Below are positions 1 through 64,000 of a stretch of DNA of 64,000 nt, in pieces. The translations under genes and the position numbers were made by a program. Below the pieces are notes generated by a model. It saw only the letters and a list, made by a program, of their open reading frames with translations. It searched no databases and was not told the origin of the DNA. Every line of letters begins with the position of its first letter. Positions within the stretch are counted from its first letter, which is position 1. Source of the DNA: Cenococcum geophilum 1.58 (taxonomy: Eukaryota > Ascomycota > Dothideomycetes > Gloniales > Gloniaceae); assembly GCA_001692895.1 (NCBI GenBank), contig KV748215.1, forward strand, positions 293,720 to 357,719, given 5' to 3'.

Positions 1-141
1 ATATGAGGAATATGAATATTCTTAATTTATTATAATTGATTCAAAAATAATATTAAAAGATTCGAGATTGAGATAGAAAAATTAAAATATCAAATTAATG
101 AAAATAAATCGAAATTATATAATCTTGGATCCGAAGAATAA
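1..141 (+). pseudogene. 3' tail of a degenerate gene, coiled-coil-like
   Basis: Frame 1 is open from about position 40 to a TAA at 139-141 and reads as a Lys/Glu/Asn-rich helix (for example EIEIEKLKYQINENKSKLYN). Two TGA codons lie upstream in the same frame. The charged heptad pattern suggests the coiled-coil C-terminus of a transposase-like or nuclear protein, but I recognise no family. The rest lies outside the window. Low confidence. Confidence 0.2.
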
Positions 142-1277
142 ATATTTATAAATTAATTTTAATTAATATTAATTGATAATATTCTTAATTCGAATAATTC
201 ATTATCAAAATATTCATTTCTGATATTCGATGGAATATATGATTTATATAACCGAATATTTCATCTATATAATTCCTATATAACTATAGAATGGATTATC
301 ATTTATCTGGACTTATATCATTTGGATTGATAATAAATGTACTTATAATATTATCTCCTCTGATTTTAATAATCGGAAATATCTTAAATCATTTCTAGAT
401 CTTATTATTAATGATCTCATTTACTCCGAATCCTAATATTCATTCAAAATTAATATGCGGAGATATTTGAATGACGATAATTTGATATCCTGACTAGGGG
501 AGTGGAGTCTAAATGAATTGGCTTCGTAATTGGAGTAGTTTTAGTGGCGGGTGCTATGTATTCGGGTGAGAGATCGGTATTGCGGGAGGTGGAGTGCTTA
601 TGTATATGTATTTCGGTGCTTACGGTAATTATTATTGAGTCAGGAGAAACAGTCTTTGACTTATTCAGGAGAATTGCCGTATCGATGTTTACCTATTTCG
701 GTGCGAATACTCATTTTGTTTTGGTTATTACGATAGGATCTATCTGTTTTGAGTGTGTGTATGTTAAATATCCTAGTTTTTATGCATGGTGCTATTTATG
801 CGAACTGCATAGATAATATATTCGTTGTAAATGGCTCCGATATCTCGTCATATATATATACTGCAATTAGTCATAGATAAGAATTTTGGCTTGAGTGTTC
901 TTATATTCATTTGGGTCTATTGATTGATATAGATTGGGTTGGTAATTATAATGTCCCTCGGCTTTTGTTACTGTTACGCTTCTTCTAGATATTTCTCTTC
1001 TGGTTTGTTTGGGAATATCCCTACTATTCTTATACATCTCTTGCGAGTTCTTTCGTGTCTCCTATTCGTGCTAGATGCGCTTGTTTCGCTGCGATAATTC
1101 AGATATATAATGCGTAGTTAAACAATATTCTTTTTGGATTGTTCAGAATTCTTTTATGTGTATAAGCTACTAGGTATGACTTCGATATAGGGGAGTTATG
1201 GCGTACTATTTATCCGTAGTTCGGGTTGGTTTCATTGCAGAGGGGGTGTGTACTTGGCGTGAAGAGAGAGAGAGACA
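142..1277. other. AT-rich intergenic/RIP region, no gene seen
   Basis: The base composition is strongly AT-rich with frequent stops in all frames. The one longer open frame (544-816) has no recognisable domain and no convincing gene context. A short GA run sits at 1262-1277, immediately before the outer edge of the giant inverted repeat. Confidence 0.6.
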
Positions 1278-4200
1278 AGGTTATATTAAGGTAATTACCT
1301 AAATATAAAGATATTATAATATCTAAGAAAAAGCCAATTTTAAATACTCCTACTATACTCTATATTCTATACTCTATACTTAATACTTAGTAGTAAAGAA
1401 TAAAACTAGGATAGAATTAGGATAGAACTAAGATAGAACTATACTATATTTAAAATCTAACTTATCCTAGATACTTAGTATAGCTCTTAATTATATTAAA
1501 AGGCTTATTACCCTTAAGGTTATCTATAATATCTAATAGCGTTATATTTAGTAAAATTAAGTTCTATTTCTAATTAGATTATTAATATATTCTAAATAAA
1601 AGAGTAATAGTTTATATTATTATAAATTCTAGCCTTTTTAACTGCCTTACTAATAGGGTTTATAATATTTAGTTTTACCTCTATCTAGATAGCTTTATAA
1701 AGGGTTTACTAAGCTACTATAGTAGGTTAGATCTAGGATATAATATAGATATATAAATAAATATACTAGCTAAATTACTAAATTATAGTTCTTTTTAACC
1801 TTTAGGCTTTATACTATAAATTATATAGCCTATATTTTTCTTTATTTTTTAGGTTAAAAGCTAGTTATAATATAGATATATTTAGGTTTTTACCTAGAAA
1901 TATAATTTAATATACTTAATTAATCCTCTATAACTATTAGTAAATTTTATTCCCTAAGTATAAATATTATACTTAATATTTAGATCTTATTATAGTTAGA
2001 TTTAGAATAAAATAGAGATATATAGCACTTATAACTATAATCTTCCTAATAATATAATTCTATTTAAAGAAAATATCCTCTAGTAGAATATAAATAAAGG
2101 GATATTTACTATAGTACTATATTAAAGTTAGATCCTAGATATAAGCTAGATATATACTAGATATTACCTTAATATAGAAGAATAGTACCTATATTAGGCG
2201 CTTACTAAGTCTAATATACTATACCTTAGTATATAGAGCTAGGGCGCTAGAAATGTACCTTATTATAGTATTTAGCTATAAAGTAGTATTAGGAGTACTA
2301 GAACCCTTACTCTTACTATTATCTAAGTTTAAAGAGCTTATATTATTCTAAGAAATAAGTTCTTTAAGATATAACCTAAAAGTTACTCTAAAGTACTANA
2401 TATAGCTATTATACTAATATTTANACCTTAAATAGGGCTATAAAAAACCTTATTAATAATATATTAAGGTTAGATTATAGATATAATATAGTTTTATCTA
2501 AAATATAATTTATATCTTATACTTANACTATNCTTATAAAAAGATTTACNTACCTATTTTAGAGAAAGTTCTTATTNTATATCCTAATTAGATCCTTATT
2601 ATATAATTATATANTTAGGCTATTAGGCGGTATCTATTTCTATATTAAATTATAGATATAACCTAAATATATACTTACGCTGCTTATAATAGAGCTATCC
2701 GTTAGGTGACGAAGTCGCCTTACCTATATATATTGTTCTGTATAGCTATACTTAGCATTAAGCTAGTTACTTACTTACCTTTTATAGTAGTCTAGGTAAT
2801 ATAGAGCCTATTACCTTATACTATTATTATTATTCTATAGAGGCTAAAAGGGATTTAGTAGGAACTAATATAGTTTAATTAAATTTAAATAATAATATAG
2901 ATAAAATATTAATAAATACCTTTTCTACTCTAATTTGCCTCTACTTCTCTAGAATTTATACCTATATTAGATCCTTAATATAACCTTAATATAACCTAAA
3001 TATAACCTATTATAACTTACTTTATCTATAAGCTATGCTTCTATTATAGAAATATAATAAATTATTAAAACCACCTTTAAAAACGTTAAAATTAAAAAAC
3101 AATTAAATTATAGCGTCTTAATATAGCATAGTAAAAGTTAGATTGTATACTTAGTAAAGTTAGGCCGAGTTTAAAGCTTAGCCTATATTACTAAAAGCTC
3201 TAGGAGTACTGGCCAAGGCCCTAAAACCTCGGCTAGTGTAGATATTTTAGCTCCGGCCTAACTTCACTAGGTACATAATCTAACTTTTACTACGCTATAT
3301 TAAGACGCTATAATTTAATTATTTTTTAATTTTAACGTTTTTAAAGGTGGTTTTAATAATTTATTATATTTCTATAATAGAAGAATAGCTTATAGATAAA
3401 GTAAGTTATAATAGGTTATATTTAGGTTATATTAAGGTTATATTAAGGATCTAATATAGGTATAAATTCTAGAGAAGTAGAGGCAAATTAGAGTAGAAAA
3501 GGTATTTATTAATATTTTATCTATATTATTATTTAAATTTAATTAAACTATATTAGTTCCTACTAAATCCCTTTTAGCCTCTATAGAATAATAATAATAG
3601 TATAAGGTAATAGGCTCTATATTACCTAGACTACTATAAAAGGTAAGTAAATAACTAGCTTAATGCTAAATATAGCTATATAGAATAATATATATAGGTA
3701 AGGCAACTTTATTACCTAATAGATAGCTCTATTATAAGCAGCGTAAGTATATATTTAGGTTATATCTATAATTTAATATAGAAATAGATACCGCCTAATA
3801 GCCTAAATATATAATTATATAATAAGGATCTAATTAGGATATAAAATAAGAACTTTCTCTAAAATAGGTATGTAAATCTTTTTATAAGGATAGTATAAGT
3901 ATAAGATATAAATTATATTTTAGATAAAACTATATTATATCTATAATCTAACCTTAATATATTATTAATAAGGTTTTTTATAGCCCTATTTAAGGTNTAA
4001 ATATTAGTATAATAGCTATANNTAGTACTTTAGAGTAACTTTTAGGTTATATCTTAAAGAACTTATTTCTTAGAATAATATAAGCTCTTTAAACTTAGAT
4101 AATAGTAAGAGTAAGGGTTCTAGTACTCCTAATACTACTTTATAGCTAAATACTATAATAAGGTACATTTCTAGCGCCCTAGCTCTATATACTAAGGTAT

Positions 4201-5143
4201 AGTATATTAGACTTAGTAAGCGCCTAATATAGGTACTATTCTTCTATATTAAGGTAATATCTAGTATATATCTAGCTTATATCTAGGATCTAACTTTAAT
4301 ATAGTACTATAGTAAATATCCCTTTATTTATATTCTACTAGAGGATATTTTCTTTAAATAGAATTATATTATTAGGAAGATTATAGTTATAAGTGCTATA
4401 TATCTCTATTTTATNCTANATCTAACTATAATAAGATCTAAATANTAAGTATAATATTTATACTTAGGGAATAAAATTTACTAATAGTTATAGAGGATTA
4501 ATTAAGTATATTAAATTATATTTCTAGGTAAAAACCTAAATATATCTATATTATAACTAGCTTTTAACCTAAAAAATAAAGAAAAATATAGGCTATATAA
4601 TTTATAGTATAAAGCCTAAAGGTTAAAAAGAACTATAATTTAGTAATTTAGCTAGTATATTTATTTATATATCTATATTATATCCTAGATCTAACCTACT
4701 ATAGTAGCTTAGTAAACCCTTTATAAAGCTATCTAGATAGAGGTAAAACTAAATATTATAAACCCTATTAGTAAGGCAGTTAAAAAGGCTAGAATTTATA
4801 ATAATATAAACTATTACTCTTTTATTTAGAATATATTAATAATCTAATTAGAAATAGAACTTAATTTTACTAAATATAACGCTATTAGATATTATAGATA
4901 ACCTTAAGGGTAATAAGCCTTTTAATATAATTAAGAGCTATACTAAGTATCTAGGATAAGTTAGATTTTAAATATAGTATAATTCTATCTTAGTTTTATC
5001 CTAGTTCTATCCTAGTTTTATTCTTTACTATTAAGTATTAAGTATAGAGTATAGAATATAGAGTATAGTAGAAGTATTTAAAATCGGCTTTTTCTTAGAT
5101 ATTATAATATCTTTATATTTAGGTAATTACCTTAATATAACCT
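1278..5143. repeat. Giant inverted repeat, two 1.9-kb arms around a short spacer
   Basis: Bases pair with a constant coordinate sum of 6421 from the outer end (1278 with 5143) to near the centre (3131 with 3290), so there is no net indel over about 1.85 kb per arm. The left arm is about 1278-3166 and the right arm about 3255-5143; the central 88 bp pair poorly. Arms differ by scattered transitions. At 2695-2730 the left arm has GTGACGAAGTCGCC where the right arm, reversed, has GTAATAAAGTTGCC; every change is G to A or C to T, as RIP would make. Ambiguous bases occur at mirrored positions (2399/4022 and 2424/3997). The arms are extremely TpA-rich and I recognise no coding sequence. This could be two head-to-head copies of one element or an inverted duplication. 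An assembly fold-back is less likely because the arms differ. Confidence 0.9.
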
Positions 5144-5900
5144 ATACTCCTTATACTTATAAGTATTAAAATATATATTAACTAAGTTTTTATTATAATT
5201 TTCTAAGCTCTAACTCTATCTTTTAATTTTATAGTTTAATTACTTTTATTTTAGCTTTTATATATAGAACCTAGGCTTCTTATTTATAAATATTTAATTA
5301 AAATTATTATAATATTAACTATTATAAGAATTAAGCTTATTAAGTAATAGTTATATAAAGTAAAGACTATAAGCTACTCTTATATACTAAATATAATTAG
5401 CTTATAAGCTAGATATATTAAGGATATATCTAGATAATTTTACCTAATAGTAAAATAGACCTAAAATATAGTAAAACCTAACTATTATTTAATATTATAA
5501 TAGAGGAGACTAAAATATATTAGCTTTATATAATTTAGTAAGATTTAGAATATAATATACTAGAGTAAATAGAGGCTATAGATTATAAGTAAGATTTTAA
5601 TTATATACCTTATAAACTTTATAATTAAAACTATAGGTATATACTAGTTCTAGAAGATAATATACCCAATATATCTAATATAATAGATATAATAATATAA
5701 ATATAATATTTATATATCCTTTTCTCGTCTTCCTCTATAATTTCCTTATAATAAAAATTTTATAGCTAAAAGTATAAATATTTATAATAAAATACGCCTA
5801 TATAGAGTATCTATTTTCTAAAGNACTTTAGAGGCTAAAGAGAGTATATATTATACTTATTTTATCCTTTAATATATATAAATATTATATCTAGTTAAAT
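5144..5900. other. AT-rich RIP-mutated stretch, no gene assigned
   Basis: The composition is TpA-rich. A short stretch near 5560-5660 has a weak coding texture on the plus strand (IDYKQDFNYIPYKLYNQN), interrupted by TAA/TAG. It may be the last remnant of an old transposase gene, but no family motif is left. Confidence 0.4.
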
Positions 5901-6435
5901 ATATGTGGTGGTAGGATTGCATCTATTTTCGGAGGTTGTTAGCCGCCGCTTTTGGCGGCGTTCTTACTTTGCTTAGACCCTATCACATCGCCGCTTTAAA
6001 GAAGCTCTATTTGCTTAAGCACTTCCCATCCCTATTTATGCCCCATCCTATTATAAAGGGGTTAGAAACGGGACACGAGCTTCAGCAAAGCTCATCAGCG
6101 CTTGCGTTAATTCAACAATGGCACAGCCTATGTGGAAAGGCCAGCGTCTACTTAAAGGAATGGCCTGCTCGCTCTCTCCCCGCACTCTCTCCCTTTACTA
6201 CCCTCGTTCCACTTCCTCTCTCTCTCCCTTTACTATCCTTATTCCACTTCCTCTTTGGTAATTTAACCCTTATCTATAATGCTTACCTTACCTATTTAGC
6301 AAACTCGTCGTCACCAGAATAGTAGTATACCTATTAAAGTAGCTGCTCCGGCCCATAGGACGGAGAAAAGAGGAGCGCTCTACGCCGCCGCCGTTTATTA
6401 AAACTTAAATTTATAACTCTAAAGTCCAGACTCGG
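5901..6435. other. GC-richer segment upstream of the DUF3435 fossil
   Basis: This block stands out from the AT-rich DNA on both sides. It contains CCGCCGCTTTTGGCGGCG (5943-5960), a short GC palindrome, CT-rich tracts (6170-6250) and an open frame at 5936-6322 with no recognised domain. Its position just before the DUF3435 reading frame suggests an upstream/leader region or the element's 5' terminal segment. Function is not determined. Confidence 0.4.
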
Positions 6436-6439
6436 ATAT

Positions 6440-8935
6440 AGACACCAATCTAAATATATACATTCGTTTAAAAGATAGTATAGATTTAGGTTCTAGGGAA
6501 TTAGACACAGAATTAAATGCGGAATTAGATGCGGAGTTTAATACAGAGTTAGATACGGGATTAAATGTAGAATTAGACTCTAAAGCTAAGGAAATACTAA
6601 AAGACATTACTAAATTAAAAGAGGAGGGACCTATAAAACCGAACTATACTTCTTATACTAAGAAACTATAGAAAAGGGAAGGCGAAATCTGGGAGAGGTA
6701 AATTATAAAAATTTCCGCTAAACTTATTATTACACCCTCTAATTACTATAAACTAGGTACTGCCTAAAGATTAAAAAGAAAACCTAAAAAACCCTAAACA
6801 ACTAGCTACGTAAATGCGCCCCAAAGGTATTTAAAGCATATCTCCGCTAGCGAAAGAAACATTTTTAAATTAAGAAGGAGAGCTTAATACGGAGCTATTA
6901 GAAATAAATTAGCATATGCTATATAGACCTTACACGCTATAAGATAGACAGTAATATCCTTACTAATATTTACAATATAAGTTCCCACCCCTTCTTTAAG
7001 GTAGACTAATAGCTATAGAAGTAGATCCTAAGCCTTAGGCTTAATAAGTCGGAAAAGAAAAAGTACACTATATTTGTTTAAGACCTTTATACTATCCTTT
7101 ACGCTCTCTAGATTAACAATACTAAGCCACTCTATAGCTTTATTTAAGTCTAAATTTCGCTTCTTCTCCTACTTAGCGTAGCTATAGCCACAAGACTAGG
7201 CGCTCTAGTAAAAAGCGCTAGTGCTAAAGGCAGTAATAAAGCCGTCTAGTTTAAGAATATTAACGTTATAGTTATTTATAGCGAGAAACACTCTAATAAG
7301 AGTATAATTATAGTAAATATAAACCTAGAATATATTAAGAACAAAAAAAAGGATAGTAAACTATAAGCTTCGTGCTATGTCTAAACAATATATCCTACTA
7401 ACTATAAATCTATAGAAAGAAATTTACCTTCCGTCTTAAAGACCTTCCTATATTCTATATTGTTTCGTATATCTTAGCCATTAGCGTTAGTTAAGACGTA
7501 TTCTAAGATAACTTTATAAGTATTTAAGACATCTTTAACCTTAAGGTACCGGCACACCGCAATATGCTATATATTAAATAGAAAGACAAAGTACTAAATC
7601 GGCCATTCTTCTGCGACATTAGCTATATAACTAAAGGTAGCAATATTATAAAAGAAAAGGCCTTTCTATACGCTAAATACTATAATATATTTATACACCT
7701 AGGGCTTATTACTAGGTTTAAGGAGGCACTAGAGCTATACTAGCTACAACAGGCTTTAGGCAAAAATATTAATAGTAGGTCCGCTTAATAATTACCTCTA
7801 AATCTAGTTATACGTTAATTATATAGATAGATACTATTACTCTAGAAGAGCGGAACTAGACCATAGGCCATCTCGGTAGTATATATAAGAGGTATTATAT
7901 ACCAACCCATATTACACGCGATTACTAAAGCATATATTTTAGAAGTCCTTTATAAAATCTCCTTATTAAATCTATTACGAGAATAGGGCTATTATAAAAT
8001 TAACAAGCGCCTATAGAGCTCGATAACAACCAGCTAGAAGAAGTCCGCAATAACCCTAAGCTTAGAGCGCTTTATAACAAATAAGAAGAATACAAAAACT
8101 ATATCTATGATAAAGGCCTCTACCCTATTACTAAGGCTAAAGGCATTAAATTATACTAGTAATATAAAGAGACTAAGTAGAATATTAGTATAACGTATTA
8201 AAGGTTATAGAGGGAACAATTAATAACCGCTATTCGCGAATTCCATAACTTAGTTAACACAATTAAGATAGCTAGGCAGCTTAGTAGGAAGGGCCCAACT
8301 AAGGTATTAACACTACTAAGGGTAGAATTTAAACTTTAAGGGTAGGCTACTATTGCTAGAATGCTCTTTACACCTTTTAAAAATAAAAAAGCCCGGGTTA
8401 AGTTTATTAAAAACCTAGCTCAACTATATTATTAATAAGAAACGGCTTAACGCAAACCTTTAAAATAGAAGAAAATAAACTTTATTATCTTTAAAAGTAA
8501 GAAAATATCTCGTATATAAAAATAAAAGGATATCGGTCTTAAGAGTACCTTAAATCACCAAACTCCTAATTATACGTCCCTAAAGGAAGAGTTACCAGAT
8601 AATAAAGATTGCGGGACTATTTAACAAGAGCTTAGTACTTTAGACGCTGCTAAAGCCAAGACTGTTCAGTTATACCCCATAGAGCTTCCCTACCTAGTAT
8701 ACCTCATCTATATAGGCAATAATAAGTTTATATACGAAAAACGGATGCGCCTAGTCCCTTATAAAGACGTCCTTAAAAAGTATATAGAAACCCACTTTCG
8801 ACTACCTAAGTATTAAAGAGAGTTTAAATGTCGCTATCCTAAATGTTCAATGCAACTAAAGGGCATTATATATTTTAAGAGATACGCATATAATATATAC
8901 GGGGTATTTTATTAGTATCTCGGCTCTAGCGAGTA
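6440..8935 (+). pseudogene. DUF3435 family protein (tyrosine-recombinase-like), RIP-degraded
   Basis: DUF3435 proteins are fungal tyrosine-recombinase relatives; Starship captains belong to this family. Landmarks in order: an acidic N-terminus (6440-6650, repeated ELDxEL); the recombinase C-box region at 7870-7940 (HLGSIYKRYYIPTHITRDYQ, compare HxxxxxYLPxxIxxDxQ of the family); the NPKLRAL segment (about 8050); a C-terminal helical block near 8220-8400 (AIREFHNLVNTIKIARQL, then ATIARMLFTPFKN); and a terminal C2H2-like finger at 8824-8900 (FKCRYPKCSMQLKG). Dozens of TAA/TAG stops and several frame changes break it. Many stops fall where Gln or Trp is expected, so RIP is the likely cause. No active gene remains. 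It faces rightward into the cargo-like region. Confidence 0.82.
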
Positions 8936-9596
8936 GCGAGGAATTTATTTTGGACGCCGATATTTACAGACCGGGGAAGAGATAATTTTTAGACGGATTT
9001 ATTCTACTAGGCTTGTAAATTATAAAGGGGAATAGGAGCCGTTTTAATCCTATTTCCGAATACTAGTATTAAGGATACTTTCCCGCTCCTTGGATAATAA
9101 GTTTATAATAATAGTAGAGAGGGATAGGTAAGCCAATCCCAAGAAGGATGCTATCCTAGAAGAAACAATTGTTCTGTCTTTGCGGCGCTGTAAAACTCAT
9201 ACGCATATGTTCGGAGCAGGACGAATACTCGTAGGAAAGAGGCTTTTAGGAGCTATATTCTCCTAGGACGTGTAGGCGTCTAGGAGTAAATTCCTCCTAG
9301 GAGCTTAGAAATCCTAGGATGCTTACTACACCGCCCTCCTTATATGACCGATTTTCCTAGGATTGTATGTCTCCCAAAACTGGCTCTCCTTAGAAAGTGT
9401 GTTCTCCTAGGAGCTCCAAACCCCCGATATAAGATGCCACGGTACATGCACGGATGCTATATCTTAGTGTTAGCCTTAGGCTTCTAGAAATAGTCTCCTA
9501 GAAGCTTCCGGGTCCTAGGAATAGTCTTCTAAGAGCTAAGTGCCAGTAATGGCGGCCTACAGAAAGGCATAGATTCTAGGTTATCTCTTACAGTGG
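8936..9596. repeat. Cluster of CCTAGGA-type short motifs, no gene
   Basis: From about 9225 to 9540 the hexamer CCTAGG and close variants (TCCTAGGAG, CTCCTAGAAG, CTTCTAGAAA) recur around a dozen times at irregular spacing and in both orientations (the core is palindromic). The rest of the interval has no recognisable coding sequence. Degenerate short palindrome clusters are seen near ends of some fungal mobile elements; whether this is a recombinase site is unknown. Confidence 0.5.
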
Positions 9597-9692
9597 CCAT
9601 TCTCTTAGCGGGGGCATCCGGAGCGGAAATATCCTCTCAAGATGCTCCTCACTAAACCTATACTGGAATGACCTGCTTGGCGCCATTTAGCC
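9597..9692 (+). repeat. Dispersed repeat R1, copy 1 (second copy at 23594-23690)
   Basis: About 95 bp match a segment 14 kb away at 23594-23690 in the same orientation. Shared blocks include GGGGCATCCGGAG, GGAAATATCCTCT and CTGCTTGGCGCC, with substitutions and small indels between them. No coding capacity is apparent, and the parent element is unknown. Confidence 0.75.
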
Positions 9693-9699
9693 TAATTTC

Positions 9700-10230
9700 T
9701 ATGCGACGCCGTTGCACATGAGAGGCTTGGCAAGGACTATCACGCATCAGCCGAATTCTCGCTTAACTTCCCTCCGTTCTTCCTGCCTCAATTGCGCATT
9801 CTAGAGTCTCGGCGTATGTTCGCGCGGGGGATAAACTGCGAGTAATAAGTAACTGCCTCACCCAACATCTTACCCACCAACAACACCATACTTCCGATCC
9901 TCCTGTCTTCCGTCTCCTCCACGTTTACCTTATTTAGATCCACATCACTATTACCATTGCAATATAGGCCACTAATCATTTCCTATCGCCTGGTTCTCAT
10001 CGCGCACCTTAGTAAGCCATCCGATCCTCATTTCTATATCGCAACCCGCGTGCTGCCCCGCCGATATAATCAATATATTCCTACATCACCACTCAATCCA
10101 CTCTTTATTAGGATTAAGCCTACTAACACGTTATAATCGTATAGGGGGTCTTATATACTATGTCTAGGTTGTCTTATCGGCTTAGCTAGTCTTTAATATA
10201 CATATAATCTAGGCAGTTAGGCAACTAGTA
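9700..10230. other. Intergenic DNA, no gene recognised
   Basis: A short minus-strand frame (9788-9979) has no recognised domain and is flanked by stops. I see no other supported feature here. Confidence 0.4.
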
Positions 10231-10331
10231 GCCCGCATAAATCTAATAGCCCGCATTATCCACTACCAGCCTATAACTAGATTAGCGCAAGCAGCAAAGC
10301 AAATACTCTAGTATTTGCCGCTTATGCTAAA
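10231..10331 (+). repeat. Dispersed repeat R2, copy 1 (second copy at 17608-17716)
   Basis: About 100 bp match 17608-17716 in direct orientation. Shared pieces include CATAAATCTAATRGCCCGCA, CCTATAACTAGATTAGCGC and TTTGCCGCTYATGCTA. The 17.6-kb copy has about 7 extra bases (GCTCGCC) after the accession to CACCAG. It looks non-coding and may be a relic of a short element. Confidence 0.8.
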
Positions 10332-10649
10332 TACTAGATTATAATATAGTATATTTTTTCTAAGTGCCATTAAATCGTGATTATTCCGCTCCTAACTTTA
10401 CCTTAGACACAATCTTAATTTAGAGCGGATTATTTTCGGTCTTATTATCGTTAGAGCCTATTTTAGACTTAATAGTCAATACTAATATTTGGGTCCCGTT
10501 TTTGGCACCCTAGAAGTTCGCCTACAAAAGTTAGACTAGTATAAAAGGTAGGCTGGTATATTAGATTGCTAGGTGAATAGAATACTATATAGGAATTCTA
10601 AGTACAGAGTTTCTCTAGTCTCCATTTCACGAATTTAGTATAGCGCTAC

Positions 10650-11568
10650 AGGATTAATATAACTACAGTTACAAATCGTCTAAGATCACTACTACTAACT
10701 ATGCTAATACATATCCAACCCTAAAATATCCTTATAAAACGAAACGAACTATTAGACTAGTAATAATACGAGTAACCTTTACGCCTATTAGTTTTTACGC
10801 CTATGTAACTTTATATACTCTTAAAGAATCTCTTTAGATGCTAAACCCTTACTAGCAGATTATTTATAGCTGGATACAGGGCATTTGTATTAAGGGCCGT
10901 AGACACAGTTTATATGCCCCTAAAGAGTTCTTTATAAACGAAACTCTTGGCTAGTAGCTCATTCGTAGTTAACATTAGGGCAATAATAGGAATTAGAGCT
11001 GTGGACTATTATTATATAATTTTAAAGACTATCTTTACAAGATAACCCTCTTCCAGTAGCTTTTTCGCAACTAGGTATACTGTAGTGGAATTAAAGAGAG
11101 CTGTAAGCCCTCTTTTTATGTATAGAAAGAGCTTCTTTAGTACCTAGCCCTTTGCCCCTAGAGAATTTGCAACCAATATAAGGGCAAAGATACAATTTAG
11201 AATATCTGTCTATATAGCGGCGAAAGCGGGATATGTTACGAAAGCCTTTGCCAGTAGCTCGTTTACAGTCGGGGTAGGGGCATTTCTTTTCGTCGCCGTA
11301 AATATCCCTAGCCCTCGCCCTTAGCATAACGGCAATCTGTATAACTATAGTAATATCTCATCTAACCGTGTTTCGTTCGTCTGTGTAATCTAAGATGGAC
11401 TTTATAGTAGGACCCCTCACAACTATCGCATAAATGTTGGTTCTTAAGCGTAGAGCCATGATGCTTACGTACAAATTTTACCCTTGCCCTAGGAGAAAGA
11501 ACTTTGTCCAGAAGGCTATTCATTTCATTATTAGGTGTTTGGAAACTGGGAGGCTCTGATTGTCCCAT
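10650..11568 (-). pseudogene. Multi-finger C2H2 zinc-finger protein, degraded
   Basis: On the minus strand an open frame starts at 11568 (MGQSEPPSFQTPNNEMNSLL) and contains a finger with C-x2-C-x11-H-x4-H (CDSCEGSYYKVHLRLH). A second open frame (11327-11091) holds fingers of the form C-x4-C followed by GKGF and a basic helix (CPYPDCKRATGKGF, then CPYIGCKFSRGKGL). Further finger remnants follow to about 10650 (YPSCEKATGRGLSC, YYCPNVNYE, YKCPVSSYK). Several expected His residues are Tyr and several codons are stops, the pattern CpA-to-TpA mutation gives. The family uses a repeated CPxxxCxxxxGxGF unit, so a nucleic-acid-binding role is likely. A splice or frame break separates the first frame from the rest. 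I do not recognise the exact family. Confidence 0.65.
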
Positions 11569-12700
11569 TATTAAGTTGTGATTCTCTTAGGCAAGATCAA
11601 GATCCTTAGGTCGATAAGATGCGGTGGTATTGCTGCTGACTTCGCAGCAATATTGTGGGTAACAGCAGCTGAGCTTTGCTGTTCTTCCATTCCGGGAAGA
11701 TCTTAGAGAAGTTAAATGTTTCCCTCACTAACAGTTTTACCGGCAGTTTCTCTATGTGTTGCGCCTAATAAATCTCGCTCTTTAAAGGAGGTTTTAGTTA
11801 TTAATCTTAGTATATAGGCAGGCGTTTACCCCTTACGTGTAAGACATGCCCTTTAGGCTGAGGAAGTTTATTAGGTAATTGGCGACATTTTTATAAAGAA
11901 GTTTAGATAGCTATAGTAAGAAATATAACTAGATATAGACAGCTAATGCTAAAGAAATAGAAAAAGTAGTAGGACCTTCTTAATCGTTATAGGGGCCTTA
12001 GCCCTCCCTAGCTCTCCTAAGCCCTCCTAAGCCCTCCCAGCCACTTTACAGGACCTCCCGAGTTTTACCACCCCACCTATACTTAGTTGCTCTAAGTTTA
12101 ATAGAGCTCCCAGTTTATCTCGGCACTAATAGTTATTTCTATTTTTTATACTTATAGCACTTACCTAGACTCTAGAGCCTTGCGGCCTTGAACTACTTAT
12201 CTAACGGAGGTCAGCTGCAAGCCTTATCCGCTTTAAAAGATCTGGTATAGGAATAGTCATGTATTCTCCACCCCGGCGCGTAGTAATGCATTTTACAGAC
12301 TCAAAACGGCGACACCTCACATATGCTGCAAATGTTGTGATCGATGTGCGCAGATGAAAGGGAGCCCCTGATGTAGGCGCTTTTGCGCATAAAGCTGGCG
12401 TATATACCTTTGAAATAATAATCGCGCATTAACAGGCGTCACTGGGGGATTAAGGTTTCATTTAAGCGTTCGAGGCGGGTTGTGGTGAAAATAGTCACCA
12501 CATTAAAAGGAAAATGAGTCCTTGCGATAAGGCCTGGCCACATCACTACTCACATTAGAAGATGATGATTTATTTAAGCGCTTATATCGACGATCGTTTC
12601 AGACGCATCTTCTCGCATATCCACCACCTATATTCCACTCTTTAAATAGTTCTAACCCAACTTGCCACTTATATGTCTCTTATAGGATCATACTATAGAT
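11569..12700. other. Upstream/intergenic region without a recognisable gene
   Basis: The region directly upstream of the C2H2 pseudogene holds a pyrimidine-rich tract at about 12001-12045 (CCTCC/CTCCTAAGC repeats). Stops occur frequently in all frames. No gene or RNA is identified. Confidence 0.4.
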
Positions 12701-12809
12701 GCCGTTCCTTGGGCTGATTAATTAATTAGCTTAATTCCCCTTGGGGTTTTTAACTTTCTACGGTTAAAATTTAACTAAGGAATTCCGTACTAATTATAAG
12801 AAAATTTTA

Positions 12810-13145
12810 AACTAACCAGCAATCTTTTTAAGGGCTTTAGGTATACGCTAGTTTATAATATCCCTATCTACTTTAGGCGTTTAATTAAGCCTCAGCTGCT
12901 AGTTTATATGTTCTCTAACTGCCGCTATCTTAAATAAAGGGATATTACTCTATTTACGCTACTAATGGATAATATTTCTAGCTTCGTCCTTGGTGAAATT
13001 CTGCTAATCTTTATTAATAACCGTATTTAAGCTAGTCTTATCCGTACTTGCCAGGAACTTTCTCCATTAGTCTAGGTCATGTTACACATATTACCGCACG
13101 TTATCCGACTTATTATTAGCATTAAGACCCATAATACGTAGTGGC
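12810..13145 (-). pseudogene. Unidentified coding remnant
   Basis: One minus-strand frame keeps coding texture over about 110 codons with TAG/TAA interruptions at likely Gln/Trp positions. Readable blocks are WRKFLASTDKTSLNTVINKD and FKIAAVREHI. It is Lys-rich and helical. I recognise no family. Confidence 0.3.
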
Positions 13146-13325
13146 GTTATAAAAAGGGAATATTAGTGAAACTCCTAAAACCAATATATTTGTGGTAGAA
13201 GCAGGGTTTCGCTATACGCCATTAGACTTTCTTAGCTTAATACAGGACCACCCCTACTAAATATAGTTGGATAAAAAGCAAGCACTTAGTCCTACCGCCT
13301 TCCCTAAGTCGCACTAGCTAGATTA

Positions 13326-13862
13326 TCCATATAGTCTATATAGTCTATATGGTTTATATAGTCTGTATTAGGACCTCTTAGGTAAAGCCACTTGTTTTAT
13401 AGGGGTTGGGATTGTCTACGTTAGTCTGTATGGTCTGTATAGTCTGCGTAGTCTGTGTGGTCTATATAGTCTGCGTGGTCCGTATAGTCCAAAAGGTCCA
13501 TATTGGACCTCTTGGCCAAACGCCACCCCTTTTAAGTCCCTGTAGCTAAGCCCTAGACATACTATACTCCGTTAAACTCGCCTACTCACCCTTTATTAGC
13601 ATAGATGATGCGACAACTAATAATCTATAGGCAGTTCTACCTTCATCGCAAGTGCCATTAGCTAGTTTTGTATCGCTAGCAGTTGATCGAGTCCATATAT
13701 ATAGACGGGGCTAACGGGACGTGACCCCGGCTCGGCCCCGCCTAGTATACTTATAATAGGTTCTGTGGTCCATATGGTCCGCGTAGTCCGTATGGCCCGT
13801 ATTGGACCTCTTGGCTAAACGCCCCTTTCTTGCGTCTCCCTGCAGCTAAGTACCAGGCATAT
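13326..13862 (+). repeat. Minisatellite of TAGTCYRTATGG-type units in three blocks
   Basis: Units of about 10-11 bp built on TAGTCTRTATGGTC recur in blocks at 13326-13375, 13422-13502 and 13760-13800. Each block is followed by a copy of a longer motif (TTGGACCTCTTGGCYAAACG in the second and third; a decayed form in the first). In the second and third this runs on into a CCCTGYAGCTAAG tail. The whole module (array plus tail) was therefore duplicated, not only the short unit. Confidence 0.75.
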
Positions 13863-14289
13863 GTCTTACCGTTTCAAGTTTTGGCTTTATTAAATACAGC
13901 GTCTGGGGAGGACGCAAGTAAATAAGAAGGAAGCTGAGAAGAATTATTATATCTGGGCTCCGAGCGCAAGGTTCCTGCCAATAATGCAACTAACTTTCCT
14001 CTCAATGCCTTATACACCCTTTACAATACCGCTTTCTTACTCGCAAGAAATCCTGCTGGCCGTCTAAAGTGCTAGCCTAAATCAGCTGTCATAAATATCA
14101 ATCTATAGGTCCTAGCGGTCTCTAAGTCTTGTCAAACCTTGGAACTCGTGTGTAGATTGATTTATAAAAGAAGAGAGTCTATATATATAAGGTAGGTGGC
14201 GAAACGCTGACGATGATGCCGAGGGTGATACGTAATTGCCACCATTGCCACTCAGTGCCAGCTGAACGACATAGCCACTTGGTAATGAA

Positions 14290-14720
14290 AACTGATTGAT
14301 AGGGTCTCACAGGTCGACAAGTCTTCTTCAGGAAACGAGATCACAACTTCAAAGACACCACTACCAACACCGCAGATATCCTTGCCTATGCAGTCGCTCA
14401 CCAGTCCCAACCTGCATATACAGCCGAGCGAGAACCATAGATACAAACGCAAAGCATCAGAAATCTCAAAGGCATCCTCATCAATACTGCAATCATACTC
14501 GCGCAAGCAATCACTCCCCGATACAGAGCCTAGCGAGAATCGTTGGCGTAAACGTAGATATAGAAAAGCACAAAACCTACTGTCTAAAGAGAAATGGACT
14601 CCGGCTGAAGATACCCTACTCACTATGCTTAAGGGGAAGCAAATACCGGGGAGAAACTCAGAAGGTTGCCGTTTGCGATACTAAAACTACCTTAAAAATA
14701 ATCCCTGGGATTTAAAGAAA
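14290..14720 (+). pseudogene. SANT/Myb-like domain protein, degraded
   Basis: The plus-strand frame with ATG at 14382 encodes a basic Ser/Lys/Arg-rich N-terminus and then a Myb/SANT-like segment (KWTPAEDTLLTMLKG, then GRNSEGCRLRY). The stretch expected between the first and last helices (W-x-E-I-x-x-x-F-P) is missing, so the domain has an internal deletion of roughly 8-10 residues. A stop follows RLRY, after which the frame still reads as a plausible continuation (NYLKNNPWDLKKKNK). TATA-like sequences (14165-14196) lie upstream. These SANT proteins usually bind DNA. Compare the similar fossil at 42010-42207. Confidence 0.55.
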
Positions 14721-15983
14721 AAAAATAAGTTAGCTAGGATATATCATTAGTAAGTATACTCTTAACTATCTTCCCTCTAAACTTCCAAAAAATTAATAAA
14801 TTAATAATGCCCTTAGGTTTAAAAATAAAATGTGGTAGAAGGTTACTATTAAAATATAAATGTCCCTAAGAGCCGTTAAATCTATGGCTAGGCAGCTGGG
14901 AGAGTAAGAATTAAGTGTGCGTGCGAACGCTCTGGATGGTCCTATCTTCCTTTACTCCTATAGATGTAATAACTTTTTACCATTTAGTTAGATTAATCTA
15001 GCATTCTATAGAGCGGTGCCGACTACACTGTGCTACAATTGTTGTCACAAATAGAGGGCCCACGATAAGACGGTTGTTAATTTGCAAGAGGGTGGTGTTT
15101 TCCTTATATAAGTGTATTTTGATCTATACACAATAACACCCAACCTAACAGCATTGCCCACCGTTGCCCAGGACGCAACTCGCCCATCCCAAATTCCGCC
15201 AGAGCCCGCCCCCAGCGCGCCAAAGAGTGAACCGGCAGGGAAGTCTCTTCTTTCGCGCAAGCCGCAGGAACTTTGAACCAGTATAACACAATTCGGGACG
15301 TCTGATGACAAGACGGGGTCAAAACGAAGCGGTTAAACTGGACTGCAAGCTTCTGCTTGTACTGACTGTTCATCATCTATTATTCCTGCCCTGTGGAATC
15401 AGTCTAGCTGCTCACCAATCGCCGTCAATGTACATACATTCCTTCAGGTGATCAAAGTGTTTCCTGATCCAATTGCTGTCGCAATTGATTTATGAGGTGG
15501 ATAGTTTAGACGAACTCATCAGAGAGAAGGGCAGAAAATGTTAAGGATTAAATGACCTCTTGCGATTTCAAGTCAGATTACTAGTGAAATGTATATTAAA
15601 ATTAAATCTTCGCGCTTGCAAATGTTCTTGCCCAGACAAGGTACCATACTCGTTCTTGGTGCGATAAAAGGCCCACGTTCTACAGATATTGGCGTAATCT
15701 CGGCTTTCACTCTAATGCATTGACGGGACGGAGTTCGCCAAAGCAGCACGAGGATCCCTACTCATGTACCATATCTGCAAGCCTAGCTCGGGAGAGATGA
15801 TTACGCATTGACTAGTAGGGGATGCCGTGGCGAGATTTGAGCCAGCATTTAACATTCATTCTTTTCTACTCCCAGTGTCCGCTCCTTCATTTTGTTTCCA
15901 CAGTCACTTATAGATATCAACTCATTACCCTCTCAAAGCGATCCTCAAGAAAGTGATTCATCATTCTCTACCTGAATTTAGAG
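14721..15983. other. Intergenic DNA with a short coding-like patch
   Basis: Nothing recognisable at 14721-15130. At about 15133-15277 a plus-strand frame reads as a Pro/Ala-rich segment (TALPTVAQDATRPSQIPPEP) and ends in TGA; this may be an exon remnant. 15280-15983 appears to be upstream DNA of the Zn2Cys6 gene. Confidence 0.3.
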
Positions 15984-16641
15984 ATGGAACAATCTCCCCA
16001 ACTCAGCGCTTTGTATAATACCAGGACAAAGTTGGCTGAACTAACTGAGTCTATTAACCATCTGGCCGAAGAGAACACCACACTGCGAACCCTAGTAACT
16101 TATGGAATGGCTGGTTGCACGTGTGGTTTCTGGAATCGAGTCCAAGGTACCCTGGCGAAGCCGTGATATTTCCAAGTAATCAGAACCTTAGTCTTCAACA
16201 ACACTAACTTTCTGTATTTCAGCGGAGAATTTGCGCTTCAAGCAGCCTCAACCCTTACCCGCATCAACCCTAGATTCGGTGAAGGATATCCACCAGCAAC
16301 CTGGCCCACCAGCAACCTCCGACGTCGATAGATGTTCTATTTCTACAAGCGCCACCGGGACCGCTCAAGATGCCCCAGCTTCTGTTAAGATCAAGACAGA
16401 GCCTAAGCTTCGCAGATATAGAACAGTCTGTACTCCTTGTCGGAAAGGTAAAACGAGATGCAGCAGGGAGTTACCATGCGGTTATTGTAAGACTACAAAT
16501 CGGGAATGTGATTATGAGGAATATTTCGTTACAGAGACCGCAGGAGGCGGCCAACTACAAGTCTGGCAGCCCAGCCAAGCATCCTCTGAGCAGCCTAGCA
16601 AGCTGGACTATAATCCCGCATCCCTACCAGAAGTGTACTGA
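15984..16641 (+). CDS. Small Zn2Cys6 (fungal binuclear cluster) protein
   Basis: Two exons, 15984-16146 and 16223-16641, give a 193-residue protein. The 76-bp intron begins GTACCC, carries an ACTAAC branch-like site (16203-16208) and ends TTTCAG; phase 1 is restored exactly (Gln then Ala-Glu-Asn). Residues about 8-45 form a Leu-containing helix resembling a short coiled coil (LAELTESINHLAEENTTLRT). The cluster near residues 120-150 is canonical: C-x2-C-x6-C-x5-C-x2-C-x6-C (CTPCRKGKTRC, CGYC, then C). No middle fungal transcription-factor domain follows, so the protein is short for this class. It is probably a sequence-specific DNA binder. A further open block at about 16793-16956 (VMYEVPAVQNNIQEGAGYQP) could be a downstream exon, but its donor (GTGTAC) would be weak. 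The gene looks intact. Confidence 0.72.
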
Positions 16642-16956
16642 TGAACTGAATGATATTGGAATGAATGAATTGAAGCTCTATTGAATCTAACTACGAGAAA
16701 TATAGGCCTTGATATAGGCCTGTATCTACGGAGACCGTAGTGGTTGCTTCGGAGACCGCACGAAAGGGGAGTCTGCTTATGTAAGCAGGAAACGCGTGTA
16801 GACGCATGTGGAGGACTCCTCCAGAACCATCGTCATGTACGAGGTTCCAGCGGTTCAAAACAACATCCAAGAAGGCGCAGGTTACCAGCCTAATGCCCAC
16901 CAATATGCGTACGGCTATCTAAACCAGCCCAGCTACAATATGCCCGATGCGAGGTA

Positions 16957-17607
16957 GACTTTAATAGGCTATGCATTCTTGGTACTTCTCCCTCCCAGAT
17001 CTCCCCTAGTTTATTTTGCCGCAGCCGTCACTACATTGCTAATATGCATCTATATACAGCTTCTTCTGCTCCTCGCTGCAGTCTGATATGAGCGCGTAAT
17101 CATGAGACATGTTGATTTCAAGGCCGCCTGGGCACGTTTATGCTTCCTAGCAGGGTTCGATAAGATGAAGGGTGAAGGTTAAAATTCAGCACATATGTAC
17201 ATAATAGAGGCGAAACTGCTTGAGGGCTGTTGGATATAGTAGCTGGATGCAGCTGGATGCCGCTGGATAGAAGGCGACCTTCTTGTATGCTGCTGAGAAT
17301 GGGTGCTGCAGGATTGCTGGAGCAGAATGACGTTGCAGCAAATGTTGAAATGTAGGTTATGGAGCTAAAACTCTGTGTATTGCTTATTTTCTATATAGGT
17401 GGTTGAAGAGATTTCAAGGAACTTCGACTGCCGGTTGAAGTTGTCTGATTGGTCAGATTCCTGCCAAGAGGTTTCTCCAAGTCTCATCACGTGATATCGT
17501 TGCGGGCTTGTTTTCCAACAGCAAATTCACGGGATAGTCAGACACCATTAGAGTATACCGGTACGTGCATATCAGTGCAATCCATTTGCCGATGCCTCGC
17601 CATGATG
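16957..17607. other. Intergenic DNA, no gene recognised
   Basis: Short GCTGGATGCxGCTGGAT repeats occur near 17237-17270. No supported coding sequence. Confidence 0.4.
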
Positions 17608-17716
17608 GCCCACATAAATCTAATGGCCCGCATTACCCATCACCAGGCTCGCCAGCCTATAACTAGATTAGCGCGAGCAGCAACGTAGATACTTCTAGTG
17701 TTTGCCGCTCATGCTA
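17608..17716 (+). repeat. Dispersed repeat R2, copy 2
   Basis: Direct-orientation copy of 10231-10331. This copy is less AT-shifted (GCGCGAGCAGC where the other has GCGCAAGCAGC; TGGCCCGCATTACCC versus TAGCCCGCATTATCC), so RIP-like transitions accumulated mainly in the 10.2-kb copy. Confidence 0.8.
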
Positions 17717-17750
17717 CAGTCGCCAGCGAAACCGGCTTCCCTTTGCTAAT

Positions 17751-17826
17751 AGGATGCTACTCAGGAATTACACCGTAAGATAATACAGCGTGTCTTCTTT
17801 TAGTGCTCTGTTGATGGTCCTATGGT
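17751..17826 (+). repeat. Dispersed repeat R3, copy 1 (second copy at 48427-48504)
   Basis: About 76 bp match 48427-48504 almost base for base, including CAGGAATTACACCGTAAGAT, GCGTGTCTTCTTTTAGTGCT and TGATGGTCC. The copy here has C/G where the distant copy has T/A, as expected if only the 48-kb copy was RIP-mutated. Confidence 0.85.
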
Positions 17827-18195
17827 CGCACGATCCCTTATGACCCACGATCCCTTATGACCCACGATCCCCTATGACCCACGATCCTTTAGGTCGCAAG
17901 ATCTCCTACTTCCGGGGTTACTCCATGCTTTCGTGGATACTCCGTAGGTACCACGTTTCCATGGGTGCTCCCCTCTATGGGTACCCCTCGTATTGTGAGC
18001 ACTCCCAGCTCGCACGATCGCCTAGTTCGCAAGATCACCTAGCTCGTAGGATCAACTAGCTCGCAGGATCAAAGCCGCGAAGTTGTTAAACCCATTAATA
18101 TCCTATTTACACGCTAGAGGGCGCTAGGTTAGATCACCCTACTCGCACGATTACCTAGCTCATAGGATCCCCAGCTCCCACGAGCGCCCTAGTAT
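17824..18195 (+). repeat. GATC-containing minisatellite, units about 17-19 bp
   Basis: Units on the pattern CGCACGATCNCCTAGCT recur in runs at 17827-17895, 18008-18070 and 18135-18190. The earlier units read GATCCCTTATGACCCAC. The series is separated by non-repeat DNA. No coding role is apparent. Confidence 0.75.
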
Positions 18196-18788
18196 TACTC
18201 CCTTAAATGCTTAACATGATATTATTTATATATACCACAGAAGAACTTAAACCAGGCATGTATGAGTTCGGTCCGCTTGATGAAGATGAGGCCTATATTT
18301 GCCTATGATAATATCTGGTAGCGTAAAGGTATAGTTTTCGAGTCCTCTCTAGGAGAGCCTCATTTGGAGGCACATTCCAGGTGCCACCTTGGCGGGGGCA
18401 TCCCGAGAATGCACGATGATGTTTCCTGTACAGAGACCAGCGCCTAGGTGATGGGAGCACGGACCATTTCGCCGAGCGCCGTTCGACCCTGAGCCCGCAT
18501 GGGCGTTTTGGCTTGTAGCTTTTATTAATATATAAATTATTTTACTAAGAGGCTCGATGCCGTCCCCCTGGCCGCCGAACAGACCCAGACCCGGGCCCCA
18601 CCCGGCCCATCCCAAGCTTGCTCCCACCCACTATCGTGCTACCCCAGCCCGCATCTGCCTGGCGAGTCGCAGACGATAACGACGCGCAAGAAGCTGCTCG
18701 GGTTTATTACCTATGATGGCGAAGAAGGGGTAATGCATCATCGTGTGATGAACTAGGAGTAACATTTCTATTCGCCAGGAACGCCTAG
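18196..18788. other. Intergenic DNA, no gene recognised
   Basis: The composition is mixed with GC-rich parts (18555-18640). A minus-strand open frame (18349-18627) has low-complexity Gly content only and no recognised domain. Confidence 0.4.
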
Positions 18789-20335
18789 CTACTTATCTGG
18801 GAACCCCCACCTCTCCGGTCTCCGCGACTCCCGTCCACTGCGCGTCTTGACAACCATAGGCGCAGATTGTGGCCGTTGTGGGGACTGCTGGTGCTTGGGT
18901 CGTGCTCGATCTGGCGCTCGTTTTTGCCAAACCCGGCGGAGCGGCGTCGCTGGCGGTGATTTCGCGCTGGCATCAGCAAATCGTTTGACCTTGGACACCC
19001 TCTGTGGACAAATTTGACGTAGAGCGGCGTCTTTCTTGGTACTTCGAGGCTTGCTCTCTCGGCTGTCCGGGCTCCGTGAGACGCTGCTCTGTGGAGGGCC
19101 CGAGTCCTCGATGGCAGGTTGAGCTTCTGGTGCATTGCGCTTCTGGCGCTGCATGTTCCGTTTCTGGGGCTCGAATTTCGAAACCCTTACCTTGCTAAGT
19201 ACCTCATGAGCTTTCAGTCGTCTCTTCCGGCGGTCGAATTTGGAGGGCATCTGGATGGCTTTTAGTCCGCCATCCTGATTGTTATAGTCTCCTTCGATGG
19301 ATGGCGGTTGTACAGCATCCATTGCCATACGCTCCTGCTCGATCTACCGTAGGAGATTCTCGTGGTATCCTAACTTCCGTTTAGCAGTCTCCAGCATGTA
19401 CTGAAAATTTAGGCCTTCTGCTGCATATTCGACGCCTGCGGCGTCCGCACCCTCGGCTTTCTTCTGAGCGATATCCAACGCTCCCTTCCGATCATCTCTC
19501 TTCTTCTCTAACCGCTCGTGGTTTTGAAGATGGTAGTTCTGAAACTTAGTCTAATTCTCTAGCCGACTCTGTTGTCCTGAGTTAGATTGTAGACGTACAT
19601 TCCCTCCTAATTGATGCCTTCGCTGATGTTCCCGGACCTTCTCCTTAAAATTACTGAAAGGTTTGTGTCGATACTGTTGTCGGGTTTTCTTTTGAGATTG
19701 ACGGAATTGCTCCCAGTCTGATAATTGGGTACGGAGTACTAAGTCATCTGTTCCGGCAAACGATTTCCAGTATAATATTATTCCTTGGTATTGCTTGGGG
19801 ATGTCTAGCAAGGGAATCTTAAGATCAGTTGGGTAGCAAGGAGGACAGCCTTCCTTTTCTAGAACCTTGCGCGCCTGGTCCTCTATGGAGCGAGACTCCT
19901 CCTCCTCCGCCTTAGGGTTAAGGGGTGGTGTTAGGTCTCTACGTTGTCATATTATTAGTGTAACGAAGGGATGGATGGGGTAGGAGTACTGACTGTAGCC
20001 TAGACAGAAGAGCATTATCGACCTGATGAGATGTGATTAGAAGTTGGCTTCTAAGCGCGAAAGAAAGTGTTGCGTCAGCTTGACTCGCCTAGGGCAGTCT
20101 GAGGGGTTTCTGGACTCGTACTCTAAAGTCTCTAATTTGGCGTACACTTTGGCTTTCTCTGGCTCGGTGAGGGTCTCTAAGCCTGGTACTGTGACGATGC
20201 TTTTCGAGGGAGAGGTGTTGGCATGATTAGCTGCAATTGTGGGTGGTGAGCCAGCACGTACCTAAAATCGCCACCAAAGTCTTTGACAGTACGGCGGGCG
20301 ACCAGGTCATCAATGTAAGAGTCGTCAGAATCCAT
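18789..20335 (-). pseudogene. Conserved fungal Lys/Arg-rich coiled-coil protein, unnamed family, broken
   Basis: The minus-strand start is ATG at 20335 (MDSDDSYIDDLVARRTVKDF). A 44-bp intron (20231-20274, donor GTGGCG, acceptor TTGCAG) restores the frame into NHANTSPSKSIVTVPGLETL and runs to 20037. After an unresolved junction, a second frame runs from about 19935 to 18789: LLDIPKQYQGIILYWKSFAG, then a helical basic block, an Ala/Glu/Lys coiled-coil zone, and a basic Ser/Pro/Arg-rich tail. That frame has two in-frame TAG codons, one where Trp fits (LEN-stop-TKFQNYHLQ) and one where Gln fits (LLR-stop-IEQERMAM). Function is unknown; the basic tail suggests a nuclear protein. It is divergent from the FHA-kinase pseudogene, with 592 bp between the two start codons. 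Confidence 0.6.
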
Positions 20336-20927
20336 GGCGGTGGTGCACGCGGTGGCAGCGAAGTAGTTGTTGTTATACGACGCGGGCTGCCAGGCAGCAG
20401 ATGTGAGACCTATGTGGGCGCAGTCCCTCGGATGACAGTCGGGCCGCCCTTTTTTAGCGGCCCGGAGGCTGGAGATGATTGAACCTAACGCTGATTGATT
20501 GAGGACCAGATAACTAGCTGTCTGGCTACCTGCGAAGAAGAGATGACGAGAAAAGACGAGGATCGGAGAGATCCTTGAGAAAATTTTGTAGGGGCGCCCA
20601 CCAGTCAGTGCTCGTGCCACCTTGTGTCAAATGCGGCCTGCCCTTGAAGCAAGCCCCTGCGACCCATTGGCCCCCGCGCTTAATGTAGTGTACAAGCCTA
20701 TCAAATCAACACGAATTCATGCAGCTATGAGCCCCTGCACCCACGGGGGTACCTGAGAGCAGAAGTGCCTGGGTATATCACCTGTGTTGGCTGCTCTTCC
20801 TGAGTGCTTCTGTCTAGAACCGTTCGTTTCCTCGACATTTTCTGTCTCTAGTACTCCCGTCAAGGTCTATTTCTTATTCCACCGATCTATCCTGTCATAA
20901 TTCGTTGTCCCCACCTCGCCATTCAGC
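20336..20927. promoter_or_regulatory. Shared upstream region of two divergent genes
   Basis: 592 bp separate the two divergent ATGs. Pyrimidine-rich stretches precede the plus-strand start (20790-20880, for example CTCGACATTTTCTGTCTC), typical of fungal core promoters. No specific operator is identified. Confidence 0.4.
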
Positions 20928-23315
20928 ATGGACAACCCCAATGTGTTCGCAGTTCTGACCCCGCGCGATGGGAAAAACAGGGCCATGACGGCCTTTCGCC
21001 TGCCGGAAAACGCGAATCGCTTCCACAGTGCCACAGGGGGCGTCGCTGAAGAACCCACAATCAACAGTCGGGAGCCCACGCCGTCCGTATGGTCGCTATC
21101 CGAGGAGGAGAGGGAGGTAGACCAGGATGCCACTGATCGCATCATTCTGACCTTCGACAAGCCCCCCAAGGACCCCTTGGAAGGGTGGCAGTTTGGCACT
21201 AACAAGCTTTCTGATGTCCTCCTGGGGCATCGAGGAACCAGAGGGATTAGTGGCCAGTAATACAACATTAACGTCGATGAGAGGGGTTGGATATTTCTTT
21301 ACGATTACCATTCGTCGCACGGGACCGCTGTCAGCTATGATAACCAAAAACAAGACGAAAAGCGGAAGAAGGAGACGTGGATTCTCTCCCGCGGGCCTGG
21401 CACTAAGTTAAAATGGGAGGATGTTACAATCCATGCGGGTGGTCTAGTAATCAAAATTGAGTTTCCTAACTAGCGAGCAGGTCGACCCGAATATAGGGAG
21501 AACTTATAAGCATTCTTCAAACAAAGCCAGACAGCGCTCCCATCCGTTAAGGCACTCGAATTTGATAGCTATCAGTCTACCGCAATACCCAGTTAATATT
21601 AGACTCCTACGCACTAGCCCATCTACTTGGATAACAAAGTAATTGGAAAGGGCCAATTTGGTGAAGTTCGCAAGGTTATTAGAATGCGTGATGGGCTGTA
21701 CTATGCCGCCAAGACGTTTACCCCTCTATTTAAGGCCTCCGCCAGCGACCAGAAGAGGAAGCGGGATGAAGAAAAGTAGAGGGACATAATACAGAATGAA
21801 ATTGATATCATGAGGAACAATGCTTATGTAAGTGTGCTATTACCGCTACCTGAGTCAGCTCCGGTTATAGCTCTAATTATTAAATAGCCAAACGTTATAC
21901 GGGTGATTGACTTTCACCTTACACCTGAGCCTACCCTCGTGATGCCGTTTTACCCTAACGGCCACCTCGAGCGACATCTCCTCACGGACAAATAATACGT
22001 CTCCGCCCTTCGACAGATACTCCTCGGCCTCCGTCACTTGTATGAACGTGGGATAATCCATCGTAATCTTAAGCCTGAAAACCTACTTATCGACAAGGAC
22101 AAGGACAAGATTACCGTTATTATCGCCGATTTTAGCCTTTCTAAGATTGTAACACCAACCAACAACCTCCTGAATACTTTCTGTGGGACACTGCCATATG
22201 CTGCGCCAGACGTTTTCCCTAGGAGGACTCGTACGAGTAACGGCTATGGGGCCAAAGTGGACATCTGGTCGGTAGGAATCATTATATTTAATATGTATGG
22301 CCTTCTAAAAGTTCCGCCTCTTCCTAAGAAGAAAGACCTTAGGCGGTAAGCAGTTGCAATGGAGAAATGGATCTCGATATGGACCGAGTTGCTCCTTAAA
22401 AGACTTGATTATGAGGACGAAAACAATAACAAGTTAGTAGAACTCCTCTTTCACATGCTCGATTCCCGTCTGGAGAAACGATACTCGGCAAATCAGTGTT
22501 TAGAGACGGGATGTCGCAATGGTTTGTTCAAAAAGACCCGTGATGGTCGCATTGTAGATGCGGATGCGGACGACACAGCAGACGACATAGCGCAAGCCGA
22601 CCCTACGCTTGCAGACGACGGGGTAGAGACGCCAACTCCGCAATCCCCCCAACTGTCAGAGACAGGCACGAACAAGACCACCTTCATAGCTGGAAGCCTT
22701 TGGGGTTGTTTGGAGAGAGGATGTCACAATGGTTTGTTTAGAAAAACTCATAATGGTTATATTGTGGGTGCGAACGACACAGAAGTCAACACTTTAAAGG
22801 ACGCTACTTCGCAAGCCGAGGAAGCCGAGGAAGCCGAGGAAGCAGACGACGGGACAAAGACACCAACTCTGCGGTCACCCCAGTGGACGGAAGTAGACAT
22901 GAACGATACCAGCTTCTTAGTTAGAAACCTTTGGGGAAGTGTTGATGGCGATAGAGCAGGATCGATGAATTCGCTGTCAACCATTAAGGGCTCTATATCT
23001 GGGGCCCCGGCGCGCCGGCCGACGACGTCAACTTCCACAGGATTAAGCCGGTCTTCGACAATCGGTCTATCGAATTCTGACTCGGATGGCGGTTTTGATT
23101 TAGATTCTGGGTTTAGGCATAAAGGAGGTCCCGTGGCAGGTTTATTTATTAGAAAGGATCGTTTCACCGGTAGCCTTGAGAGCAGACGATCTAGCGAGGA
23201 CGCGGCTGAGGAGCAAGTGGAGGAGGCAAGTCCTGGGCAACGGAACCTGACAGTGACGAGTGCTGCAGGGTTGGATTCCTTTGAACAGCGTCTTATTAAG
23301 TTGCTGGCCAGGTAG
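20928..23315 (+). pseudogene. FHA-domain Ser/Thr protein kinase, broken and with altered catalytic motifs
   Basis: Start ATG at 20928. An FHA-like domain (about residues 85-190) shows SDVLLGHRGTRGISG and a YDYHSSHGTAV core. A kinase domain follows: Gly loop IGKGQFGEV, Lys in YYAAKTF, then a clean 60-bp intron (21828-21887, GTAAGT to AAATAG, phase 0) joining to PNVIRVIDF. The catalytic loop is HRNLKPENLL (HRD changed to HRN) and the Mg-binding motif is DFSLSK (DFG changed to DFS). VDIWSVGII is intact. The C-terminal region carries two copies of a roughly 75-residue repeat (GCRNGLFKKTRDGRIV and GCHNGLFRKTHNGYIV, each ending near LWG) plus a Ser-rich tail. In-frame stops (near 21258, 21472, 21778, 21993, 22347) and at least one frame change (about 21560-21630) break it. 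Probably once a signalling kinase of a lineage-expanded family. Confidence 0.75.
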
Positions 23316-23593
23316 GAACGGAGTCTTCTTTTTACTGTGTATTATCGTGTGATGAACTCAAGTATTTTATGGAGTTTTCTCCAATAGCAGACTGCCATGC
23401 AGCTAACGACAAATCTCTTCGCTCGCTCGACTGTCATGTAATACGTGTCTAATACATTTCTTTTGAAGCATCAAGTGAGCGCTTACAGATGCGCTAGTAG
23501 GAATGCATTTGGCATTTGTAATTTATCAAAGAAGAACTATAACTATTTTTACCCTCTCATGCGTAACTAATGATCATCTCCACGTCAGTGTTC

Positions 23594-23690
23594 GGGTCAA
23601 TCTCTTGGCCGGGGCATCCGGAGGGGAAATATCCTCTTGGGAATGCTTACCAACTAAACCCATAGTGGAATAGCCTGCTTGGCGCCGTGC
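23594..23690 (+). repeat. Dispersed repeat R1, copy 2
   Basis: Direct-orientation partner of 9597-9692, sharing GGGGCATCCGGAG, GGAAATATCCTCT and CCTGCTTGGCGCC. It lies 280 bp downstream of the FHA-kinase pseudogene. Confidence 0.75.
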
Positions 23691-23832
23691 CCTATTATTT
23701 GCAGCGGAGTATCCCAGTATACGTTTGGATTTGAGGACGCTCGTGATATTGTATTCCGAATTTCGAGTCTTAAGGCTGTGTATTCATGTCATATCAAAGT
23801 TACGTAACGCAAATTTATTGGGATGTACATAT

Positions 23833-23893
23833 ACTGGGTCAAAGCGCCTGACGATCGCCCTCACATAACGATCGTCAGGCGCTTTGACACAGT
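23833..23893. repeat. Near-perfect hairpin, 25-bp arms and 11-nt loop
   Basis: Left arm 23833-23857 and right arm 23869-23893 pair at 24 of 25 positions (core GTCAAAGCGCCTGACGATCG). The loop is CCCTCACATAA. It is GC-rich in an AT-rich setting. It may be a tiny solo terminal-inverted-repeat element or a foldback remnant, and could also form a hairpin if transcribed. Confidence 0.85.
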
Positions 23894-24701
23894 ATTACTA
23901 GCCAATGGACAGTGCAGTTACTATTGACAAGAATAAATGTAAAGAAAGAGAAAGGATAGCTGAATTCTAAACGTATATCTGCCCACGTGCCAAAAGGGCG
24001 TGCGTTCTGTAGAGCTAAGTGTAGGACTGCAAATTATCAAACTGGCCTCCTCCCATGAAATCACACTGAAATTCTACATTCGCAGTAATAGCGAATTCCA
24101 GATGTGTTAAGGACACCCGCGTCTCCTTATGGGAAGCCAATGCTTGGGCTGTAAAGGGTTGCGCAGGTCCAGTTTAGGCCCCCGCTCAGGATTGTTTCTA
24201 GCGCATTCCATGAGACATGACTCATTCCTGGATACATGCTACTGGACTGCGCTCTTTAATTTAGGCCGCGTTGTTTCGAGGGTTTCACTTGGTTATTTTT
24301 GCCAAGTTTCGAATGTATATCTTGTCTATACCTAGTCGATCTATACAAGCCCCGGTGAACGCAAGATCAATTAGCTACCTAATATATTACTTAGGAACTC
24401 AACCGATACATAGCCCACCCCTTGAATGACCAGAGCTCTACCTAAACATATCAAGACGTCCCTAAATTCGGTCTAGAACTCTTTGGTCGCAGTAATAGCG
24501 TCTGTCAGATATTGTGTAGCAACTGTATCACCCATCCCCCATCAGTCATCTCATCCATCCAACTTAGACCCGACATCTCGTGGAGGCCGTTTTTGGGTCC
24601 AATGACGACGCGAGTCGGTTAAGTGGTCAGCTGCTGTGGACACACTAACCCGGGCATTCTATTTTAGGAGGGGGGCGCTTCTGGCCCCCGGCTCTTTTTT
24701 A

Positions 24702-24729
24702 GTACGTATGTATGTATGTATGTATGTAT
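24702..24729 (+). repeat. GTAT microsatellite
   Basis: Six or so GTAT tetranucleotide units in a row, starting after a GC-rich tract (24665-24690). Confidence 0.85.
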
Positions 24730-24789
24730 ATTCTATTATGTAATAGCGGTATCCGAGACGCCTTCGGACACTCGCCGGATCTCGCATCA

Positions 24790-25377
24790 GTTATGTAAAT
24801 CGTGAAAGATGCAAATACTTGCGAGGTAGAAGTGGAACGCCATGGTGCATACTCCCACATTTCGACTAGCAGGCTAGGCAGGCAGCACTGCATCAGCTAC
24901 ACGCCAAATATCAGACGCCATCACCCCAACGTTGTCCGCAGTCGAATGCATCTTAGGCAGCCGAAACCTCACAATATTGCTGAACTACAACACCAGACGG
25001 CCCTGCTAAGGCGCTATCTCAGGCGGCGTACGCATAGCCCACCAAGTCCAACAGAGCAAGCACTTGGCCAGCTTGTCAAAGGTTGCGAAATGGCAATGTT
25101 AAGCGCTGTCCTGCTTGCAAGCGAAAATGAGAAGCTACGGGCAGAAAACCAACGCCAGAAAAGGAAGAGGGCAAAGCGGCGCACGTATATAGCTAAGGGG
25201 GGTGTTCTAACAGGAGTAGAGGGCCTATCTCGTGCACAAACCGCCCAAACTAGGCGTAAGGGGGCTACAGCAGATGCAGCAGCTGAGCGGCCGCAACGCG
25301 CAGTGCGCAAGTGCAGCATGTGCGAATCAACAGAACACACAGCACGTACGTGCCCCAGACGTCAAACTGGTAGATAG
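24790..25377 (+). pseudogene. pogo/Fot1-type transposase, C-terminal part only
   Basis: The frame ending at 25377 carries the diagnostic C-terminal region of fungal pogo-like DDE transposases: KPHNIAELQHQTALLRRYL, SPTEQALGQLVKGCEMAM, LLASENEKLRAENQRQKRKR and RRTYIAKGGVLTG. A zinc knuckle follows at the end (C-x2-C-x4-H-x4-C, CSMCESTEHTARTC). The DNA-binding and catalytic portions are not present upstream in any frame, so this is a 5'-truncated copy. The retained part is open, with normal base composition and no RIP stops. Upstream the frame has weak similarity only; the conserved portion begins about 24950. Confidence 0.78.
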
Positions 25378-25659
25378 TAGATAGCTGCACTTAATACAAC
25401 TATTCGTGGTTAAGTAACTTCCAATATTTGCCCTCGGTAGCGTGGTGGGTGGCCCGGGTGCTTGCATGGCCAGCTTGCTTGCCGAACACGTTAGAGTTTA
25501 AATATAATTACGTAATATCTGCCAAGAGAGTAATAAAAATCGGGTATTTGTATTACCCTGATCACATATCTAGAAATATTTCATTAATGAGATTAAATAA
25601 TGGAAAGAGACTTGGAAATTAATTAATTTAATAAAGGGTCCTTATATTATAATTTAAAT

Positions 25660-26010
25660 CCCAAGAAAATTCTACGGAAACGCCCAATCTGCGCATATGT
25701 CGAGACGAAGTTGTCTGGGCAGGACTTGCAGAATGCATTGACGCAGCTCGGTCTCCCATAATCATGGCCGCCAACTTTACAGCGGCCACCCTTCTTTGGG
25801 TAAGGAAAGAGGCTTTGGTTAAATGGATAACACCCCACGTAATGATTGTGCCACATGGAAGAGGCTGTGCGTATTTGACATTACGCCAAGACGCCGCAAC
25901 CGTCGCAGGAACGCCACCTTGCGTCCTGGAAAGGACCCCTGCAGATCGTCAGTGTTGCTGGGCAACGGTCCACGAACAAGAATTATTTCTGCCTTCAAAT
26001 CTACAAGTAA
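25660..26010 (-). pseudogene. Cys-rich protein fragment, unidentified
   Basis: One minus-strand frame shows regularly placed cysteines (RSCDGCGVLA, GRCKVGGHDYGRPSC, NAFCKSCPDNF) with one internal stop. This looks like a zinc-binding fragment of a fungal Cys-rich family, but I cannot name it. It ends close to the start of the nuclease-like fossil on the other strand. Confidence 0.35.
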
Positions 26011-26065
26011 CTTCATCATTGCTCTAGCTCGAGAATTCTTCAAACTATTTCAGACAACCCCCAAT

Positions 26066-27846
26066 ATGTCTAACTCTCTCCAAGAGCCGTGGAAGCTCTC
26101 AGAGAGCGAGCGCATCATCAATAATTGGCTGCGATCATGCGAAACCGACCCCTCAACCACTAATTTATTCGAAGTCTCCTCTGCTTTTCTTAGACCATAG
26201 AAGCGGAATCAGCATTACAAGGCCGCTTTAGACGAAGTTCGACGACTCCGGCCGCGTTCCCAATCACTACCCGGAAATTTCATGGATAACGGTAACCAGC
26301 GCGTTAGGAATGGACGAGACGGAGAGAGCGGGGTAACAACACGGTCGCAAGGCAGAAAGAGCAGGTTCAACAAAAGTGTGGATAAGAAAACTACCTCACA
26401 AACAAAGCTGCCGACTAGGAGACCAGGGCAATTATCCAAATCCTATTAATACGCTTAGAATAACACCGCTTCTGATGATCCGGACCTTATTGACAATGTT
26501 AATATTAATCAGCTCTAGCTTAAAGAGTATCTCTCTACAACAACCTCCGAGCTTAACTTCCGCACACCCACAACACTCTCCCGCTCCACTATATTTACCG
26601 CAGCAACCAAGCTCACAAGCGCCAGTCGCAACTACAGGTTACAATCGCGCAGCCCGACGAAGAGGATTAGCGACTTAAGAGCAGCGAAACCGCCTATCGA
26701 AGTAGAGGCGGCGATAAGGGTACCACAAGATGTCAAAGTGCTATGGAATAGATTTATTGACATCCAGGATAGTATTGGCGTCCTACCGCGATATTTACAG
26801 GTAGTTTCTCCTCCCGATAATAGATTCTGGCCGGCAACAGCTTACAAGACACATTTGTATAGAACCAGCTCAATGCACTTGATGACCGCGAGTACCGCGA
26901 TATCTTCTTCAATCGCTCCGCCCACCCCAACAACTTTAGCAACTCCGACAGCAAAGCCACAGTGCATACTAGGGAATTGCTTAAGGAATTGCTATCGATT
27001 TGAGACGCCGCGTTACAATACCAAGATCTTGGAAAGCCAGAGCCGTCTTGGATGGAGGAGGTCTTCCGACCATTGCTAGACTTAGCTACTAAGCTAGAAA
27101 ACCGGGACAACGACCAAAAGGTCCAAGTAGAAAATGTGTATGACTTTTCTGTGCTTTTGCCAACTACGCAAATGCTATCTTACTAACTCTATCTTCTCAT
27201 ACAGCACTACAACTCAAATATTCCCAAAATCGCTAGTCCCAACCGGCTTACAGGATCTCCCCTTCGAATCAAAACGTGTAGACTACTGCATCTACCTCTC
27301 CCAATCTAAGAAACAAGAAGCACGCACCCGACTCGCTTCCCGCAATGTCGACATCTATAACCACAGCATCAATCAAGCAGGCTCGGCAGATTATGTTAAG
27401 TGGCTCCCATAACTCGCGGTGATAGAATACAAGAAGAGTCTACCTGGAACGGACGGCATGGTACAACTAGGCGTCTAAATAGCAGCCCTAAGGAAGCGGT
27501 TAGAAGGGCTTATGAGACAGGAAAAGACAGGGTCTGAGAAACCAGGGATGTATTTAAAACCCATGCCGTGCTTAAAGGTTAAGGGGCTAGATTTAAAGAT
27601 GTACTGGTGTTATATCGGGGAGGAGGGCGAGACGGTGAGTTGGTTACGCTCTGTAATTATACTCTCTTAGACGGTGTCTATATATGATACGCTAACATTA
27701 GCCGTCTATAGATGCTTTACGGGCCTGAGAACTTTAGCTTAACAAAAGAGATAAAGGGCATGTATCAGACTTTAAATGCCTTAAGAGAGATGGTAAAATA
27801 TGGCCGGGATGAGTATTGGCCGTAGTTCCGGGAGACGATGCTTTAG
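26066..27846 (+). pseudogene. Fungal PD-(D/E)XK nuclease-like protein, broken
   Basis: From ATG at 26066 (MSNSLQEPWKLSESERIINN) the Ser/Arg-rich N-terminus leads to the family block VLWNRFIDIQDSIGVLP and NRFWPATAYK (about 26740-26850), a helical region (EEVFRPLLDLATKLENRDN), then a 67-bp intron (27138-27204, GTATGA to ATACAG, branch TACTAAC). Exon 2 carries RVDYCIYLSQ and VIEYKKSLPG, the expected D and E-x-K of the nuclease-like core, then QLGV and DLKMYWCYIGEEGE. The C-terminus ends EYWP-stop-FRETML at 27846. Several TAG/TAA codons sit at likely Gln/Trp positions, and there is at least one frame change near 26880. The family is abundant in accessory regions of Pezizomycotina; its substrate is unknown. 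Confidence 0.72.
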
Positions 27847-28419
27847 GAGAGTTGAGGCTCTTAAATTTACGGCACGTCAGACTTCCAAATGTTCTTGAAA
27901 ACGACTAATTACCCTTCGAGGTAAGAAAGATAGAACGCTTCATGGTGAATCCAAGCACATCTATATCACATAGCTTTTATGGCAATCGGAGCGCTTCAAT
28001 TATCCTTTTAGGTGCTCTTCTATATATGCATCCACTAAAATAGACGAAGTAGAGAATCCATGTTCTTTGGGGTCCAGATAGCCGGTACTATGTTACGGTT
28101 TCTTACTGCCTCTCGCAAGCGACTATAATATCAATAAACCCTGCCACTCCTTACGTCCAGCAGCCGAGCGCGCAGCAAAACTACTCAGACTCACCTCAGG
28201 CAGCAGTCTTGGCACTGAGCTTTACCCAGAATAGTCAAGCGCAATGCTCAGACAGCTACGTGAGGATATTGTGCCACTAATCCACAATGTTCCGTAAAGC
28301 ATCTCGTACAGATCGCCCCAGCTCTGACCAAGCACCCACACTATAGATATATGTAGACCATGCCTTATAATTTGACATTGAATCTATGCATGCATCGGTT
28401 ACTCCACCAGATTTTCTAG
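27847..28419. other. Intergenic DNA; possible degraded upstream LINE sequence
   Basis: No clear reading frame. The closeness of the LINE 3' end suggests part of this interval may be decayed LINE open reading frame, but no reverse-transcriptase motif is legible. Confidence 0.35.
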
Positions 28420-29200
28420 TGCTACAACAATAAACGCTGCAAGAACAAAACAGTGGGGTAGGAAAACACTGCCGGAAGGAGTAGGAAGGTACTTAAGAAA
28501 AATGGACACAGCGCTACCAGGTAAACATACCCGCAAGCTATATGACTTCCTCAAGCGAGGAGAGGCAAATGTGTTGGCCCAGTTACGGACAGGAATGATA
28601 CGACTTAATGGATATCTGCACCGCATTGGAGCGGCAGAATCAGATCAATGTGACTGCGGACAGGCAAGAGAAACAGTCGAACACTTCCTCTTTAGGTGTA
28701 CAAAATGGACAGCACATCGAGAGCAAATGCTGCAGCAAACAGACACAAGAAGAGGCAGCTTATCCTTCTATCTTGGGGGGAAGGCGCCAACCGACCCTAG
28801 ACAGTGGACACCAAACGTGGACGCGGTCCGAGCGACAGTAAAATATGCAATAGCTACTAAACGACTTGAGGCAGAATTGGATCAATAAATCCCCCCCCCC
28901 TTTACGCTTTAACCATCCCACACCATGNACCCTCGTGCCACCAGCAGATCTCGCTTCAATTGCCGAAGATAGGACACTGAACACTTGGAGGAACAGCCCC
29001 CTAAGATTACCTGCTACTAACCACCCACGAGATCTCGTAGAATAAAGCATAAGTAACACTAGGGAATACTAAATAAGGCATATATACGGGCTTGTACGAG
29101 AATATAGCGAGACTAAAGGAAGCGTAATTATGTAATATAGTACTAGTGCCCTTTAGGCTTAGTGCCTCCGGGCGGAATAAACTTCATCATCATCATTATC
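28420..29200 (+). mobile_element. LINE (Tad1-like non-LTR retrotransposon) 3' end
   Basis: The open frame 28502-28888 (read in frame from about 28425) matches the C-terminus of Tad1-type LINE ORF2 after the RNase H region: RTGMIRLNGYLHRIGAAESD followed by C-x-C...H-x4-C (CDCGQARETVEHFLFRC). It stops at 28886-28888. A roughly 300-bp 3' untranslated region follows, ending at a short (CAT)n tract (29180-29200), the usual end of such elements. Only the 3' portion is present, so this is a 5'-truncated or 5'-decayed copy. The preserved frame has no RIP stops. Confidence 0.8.
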
Positions 29201-29778
29201 AAGCAAAATATCTGCACAGGATCACTACTAAGACGCAATAAGCGGCAGCATAATTAGCGGTATTTACTGCAAATGATTAAAGCGTAAAATACTTTAAACT
29301 CGCCCCCGCTAGCAGGGAGGGTGGCCGAGCCGCACTGACCAGACCCTTGTGAGGTGGCGAATTCTGTAGGTGTTCTCAGAGAATTGAGCTGGTTGACCGA
29401 GGCATGGGCCAAGGTTGGCCCGCTTGCCAAGACTCCGCACAACCACAGCCACTCTAGGTAAATTATACCGTGATGATTGATTATGTGAGGCGGGGTTGTT
29501 CTGCACTAGCCTGGACTAGTGATCGCTTTAATTGGAGGTACCAACCTGCGTAGCGACCTTGCGTGAATTTGCGCGCTACAGCAGACATAAGGCTGATGAC
29601 AATATCCCAGTATCGTAGTGAGACTCTAAGGCTTGGATAAGACCCTTTTATAAGTATTGTAAGTGGCAAGAGCTTAATAGTGGTGCTGTAGTAAAGGAAC
29701 TCTGTTACACTATAAAACGACGCTCTCTGTAAAACCCAAACTTCGTATAACGACGTAATAAGACCTTTCTACTTTCTT
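29201..29778. other. Intergenic DNA, no gene recognised
   Basis: Short minus-strand frames exist but show no domain. Nothing else supported. Confidence 0.4.
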
Positions 29779-30113
29779 CTAGGAAGGTAACACAATAACC
29801 GGCCTTGCCATTGTTGCAAGAGTCAGATTATTGACATTATTAGGCTGCTGTACTGTTACCACGGCGAAAGCTACTCCGTTCATTTCTTGTGGCATATAAG
29901 CGGTCCCCCTCCCACGGGCGGTAAAATTTAGAGGTGTATATACTAGCACGTTAAGCTGATTAACCCATCCAATGAAAAGTTGCTTGCCTTCTTCAGCAAC
30001 AAATGGCATTTGCATTGGATCCCACGTAAACTCCCTCTCTAATGGTCTGTTAGTGCTGTTACTAAATGCTCCGCCAGTTGATTGTGCAGCAGTTAGTCTC
30101 GGCAAATTCAATT
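29779..30113 (-). pseudogene. Rds1-like (ferritin-like stress protein), C-terminal fragment
   Basis: The minus-strand frame ending at 29779 matches the conserved C-terminus of fungal Rds1/ferritin-like stress proteins: FTWDPMQMPFVAEEGKQLFI, GWVNQLNVLVYTPLNFTARG, RGTAYMPQEMNGVAFAVVTV. About 108 residues are present with no start; the upstream sequence belongs to an unrelated gene (ferric reductase, 30117-30985). The fragment is open and little mutated, so the truncation came from recombination and not RIP. Confidence 0.68.
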
Positions 30114-30116
30114 CTT

Positions 30117-30985
30117 AACGGTCGAGATAAACTTAGATGTATCTTGACAATATCATTAACATGACTGGTATAAGCTCGAGAATAGCTGGAGCCTATGGCC
30201 CTATTTCGGTAAATAAGGAATCCGGACTGCAGAAGAAGGGTCGAAAGGGATGTTATCGCAAAGATATAGACATATAGCCGAGGAGGGAGCGGCTTTAATG
30301 TTAAGTGCCGCCAAATAGAATAGGCGGAAAGGATTGCTAATACTTAGTACACGCGGATAAATATTTCGTATGATGGCCTACGGAGAAAAGGATAAGAGAG
30401 CAGGAGAAGAAAGCATAGTAACGATCCCCCCTATGCAGTGTTGGATACGGTTAGTAAGGCATTGGTTTTATAGAAAGGGGGAAGAGGGGGTAAGGCTTAC
30501 AATAATTCCCCACATATTCTCCGCTATACGTAAAGGGAAAGAGTTTCGGCTAGCTATCACCGTAAGAACGTGAAAGAGTAGAAGGACGAACGACATTATC
30601 CCAACCGAGCGATAAACTCGTTGGTACGTGTTTAGAGAAACCCCGAGTATATCTGCAAGAAAGTTAAGATAAGGACCAGCGAAAAGTGTGATCATATTAA
30701 TTAACGAGAGATTTGCAGCTCGTAAACCAGCCATCTGGATATCCTGGACTTTAAAGCCGACATAGAACGCATTCACTGTGATATAAAATAACTGTAAAAG
30801 GACATCGGCCCGACTCCATGGACCTAAATATCGATGGCGGCGGATCAGCTGCGGATAGGTGAGATGTTGAGATGCTAGAAGAGAAGTGGTTTTTAAAATG
30901 ACTGCACACAGGGACGGAAGTGAACGAGGATAAGAAAAGTAAAGATGCTACCTGTGGCTATAGCATACACTTGGGTGATTTCCAT
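30117..30985 (-). pseudogene. Ferric-reductase-like membrane protein, N-terminal half
   Basis: Start ATG at 30985 (MEITQVYAIATGSIFTFLIL, a membrane segment). An intron at about 30849-30895 joins to RRHRYLGPWSRADVLLQLFY. Then come transmembrane helices with family motifs: MAGLRAANLSLINMITLFAG, VYRSVGIMSFVLLLFHVLTV, ASRNSFPLRIAENMWG, RRPSYEIFIR, LSAYSIWRHL, LLLQSGFLIYRNRAIGSSYS, and VNDIVKIHLSLSRPLRIE. The reading frame shifts once near 30475-30500, and there are stops at likely Gln or Trp codons. Homology ends at PLRIE, where the family continues into its FAD-binding half; here it abuts the Rds1-like fragment. Such reductases are frequent Starship auxiliary genes. Confidence 0.72.
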
Positions 30986-30989
30986 AATA

Positions 30990-31593
30990 ATACGGACTAT
31001 TATTTAAGGGCGGAAGAAAAAGGAATCAGCGAAGTATGGCAAAAATTAGCGGAAAACTCGTTGATTTAAGGGATGCCCGAAGATCCGTTAAAGGCAAAAA
31101 TAGAAAGGGACCAGAATCGGGAATCTAGTGAGAGGTCTAGAACCGGGAACCCGATGATAGACCCAGTAACAGAATCCTAGTCACCAGCTGGAATTGAGTG
31201 AAGACATTACTACTTCATTAGCTATTAATACAGGTAATCTAGCCAAATTTCTAAGTATGCTCGCGAGATGGAAAACGTTTAAGAAGAGCTACCTATTCTG
31301 GTGGATACTTGTAACCTATGCGCGCCCCAATAGTGGCGAAAGATACTAATCCCGTAAGCACTTCTTTTCGCCAAGGAAGTTGCAATAACGGATGCTAGAG
31401 AATGTCAGTAGATGACAGCACGGGAAATGAAGCTCTAACGTACCTTCATTGACCCGAGGTACGAGTGGTCTATACTTTCAGGTGGTTGGGTGTTCAAATT
31501 TTCAAACCCCGCCAAGCCGGCTTTTAATTGGTTAGAAAAATTGTAGCGCGCGGTAAGTTGTGGCAGAATCCACGTGACGAACTTCAAAACACT
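30990..31593. other. Intergenic DNA, no gene recognised
   Basis: AT-moderate sequence with no legible gene. It lies upstream of the ferric-reductase fragment and before the short-unit array. Confidence 0.4.
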
Positions 31594-33368
31594 GGAGCTC
31601 TACCAAAGCTCTGCAAAAGCTCTACTCCAAGCTCTACCAAAGCCCTACAAAAGCTCTGCACAAAGCTCCGTACGAAGCTCTACAAAAGCTCTACCAAAAG
31701 CTCTACCAAAGGCTTTGCAACACCTCTACCTACCCAGTATACTAGCCACGCAGTGAAATAGAGCACGCAGTACGCAGGGGGGTCCAAGGGGGTCTCCCCT
31801 TGAAGCTCTGCTCAAAGCTCTGCTCGAAGTCCTATACAGAGCTCCAAAGCTCTATTAACACGCAGCACTAATATACTAGGAAGTCTCACAATCGTCTCTA
31901 CAAACGTCTCTGCAAACACCTCTACGACGGCTCTACAATTGCCCGTACAAACGCCCACACGATCGGTCAAACGCCCATACAATTAATCAGACGCCCGTAC
32001 AATCAATCAGACGCCCATATAAACGTCTCTACAAACGTCTACAATCGCCCATACAATCGTCCGTACGAACGTCTGTACGAACGCCTGCACGAATGCCCGC
32101 ACGAACGCCTGCACGAACGCCTGCACGAACGCCTGCACGAACGCCTGCACGAACGCCTATACAAAGCTCTGCTCAAAGCTCTACTCGAAGCTCTATCAAA
32201 GCTCTGCATAAAGCTCTACCAAAGCTCTACCAAAGCTCTGCACGAACCTCCGTACGAAGCTCTGCAAAAGCTCTACTAAAAGCTCTACTAAACGCTCTAC
32301 CAAAGCCTCTGCAAGAGCTCTGCCCACGCAGTAAATAGAGCACGTAGGGCGCAGGGGGGTCCAAGGGGGTCTCCCCCTTGAGCTCAAAGTTCTACTCGGA
32401 GCTCCACTTAAAGCTTAATACGGAGCTCTAAAGCTCTACTAACACGCAGTACTAATATACTAAGAAGGTTCTACAATTGGTCGTACGAACGCCTATACGA
32501 TCGTCTCTACGAACGGCTCTACGAATGGCTCTATAAACGTCTACACGATCACCCGTACAAACGCCCATACGATCAACCAATTAAACGTCCGTATAATCAA
32601 TCAATCAAACGTCTATACAACTGCCTATACGATCGTCTCTATAAACGTCTCTACAATTGATCGCCCGTACGAACGTCTGCACGCCTGCATGTGGCTCTAT
32701 AGAAGCTCTATACAAAGTTTTACACGAAGCTCTACACGAAGCTCTGCAAAAGCTCTACCAAACGCTCTACCAAAGCCTCTGCAAGAGCTCTGCCCACGCA
32801 GTAAATGGAGCACGCAGTGCGCAGGGGGGGTCCAAGGGGGTCTCCCCCTTGAGCTCAAAGCTCTGCTCAAAGCTCTACTAACACGCAGCACTAATATACT
32901 AGGAAGGCTCTATAATCGTCTACACGAACGGCTCTACAAACGGCTCTACGAACGTCTGCACAATCGCCCGTACGAACGCCCATACGAACGCCCATACGAT
33001 CAATCAATCAATCAATCAAACAATCAAACACCCATACAATCGATCAATCGAACGCCCGTACGAACGATCTATCAAACGTCCATACAATTGCCCATACAAT
33101 TGTCTCTACAAACGTCTCTGCAATTAATCGCCAGTACAAACGTCTGCACGTCTGCACGTCTGCACGTCCGCACGTCCGCACGCCTGCACGCCTGCACGCC
33201 TGCACGCCTGCACGCCTGCACGTGGCTCTGCACAAGGCTCTGCACGTGGCTCTGCACGAGGCTCTACCAACGCTCTGCACGAGGCTCTACCAACGCTCTG
33301 CATAAGGCTCTACCAAAGCTCTACACAAGGCTCTATTAAAGCTCTGCACAAGCCTCTGCCTAAAGCTT
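31594..33368 (+). repeat. Higher-order array of 11-12-bp units (AGCTCTRCNAAA / CGYCYRTACRAA)
   Basis: Nearly all of this 1.8 kb is built from two related short units: AGCTCTACCAA-type (period about 11-12) and CGCCTGCACGAA-type (period 12). They alternate in a larger pattern. Each super-unit has an AGCTCT run, a GTAAATAGAGCACGCAG plus GGGGGGTCCAAGGGGGTCTC box (31752, 32330, 32802), a shorter AGCTCT run, an ACGCAGCACTAATATACTAG box (31860, 32440, 32881), and a CGTCTCTACAA run with CAATCAATC stretches. Super-units are spaced about 580 and 470 bp apart. A further GGGGGGTCC box lies at 33564. Because the unit is a multiple of three, several frames on both strands stay open; I regard these as by-products. 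There is little RIP-like AT shift. Confidence 0.9.
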
Positions 33369-33690
33369 ACCCCCTACTGCAAAGCAGCCCCCGCAGCGCA
33401 GCACGACGGAGGTATATATACATTACTTCTAAATTAAGCCTAGCTTAAGTAGGCCGCCTCAGTTACTATAGTAGATCCTTTTAATAAGATAATACTACCT
33501 AGCAGTAACTAAGACGCCTTAGCCTTACTACTACTTCTAAATTAAGTAAAAGCTCTATATAGGGGGGGTCCAGGGGGTCTCCCCCTGGAAAACCTCATAT
33601 CTATATATATATATTAATTAAATTCTATATAATAAGGCTCTAAATTAAAGCTTTAGGTTAACCAATCAGCTTATTAGTTATAAACTCGGG
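33369..33690. other. Array flank, no gene
   Basis: Contains an isolated GGGGGGGTCCAGGGGGTCTC box (33564-33590) related to the array boxes and a repeated CTACTTCTAAATTAAG. No coding sequence. Confidence 0.5.
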
Positions 33691-34262
33691 TTAAAATTTT
33701 CGTTGGCGGACCCTAACGATCCGCATGTTTGAATCGATAACCGAAGTAGCAGAGGTTGTTTCGGAGAGGAATCCGACGGCGTCGGAGTCGGACGGCCAAC
33801 GACGCAGGTCATCCACGCCAACAGCTCGCTCCTCTTTGACGTATCCCTGCATTAGTTCCATAACAATATAACTTAGCGCTCTAATATCTCGAGGTTCAGC
33901 GTTTTGTGATGGGCGGATATGGCAATATTCTTGATACGCTGTGACATTTTGTCAGCAAAGGCGGTTTTAAAACCAAGCTGATTACTAACCGATTTTCACA
34001 TCTCCATATGGATGAATGAGTATATTTGAACAACTTAGCGAACCATGCTCTAATCCTTTCGTTGCGAGGTACGCAAGCCCATTGAGTATCTGTTATAGTT
34101 AGTGCCCTGCTTAATAGTTATTGCGATATTGGGTTTTTACCTGTCCAAGTATTGCAGCTAAGCGAATTTCGTTAAGGTGAGGATTGCCGGCGACGTAGTA
34201 CAGAGAGTAGGCCATAAACTCGAAAATGACATAGGAGGCGCGGTGGAAAGAAGGCAAAACAG
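33691..34262 (-). pseudogene. Protein-kinase-like fragment (C-terminal lobe)
   Basis: Minus strand, from about 34262 to a TAA at 33691-33693. Exons read FHRASYVIFEFMAYSLYYVA, then LNEIRLAAILGQ, an intron beginning GTAAAA, ILNGLAYLATKGLEHGSLSC, SNILIHPYGDVKIG, an intron of about 50 bp (GTTAGT to TCACAG), and QEYCHIRPSQNAEPRDIRAL, SYIVMELMQGY, RRWPSDSDAVGFLSETTSAT. The arrangement matches the short kinase-like proteins common in accessory fungal DNA, in which the catalytic-loop Asp is replaced (HGSLSCSNIL in place of HRDLKxxNIL), so it was likely a pseudokinase. No N-lobe is seen upstream; the fragment may be 5'-truncated. The readable exons are largely open. Confidence 0.6.
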
Positions 34263-34440
34263 GTAAGACTCGGACTAGTTGTGACTTTCTGCGGACTATT
34301 ATTCTCCGGATGTGACCGTTCGTCAGACTAGTTGTTCTCCAGACGTGACTGTTCTCCAGACGTGACTGCTCCAGACGTGGCTATTCCAGATGTGGCTGTC
34401 AGACGTGCTAGCGTCTTATAATCTCCAGCTGTAAATTGCA
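34263..34440 (+). repeat. CCAGACGTGACT short tandem repeats
   Basis: About six imperfect units on TTCTCCAGACGTGACTG lie between 34310 and 34405 (TCCGGATGTGACC, TCCAGACGTGACT, CCAGACGTGGCT, TCAGACGTGCT). Confidence 0.7.
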
Positions 34441-34759
34441 TGTGATACATTTGACGGACAAAGGGCAAGGGCACACCAACTAATCTCGATTAGCTAGCGA
34501 TATCCACCCCACGGCCTACTAGCGCTTCACTCCAGGAGCCAGCTCATTCCCACGATATTATACCACCGCATAGCTAGAAAGGTCGGCGCTGTTTCTCAAA
34601 TTCTTTCTGCTTATGATGCTCAGATCGTAGCTAGAAGCTCTTAATGCAGTGAGGGGGCGTTTCATTTCCTTCATGTTTACCACTCTTCTCCAGCCAAGCA
34701 CCCCAACTTGGAACTACGAAAGTTTAACAATCTAGTCAATCTCTTCCGCAAGGAATTTC

Positions 34760-34978
34760 TTACCTTGCGAAAGCCTCATCAAGTTCTCTAAACTTAACTG
34801 CCGGACCTGCAAAAACCGTACATAGTATTATAGTAAACGCTATGTAATAGACTATACAGAGAAGCAATTGAGCTTTCTCATTTCTTGCGCTCCTGAAATC
34901 ACTAAGGTCGAGTATAGGTCTGTCTTCAAGTTCCTCACTTCTGTACCTCCCGTGATAAGCCAAAAGTATAATACCCAA
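34760..34978 (-). other. Short open frame with one hydrophobic segment
   Basis: A 72-residue frame with a likely membrane helix (LLLCIVYYIAFTIILCTVFA) after an acidic stretch. No family recognised. It may be an exon of a small membrane protein or chance. Confidence 0.25.
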
Positions 34979-35726
34979 ATCAAGGCCTTATTCGTCATAA
35001 CAAGGAAGAGCCCGCACAGATAAAGGCATAAGAAAGATAGTTATAGAGGAAGTGGTTCACAAATATACATAAGCTATTATAGTGAGCTTTAGATGCCGGG
35101 TAATAAACGCATAGGAATAACTCACACCACAAAAATAGTAAGTCCAGCGCAAAAGAGCAATGCTCCAACAACGAGTAAAAAATGGTTTATACGTTTCCCA
35201 GTAACGTTAGTTGATATTAACTTTAAAGCATATCGGTATAAGTAATAGAGCTATATTCGTTAAATCTGTTCACCAAATATTAATAGCTAACTTACTTCAT
35301 GGCACATACGTTGCAACACCACATAAAGCAATCGTCAAAACTCTTCAATTTACTTTGAACAGGCGTTAAAACGAGGAAGGAAGCCTTTGCGGTCCCATTC
35401 CCCTAGGTTCCCCATAAACGCTAAACCTAAATAGGACTAACGGTTACCTATAAAGCTCCAGTCCAGTCCAAACTGGCTCCAGTCCAACAAGATCACTAGT
35501 AGGGAGTATCCTGCATTAGGAAGTGCTTACTATGTATAGTAAGGCAGAGTACCCACGATAGTAGGGTTAATATTAGGGTAAGTTTTTCACGTTCCAATAA
35601 GGTCTATAGACGCCACTAATCTACCTCCGCATTCATCCCCTCCCCCCTCACAGCATCATGCCATGTCTCCTACATGTCCGCTTCCTCGTATGCTCCATAT
35701 TCAATCCACGAGAATACTGCCAACGT
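34979..35726. other. Intergenic DNA, no gene recognised
   Basis: AT-leaning sequence; a CAGTCCAAACTGGCTCCAGT-like inverted patch occurs near 35458-35490. No coding sequence supported. Confidence 0.35.
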
Positions 35727-36121
35727 TCATAAATCGATAAGGCTGGTGCCCTCAGGAGATATATTAGTGCCCTCAGGAGATGTGTTGGTGTTCTCAGGAG
35801 ATATGCCGTATTTTATTATAAACTCAGCGACAAGTATTTTAAACAACTCGTAAAGCGCTTTATCGTACTCTAAGTAACAATTTATAACCCTATATTTGGA
35901 GGAAGGCGTTAAATATTTCTTCTTATTATTACCAAATAAGAGCGCGGCGGTGAGGTAAGTATGCATATGGCCCTTAGTATTCTCGCCCTTAAGAGTGTAC
36001 CAGACAATATAAAAGCTGTCGCCGGGATAGAGAGCTCTTGCCTGAGCTGCTGCTTTATTAGTAGGTTATAAGGGTAAGTGCTAGTATACTTACACTTGAC
36101 ATAGGCAAACTTTACCTTCAT
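35727..36121 (-). other. Overlapping open frames, unidentified protein remnant
   Basis: Two minus-strand frames overlap (35966-35727 and 36121-35909). The downstream one reads INCYLEYDKALYELFKILVA and ends in three copies of a Ser-Pro-Glu-Gly-Thr unit (SPENTNTSPEGTNISPEGTS). The frame change suggests a pseudogene. No family recognised. Confidence 0.3.
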
Positions 36122-36787
36122 CTTAATAGATATGGCGCTAGTTTAGGTTAACTATTTATATTAAGGTTAGCTATAGAAAATTATAACCAGAAGCAAAAAC
36201 ATGCCTAGTTACTGTAATGTAGAAGGAGGACTTGCTAGACAGTAAAGACTATTAAGCCAACCTATTTATATTATTAGGGACTCCTCATAGTCCTTTCGCA
36301 ATCCTTTGGTAATCCTCATAACCACACTCACAGCCACGCAGAGAGCTGTTCAAAGCAGGACCCATACAGTTACTCAATTAGACTAACCCCACGCCCTTTT
36401 AATCTTTAGCGCGGCTGTGATATGTTTAATGTCGATTTAGCGGGCCGATTTAAACCCGCTAGGTAATTCATATAGCGGCGCAAATAGAGTCATCTCACTG
36501 GAACACGTTTAATCCTACGTCCTTTAACAATTTATCCTGCAGACGAATGCAATACTTTAACCTTGTAGAACTACGGCAGCAAAGCTGAATCCACTGCCTA
36601 TCGTGGCAGGCTAGAGCAATATTCTACTCTAAAGAGGCATAGGAGTTCGTCTAATAAATGCTATCACATCTACTTTAATAACGAATTATTAACATCTAAA
36701 ATATACGCCTTAAAATACGTGTAAGCTTGCTTCCGGACCTCACTACCTAATACACTAACCAGATATTCCTTATAATCTCTTATATAC
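36122..36787. other. Intergenic DNA, no gene recognised
   Basis: No convincing reading frame. The composition is mixed. Confidence 0.35.
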
Positions 36788-37612
36788 TTAGCGAGGCTTA
36801 CGGACACTAAGGCCTATAGTAAAAGACAAATCCTTATATTTCACAGGAAGATCCTTAATATCAAACCCAGATTTTCTAGCAATTTCTCTGCTCCATGGTG
36901 TAAATAATCCAGCTATTTTAACAATATAAGAGTCGGCCAGATTTGTACATGCGGTTAGTAGCGATGTCCTATGGCCACGGTCCATATAAGGCCCGCCTAC
37001 TATAAGTATATTAACTTTCAATCGACACCCTTCAAAGTATCTATAACTAGTCAGCTAAAGACATTAGGCTCCTATACGACATATACTCTAATTTGGCGAC
37101 TCCGGTTTAATTAATATATAATTTAACAGCTTCCATATCTTTATCATGGTCTAGAACTACAATACTCTCTTTACGGTGTTTAAGATAAGCTATTATATTA
37201 TTAGTGGAGTTTTTAATATAAAGTAAAGATTGTGTATACCTCGGTCATTATTAGTTAATATTCCTTGTTTTAAGCCTATTACAATAGCAATACCAATAAT
37301 AACCTTACTGTTAGTCTTTACGCGGAGACATCTTTAGGGAAGGACTTTAGGAAACTCTTCCTCTTCGCTTGAGTTATACGAGTCCTCTAAAATAAAAATA
37401 GTTGCACCGCTTAAGAATGCCTTGATAATTTAGAGCTCGAAGTAATTTAAAGTATACCTGGGATATTTGGGGTAGTACGGCCGCTGCATTTTAAATACTA
37501 GGGAATACGAGAACCCTACTATATAGATAAGAGGCAGATCTTGCAGATCGTCCAACGTAGCTAGGCGAACCCTTTCGGGTAGCTCCGCAATTCTGAAATC
37601 GTCTCTGGTCAA
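36788..37612 (-). pseudogene. Unidentified protein remnant
   Basis: Two minus-strand frames (37612-37430 and 37021-36788) read like parts of one protein: DDFRIAELPERVRLATLDDL, DLPLIYIVGFSYSLVF, then GGPYMDRGHRTSLLTACTNL and FTPWSREIARKSGFDIKDLP. Between them the sequence is AT-rich with stops. I do not recognise the family. Confidence 0.35.
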
Positions 37613-37659
37613 TATATTCTCTGCAGGTCCGTCTGTGATGATATTATCCTCACCAACCC

Positions 37660-38170
37660 CCTAGATGGCACCCCTGAGTGACATAAGCGCCTTCACAGTG
37701 GAGTGTTAGTCCCTGCTTAAGCTAGTTTTATAGTTAATAAGTTTCATTTACCGGAATAGCCGCAGAAGGAATTTGACTAGAAAAATCCTGACCAACTTCG
37801 CCAATCTCGTTGAGATTCCCTGTGGAGATTTGATTGCAGACGCTAGATACGGCGTGTATGTTTCAGTAGATCCGAATAAATTCAAGCTAGAGGCGAGAGG
37901 AGTTGGAAGGAAAACTGATGGTGGAAGAAAGCCAGAAGACTTATTAGATATATATACTTGCCAAAGACTATGGCGAAGGCGAGTGCTTTAAATAGCGAGC
38001 CTTTAGGAAATACATTCATAAGCGAGAAGCTCGGATTAGCCTACTTTCTCCATTATCGCCCACCCCCCGGCGAAATTGTTGAGCGAGCCGAAAATCCCAG
38101 AAAGCCAGCTGCGTTGCAAGCTCCGCTCAAAAATGCGGCAATTGTCGCAGTTAGAGATCGTTAGCTAGAC
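37660..38170 (+). other. Overlapping short open frames, unidentified
   Basis: Frames 37773-37991 and 37958-38164 overlap by a few codons and could be joined by a frame change or splice. The second reads LGNTFISEKLGLAYFLHYRP. No domain recognised; possibly a small pseudogene. Confidence 0.3.
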
Positions 38171-38682
38171 CGCGGGGTAGATTTTTCTCAGCCATTCACT
38201 AGATATGTATGACTTGCCTCTAGTTCCTTTTTACGATTGGATCGACACATGCCACAGCCGCTAGAATGTTTGAGTGCGGCATTATAGAGTACTTAGTTGA
38301 ATTGGGCTACAAAAACGACATAAAGAAGCAAATGCGTTAGCCTCCCATGCGCGCGACATATCTGTCTTGCATATTGAGGCTCATATGCATGCCAAGCATT
38401 TTCCCGCTGCCCCTCCACTCGATAAGCTAGTCACATGACGAGAAAAACCCCACTACCCAGGTCCGCCGAAAAGTATTATCCGCACTTTTTATCGATCATT
38501 TAACGGTAACTTAGACTACATAAGACGGTAAGTAAAAACCTTTGCTAGAGCCTTAGCAATACCAATACTAAAAAGGGGCTTCCTTGAATGTAGTTTCTAC
38601 GCGGTTGATCTTACATCTTCCTGACACGGCAAAATCCCCCATCTTTTTCTTCGGAACCCTTCCGCTCTCGTAGACGTCACTC

Positions 38683-39151
38683 ATGCCCGAACATTTAGAT
38701 AAGATTGAACTGGACACCGGCCATACAATCAAGAACATTTATGAGGTGCTGGAGAAGCAGGAAACCACTTTTACACCGTTTTCGGAGCCAGGTATAGAGA
38801 AATGTACATCTAAGGAGGTGGATCAGGAAGCTTTGCACCTATGCAGAGTAGCTTGGTTGAAGTTGTTTACAAAGGTAAGTAGTGAGCCATCGAACTATAC
38901 GTAATCTACTGATTACTTAGCAGCCTCCTCAACGCTGGGTCATTTTTCGATCTACAAAAGAGGATGCACGCATAGGAACTCAAAGAGACCAGTTTGTCAT
39001 CCCTATCCAGATCCAAAAGGCGCCCTCATATATCACCGACAAAAGCACTCAACAGCAAGTAGAACTGGCTTGCGGGTGTGCTGTGTTTTGTGCTGCCGGT
39101 AAACCAGCCGCTATTAGCGACGAGGTGTTATTTCTTATCTTGTCGCCGTAG
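38683..39151 (+). CDS. Small spliced hypothetical protein, 140 residues
   Basis: Exon 1 is 38683-38874 (64 codons, MPEHLDKIELDTGHTIKNIY ... AWLKLFTK). The intron is 38875-38920 (46 bp, GTAAGT to TACTTAG, phase 0). Exon 2 is 38921-39151 (QPPQRWVIFRSTKEDARIGT ... DEVLFLILSP, stop TAG). Both exons are open and the phase is exact, so the model is credible. The C-terminal half contains CGCAVFCAAG, possibly a thiol-rich patch. No signal peptide or family is recognised. Its end lies just beside the 3' end of the convergent gene at 39182. Confidence 0.55.
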
Positions 39152-39181
39152 CCGGTCCGAAAGGAAAGCCCGGTAGGCAGA

Positions 39182-40170
39182 TTATGGCTGTTCTGTGTTA
39201 AGATTGGTGAAGTCGACTGTTCCAAAGAAGTTGTGTTGTGGCTCGAAGGATGTGAGGAGGAAATCATCAAACAGGTTGTATTGTGGATCAAAGTCTGTGA
39301 GGAGCCCTGGCGGAGAAGGGACTTCATTCTGCGTTAGAGTCGATGATTCTCCGCTCATTCCGCCATCTAGTGTGGCTAAACAACTTTCGGCGTCTGTCAG
39401 CGGAGTGGATGGGTTTGATAAGAAACCCCCAGATCCATTCTCGGCGTCAGATGAGATTACTGTGTCTTCATAATGTGCCTTCCGCTGTGCGGCGTTCACT
39501 GGGACACACAAATTGCCGTGACCAGCTATTATCCCTATCTGAAATTGTGGCAGTGACTGTGTCGCATCTCCCTGATTCTCGCTACATGGTCCGTCCGAGC
39601 CGATGGTCTTCGTTTGCTCAAATGCATCTCCCTTAAAGTTAGGTACTGGGTATAAGGGCATTTGCAGCGGTACTCACCATGGGGCGTGCTTCTCTGGTCC
39701 AGTGGATGTGATGAGTCAAATAACTGAGCTATATTATCTCGATGCCCTGGTGGCAGACTGTGTGGATTATTTTCGGGATTGCCTTATAAGAAGTTAGAAT
39801 TTTCTTAGGCCCCTGGTCCTATCTTCACTTACCCGTGCTGTTTATAGTGGTATATTCATGTGACTCTTGGGTGTGTAATGTTGGGGCAGCCTGTTGGAAC
39901 GTGGGAACGGGTTCTGCTACGCTAGGAACTCGCAAGTGTTGGCCTTGCCTCGTAGTGCCGTTACCTTGTTCCGCTGGAATTGTTCTCTCTTTATCTACTT
40001 GTATCTTAGCTGCCATCTAATACGCCAGAATAAACTGTCTTACCTTGTAGAGCCAAACCGGCCTTATCTCCGCGGCTCTCTGATGAGCTCCGTTGATATC
40101 TGGGCCGCTTGCCCTCTAGTCGCCCGGCGCCTTGAAGTCCTCTTTTTGGAGCCTTCGAAATCCAGCTAAT
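39182..40170 (-). CDS. Hypothetical acidic/Ser-rich protein, possibly a regulator
   Basis: Minus strand. Upstream of ATG 40016 a basic stretch (FEGSKKRTSRRRATRGQAAQ, 40170-40100) may be an earlier exon. From 40016 the frame reads ERTIPAEQGNGTTRQGQHLR to NSTG, then a 50-bp intron (39783-39832, GTAAGT to TATAAG, phase 1) leads to NPENNPHSLPPGHRDNIAQL. The following block (from about 39661) is acidic and Pro/Ser/Gln-rich: FDPQYNLFDDFLLTSFEPQH, ending NLNTEQP at 39182, like an activation domain. Joining the last two blocks needs a 32-bp intron, which is too short, so this junction may be a frame break. A transcription-factor-like role is only a guess from composition. Confidence 0.4.
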
Positions 40171-40424
40171 CGCTCTTTGCGCAACAGTAACGGTGGTATC
40201 TAGCTAAGTCAGTATCCACATTAACTCATAGGGATCTCACCCATACTAATGCCTTCTCCAATCAAGCTTTGGGCAAGTGTATGATAGTCTTTCGATGCAT
40301 CGTGAACGCCTGCGACTTTAAGGGCTTGAATTGATTCGTCGTGGTTGGAACCCTTCTTTGAGAAATCCTTTTCCCATCTAAGAGTATGGTGAGCACACAA
40401 ACAACTACTGTTTATCGCTGAATC

Positions 40425-41176
40425 TTACACCATATTCCCTATCTCTGAAGGAAGGAAGAACAAGGCACCGGGCCCTCCAAGGGCATCCGCGATCAAGAAG
40501 TACTTGCTTCCACCGATAATAAAGGCTTCTATCTGTTGAGTGAACTTCTCAAGCAGGGTCTCGGTGTTTAAGCCGATTCTGTGGAAGTCTTGGGCTATTG
40601 ATGCTGCCGTGTAACCATTTTGAGAGAGCTTCGATAGAACTACTCGAGCAAATCTGCGAAGGATCTTGTGATGTATCTCGTTCTTTTCGAGGACCAAGCA
40701 AATGAAGAGTGTATGATTGAGTGGCAGTTTAAGAAAATGCTTCTGCTCATCCGTATAGATTTCCTGAAATTGAGGGTTCCAGAAAGCAACTGTTCCGGCC
40801 TGAACTTCAGCAAGAAAGCTCGTAACTTCATGGCTAGGCTGAGACTCGCGTATTCGTGAAAGATTTGTTTTCGAAATACCAGTTTCTTTAATGTCAACCT
40901 TGAAAGTTATTCCTTTGGCGAAAGATTTCGATTTTGACTTGGCCTGGTGAACTAACTCAAGTACTTCATTGACGCTTTGGATTAACTGTAAAAGAGCTAA
41001 GTAGAGAGGTGGTGCCTAGGGAATCGGTCTACTTACGCTCGGCTCTATAAGCACTTTTGCTGGTTCTTCTTCTGCCAAAGCAGCTCTGAGTTTCGTGGCG
41101 ATATCAGTCATTTCACCAGGTGTGAGGATGTCCCACAGCAAATGGTGGGCAGAGCATTTTGGTTTAGGAGGAATAA
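40425..41176 (-). CDS. Hypothetical protein, two exons, 5' end cut off by a palindromic insertion
   Basis: Minus strand. Exon 1 (to 41037) reads HHLLWDILTPGEMTDIATKL and AALAEEEPAKVLIEPS. The intron is 40986-41036 (51 bp, GTAAGT to TTTACAG, phase 0). Exon 2 reads LIQSVNEVLELVHQAKSKSK through SRIRESQPSHEVTSFLAEVQ, and HHKILRRFARVVLSKLSQNG to a stop at 40425. The coding texture is clean with no RIP stops. The frame upstream of 41176 runs straight into the 66-bp palindrome at 41179-41244 with no ATG in frame, so the original start was either removed or lies beyond the insertion. No family recognised. Confidence 0.5.
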
Positions 41177-41178
41177 TG

Positions 41179-41244
41179 TACTAGCACAAATTTAGGGCAC
41201 TAAAAAACGGGCCCGTTTTTTAGCGCCCCAAATTTGTGCTAGTA
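41179..41244. repeat. 66-bp near-perfect palindrome (foldback/MITE)
   Basis: The sequence from TACTAGCACAAATTT to AAATTTGTGCTAGTA is its own reverse complement around 41211/41212 (centre GGGCCC) with only two mismatched pairs. TA occurs at both outer edges, compatible with TA target insertion. It would fold into a hairpin with no loop. Inner sequence CTAAAAAACGGGCCCGTTTT is conserved on both sides. Confidence 0.88.
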
Positions 41245-42009
41245 TAAAGCAACCCGGTCCTCATCCACATATTAGGCATACGCATGGCCTTTGCCTCGGC
41301 ATCCGATAACTAGCACCCAAACATCACCCTAGAGTCAAAACACTCGCACTCAAAACGAGGCAGACGGGAGACTCCTAGGATGAATCAGTGCAAGCCTCTA
41401 TTACGGCTCCACCACCCTGAGAACTAATCGGATTCTTTCCCATCCGTTAGGTATGTGCTTCAAAGCTGCTTTCCTCAAAGAGGTCAAAATTAATAGAGAT
41501 TGATCAACTAGCTTAATCATGCTGAGTCGGGGCTCCGTTTACGTCCAGGAATGCCCCCTTCGCGGAAGCTGGCTTGGGTTCCTGGAGGTGTGGTGAAATC
41601 TCAATGAATCTTCAAAGTGGAGACAGGGAGACTTGACGATATAGGCCTTATTACGCCCGATGCAAAGCTAAGAATGCAAGTTCGCCTTTGATCTACTCGT
41701 TGCCTTGCGGCCTTCCCTGCCTTGCACCGCTTTTCGCCCCAGTTGCCTTGTTGCACTAGTCTCCTTTTTAAGGATGCACACTCTCTTTGCTTCCATTCCA
41801 TTAGCGCTCTTAATACCCTCAATTTTGTGCTGCATTTGGGTTGCATATTGGGCTGCCCATCATGCTCGATCCACGACCGACCCTATGCGTCGGGTATCTC
41901 TTGTTGCTCTCCTTCCATACATAATTTTAGTCTACCTAGGACTAGCAGCCTCCATATTCGCTGTACTCAACGATTCCGCTTATCGGATAACCTGGTTGAG
42001 CAGTCTCAA
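41245..42009. other. Intergenic DNA; open frame with hydrophobic segment at 41705-42043
   Basis: The frame 41705-42043 contains a long hydrophobic region (IPLALLIPSILCCIWVAYWA) and could be an unrelated membrane exon, or chance. It overlaps the start of the SANT-like fossil in another frame. No other feature is seen. Confidence 0.3.
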
Positions 42010-42207
42010 AAGCCAAAGCCCCAAGAGCCAAAGTCTAGAGTAAAATTCACGGATAAGGAAGACGCGCTACTTACTAATTTAAAGAAGGAACAGAATCTTT
42101 CATAGGAACAGATCAAAGACCGCTTTTCAAAAAGAAGTCTTGGATCACTACAGGCGCATTACTGTTCGAAATTAAAAGCTCGGCCTTATCACGATATTTG
42201 GGAGTGA
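42010..42207 (+). pseudogene. SANT/Myb-like domain fragment
   Basis: The frame reads KVKFTDKEDALLTNLKKEQN (helix 1 of a Myb/SANT domain; Phe in place of the first Trp), LS-stop-EQIKDRFSKRSLGSLQ (the TAG sits where Trp is expected) and AHYCSKLKARPYHDIWE then TGA. This is one complete SANT-type repeat near the C-terminus. It resembles the fossil at 14382-14684 (KWTPAEDTLLTMLKG). Confidence 0.55.
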
Positions 42208-43111
42208 AGTGACGGGACGGGACGGGACGGAACTGGAATGGACAGGAACAGAGCGGGCCTATTTCGGCCTAACCCCCTTCTGGCTGAGAGAGATCCTTTG
42301 ATTCAAGCCAACTGCCAATGCACCTGATGTTGGAGATATTTAATAAATGGTGCACTGGACGAGGCTGAGGCTTTTGCCTTCCGCCTTTGCCCTCCCGAAG
42401 ATGCATGATCAGTCACCTACTTACGCTACCTACTTCTGCGCAGAACTCATTTGTTGCCTTGTACTTCTTGATATACTGCTTTATTGGTATTACAATGTTT
42501 TGCACTTACGTTCTGTAGATATTTCTCTACTTGGATGGCACTACCACTGTTCCCCCGTTGGGAGTACCTTGTCGTTCAATTATTCCTTCGCTTCATTCCG
42601 TTCCAAGTCACTATCGGCGTTCTCAGTTGGTTCTGTCTGGCGGACAGGGAGCTTCAGCCGCCCCAGATCCCCTTCCGGCCGATAGGTTGATTATTGGCAT
42701 TTTCGCTGTGGACTGCACTGAGATTTCAGGTTCGTGCTGCCACCCTGCTAAAGAAAATCACTAAAAAGAATCAGATTTTGGCCCTATGGCGGCTATGCCG
42801 AACTGGGTGATGTTGTTGGCGCTGAACAGGTCGATACTGATGATAGTAGATCGCACTGCCATAGCAATTGATAGTTGAAATAGCCCTCCATCTGTGTAGA
42901 ATTGTTGAGAGGGAAGGAGGAAGTATTAGTTAAGATGCAGGGACATTCGGCGGAACGCATCCTTTAACGGAGCACCGCGCAGCTGATAAAGATGACAACG
43001 CCACCGTCACGGGCTTCTTCTGCTGCACGCACTGTAATTTCAAAGGTCTCATGCGCATGAACGCGAATTCACATTATGGTGCAAGTGGGCTTATCTAAAG
43101 ACGCGTAGACT
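42208..43111. other. Intergenic DNA with a GGGAC microsatellite
   Basis: A CGGGA tandem run lies at 42212-42231. Overlapping open frames at 42347-42764 show no domain. Nothing else supported. Confidence 0.35.
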
Positions 43112-43423
43112 TCAAATTTGATTGCATGCCAAAATCTCAATGTCTTGCATTAGAGTCTGCAGTTTAATTAGAACAGATACCGTAGGAGATATTAAACGTA
43201 CCTGGAATACAATTGCGTCAGGGCGATCCCGTAAATGTTTAAACAATAAAGCCGAATAGATAGGATCCTGTATTTGATGCCCTTTAGTTCTTTCCCAAAG
43301 AAGACGAAGAATCTCCTTTTCGGTCTCGGGGAAAAGATCAATTGAGTTGAAGGAGAGGTTACGCGCAGTTCCCCATCTAGGTAAATGCAAAGGATTTATG
43401 CCACATAGCCTCTGCCCCCACAT
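43112..43423 (-). other. Open frame, possible exon of an unidentified protein
   Basis: The minus-strand frame reads WGTARNLSFNSIDLFPETEK and EILRLLWERTKGHQIQDPIY with a credible coding texture. A GTACGT donor-like site lies near 43203. No start context or family recognised. Confidence 0.35.
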
Positions 43424-43487
43424 TGTTCATGGCGGCACGCCTTATTAGCCTAATTAAGCGAGATCCTAGAATTAAAGGTAATCCATA

Positions 43488-43710
43488 TACAGCTTGTACG
43501 AGCTTCGGTTTCTCCCCCCGTGTGCGCGCAACACACACACCTAATTTCGCTAACAACTAGTCAAGTGCACTTACAAGAAAGGTAAAGTCTCTAATTTTTA
43601 AGCTTAATTGCAAGAGTTAAACTTGAAATTCTCTAGTGTGCAAGAAAGCGAAATTAGGTGTGTGTGTTACGCGCACACGGGGGGAGAAACCGAAGCTCGT
43701 ATAAGCTGTA
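43488..43710. mobile_element. MITE with 54-67-bp terminal inverted repeats, TA target site
   Basis: The left end CAGCTTGTACGAGCTTCGG and onward through CTCCCCCCGTGTGCGCG pairs with the right end CGCGCACACGGGGGGAGAAA and onward to CCGAAGCTCGTATAAGCTG. TA flanks both ends (43488-43489 and 43709-43710). Inverted repeats extend about 65 bp per side with few mismatches; the about 90-bp middle has no coding capacity. The structure is that of a non-autonomous Tc1/mariner-like MITE. Its ends differ from those of the Tc1 copy 70 bp downstream, so it is not a deletion product of that element. Confidence 0.85.
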
Positions 43711-43778
43711 AGCGAGTCCAGAAATCGACGGTCGTTCAGCAAGTTTCATTAACCTAGTTAAGCGAGATTTACCGTTTA
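43711..43778 (+). repeat. Flanking repeat unit interrupted by two transposons
   Basis: TTARCCTARTTAAGCGAGAT occurs at 43444-43463 and again at 43750-43769. CCTAGAATYRAAGGTMATCC occurs at 43466-43485 and again right of the Tc1 copy at 45169-45188. GAGTCCARARATCGACRG occurs at 43714-43731 and 45197-45220. Together they show a local tandem repeat in which one unit carries the MITE and another the Tc1 copy. Confidence 0.65.
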
Positions 43779-45156
43779 CGAAATGCATTGGAATCCTTGG
43801 CATGCCGATCCCCGATTTTTGCGCCCAACCTTACGTGCAAAACCGTGAGATAGCCCATTTCCCACATCAAACGCGCCTTATTGTCGACATAACTCCCTAC
43901 CGTCAGTCAGTAAGTTGAAGCCGACGTCGCCCTGCTATTTGCCCTATCTTGACGCGTTTCCTAGTGTTATAGTGCCTCCTATTGACCCTGCCCGTCGCGC
44001 GGATATGGTCCGTCTACTTGAATTAGGCTGGCGGCCAGATGCTGTCGCAGAACAGCTACACGTCAGTCGAGCTACCGTGTATAACACCGAACGCAACCTT
44101 ATGCGATATGGCCAGCCTATCAGGCCTCATACGAAAGGCTAGCCGGCCGGCGGTGTTAACAAAGGCTGATAGAGAGGCTCTCCTTGAACTCCTGCTCCAC
44201 GACGGTTGGAAATGTCTAGACGAAATTCAGTACTGGTTCTATCACGAACGTAATCTTAATGTTACTAGTACTACAATCCACCGTGTCTTAAAGAAGGAAG
44301 GGTGGTCAAGGAAGGCAATCAGGCGTATGGCGCAGGGCCGTAACTCACAGCTAAGGGAGCTCTATCGTGATGATATGAGGCGGTTTCCAGCAGATATCGT
44401 GGTATTCCTTAACGAGGCTATTTTCAACGAGAAGACCGGCTGACGGACGAGAGGGCGAGTTCCAATCGGTGAGGAGGCGTGCTATAAGGGCGATCTTCGA
44501 AGAGGTGATACTTGGAGTATCTACGCGGCTACAACGATTGACGGCTGGGTTTGCTATCAAGCCCGTAAGGGCTACTTCAAGATTAATAACTTTATTAGGT
44601 GGCTATACAGCTGCCTATTTCCTGCGCTTCGTGAGCGATATCCAAATCAGACTATGGTAATCGTAATAGATAACCTTCCAGTTCACGTCAACGCGCGGAT
44701 TCCAGCTACTATTAAAGAGGAGGGCCATATTATTCGCTATCTACCGCCGTACTCACCAGACTTTAATCCAATTGAGCTTATATGGGCCGTCTTGAAGGCG
44801 TGGATCCGTCGCTAGCACCTATATACTCGAGAATTCCACCATAATTATAGTGAGTTTCTCAAGCGAGCCATCCGTGAGAGTAGGTGCGATTCCTTTACCC
44901 GGCAGCAGTTTCAACACGCCGCAGGAGGAATACATATAGAACAGGCTGAGCTGGAGCGTTTACGACGTCAATTGGAGCGATTTGAGCGCCTTCTATCCAG
45001 TTTATATATCCTTTGCTTATATATAAAGCCTCCTAATAGGGACATTATATCAATAATAAGTCGCGTTAACGTGGAAATGGGCTATCTCACGGTTTTACAC
45101 ATAAGGTTGGGTGCAAAAATCGGGGATCTGCATGCCAAGGATTCTAATGCATTTCG
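43779..45156 (+). mobile_element. Tc1/mariner element, 1,378 bp, about 85-bp inverted repeats
   Basis: Terminal inverted repeats start CGAAATGCATTRGAATCCTT and end at the mirror sequence; about 85 bp pair with roughly 6 mismatches (43779-43864 with 45071-45156). TA lies outside both ends. Length and structure are typical of complete Tc1/mariner copies. The inner edges of the repeats include GTGAGATAGCCCATTTCC. The internal transposase is broken (next entry), so the copy is not autonomous. Confidence 0.9.
43915..45056 (+). pseudogene. Tc1/mariner transposase, inactive
   Basis: Order of parts: N-terminal helix-turn-helix (MVRLLELGWRPDAVAEQLHV then SRATVY), linker, second helix region (LTKADREALLELLLHDGWKC), then the DDE catalytic core: VVFLNEAIFNEKTG (the first acidic residue, normally FLDE, is Asn), VIVIDNLPVH (second Asp present), and YLPPYSPDFNPIELIWAVLK (third acidic residue present). 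A frame change lies around 44100-44150 and in-frame stops at about 44442 (TGA, likely from TGG) and 44814 (TAG, likely from CAG). D-to-N and W/Q-to-stop changes are G-to-A or C-to-T, consistent with RIP. The C-terminus contains a coiled helix (ELERLRRQLERFERLLS). Confidence 0.82.
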
Positions 45157-45711
45157 TAAACGACAAATCCTAGAATCGAAGGTCATCCATAGAGAGTCCA
45201 AAGATCGACAGACCGGATGCGGACGGCCCATGCACACATGCTAATCAATCTCCCCCCGTTACATCCTATATGTCCCTGGAATTGTCTATTCCAACAAGCC
45301 AGGCACATTGCAGAAGGTTTTAAAGCTTAAATTTAAGTCCAATGCAAAAGTGTCCATTCGCTTTTTTCTTGCGTGGATCACCATAAAATTGCAGAAATTA
45401 CAAAGGTTTAACTTTCCATCGACAAGTGCCAGAGGACTCGGCGCTTAGAACACAAAAACATCATCTATCCTAGCATGTGGCAGTGGCTTATTCCTACCTA
45501 TCTGTGGCGCCGACTGCGGGTCGCGTTTTTAAGGCAACAAGAAGGAGGCAGGCGTGTTGTCAGAGAAGGCAATCGGTGCGCAAAACTACGAATCGCAGTT
45601 GTTACTATAAGGCTGCCAATCCCAGCGTCCCCCCCTTCACTCAAAAGCTCCCACAAGAAATTTATATCTCCCCTCGACTTCTAGCACCGACCTAAAAAGT
45701 TTATTGCGTCA
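45157..45711. other. Intergenic DNA upstream of a C2H2 gene
   Basis: Contains the right-hand flanking repeat (45166-45220). No gene seen; short frames at 45475-45695 lack domains. Confidence 0.4.
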
Positions 45712-46500
45712 ATGGCCGATCTGCCACAGAACCTCGCCTGCCCATTTTGTGATGTGCGGATATTCCAGCGAGAGGACCAGCTGTATAGCCATGTTAATCT
45801 TGAGCACCCGTCAAAAGTGCAGGAAGCGGGGCTAAATCCCCAGGGAGGAACTGCCCTTTTCCGGAAAACTCTACGAGAAGAAGAGCTTCGCAAGGCGTGA
45901 GTGTTAGGCTGCCTTAGGAAACTTAGCTCGGCCCCCTTTCCTCGGCCCGCTCTATCATCCTTAGCATCTCTCCCTTGCTGGAAGCTAATTTACCTCTGCA
46001 GGAAATCTTCGGCTGATCGGCCGGCACGGGAAGCCTCGCATGCATCATCCGATGCAACTGGTTCGACACCCGACCTGACTCGGCTGACACTTGGAGGCAA
46101 GAAGAGTTCTAGCGGGAACGGCCGAGCCCCCTCGACGTATCGACCTAGTAGGAAACGTGCTGCTGGCTCTGGTGCGCAGCGTACAGAATTTGCCGTGCGA
46201 ACTCCAATCCACCGGGGCGGTCCAAAGCGTGCCAAAGTAGTCGGGTATGAGATTGCCGGTGAACCGTATACGGGCAACTCGTCCAGTGATGGGTGGTCCG
46301 TTCAAGGGAACTCCCGCTGCCGCTCTACCCGTCGGCGACAATCCGGGACCCATAGGTCGCCATCTTATTATGAAAGTCCAAAGCACAGCTTGGCAGGTGG
46401 CTTACCGTCACCGTTCAATATACAGCCAACCCTCCAACAGCAACCGGGTGTTGTCAAAATTCAGCGTTTTGATCCTCGATATCCAAACTTTCTACTTTAA
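45712..46500 (+). CDS. Small C2H2 zinc-finger protein, 227 residues, intact
   Basis: Exon 1 is 45712-45896 and exon 2 is 46002-46500; the 105-bp intron has a strong GTGAGT donor, a GCTAAT branch-like site and a CTGCAG acceptor, and the phase is exact. Residues 9-35 hold one finger, C-x2-C-x13-H-x4-H (LACPFCDVRIFQREDQLYSH). The remainder is Ser/Arg/Gly-rich and basic (RPSRKRAAGSGAQRTEFAVR), ending FDPRYPNFLL. It is likely a nuclear, nucleic-acid-binding protein. There are no RIP changes although a heavily mutated block begins 50-100 bp downstream. Start chosen at the first in-frame ATG after stops. Confidence 0.72.
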
Positions 46501-46599
46501 CCCGATTCACGCCCTATTTCTTAAGAGCAGCTTGCCTTAGAAGTAAAGTCTATATATACTGGACTTATAATAGTAGAGATAAAATATATTTATATAGAC

Positions 46600-48270
46600 A
46601 GAGCTTAGGCCTCTGCGTCTCCTAAAGCTAAAGGAGATCCTAATTCTAAACTAGTAAATAATCACTAGCAAGCATTAATTGCTCTATACCGAACCCTACT
46701 GTATAAGCATTACGACTTCTTCTTAGCCTCTTAGCATTCTTCTACTTCCCCTATATTACGTTGCCTAGTATCTAAGTACTCTATGCCTACTAGAATGTGG
46801 AAATATAGTATCTACTCTTTCCTTAAGCTATTACGCCGTCGGCTACCCGAAAGTTTGGATTATATACTCGCTTTTATATACCTTACTTATCAGATAATGG
46901 CTTTTCTCTATAAGATAGTGCCTATATTTAAGGATACTTAGATTAAATATCTTAGTAATCTTAGTTAATATTATATAGCTATTAAAGATAAGGACCTACG
47001 CGATCGCGAAACCTAGGTAAGTATTATACATTTCTAGTATAGTAAAGCTGCTAATAAGAGTCCCTCTATAGGCCGTTTATACCATTATTTAGCTATACTA
47101 GCGCGGCCTAATGCGCTCTAATAACTTTACTACTATTTATGGTCCTTAACCTGCGTTTAGCCGTTTATAAGCACCTGAGAATCTATCTTAATACTATTAG
47201 ATCTAATACTTAGCCGTTCTAAAACGTTATATTTGCACTCTCTACCCGTAGATATAAATTTTATTAAAGCCTATAGTATTCTCTTTGGAAAGCTATTATT
47301 AGAAGGCTTTAAAGAAGCTCTTATATTATTCTTAAGTTAATTAGATAATTATATTAGGCGCGTAACCGCTAAATAGAAAACGTAAGGTGTCTATATTGCC
47401 ATCACTAATATTACTAGACTTTTTAATTACGGCTTATAGGACTTAATCCTTAGGTATGCCTTCCAGTTATACGCTAAAAAATCGCTCTATAGCTCTTACA
47501 CTAAACAACTATTAACTCCCTTAGATAATGGTTTAAGTCGTTCGCCATCTTTAGATTTTCTAGAACTAAAACACTTTTCTAATAAAGAGCTATCCGCTTA
47601 GCTCCTTAAATTATCCTCCGATTTTATATTCTCCCGTACTTATTGTCTAATATTTTTAACTTTAGCTCTTATTCTTCGGCGTATTAGGGACAAAAATGTT
47701 CTTCCTTATATTCACGTTTTGTTTATATTCCTTTCTACCGCTATTTTAATCTTATATATTAGCACATTGCTATATAATATCGCCCCCTAGTTAGAAATCG
47801 TTGTTTTCCTTAATACGTTATTAAAGTCTAAGAGATACGAGCCGCTTATTATAAACGATCTATTCCCTAATTAAGATTAAAACGACAACCGTCCGTTACT
47901 AGAAGATTACCTTATATATAAGCAAGTTTAGAGTTAATACTATTTCCTAGAATAGTAGTTTAGTAGTAAGCATAATGAAGAGAAGCACTCTTTTAAACTT
48001 ACCTTAACAATTAAATTAAAAACGGAGTGTATTCTACGCCTTAGTTAATAAATCGCATCTATAAGATTAAAGGCTATAATTAAGGACTTTTAGCCTAACT
48101 TTATCTTAGTATAAACGCTGGATATATTATAACCGCACATCTAATACGTGGTCTATGTCCTCTGTATTTATATAAGTCCGGCTAGGGCACGAAACTAATA
48201 AAGAGGGTTCTTATTCCTTAAATCGTACGTTACTGTTAGTTAATGTAATAGATATAGGTTAAAAGCCTGA
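46600..48270 (+). pseudogene. EST1-like DNA/RNA-binding domain protein, RIP-degraded
   Basis: EST1-type domains are found in telomerase-associated and decay proteins; in fungi a related family is amplified in accessory DNA. One plus-strand frame reads through most of 46600-48270: IALYRTLLYKHYDFFLAS, KYSMPTRMWKYSIYSFLKLL, RRRLPESLDYILAFIYLTYQ, YYIAIKDKDLRDRET, SKAANKSPSIGRLYHYLAIL, ARPNAL, and a C-terminal half with FNYGLxDLILRYAFQLYAKK and LIFLTLALILRRIRDKNVLP. The core W...RDRE...W...Y.KAA...P..GRLYHHLAIL...ALQQL...P pattern of the EST1 family is recognisable. Numerous TAG/TAA codons sit where Gln or Trp belongs. No PIN nuclease domain is seen. The start is unclear. Confidence 0.7.
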
Positions 48271-48426
48271 TAATGTTTACGATATTAATGACGACTTACT
48301 AAGGGTGCGAGATCTTAGAGCTAAACGAAGAAGTTTTTCTAGTTAACTATAATTAGCGCCTAAGACTTAGAATCTAAGCGCCACCACGACTTAGAGCGGC
48401 TATGCGCCCGTTCTTATAAAGGCAGC

Positions 48427-48504
48427 TAATAGGATTCTACTTAGGAATTACACCGTAAGATAATACTGCGTGTCTTCTTTTAGTGCTCTATTAATGGTCC
48501 TATA
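48427..48504 (+). repeat. Dispersed repeat R3, copy 2 (RIP-shifted)
   Basis: Partner of 17751-17826. Differences run C to T (CTACTTAGGAATTACACC versus CTACTCAGGAATTACACC) and G to A (CTCTATTAATGG versus CTCTGTTGATGG). Confidence 0.85.
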
Positions 48505-48550
48505 AACTAGGTTATAGTTTATAACGCTAATCTACTACTTAATTAACAAG

Positions 48551-49112
48551 ACGTATTTTAGATACTACTTAAGGAGGGCGATTGGAGCGTTATAATTCCA
48601 GATAGTGGTATATAGCCGCATATAATGTTAATTTATAGGCGTATCTAACTAAAATATCTAGTTATCGCTAAGCTCCTTATACTATTAGGGAACAAAGATT
48701 TAACAGGTATAGCTGCATAAAATGCTCTTAGTAGCACTAGGGCTGCTATTATAGAAAAGAAAAAAGTGCGAATTGCTACCGCTACGGATAGTAATGTTAC
48801 TTAGCGGTTTATGGCTAAGCAAATAGGCGATTATATGACGGAAGGAGGAAGGAATTTAGTTAAAGCCATTATTAGGGTGGCTTATAGAGAAAGTGATCTA
48901 AACTAAGAGGCTCGAGGGAGCCGTTTAGGGGACTATCTAGGAGCAAAGCCTGCCGTTCTTATTACTAAGGATAGAGCTATAAGGCTTAAAGCTACCACAA
49001 TAGGGGTTGCCACTATTGCCATATTTATAATTAAGAAAGTTCTAATCGCACTAAGGAGAAAATCCAACTCTGAAGAAAAATATCTCTTGAAAGAGCTCGG
49101 TAATAATGTTTA
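48551..49112 (+). pseudogene. Unidentified protein remnant with a membrane segment
   Basis: One frame is readable for about 185 codons, broken by a few TAG/TAA. Readable blocks: GDWSVIIPDSGI, LVIAKLLILLGNKDLTGIAA, NALSSTRAAIIEKKKVRIAT, GGRNLVKAIIRVAYRESDLN, and a likely membrane helix ATTIGVATIAIFIIKKVLIA followed by basic residues. It ends at TAA 49110-49112. The family is unknown. Confidence 0.4.
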
Positions 49113-51773
49113 ACTACCGGTTTTCTTTTAATAAATAGTCCCTTATAGGAAAAGCGCTAGGCGTTTTCTTTAAGCAAGATCTGTTTCTCTATAATAAAAT
49201 GCAAGCTGCGCGAGTACTCTATGCGTTTCTAAAGTTAAACCTCTACCGTTTACACCTAGAACACCTAACTCTACACACTTTATTTATAACTATTTGCTAA
49301 CCGCGGTTAAGATCTAGGATTATATTAGATATATAGACACTACTTTAAGTAGGATAGACTATGGCCAGTTAAGCGAGTAAAGGGTAACACTTAAAGAAGG
49401 AGGAGTAAAGACATGTGCTGAAAGAATAAAATGAGGAAAGAGGTCTATAGTTTAGAGTTACGACGTTGAAATAGGGACGGGTAAGTCACGAATAGCGGTA
49501 ATGAAGAAGAGGCGAGTTTGGGTAAGAGGCTGGCGTAAGTATTTATACCTTTTCTCTATAGTGCCGACTGGGTCGACTTTTAAGGACCTAAAAGGTGAGC
49601 ACTTCAATGGCTAATGTGGTGGGTTTTATGGGTTAGGGTGGTAAGCAGGGGAGGGCGGTAACAGGGGTGACACGCCTAAGGGCGATAAGGAGTTGCGGGG
49701 TTCGACGCAGTGTTGGAGCCTCGATTTAGCTCAGAAGGTGGAAATTATCAGGCATAAATGGCAACTCTATCGTATAGCATTGGTGGGATTGGTAGATTTT
49801 AGCTTTAGAGCTGCGTAATCCAGGTGATATAATATATAAGTATTGGGCTATATCCAAATTCTTACCATTTAGAGCATTCTATTTAAGGAAAATTAAAAAG
49901 TGCCTACTACTAAGTTTGGGTTAATATTTATTTCTTACCCGCTAGGAGAGGATAGTATTATTAACAGAGAGCTGTTTCCTTAAGGCTTATGCTATTTCAT
50001 TTTAATAAGTAAACTCTCCAGATAGTGCTTTCGCAACGCTATTTTATATATATAAGATTTAACTTAAACTAAGCCATTGCGAAGGGGATATTTTTCTAAA
50101 CGCTACTATCTCCTAGGAATACCACTAAATTATAAAAAAATGAGAATGTTATAAGTCTTGGCCAGTTTAAGCAGGCTACCTTTACATCTTAGTTATTATA
50201 GCTTAAGGTTAGGAGGAAATATAAGTATACTGGTTAAAAGGCCAAAGGAACCCTTTATATCCTGCTCTTTTAATAATACTAAAGTATCTATCTTACTCTT
50301 AATATTATAAGTTATTGGACAGTACTACCTAATAAGGTGCGATAGCTGTAAAATCTAAATAGAGGATATAAGTTTAAGGATATATATAGCTTAGCTAAAC
50401 CGCGATCTATTAGAGTTGGATATTATAGAGTATCTATATATTAAGAACCGCCTAACTATACTAAGGCGTAATAGGAGGACAAGATAGCTAAAAGTTATCT
50501 TTAAAAAGTTTATCTACCAATCTAAATAGCCTAGGAGTTTACCTATTTTAGAGTTTATGTTATAATAAAAGATAACGGTCTTAAGACCAAAATTGGACTT
50601 AAGTATCTACTACCGTTTAGCGATTGCCGGCTCCGGTTATTGCATCTTATACTTTATTATATTCTATTAGGGTTAACTAGTTATCTATAGACTTAATAGG
50701 TAGACTCTTAGTAAACCTTTCTATTTAGGACTTGCAGGACTGTTTATAATTAAGTAATAAGTTATAATTGAGGCGATACTAGTAGGACCAATTGGTTATA
50801 AACGGTCCATACGTTTTTAGGCCCAATAAGCGTATATAGTCCGTTTGAGTGCATCAGCCTTCCTAGCATTTTACTGCTTTATCCCACTTAGAGTAGGATA
50901 CCTCTCGCTAGGGGAGCAGAAACTCTTCTTTAATTATTCCTACTAGCTTAAGTAACAACTTATTAATATAAACCTTAGGTCCTTAGCTAAACCGATAATA
51001 AAGTCGCAAAGTAAGAATTGCGGAAGATCCTTTGGCGTAGGCCTTAAGATGCGCTCTAAGTTTAGTAATACTAACGGGAAATGCCCATGTAGTTTAAAAA
51101 TGTGTTATTTTTGGGTTTAGTTAATAGGGTAACAAAATGCAGATCTCTAGAGACCGCTTAATTTGAAGTCTAGCTACCTATATCCTGCTCTGGCGATCTT
51201 AATGCTACTAAAACTATTAGTGTAGGTTCTATTATAGCGTGGGGTAAACTATTTTAGTCCTACCAGGAGGTTAAAGCGTTAGTTAGCGTATAGAAACGCT
51301 AAGGCTGTACTAACTGTAACTAGGGAATACTCCGAGTTCTAAAATACGGAGTTGCTAGTGATAATTGTGTTATCTTCTCTTGTTATTAAATTAAGCTAAC
51401 TGCTATATTTATGGTTAACTAATAACCTAGCGTTTTATAGTGGACACTAATTGGGTTTTTAAACGTTAGCCGTGTACAGCGTATTAAAATCTAGATTTGG
51501 CTGCGTAATATACCCTATTATAGGCTTAAGTTCGTATAAGCGAACCTGCCGTGCTACTATAGTTTACTAATAACCGAACGTTTATAGTAGGTTGTTCTTT
51601 CTAATAATAGGTTCTTACTATACGGCGTGGTTAAGAAGTGTATAATATGTTAAATGTGATATGTTCTATAGTCTAGAAATAAATTTCAAAGCTAGTAGCA
51701 TACTAATAAATAGACTGCTATAATTAGCTAGGAGTGGAATAACGAAAAAGATATATAACACTAGATATAGCGC
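49113..51773. other. RIP-mutated DNA, no gene assigned
   Basis: 49350-49850 is G/A-rich and relatively GC-balanced; 49850-51773 is AT-rich. Weak minus-strand coding texture is visible near 50200-50850 but with frequent stops, and no family motif could be read on either strand. Confidence 0.4.
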
Positions 51774-53635
51774 GAAGCTCTATTATTGACCGAGAGTTTA
51801 GTAAAATTAAAAGGGCTACTAAAGACCTCCTGGTACGTTAAAGATATATAGCTTTAGCCATATCTGACCAGATTTAGGATTGGGTAAAGGTATTCTATGC
51901 CGACAATCTTCCTTATATTTGCAAAAATGAGGATATTTTAATCAATATAGGGGTTAAATGGGACAAGGTTTAGAAGGGCCTAGAGAATATTTCTATATAT
52001 TTTAATAAATATACGGAAAATCCTAAGCCGCGTAAAAGACGTAGTAAAAGAATATTAGGTTTAGCGTCTACCCGTCTAGGTATTTAGAGGGTTTAATATC
52101 CGGACTTAATTAAACTTTCTACTAGCGACTGTAACCAACTTACTGTTAAAGAGTTATAAAACCTTTTTTATACCTTTCGCTCTATTCTTACAGAGGAGGT
52201 TTATAAGGACGAATTTATCCGGATTAAAGTGCCTATAGAACCATTTGACTTTAGTAGAGCGCATAAAAGATTCCCATCGGTAGATTTCGAAAGTACTATA
52301 TTTTAGCTTCACTATAACAACCTCTTAAAAAAGTCTCTAAACTCTTTAGTCTATTAGGTAGGCTAAGGTAGGCCCTATAAGAATCCTTTTATACTAGATA
52401 TAAAGGCGCCTACTCCATATAAAGATCTACCTTCGTTACCGACCGCGCAGTCTTAGGGAGATTAGCTAACCGAATTAATCGGAGGATTGCCTATTAATAT
52501 AGACTACTATATACTTAATGCAAAAGACCTAGAGATATAAGCCTCGATTGGCTTGCCTCTAATACTACTTTAATATAATAACCGCTTAATGCAAACAGCC
52601 TAGAAGTTAGAAGGTATACACTACCCCTATATATATATTAGTCGAACAATATCGCCGTTTAGTATATATATTAAAGATACCGGTCTTAGCTCTATTAATC
52701 TCCTCTATACTAGCTCCCTAAAAGTATAGATTATTATACCCCTATACTATTCCCGTCTCCTTAAATCTAAGCTAAGAGAAACCTTTCGCAGCATTAAGTC
52801 TTATACTTAATTTGTCCGCTATTTAGCTCCTCTTATTACCCCGTTATAATTGCTGAAATAGAGTATTAATTTTACTATTATCCATTAGGAACCTAGGTAA
52901 GTTATTAGAGTTCTAGAAGATATATACCACTTTAGGCTAAACCTGGGTCCTAATTACGCTAAGGCCATTAACTTAATACCAAAAGGCAACTAGCAAGCTC
53001 CTATTAGTTACCGATTCTGCTTAGAGAAATGTATAAAGGATGCATATATTAACGCATAAGATTTATCTATCTTGCCCAGCAATTCAAACCGGGAATTTTC
53101 TCTATTATTTGAAGATGATATAAGGCCTGGATATAATTAAGTAGCTATAAATAAACGTAAAAATAATACAATCTCGGATATAGAATTCGACGATTAGCTT
53201 TTAGAAACGCCTAACTCGGCTAAATTAACCGACTTAGATGCTCTTAAGCGTGAGTTAAGGAAAGCGCTCGAACTAGAAGATTATAGAACTCCTCTTAAAG
53301 TAGTTTCGTCTGTTAGAGTTCCTAATATGCAATCCACTAATATAGACGCTCTTTAAGGGTCCTCTAAGCTTTCTTCGTTGTTTAAAGAACAATCCTACAC
53401 CTCTTCTACCTATGGGTTGGATGTTGAATTTGCAATAGACCTCCATCTTATAGATATACCGATGCTAAACTCTATCCTAGACGGCGGTTCTAAGTACCCC
53501 TTACCGAGATCCTTAAGTATGCCACCACTAGATAGTTCCGAAGAACTACTAGCTCTAGATAACGACACTATTATAGATATATATACCCTAACATTAACGG
53601 TTATGTCTATAGACTTTGTAAATACCTACTACTAG
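51774..53635 (+). pseudogene. JmjC-domain protein (KDM4-like oxygenase fold), RIP-degraded
   Basis: JmjC proteins are Fe(II)/2-oxoglutarate oxygenases, often histone demethylases. One plus-strand frame reads for about 600 codons: N-terminal coil (VKLKRATKDLL), RKRRSKRILGLASTRLG, then the JmjC region: HYPYIYISRTISPFSIYIKD (the metal-binding H-x-E/D now reads Y-x-K), LSSINLLYTSSLKV, IIIPLYYSRLLKSKL, IYHFRLNLGPNYAKAINLIP (distal His kept) and APISYRFCLEKCIKDAY. The tail is Ser/Asp/Leu-rich, ending DFVNTYY at TAG 53633-53635; its last 85 codons are open. Stops lie at expected Gln/Trp sites. His-to-Tyr and Glu-to-Lys at the metal site match C-to-T and G-to-A change, so the site was lost by RIP and not by selection. 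Confidence 0.72.
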
Positions 53636-54289
53636 ACCCCGAGGTCCGAATACTACGTTAAGTAAGCGTTAGGACTACTTTTAGGAGGTAGGGAAAGTAT
53701 ACTTAAAGCGGGACTTAAAGCAGGCCATAGATCCTAGGTATTAGGAAGAAAGAGAAAATATATAATAGACGAGGGCTTTTCTCTAAACATATATATAGCC
53801 TCACCGATCTCAACCACTAGTGACTGTTAGATGTGCTGCCTTTAGGCCTCCGCGGTGGCCGCGGGCTATAAGGAGCATCAAATACTATATATTTTAAAAA
53901 TGTAAAATAATCGTCTAGAAGATCAAACAGATGGATGTGTGCTTTAGACGATTTAACTAATATATAAGATTGGGAAACTAGCAATTCTTAAGTGTTTTAG
54001 AGATGCTATACGTTATATAGAGTCTTATATACCTATAAAAGATATAGTAAAGAGCATAGACGGTATTATGGAGTTATATCTTGTAGTAGAAAATTCCGAA
54101 TATAATATTAGTTTAAATTCCTTATACGAGCACAGGTCCGCTTTTTATTGATACTTTTAGAGCTTCTCTAAGGAAGTTAAAGTAGTAAAAAACTAACGGG
54201 CCGAGTCCCGGAGTAAGATTAGGAAAAAAGTAACTACTATAGTTTATAATACGGTTGTCCCTCGCCTGGAAAAGCTTTACCTATATAAC
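53636..54289 (+). pseudogene. Unidentified coding remnant
   Basis: From about 53960 to 54560 a plus-strand frame reads with stops: KLAILKCFRDAIRYIESYIP, KDIVKSIDGIMELYLVVENS, KVTTIVYNTVVPRLEKLYLY. No family is recognised. Its end overlaps the local duplication described next. Confidence 0.3.
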
Positions 54290-55600
54290 AACTGTAAGAA
54301 ATCGAAAGCTGAGCTAAAGAAAACTATCACTAAAGGACGTACACTTTATCACGCCCTCTTATACCTTAATTTAAGTTTGCTTCTACTATTCCTAGGCCAC
54401 CCTTTAACCCCGCTGTTACTTGACCTAAATTTAAATAATCCGCTAAACCAGATCTTGTACTTATCGCATCAATTTAAGAGATATTAGTTAGTAATCCGCT
54501 CCACTATAGGTTGCGGGAATTGCTAACAGTACTAGTTTATTCTAGCTTAGTTACCCTAATATAGGTTATAAAAAGATTTGGGAGTACCTTAGAAAATACC
54601 TAATTAAAATATTACCTGGGTTAAAAGAACTTAATTTAGCTAATGTTCTCGATATTCTTAATGGCTTACCCGTGGCTTCGACTAAGGTTAATGCTAATAT
54701 CACAAGCAAAATGAGGTTGATGAGTTGCTTAGATAAGGAAATCGCAATGGTATAGCGGGGAAGGGGAATTTAGGGCTTGTTTTAATGTAACTAGAGGAAT
54801 TCTTATTACTATACTAAAATATTCTTTCTATCCTCTGCCCTCTTGTATAAATTCTATAATATGGTGCATACTGTATTCTAATAAAGTGAATCTTTACTCC
54901 ACTGAATTATATCTCTTATTTATATTAGTAAACTCATCCTATATATCCTCTACGTAGGGTGATCCTAAGCTAGGTTATGCTTAATAGAAGCATATAGTAT
55001 ATCCTAAGAGCTAGCCCTATTTAAAGGGCTTCCGCTCTTTATTAATACTTCCGAAGCTACTCTAAGCGAGTTCTAGGAAAAAAGCAACTTCTATACTCTA
55101 TAATATGCTTACCCCTTACCTAATAAAGGGTTTTCTATATAATAACGTAGATAAATCAAAAGCTAAGCTAAAGAAAACTATCTATAAAGGACGTTTACTT
55201 TATTAGGCACTCTCCTATATTGCTTCTATTATTCCTAGGCTATCCTTTAACCCCGTTGTTGCTCGACCTAAATTCGAATAATCTATAAAAGAAAATTCCG
55301 TACTTGTCGAATCGATTTAAGAGACACTAGTTAGTAATCTACGTTACTATAGACTATAAGGATTTTCTAACTGTACTGGTTTATTCCAGCTTAGTTATCC
55401 TATTAACTACGATTGGATTTACTTACTTTGTTTTCAGTTACCTATTACCTTATAACTCGCCACCCTGTTTCTTATTACTATATTGCTTACTACTAGTTTC
55501 TGTTACCTGTACCTACCTTAGGCAAAATGGGGCTAATGAGTTGCTTAGATAAGGATATTACGATCGCGCCGCAGAAAAGGGAGATTTAGAGCTTGTTTAA
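54290..55600 (+). repeat. Diverged local direct duplication (54290-54790 and 55145-55600)
   Basis: The two copies share AAAGCTRAGCTAAAGAAAAC, CTTTAACCCCGYTGTTRCT, RATTTAAGAGAYAYTAGTTA, and at their 3' ends ATGAGTTGCTTAGATAAGGA. The copies differ by many transitions and small indels, so the duplication predates or accompanied the RIP damage. The unique piece between them (54791-55144) is AT-rich. Confidence 0.75.
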
Positions 55601-55904
55601 GTAGCATATATTTCGCACGTTATTATACACAGTATTATTGTCTATCTATATATATGTGGCCGTAGGTAAACGATTTTATATTCTACGTGCTGTGGTAAGT
55701 AAATTAAGAAAATTGCCTAGCGCCTAATCTGTAGGTTGGTGCGCACGAATTAAATAAAGTAGTCTATCTAGAGCTGGATTTCTAATATTATTACTTATTC
55801 TAGTAATTGCGTTTTAGAGGAGAACTAAAAATGGATTAGCTTGTCCAGAGTTATACGTAATAATTGCACTAAGAAGTCCTTAAATAACTGCATTACCTGC
55901 TAGT

Positions 55905-56030
55905 GGTGCTATAGGTACAAGTATAGGTGTAGGTATAGATGTAGGCGTAGGTATAGGTGTAGGTACAGATATAGATGTAGGCGTAGGCGTAGGCGTAGGT
56001 GCAGGCGTAGGCGCAGGCATAGGTGCTTAA
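55905..56030 (+). repeat. GGYRTAGGTGTA minisatellite (codes Pro-Thr on the minus strand)
   Basis: Six-base units GGTGTA/GGCGTA/GATGTA repeat about twenty times. On the minus strand they give alternating Pro and Thr within the Gln/Pro-rich fossil. Confidence 0.85.
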
Positions 56031-56069
56031 TTAAAGTAGCCCCTAGTTAGATTTTAATAGACTCTAGCT

Positions 56070-56295
56070 GGATTCTAATAGGCTGGATTTTAATAGGCTG
56101 GATTTTAATAGGCTAGATTTTAATAGGTTAGATTTTAATAGGTTGGATTTTAATAACCTCCGGGATTTTAATAGGCTAGATTTTAATAGGTTGGATTTTA
56201 ATAGGCTAGATTTTGATAGGCTAGATTTTAATAGGCTGGATTTTAATAGGCTGGATTTTAATAGGCTGGATATTGATAGGCTGGATTTTGATAAC
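56070..56295 (+). repeat. 15-bp minisatellite TAGGCTGGATTTTAA
   Basis: About 14 units of 15 bp with few differences (GGCTAGATTTTAATA, GGTTGGATTTTAATA). On the minus strand each unit codes the five residues Q-N-P-A-Y with the Gln codon mutated to TAA or TAG in many copies. Confidence 0.88.
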
Positions 56296-56984
56296 CTCTA
56301 GCTGGATTAAAGTATCCCCTAGCGGGACTAGGGAAGCCCTAGGCTAGGGAGGTATTTACTTAGCATATATTCTGCCTAGAATGGGCTTATCGTCTATCTA
56401 GGGGCCAATCAGATGGTATACTCTGTTTACTATTATAATATATACTTATAACCTACTGGTGAGCTACTATATCTAAATAGAGCAGTGTATTTGCGTAATT
56501 ACTAAATATAAAGAATTCGTACTCTTCTCTATTTCTAATTTCGACCTACGTCTAGGTAGCCCTTCCAAATATAATATTAGGGCGTCTTCTTAGGAACCTA
56601 ACTCCTCGGACTACTAGATTTTCCCCACTATATTGTATCTCTCTTAGGGTTTCTACGTTTCCAACATTCATATATATTGTTCGCTGTGCTTCGCGGGCCC
56701 ATTTAATAAAATTTTGTGCGATGTTAAGTCCTCCTAATATTATGTCCGTAGGAACAACATTGAAAATTAGCGTCCCTTATTGTTGTCCGTCATTCTTAAA
56801 GAATAAATAATATAAGTCGTTATCGCTTCTTGTTCGTACTGAGATTAACTCTCTCTAAATATTTTGGTCCTATGCAAAAAAGCGATTATTATGTACTCTC
56901 CACACTGGATTAGCGCCCTGGGGAGGTCCCATCCCTAAAGGAGGAGGAGGTACCCATTCTAAGGGTGCGCTATAATTAGGTGGA

Positions 56985-57300
56985 GGCTGTTAAGGAGGTA
57001 TGCCTTAGTAAGGTGCGCTATAAGGTAGAGGTGGAGGCTGTTAAGGGGGTAGAGGCTGTTGAGGGGGTAGAGGCTGTTAAGGAAGTGGAGGCTGCTAAAG
57101 AGGCGGAGGCTGTTAATGGGGTGGAGGCTGTTGGTGGGGTGGAGGCTGTTAAGGAGGCGGAGGCTGTTAAGGAGGCGGAGGCTGTTAAGGAGGCGGAGGC
57201 TATTAAGGAAGTGGAGGAGGCGGAGGCTGTTAAGGAGGTAGAGGCTGTTAAGGAAGTGGAGGCTGTTAAGGAAGCGGAGGCTATTAAGGAGGCGGAGATA
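56985..57300 (+). repeat. 18-bp minisatellite GTTAAGGAGGCGGAGGCT
   Basis: About 17 units of 18 bp, or partial units. On the minus strand they code Pro-Pro-Pro-Pro-Gln-Gln with one Gln codon mutated to TAA. The plus-strand open frame across it (56980-57360) is a by-product. Confidence 0.88.
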
Positions 57301-57849
57301 TATCTGGTGTTACTAAATCAATCACTATTAGACTTCTCTAGTACTGATATATTAGTGTAATTGGGATAGGGTGCCTAGATATTAACTGAGATATTTTACC
57401 TTCCTAGCGACCTACATCTTCCAAAAAGTCGTTATAGATTAAGTTTTTGCGGTTTTGAAATAGATTATATAGATTTTAAGTAGGAAGAGGTGGAGAACCT
57501 AATTGTTGGAGCCTATCCGATGCCGCTTGTAAGATAGGGGTTAGAATATTTATATTATTCTTTTAAATAAGAAGTTGTAAGTATGACTGAAGTTCTTAAT
57601 AAATTAGATTAGAAGTTGGGTAACTTATAATGGCGTCTGGTAGCTATCTTTTATATATAGGCTAGATATTAAGATCCTTATCTATAATACGCCTATATAA
57701 TAGATAAGGTATATTATTATCCTATAAAAGTGCCGTAATACTTAGGCGAACAAAACACTCCTTATGAAATTTGTGCCTATAGAGGTTAGGTCTAGATGTA
57801 GGTTCTAGGTTATTTAAAGGTGCATGTTAGTATATGGCGCACTCTAGTT

Positions 57850-58115
57850 CTTAAAGTGGCTGTTAAAGTGGCTGCTGAAGTGGCTGTTAAAGCGGTTGTT
57901 AATATGGCTGTTGATATGGCCCCTAAGGAAGCTGCTGCTGCTAAAGTGGCTGCTAAAGTGGCTGTTAAAGCGGTTGTTGATGTGGCTGTTAATATGGCCC
58001 CTAAGGAAGCTGCTGCTACTGAAGTGGCTGCTAAAGTGGCTGTTAAAGCGGTTGTTGATATAGCTGTTAATGTGGCCCCTAGGGAAGCTGCTGCTGCTAA
58101 AATAGCTACTAAAAA
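57850..58115 (+). repeat. GCTGCTAAAGTGGCTGTTAAA-type repeats
   Basis: Units of 21 bp and longer higher-order units (with a GCCCCTAAGGAAGCTGCTGC segment) repeat three times. The minus-strand coding is the Gln-Gln-Pro-Leu repeat of the fossil. Open frames on both strands in other frames are shadows. Confidence 0.82.
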
Positions 58116-58434
58116 GGCAGGCTGACTTTGGGAACAATTTCTTCAGGAACATTTTGCTCTACTAGGGATAAGATATATCCTAGATTTTAGCTCATTAATT
58201 AGTTACTTGGCCTATTAGTAATTACCGTCTTATTATTAATACTTTTAACGGTAGGCGTAAGACTTTGTCCCCTTCTCTAATCTCCAGTTATTGTAAATAT
58301 AGACTATAATCTAGAGCTTCCAGCAGCGTCTAGCGGGATTCTAGATTGCGAATTAACTTATATTAGTTGATTAGTTGTAATTGGATTAGATGCTCTGGAT
58401 GTAGGTAGTTCTACTAATACGTCTTATAAGGCGG

Positions 58435-58800
58435 AACCTCCTACGGGTCTATTAGTAGTAAAGAAGTTAGGTAGATATAAGGCGGAGCCTAGCTGTTATA
58501 AGGTGGAGCCTAGCTGTTATAAGGTGAAGCTTAGCTATTATAAGGTGAAGCTTAAGGTGGAGCCTAGCTGTTATAAGGCGGAGCTTGGCTGTTATAAGGT
58601 GAAGCTTAGCTATTGTGAGGTAGAGTTTAGCTGTTATGAGGTGGAGCCTAATTGTTGTAAGGCGGAGCCTAGTTGTTGTAAGGCGGAGCTTAGCTGTTAT
58701 AGGGCGGGGCTTAGCTATTATAGGGTGGGGCTTGGCTGTTATAGGGCGGGGTTTGCCTATTATGGGGCGGGGCTTGCCTATTATAAGACGGAACTTAACT
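58435..58800 (+). repeat. 21-bp minisatellite AAGGCGGAGCTTAGCTGTTAT
   Basis: About 16 units of 21 bp. The minus strand codes a seven-residue unit Leu-Gln-Gln-Leu-Gly-Ser-Ala with Gln codons mutated to stops. The plus-strand open frame 58503-58913 is a shadow. Confidence 0.85.
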
Positions 58801-59008
58801 GTTCTTGTCTAAAGTTACGCGTAAGTGCGTTAGGGTTAGCAAGTCCAAATAAGCTCTATAGAACCCCGTTATGGCGCCCTCTACTTCTTAATCCTGGCGT
58901 CCGTGCTAGATAAGCTAGAAAAGATCCTCTTTTAGGCGTTCTTCCTTACCGAGGAGATTTAATAAGAGATTCTTCGTCGTTACGGCGTATATTCAATCTT
59001 GGGGGCAT

Positions 59009-59939
59009 ATTAGGGAAATAATAATTCTCTTTAGTCTAGCTGATTTGCTCTGAAATAAACCTATATTTATAGTTCTTATATAGATTATAGAAATTAAATT
59101 TAGAGTGTAGGTACCTTAATAGTCTTGCTTCCAAAGTGAGAAGGTAGGCTTAGTTAACTAAATTTAGAAGATACCCGCATGACTCTCTACTGTTAAAAAT
59201 TAAATTGTATTAAATTCTATGTTCCACACTCGTTTACCTTAGGGGGCAATAGTGGACGCTCCCGACAATACGACTCCTAAGCCTCCTTAGCCGAATTTGG
59301 AGCATCTATTAACTCCTTTTCTTTTGTTATAGTATCCGGGAGCTAAATGTAATCTAGATATATTAATATATTTCTAAACGTGTGCAAAATTCACTTACTA
59401 GGCTGTAGAATAGCTCTTTTTAATTCTAATAGGTTTTGATGTATTTGGTCGACCTCTAGGCTAATCTATATAATATGATCTTTTAAGCACTTTATAGTCT
59501 TGCACTTGCTTAGGCAGCAGCGGGGCTATCTCTAATTTAGTAACTAACTGAAAAATAAATCGATAGCTTACTTTAGTGACATCTATTGCAACAATACGAT
59601 TTATTTAAAAAGATGCGAATATTTGCAATGAAATATAAGTTTTTAAACCTATCATTATTATGTCTAAATACGCGCGCGAGTGCAGTGCTCTATATAAAGC
59701 AATAGTAAAATATAAGCCCCTAGGTTCTATAATAAACGTATTTAAGGACGTGCGTAAGTGTAGTGCTCTATATAAAGTACGGGATAAGATTTTTAATAGC
59801 ACTAGGAGTATACCTAAAACAGGGGTGATATAAAAAGCATTTTCTGCAACGTAGGAGGTTTTATTAGTGCCTTCTTATTTTATATAAATTACATCTTTTT
59901 GACCTACTTCTGTAAGCTAAAGAATTAATTCCTTACGAA
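59009..59939. other. AT-rich intergenic region between two divergent fossils
   Basis: Upstream of both the Gln/Pro-rich fossil and the following plus-strand fossil. A repeated TATAAAGYA / GCAGTGCTCTATATAAAGC motif occurs at 59680-59700 and 59760-59778. No gene seen. Confidence 0.45.
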
Positions 59940-60692
59940 ATGGATCCTCAAGACGCCGCCTGGATGAAAGAGTTCGAGACCTTTTTTAAAATTAATGCAC
60001 TTTCTAAGCTTTCCAATGACTCTAAACGGCAGGAAATATCGCTTTGGGATACGATTTCCATGCCGAAAACCCCCTGCAGCTCTCCTATAACGTCGACTAT
60101 AGGAGTAATTATTGACCCTTGGCTCCCTATAATAATGGATACAAATATATCTCTGCCGCATTTTATACCGCTTAAGGACGACCAATTCTTTATAGGGCTT
60201 CTTTCTAATCCTAACCTTCCTTAGCCCCAATTCAATACATCTGGCTTATTAGATATGCCGCAGCTACAGGATATAACGGATAATTTGTCGCTTCTAAATC
60301 CAATATACATTTGCCTAGGCATTTTCCAGCAACCTATCTGCTCTGATTTAAGTTTAGCATCCTTAGTTTAAGCAGTTTAACAAGAAATACCAGACCCTAA
60401 CTTCGAAAATGCGCCTAGTCGCAAAGAGTTATATAATTAGTACGTTTACCTACTAGCTTGAATTTATAGTGTTGCTAAAAGTTTTATAGAATTGAGGCAT
60501 TAACGCGGTAAGTTTCATAGCCATTACTTTTTCTTAGATTATTAACTCTTGCTAGTCAATTATAGGTATATAAAGAGTATCTATAAAGTATACAAGCATG
60601 GAGTCATACTATCAGCAACGATATCGCAATGCTGAAGGATAATTCACGTTATAAAGAGGGCCCAAAAGCCAAGAAACTGCGCACCCGAGCTT
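59940..60692 (+). pseudogene. Unidentified acidic protein, possible regulator, RIP-degraded
   Basis: ATG 59940 begins MDPQDAAWMKEFETFFKINA and the frame stays open to 60222, then continues with stops at Gln-like positions: FNTSGLLDMPQLQDITDNLS, GIFQQPICSDLSLASLV, AVAKSFIELRH-type, SHYFFLDY, then WSHTISNDIAMLKDNSRYKE and KKLRTRA to a TGA at 60690-60692. The C-terminal part is partly repeated 1 kb downstream (61490-61735). No family is recognised. It is divergent from the Gln/Pro-rich fossil. Confidence 0.45.
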
Positions 60693-61735
60693 GAATAGTT
60701 GTATTATACTTATACCTTTTGTTTTATTGTTTTATACTATTAAGAACCGGTAACGAATATTGAGAAGTAGTTTCCTGATATAGATCACTAGCATTTCTCA
60801 TTATCTTGGAAATGCCTTGGCCAAATCGAATTGTCTTATTGTAATAGAATTTAGCCACCTCCGAAAGAATGCTATTATGTCTTTCCGTATCGTGAAGTCT
60901 TTTATCCGCAATTACCATTTCTTTCTGCAATAGTATTTCCCTTTTCTTAGCGTTTTCAATATCATGCTTTAGAATGGCGTTTTCAGCTTAAAGCTTTGCA
61001 ATAGTAACGTAAAGAGTGTTAGAGCCTGCCGGCGCAATCTCCTGGAGTAATTTCTTTCCTTTAGGGATGGCTTGGAAACCTGACCCAACGCTATAATATA
61101 GGTCTTAATGCGCTTTAGTCAAGTGTTTGCTAATCTATTTAGTAAATAAATATTTTTTATTAGAAGAGATTTCCCAGTCATAGGGATCCTGGCTTCTAGT
61201 TATTAACCAAACATTCTAGGGCAAAATATCAATATTTAAAGCCTCCTTTAAAATTGAAGTTAGTGAAACCAGATTAAAAAAGGCCTCTACTAACTAATAT
61301 GTTTAGCAAGCTAAGCCCGACACTGCTTTCTTCAGTCGATTTTACCTTCCTCCATAGTGAGTAATCGTACGCCCTTATATTATATACCTAACAGCCACTA
61401 TATATATACGGGCCCTGGTCTAGGAATAGACCCCTATAAAATTTAATAGGATGTATCTAGGGGAGATAGGCGCCTACAAACATTCTCTAAAATTGAGGCG
61501 TTAACGAAGAAGTGTTATATTTATAAAGTAACCAAGGATTACTAACTCTTAGAAGTTAAGTAAAGATGCATTAAGAGTATCTTTAAGAGATTTAGGTATG
61601 GAGTTATAATATTAGCAATAATATTACAACGATAAAGGAAAATTTACGTTATAAGAAGGGTCTACCTGCTAAGAAGTGCTGAGCTTAAATTACCAGTACA
61701 AGTTGTATTATGCTTTCACTCTATATTTTATTCTT
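60488..61735 (+). repeat. Diverged direct duplication (60488-60725 and 61490-61735)
   Basis: The pair shares AATTGAGGCRTTAACG, AGAGTATCTWTAARG, TATGGAGTYATA, ATTYACGTTATAARRAGGG and AGTTGTATTATRCTT. It encodes the C-terminal end and downstream region of the acidic-protein fossil. The minus-strand coiled-coil fossil lies between the copies. Confidence 0.7.
60724..61300 (-). pseudogene. Coiled-coil protein remnant
   Basis: One minus-strand frame: ILPQNVWLITRSQDPYDWEI-like start (first stop at Gln), KKYLFTK, SVGSGFQAIPKGKKLLQEIA, then a coiled coil (AENAILKHDIENAKKREILL, QKEMVIADKRLHDTERHNSI) and YNKTIRFGQGISKIMRNASD, ending LNSIKQ at TAG/TAA about 60724. The last 68 codons are open. The coil after a PKGKKLLQ segment resembles C-termini of pogo-type transposases, but this is weak. 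Otherwise unidentified. Confidence 0.45.
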
Positions 61736-62137
61736 TTATCCTATGCACTAAAAGAGGCCCGTGCGCGAATACTAAAATATTAATATGTCCTCCAAGGACC
61801 TAATTCGGCTATACTCTACGTAATATACCCCTCTATAAAGAAGGACCTTGCTAATAGGGATACCTTAGCCTAATTAGGACACGATAGAGTTAATTTAAAT
61901 AGGTGGCTGAATAAATAGACGACTCCGTCGTCCGTTAGGTAATAGAAATAGGTAATAAGACATTTAATATAACATTTTAGTTATAAGTTAAGAGACACCT
62001 AAGATATAGTTTATATAGACGATCTAGACCGACAGATAGTAGTAGATTGTGGTAAGGAACCTTGATTTAGGTCAATAAGATAAGAATATAGCAAAAGAGA
62101 AAAGGTCGGGGAGGATTGGCAAATGAATGCTAGCGAA
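61736..62137. other. AT-rich intergenic DNA, no gene recognised
   Basis: RIP-like composition. GACTCCGTCGTCCGTTAGGT at 61921-61940 recalls CCGTTAGGTGACGAAGTCGC in the left arm of the giant palindrome (2699-2718); the shared CCGTTAGGT may be part of an element end. Confidence 0.35.
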
Positions 62138-63550
62138 TTAGTCAAAAAATGGATTGTTCGCGGATTTTTCGTTAAGAGGGGAGTTTCCTCTAATATCTCC
62201 GTGGCTGCTCGTCCGTAGATAACTAGGGCTAGCTACTAAATCGCCGACGTTATGCGCACCAACTTGGCCAACCTTTTCAGCTTCCGAGCTATAGGCGTTA
62301 GAAGTTGGTTTATATAGCGGTGCTGCGGTATTGGGCTGGGAGTCGTAGCCTTAAAAGGTTTTAGTGATAGGATCAACCGTATATACCTGGCCGCTTTCCG
62401 CATAGGTTTTTTCGCGCCTAAAAAGGAGTATACAAATACGGACTACGCCAATGAGCGCAACGAAGACCCAAATTAGAATGAGGTAGCTTGCAATGATCGC
62501 TTCTATACGGATACTATTCTGAAGTTTATTTATAAGCTCGAGAACCAAGGTAGAAATGTCGTCCGCGGTGCTGCTACTTGGGTCAGCAAGGAGATTTGCT
62601 AAAGAAGAATTACTCCTAATTCTAGCTATAGTACTAAGTAAGAAAGTGTTATTTGCAAGTATAGGGAAGTTAATATATACGTTATATAAGACCTATATAG
62701 GCTTTCTTTTAAAGCTTAAGTAGAATAAGGCAGTTTAGAATACCTATAATAGGGTTATAGAGAATAGTCCCTCTAAAAGTAGTATTAAGTGCACCTATTA
62801 TCTGGTCCACAAACTCGTTTAAAGTTAAATCTACGGCTGTAGTAGGCAAATTTCCTATAAAAGGGTTTTAGGTATTACTACCTAACTTAACTAAGCTCTC
62901 TAAATCCACCCCTTAAATATTATCTTTTCTATCTATAAACGCACCGTTTATACCATTGAGAGAGAGTATTTTAGCATCTTCCGCTATATAATCGTAATCT
63001 GATATAAGGTTAGTTTGTAGCTATCGAAGATAAGAGAGGGTCTAACTATCTATGTCTATCCCTTCTAGAGCTAAAGAATACTTGGGAAGAGCAAATCTGA
63101 GGCTAATAAGGGCTCTTAAAGCATTATCCTTTTTCTCCTACTCCTATACTATAATGATTCGTTCCATTGCTTGTCTTAATCTCTCTATAGCAACTTTTGT
63201 TTCTTTAACAACCTTATCGTTCTCGTTAAACTTTCCCTTAAGTATTTGAAATCTACGTTAAGTTTGTAGCCAAAAATTCTAAAACCGTAACTCGGTTTTG
63301 GACTACTTATTTTGTAGAGATGCGATAGTAATACGATCTTAAATAAGCTCTTCTTTAAGTATTTGAATATAGAGATACGTCTAACAACGATATACCTTAG
63401 GCTTAATAATAGGTTCAGAGGGGCTCTAGGCGTAATCTATATTAGCTATAACTTGAGTAAGGCAAACCGGGTTAATGAAGGAAAATTTTATAAAATCCTC
63501 GCTTATCTGAGACGAATATGCTTGATCTATGGTATAGAGAGGTTCTAAGG
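62138..63550 (-). pseudogene. Prm1-like (plasma membrane fusion) protein, RIP-degraded
   Basis: Prm1 is a multi-pass membrane protein that acts in cell fusion during mating. On the minus strand readable blocks in order are: KVAIERLRQAMERI and a helical segment; NPFIGNLPTTAVDLTLNEFV and DQIIGALNTTFRGTILYNPI (typical of the second extracellular loop of Prm1); LNCLILLKL; then, after a frame change, INKLQNSIRIEAIIASYLIL and IWVFVALIGVVRICILL (last membrane helix); and a cytosolic tail TKTF-stop-GYDSQPNTAAPLYKP ending NNPFFD at 62138. Stops fall at Gln-like sites (TTF-Q-GYDSQ). The region upstream of about 63100 does not clearly match Prm1. Family assignment rests on these blocks only. Confidence 0.5.
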
Positions 63551-63684
63551 TAAAGAAATTCGCTTATTTAAATAGAGGAATCACTCTTATATCCGACTAT
63601 AGATAATGCAGCTCAATCCTAGCCTTTTAAATTGCTTAGTGACTTAGTGCGCTAGTCTAGCTTATATTTAACCGCGGGATATAA

Positions 63685-63812
63685 ATAGATCAGGGGACTC
63701 CCCGGGGGGATCCCGTAGGGGCTTATCCCGTAGGGGTTATTCCCCTAGGGGATATATCCCCTAAGGGTTTATTCCCCAGGGATAATAGGGGCTTATTCCC
63801 CTGGGACATCTT
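63685..63812. repeat. GGGG/CCCC minisatellite with palindromic units
   Basis: Repeated CCCGTAGGGGCTTAT / CCCCTAGGGGATATA / CCCCTAAGGG / CCCAGGGATAATAGGGG units alternate so the array is partly self-complementary. GC-rich island inside AT-rich RIP DNA. Confidence 0.75.
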
Positions 63813-64000
63813 AGACATCCCTATATCTATATCTTCCCGATCCTCTACTTATTACATCTATATTATTTACCCAGACTAAGGCCTTTCGCACTACCTACCG
63901 TTATTATGGCTTCCTTAGAGAATTAATATATAAGATATAAATCTACCATTAATTGCTATATGCAACTCACTCCGAAATTCTAATTTGTATCTAAAAGTGA
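63813..64000. other. AT-rich window end, nothing recognised
   Basis: No coding sequence, repeat or RNA is seen. Confidence 0.5.

What the first reader, a model, noticed from the sequence alone, without database searches (positions are those of the whole stretch)
55646..59008. A 1,120-codon frame written over by CpA-to-TpA change at glutamines
Start and stop are in one frame 3,363 bp apart, five repeat blocks keep register, and TAA/TAG replace CAA/CAG at repeat-defined Gln positions. It is a natural readout of RIP: the repeats tell what each codon was. The central non-repeat block looks folded and conserved and has no family I recognise.
Basis: partly seen in the sequence, partly recalled or inferred. 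Interest (0 to 1): 0.7.

Follow-up and report, generated by a model that had tools for sequence, protein, structure and literature searches.

The report
RIP-ruined duplicated fungal gene
This is a long fungal gene inside a large duplicated stretch of chromosome; a known defence against repeated DNA has riddled all four copies found with stop codons, which is an expected result, though I could match the gene to no named family.

Summary
Window 55646-59008 (minus) is one 3,363-bp frame with 94 internal stops, all TAA or TAG. It lies in a segment of about 38 kb (window 45167 to about 19 kb past the window's end) found four times in this 177-Mb genome; all four copies of the frame are broken and no intact one was found.

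The frame was a real gene. In one alignment 31 of 35 distinct gaps inside it are multiples of three, against 10 of 34 outside. Start and stop sit at the same place in all copies. One block carries a RING-H2 ligand pattern in all four copies, with Tyr at many Cys/His positions.

The central block matches no Pfam or PDB family; that it is folded is not shown (pLDDT 37.7).

Verdict: a RIP-degraded, duplicated gene with a probable RING-H2 finger. The kind is known; the gene family is not named in the libraries searched.

The parts
55646..59008 (-). RIP-broken protein-coding frame, 1,120 codons plus stop; 94 internal TAA/TAG
58476..58803 (-). tandem array, 21-bp unit (LQQLGSA-like heptads)
57851..58113 (-). 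tandem array, 12/78-bp units (QPLQ-like)
57695..57841 (-). RING-H2-like pattern C-x2-C-x16-C-x1-H-x2-H-x2-C-x16-C-x2-C with Tyr at part of the ligand positions
   Evidence: (zf-RING_2 E 0.036 in 1 of 4 copies)
57296..57850 (-). non-repeat block 1: RING-like pattern followed by a stretch predicted helical at low confidence
57028..57297 (-). tandem array, 18-bp unit (PPPQQP-like)
56067..56293 (-). tandem array, 15-bp unit (NPAYQ-like); 12 stops and 3 Gln
55912..56025 (-). tandem array, 6/18-bp unit (PT-rich); no stops
45167..64000 (.). window part of the duplicated segment; it runs on to about 83031 in window numbering (C40:376750)
52628..52972 (+). JmjC-like stretch inside the segment, below Pfam's cut-off (22.9 of 24 bits)
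59940..60320 (+). start of a probable divergent neighbour frame, stops inside; its end was not determined and the end given is arbitrary
   Evidence: read by eye; no Pfam match in six frames

Best explanation
The frame is the remains of a single long gene for a Gln/Pro-rich protein of about 1,100 residues: N-terminal block, Leu-Gln heptads, QPLQ repeats, a RING-H2 zinc finger with a further stretch, PPPQQP repeats, an unassigned block, NPAYQ and PT repeats, C-terminal block. The gene sat in a large chromosomal segment that came to exist four times. Repeat-induced point mutation (RIP) then hit all copies: CpA became TpA on either strand, so Gln codons became stops, and Cys and His codons became Tyr. 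None of the four copies found can make the protein. Shown: the frame, the four copies, the RIP signature, the damage. Inferred: that the host is a fungus (from the RIP signature and fungal-type domains), that the RING-like pattern was a working RING-H2 finger (probably of an E3 ubiquitin ligase), and how the segment was copied.
For: Four copies of the frame's blocks, all with stops inside; RIP indices; transitions 381-383 versus transversions 48-61 per pair; 72 codon columns hold both stop and Gln. Gaps 3n in 31 of 35 distinct cases inside versus 10 of 34 outside, same alignment; 35 of 37 in the frame's own alignment. ATG at the same place in 3 of 4 copies and ATA in the fourth; final TAG in 4 of 4. 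RING pattern found in one frame only of six in each of 4 copies, in 0 of 5,000 shuffles of column order; all 32 ligand cells are the expected Cys/His or else Tyr, and 6 of 8 columns keep the ligand in at least one copy; Pfam zf-RING_2 at E 0.036 in 1 of 4 copies.
Against: The RING pattern was first seen by eye, so the shuffle test is after the fact; Pfam's match is weak; two of eight ligand columns are Tyr in all copies; the model of that block is poor (pLDDT 48.3). Many of the 3n gaps lie in arrays whose units are 3n anyway. Among variable C/T columns only 169 of 356 are followed by A, and of 247 G/A columns only 70 follow T, so what still varies between copies is not purely CpA. Gln pairing is not special to this frame. 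Stops do not single out the frame: frame +2 has none in the arrays (0 of 397 codons), and outside the arrays one frame of the other strand has fewer stop columns (49) than this one (59). Copy C15 has two in-frame TGA, which CpA change does not make.
Confidence: 0.8

Rival explanations
1. The frame is a coincidence of low-complexity, AT-shifted repeat DNA without a gene.
For: Stops do not single out frame 0 (95, 79 and 86 stops in frames 0, 1, 2 of the window copy); no database family for most of it.
Against: 3n gaps inside (31 of 35) against chance-like gaps outside (10 of 34); start and stop at the same place in the copies; RING pattern in one and the same reading in all four copies.
Confidence: 0.05
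2. Stop codons are read as Gln (a changed code or suppression) and the gene is alive.
For: Every internal stop of the window copy is TAA or TAG, 18 of 94 facing Gln in another copy.
Against: The same C-to-T change pervades the segment outside the frame, on both strands; Cys/His positions are hit too; copy C88 has two 1-bp gaps; stretches elsewhere in the window (14001-26000, 38001-46000) have near-normal CpA.
Confidence: 0.01
3. The segment is a giant mobile element (Starship-like or of an unknown kind) and this gene its cargo, rather than a plain segmental duplication.
For: Four dispersed copies spanning about 38-49 kb on four contigs; mixed content: JmjC-like, DUF7727, MADS-box (SRF-TF) and ankyrin matches; the genome has at least 165 DUF3435 matches, most with stops inside.
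Against: No DUF3435 or other transposase domain at E 0.05 or better in the parts of the segment scanned (at E 0.01, found DDE_3/HTH_23 only just outside it, 43990-44818); none of the listed DUF3435 places is within 100 kb of a copy (the nearest on C15 is about 102 kb off; only 100 of 346 candidates scored, list cut); no terminal repeat longer than 13 bases found between the ends of the window copy; left ends differ between copies.
Confidence: 0.3

Closest known systems
RIP-degraded endogenous gene repeats of Stagonospora nodorum, e.g. X3X3R8 (Hane and Oliver 2010, PMC3017866; abstract, passages and Discussion seen)
   Same: A cluster of ordinary genes, including a ubiquitin-pathway gene, present as repeats and worn by CpA-to-TpA change until similarity searches fail.
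   Different: Here four copies of a segment of about 38 kb or more; the gene is RING-like instead of a ubiquitin-conjugating enzyme; no RIP reversal was done.
RING-H2 zinc fingers (Pfam zf-RING_2, PF13639)
   Same: Ligand order and spacing C-x2-C-x16-C-x1-H-x2-H-x2-C-x16-C-x2-C fit the RING-H2 rule (rule recalled).
   Different: Tyr stands at part of the ligand positions in every copy; Pfam reports a weak match in one copy and none in the other three.
Starship giant transposons (search listing only; features recalled)
   Same: Size range, dispersed copies, mixed gene content.
   Different: No captain (DUF3435) found in the scanned segment and no element ends defined.

Membership tests
RIP-degraded repeat | Repeated DNA of sufficient length and identity | tested here: met
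   3 further copies at 87-90% identity over the 581-bp block; a 1.5-kb stretch elsewhere in the segment also has 4 places
RIP-degraded repeat | CpA/TpG depletion with TpA excess | tested here: met
   exception: the window copy's left edge 45161-46400
RIP-degraded repeat | Differences between copies mainly C/T and G/A | tested here: met
   window copy against C8, C15, C88: 383+49, 381+61, 381+48 (transitions+transversions)
RIP-degraded repeat | CpA preference among sites still variable | tested here: inconclusive
   C/T columns followed by A 169, T 86, G 54, C 46, gap 1; G/A columns preceded by A 77, C 72, T 70, G 28
RIP-degraded repeat | Made in the sexual cycle by RIP enzymes (RID/DIM-2; recalled) | not tested
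   Enzymes not searched for in this genome
RING-H2 zinc finger | Eight ligands in RING-H2 order and spacing | tested here: inconclusive
   32 of 32 cells Cys/His or Tyr; 6 of 8 columns hold the ligand in at least one copy; 0 of 5,000 shuffles; no single copy has all eight
RING-H2 zinc finger | Profile match above curated cut-off | tested here: not met
   zf-RING_2 E 0.036 in 1 of 4 copies; RIP damage would lower any score
RING-H2 zinc finger | Zinc binding / E3 ligase activity | not testable with these tools
   No intact copy found
Starship | DUF3435 captain at one end | tested here: not met
   Not found in six-frame Pfam scans of window 42000-56002 and 59000-64000, L029 and L031; window 56002-59000 scanned only as five pieces of the frame of interest; flanks of the other copies not scanned
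Starship | Defined ends with target-site duplication | tested here: inconclusive
   no convincing terminal repeat between the ends of the window copy; the other copies' ends not all read

The most novel reading that the evidence does not exclude
The unit of about 38 kb is a giant mobile element of an undescribed kind without a DUF3435 captain, and the 1,120-codon RING-H2/Gln-Pro-repeat protein is one of its own genes rather than a copied host gene.
Probability: 0.1. Interest if true: 0.55.

Novelty: new member of a known kind. Interest (0 to 1): 0.3.

Why it matters
It is a clear worked case of how RIP erases a gene family: Gln codons turn into stops, while Cys and His converge on Tyr, which can hide zinc fingers from profile searches. 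Treating Tyr as 'Cys, His or Tyr' brought out a RING-H2 pattern that Pfam reported in only one of four copies, and weakly. The cause and the kind of relic are well known, so the interest is modest.

Tried and rejected
Pfam on five pieces of the frame with X at stops: nothing except Ipi1_N at E 0.011, below its cut-off, for the C-terminal piece. PDB by single sequence: best E 0.37 and 0.091; by profile: best E 0.42 and 0.32; judged chance. HTH_45 at E 0.15 for block 1, judged chance. Structure models of both blocks have pLDDT 37.7 and 48.3; no fold search was made because such models give meaningless matches. Viral contigs: 129 and 274 pattern matches, none a relative. Rfam on window 45000-64000: 0 matches at gathering scores. 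My first idea that the ATG at 59008 was not shared (the copies' stretches cut begin ACT/GCT/ACT) was wrong: the window copy lacks one codon after the ATG, and the wider alignment shows ATG in three copies and ATA in one. In one search the neighbour frame was given one base out of frame (59941 instead of 59940), and one search was cut from 59942 (DNA, so no matter); the six-frame scan covers the right frame and found nothing. Protein 7 (L015) was a single arbitrary frame. In one search the first two residues of the second piece were mistyped (LS for VG).

Papers: search listings; passages of PMC4014442 (not used) and PMC12543289; abstract, passages and Discussion of PMC3017866. No claim is made that RIP at Gln codons is new.

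Full report
What is there. Window 55646-59008 on the minus strand is one 3,363-bp frame from ATG to TAG. It holds 94 internal stops, all TAA or TAG; TGA is absent in the window copy and in C8, but C15 has two. Five tandem arrays lie in it, with main periods of 21, 12/78, 18, 15 and 6/18 bp, all multiples of three and in register; other arrays of the window also include 3n periods. 60 of the 94 stops are in the arrays, where 56 Gln also occur; 34 stops and 26 Gln lie outside them.

Copies. The window is C40:293720-357719 of a genome of 177,193,698 bases in 162 contigs. The central block has three further copies, on C8, C15 and C88, at 87-90% identity. Protein searches with two blocks found the same four places and no fifth, all with stops inside (these searches score only the best candidates). 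The copies belong to a segment shared from window 45167 to position 83031 in window numbering (C40:376750). A 1.5-kb stretch near its other end is also present four times. Its right end has further matches, the best a partial copy on C7 at 87%. From the four copies span about 38, 45, 49 and 40 kb (C40, C8, C15, C88).

The mutation process. CpA/TpG is depleted and TpA enriched over the segment in all copies, while window 14001-26000 and 38001-46000 are near normal. In the frame, the window copy differs from each other copy by 381-383 transitions and 48-61 transversions. Both fit RIP (PMC3017866, passages; PMC12543289, passages). Against a simple picture: among columns still variable, C/T followed by A is the largest class (169) but not the majority of 356, and G/A preceded by T is 70 of 247.

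Is the frame real? 18 of the 94 stops face Gln in another copy, 4 face Trp, 1 Arg, 7 another codon, 2 nothing, and 62 are stops in all aligned copies. Across all four copies frame 0 has 155 stop columns, of which 96 hold sense in at least one copy; frame +1 has 113 and 54, again mostly CAA/CAG; frame +2 has 112 and 47. Gln pairing is thus a property of CpA change in any frame. Outside the arrays frame 0 has 59 stop columns, fewer than four of the other five frames but more than one frame of the other strand (49). Better evidence: in one alignment of window 49394-61760 with its copies, 31 of 35 distinct gap runs inside the frame are multiples of three against 10 of 34 outside; in the frame's own alignment 35 of 37 are. 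Many of these lie in arrays with 3n units. The ATG is at the same place in three copies and ATA in the fourth, the window copy lacking the next codon; the final TAG is in all four, with gaps that are not 3n outside on both sides. Copy C88 has two 1-bp gaps inside the frame.

What the protein was. Block 57296-57850 carries C-x2-C-x16-C-x1-H-x2-H-x2-C-x16-C-x2-C, the RING-H2 order (rule recalled). In the four copies all 32 ligand cells are the expected Cys or His or else Tyr; six of eight columns keep the ligand in at least one copy; no single copy has all eight. Tyr is what RIP makes of both Cys and His codons. Over the whole frame, RING columns included, 11 columns hold both His and Tyr and 5 both Cys and Tyr; 40 columns are Tyr throughout, and some pair Tyr with Arg, Leu, Ser, Pro or others. 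The pattern occurs once in the frame, in none of 5,000 shuffles of column order, and in one of six frames in each of the four copies. Pfam zf-RING_2 matches one of four copies at E 0.036. The pattern was noticed by eye first, so these tests are after the fact. The central block (56393-56914) matches nothing in Pfam in any of four copies and nothing convincing in the PDB; its model is poor (pLDDT 37.7), so 'folded' remains open.

The surroundings. A probable divergent gene starts at 59940 (read by eye). The segment also holds a JmjC-like stretch at 52628-52972, just under Pfam's cut-off, a DUF7727 match (E 2.7e-31), a MADS-box match (SRF-TF, E 2.9e-7) and ankyrin matches (best E 3.2e-12). No DUF3435 captain or other transposase was found in the scanned stretches of the segment, although the genome has at least 165 DUF3435 matches, most with stops. 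The two ends of the window copy share no convincing terminal repeat. I cannot tell a segmental duplication from a mobile element.

Verdict. A real, RIP-degraded, four-copy gene with a probable RING-H2 finger and no family named in Pfam or the PDB. The closest precedent is the RIP-degraded endogenous gene repeats of S. nodorum (PMC3017866). New member of a known kind; interest 0.3.

Noticed in passing
window 45161-46400: The left edge of the shared segment is not mutated in the window copy, while C15 (43-57 C-to-T/G-to-A per 250 bp one way, 0-5 the other) and, from 45661 on, C88 (42-51 one way, 4-6 the other) are; the change sets in at about 46400. It holds a C2H2-like ORF (zf-Di19 E 2e-4, below cut-off), and matches of 200 bp or more, several with shared block limits, occur at nine places besides the four copies.
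   Followed up: partly
window 1278-5143: A 3.9-kb palindromic self-match (97%) with GC of 0.21-0.23 and CpA o/e of 0.08-0.14 in its core, the strongest RIP signature in the window.
   Followed up: no
window 43990-44818: Transposase remains (HTH_23 and DDE_3; Tc1/mariner type by recall) just left of the segment.
   Followed up: no
window 62826-63928: A piece of the segment that is in opposite orientation in all three other copies.
   Followed up: no
window 54220-54782 and 55074-55598: Tandem duplication of about 0.5 kb, about 75-79% alike, spaced 0.82-0.85 kb.
   Followed up: no
window 31596-33367: Cluster of short tandem arrays with periods of 4-35 bp in a part with GC of 0.46-0.50; pieces match the C8 and C88 stretches at 74-76%.
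   Followed up: no
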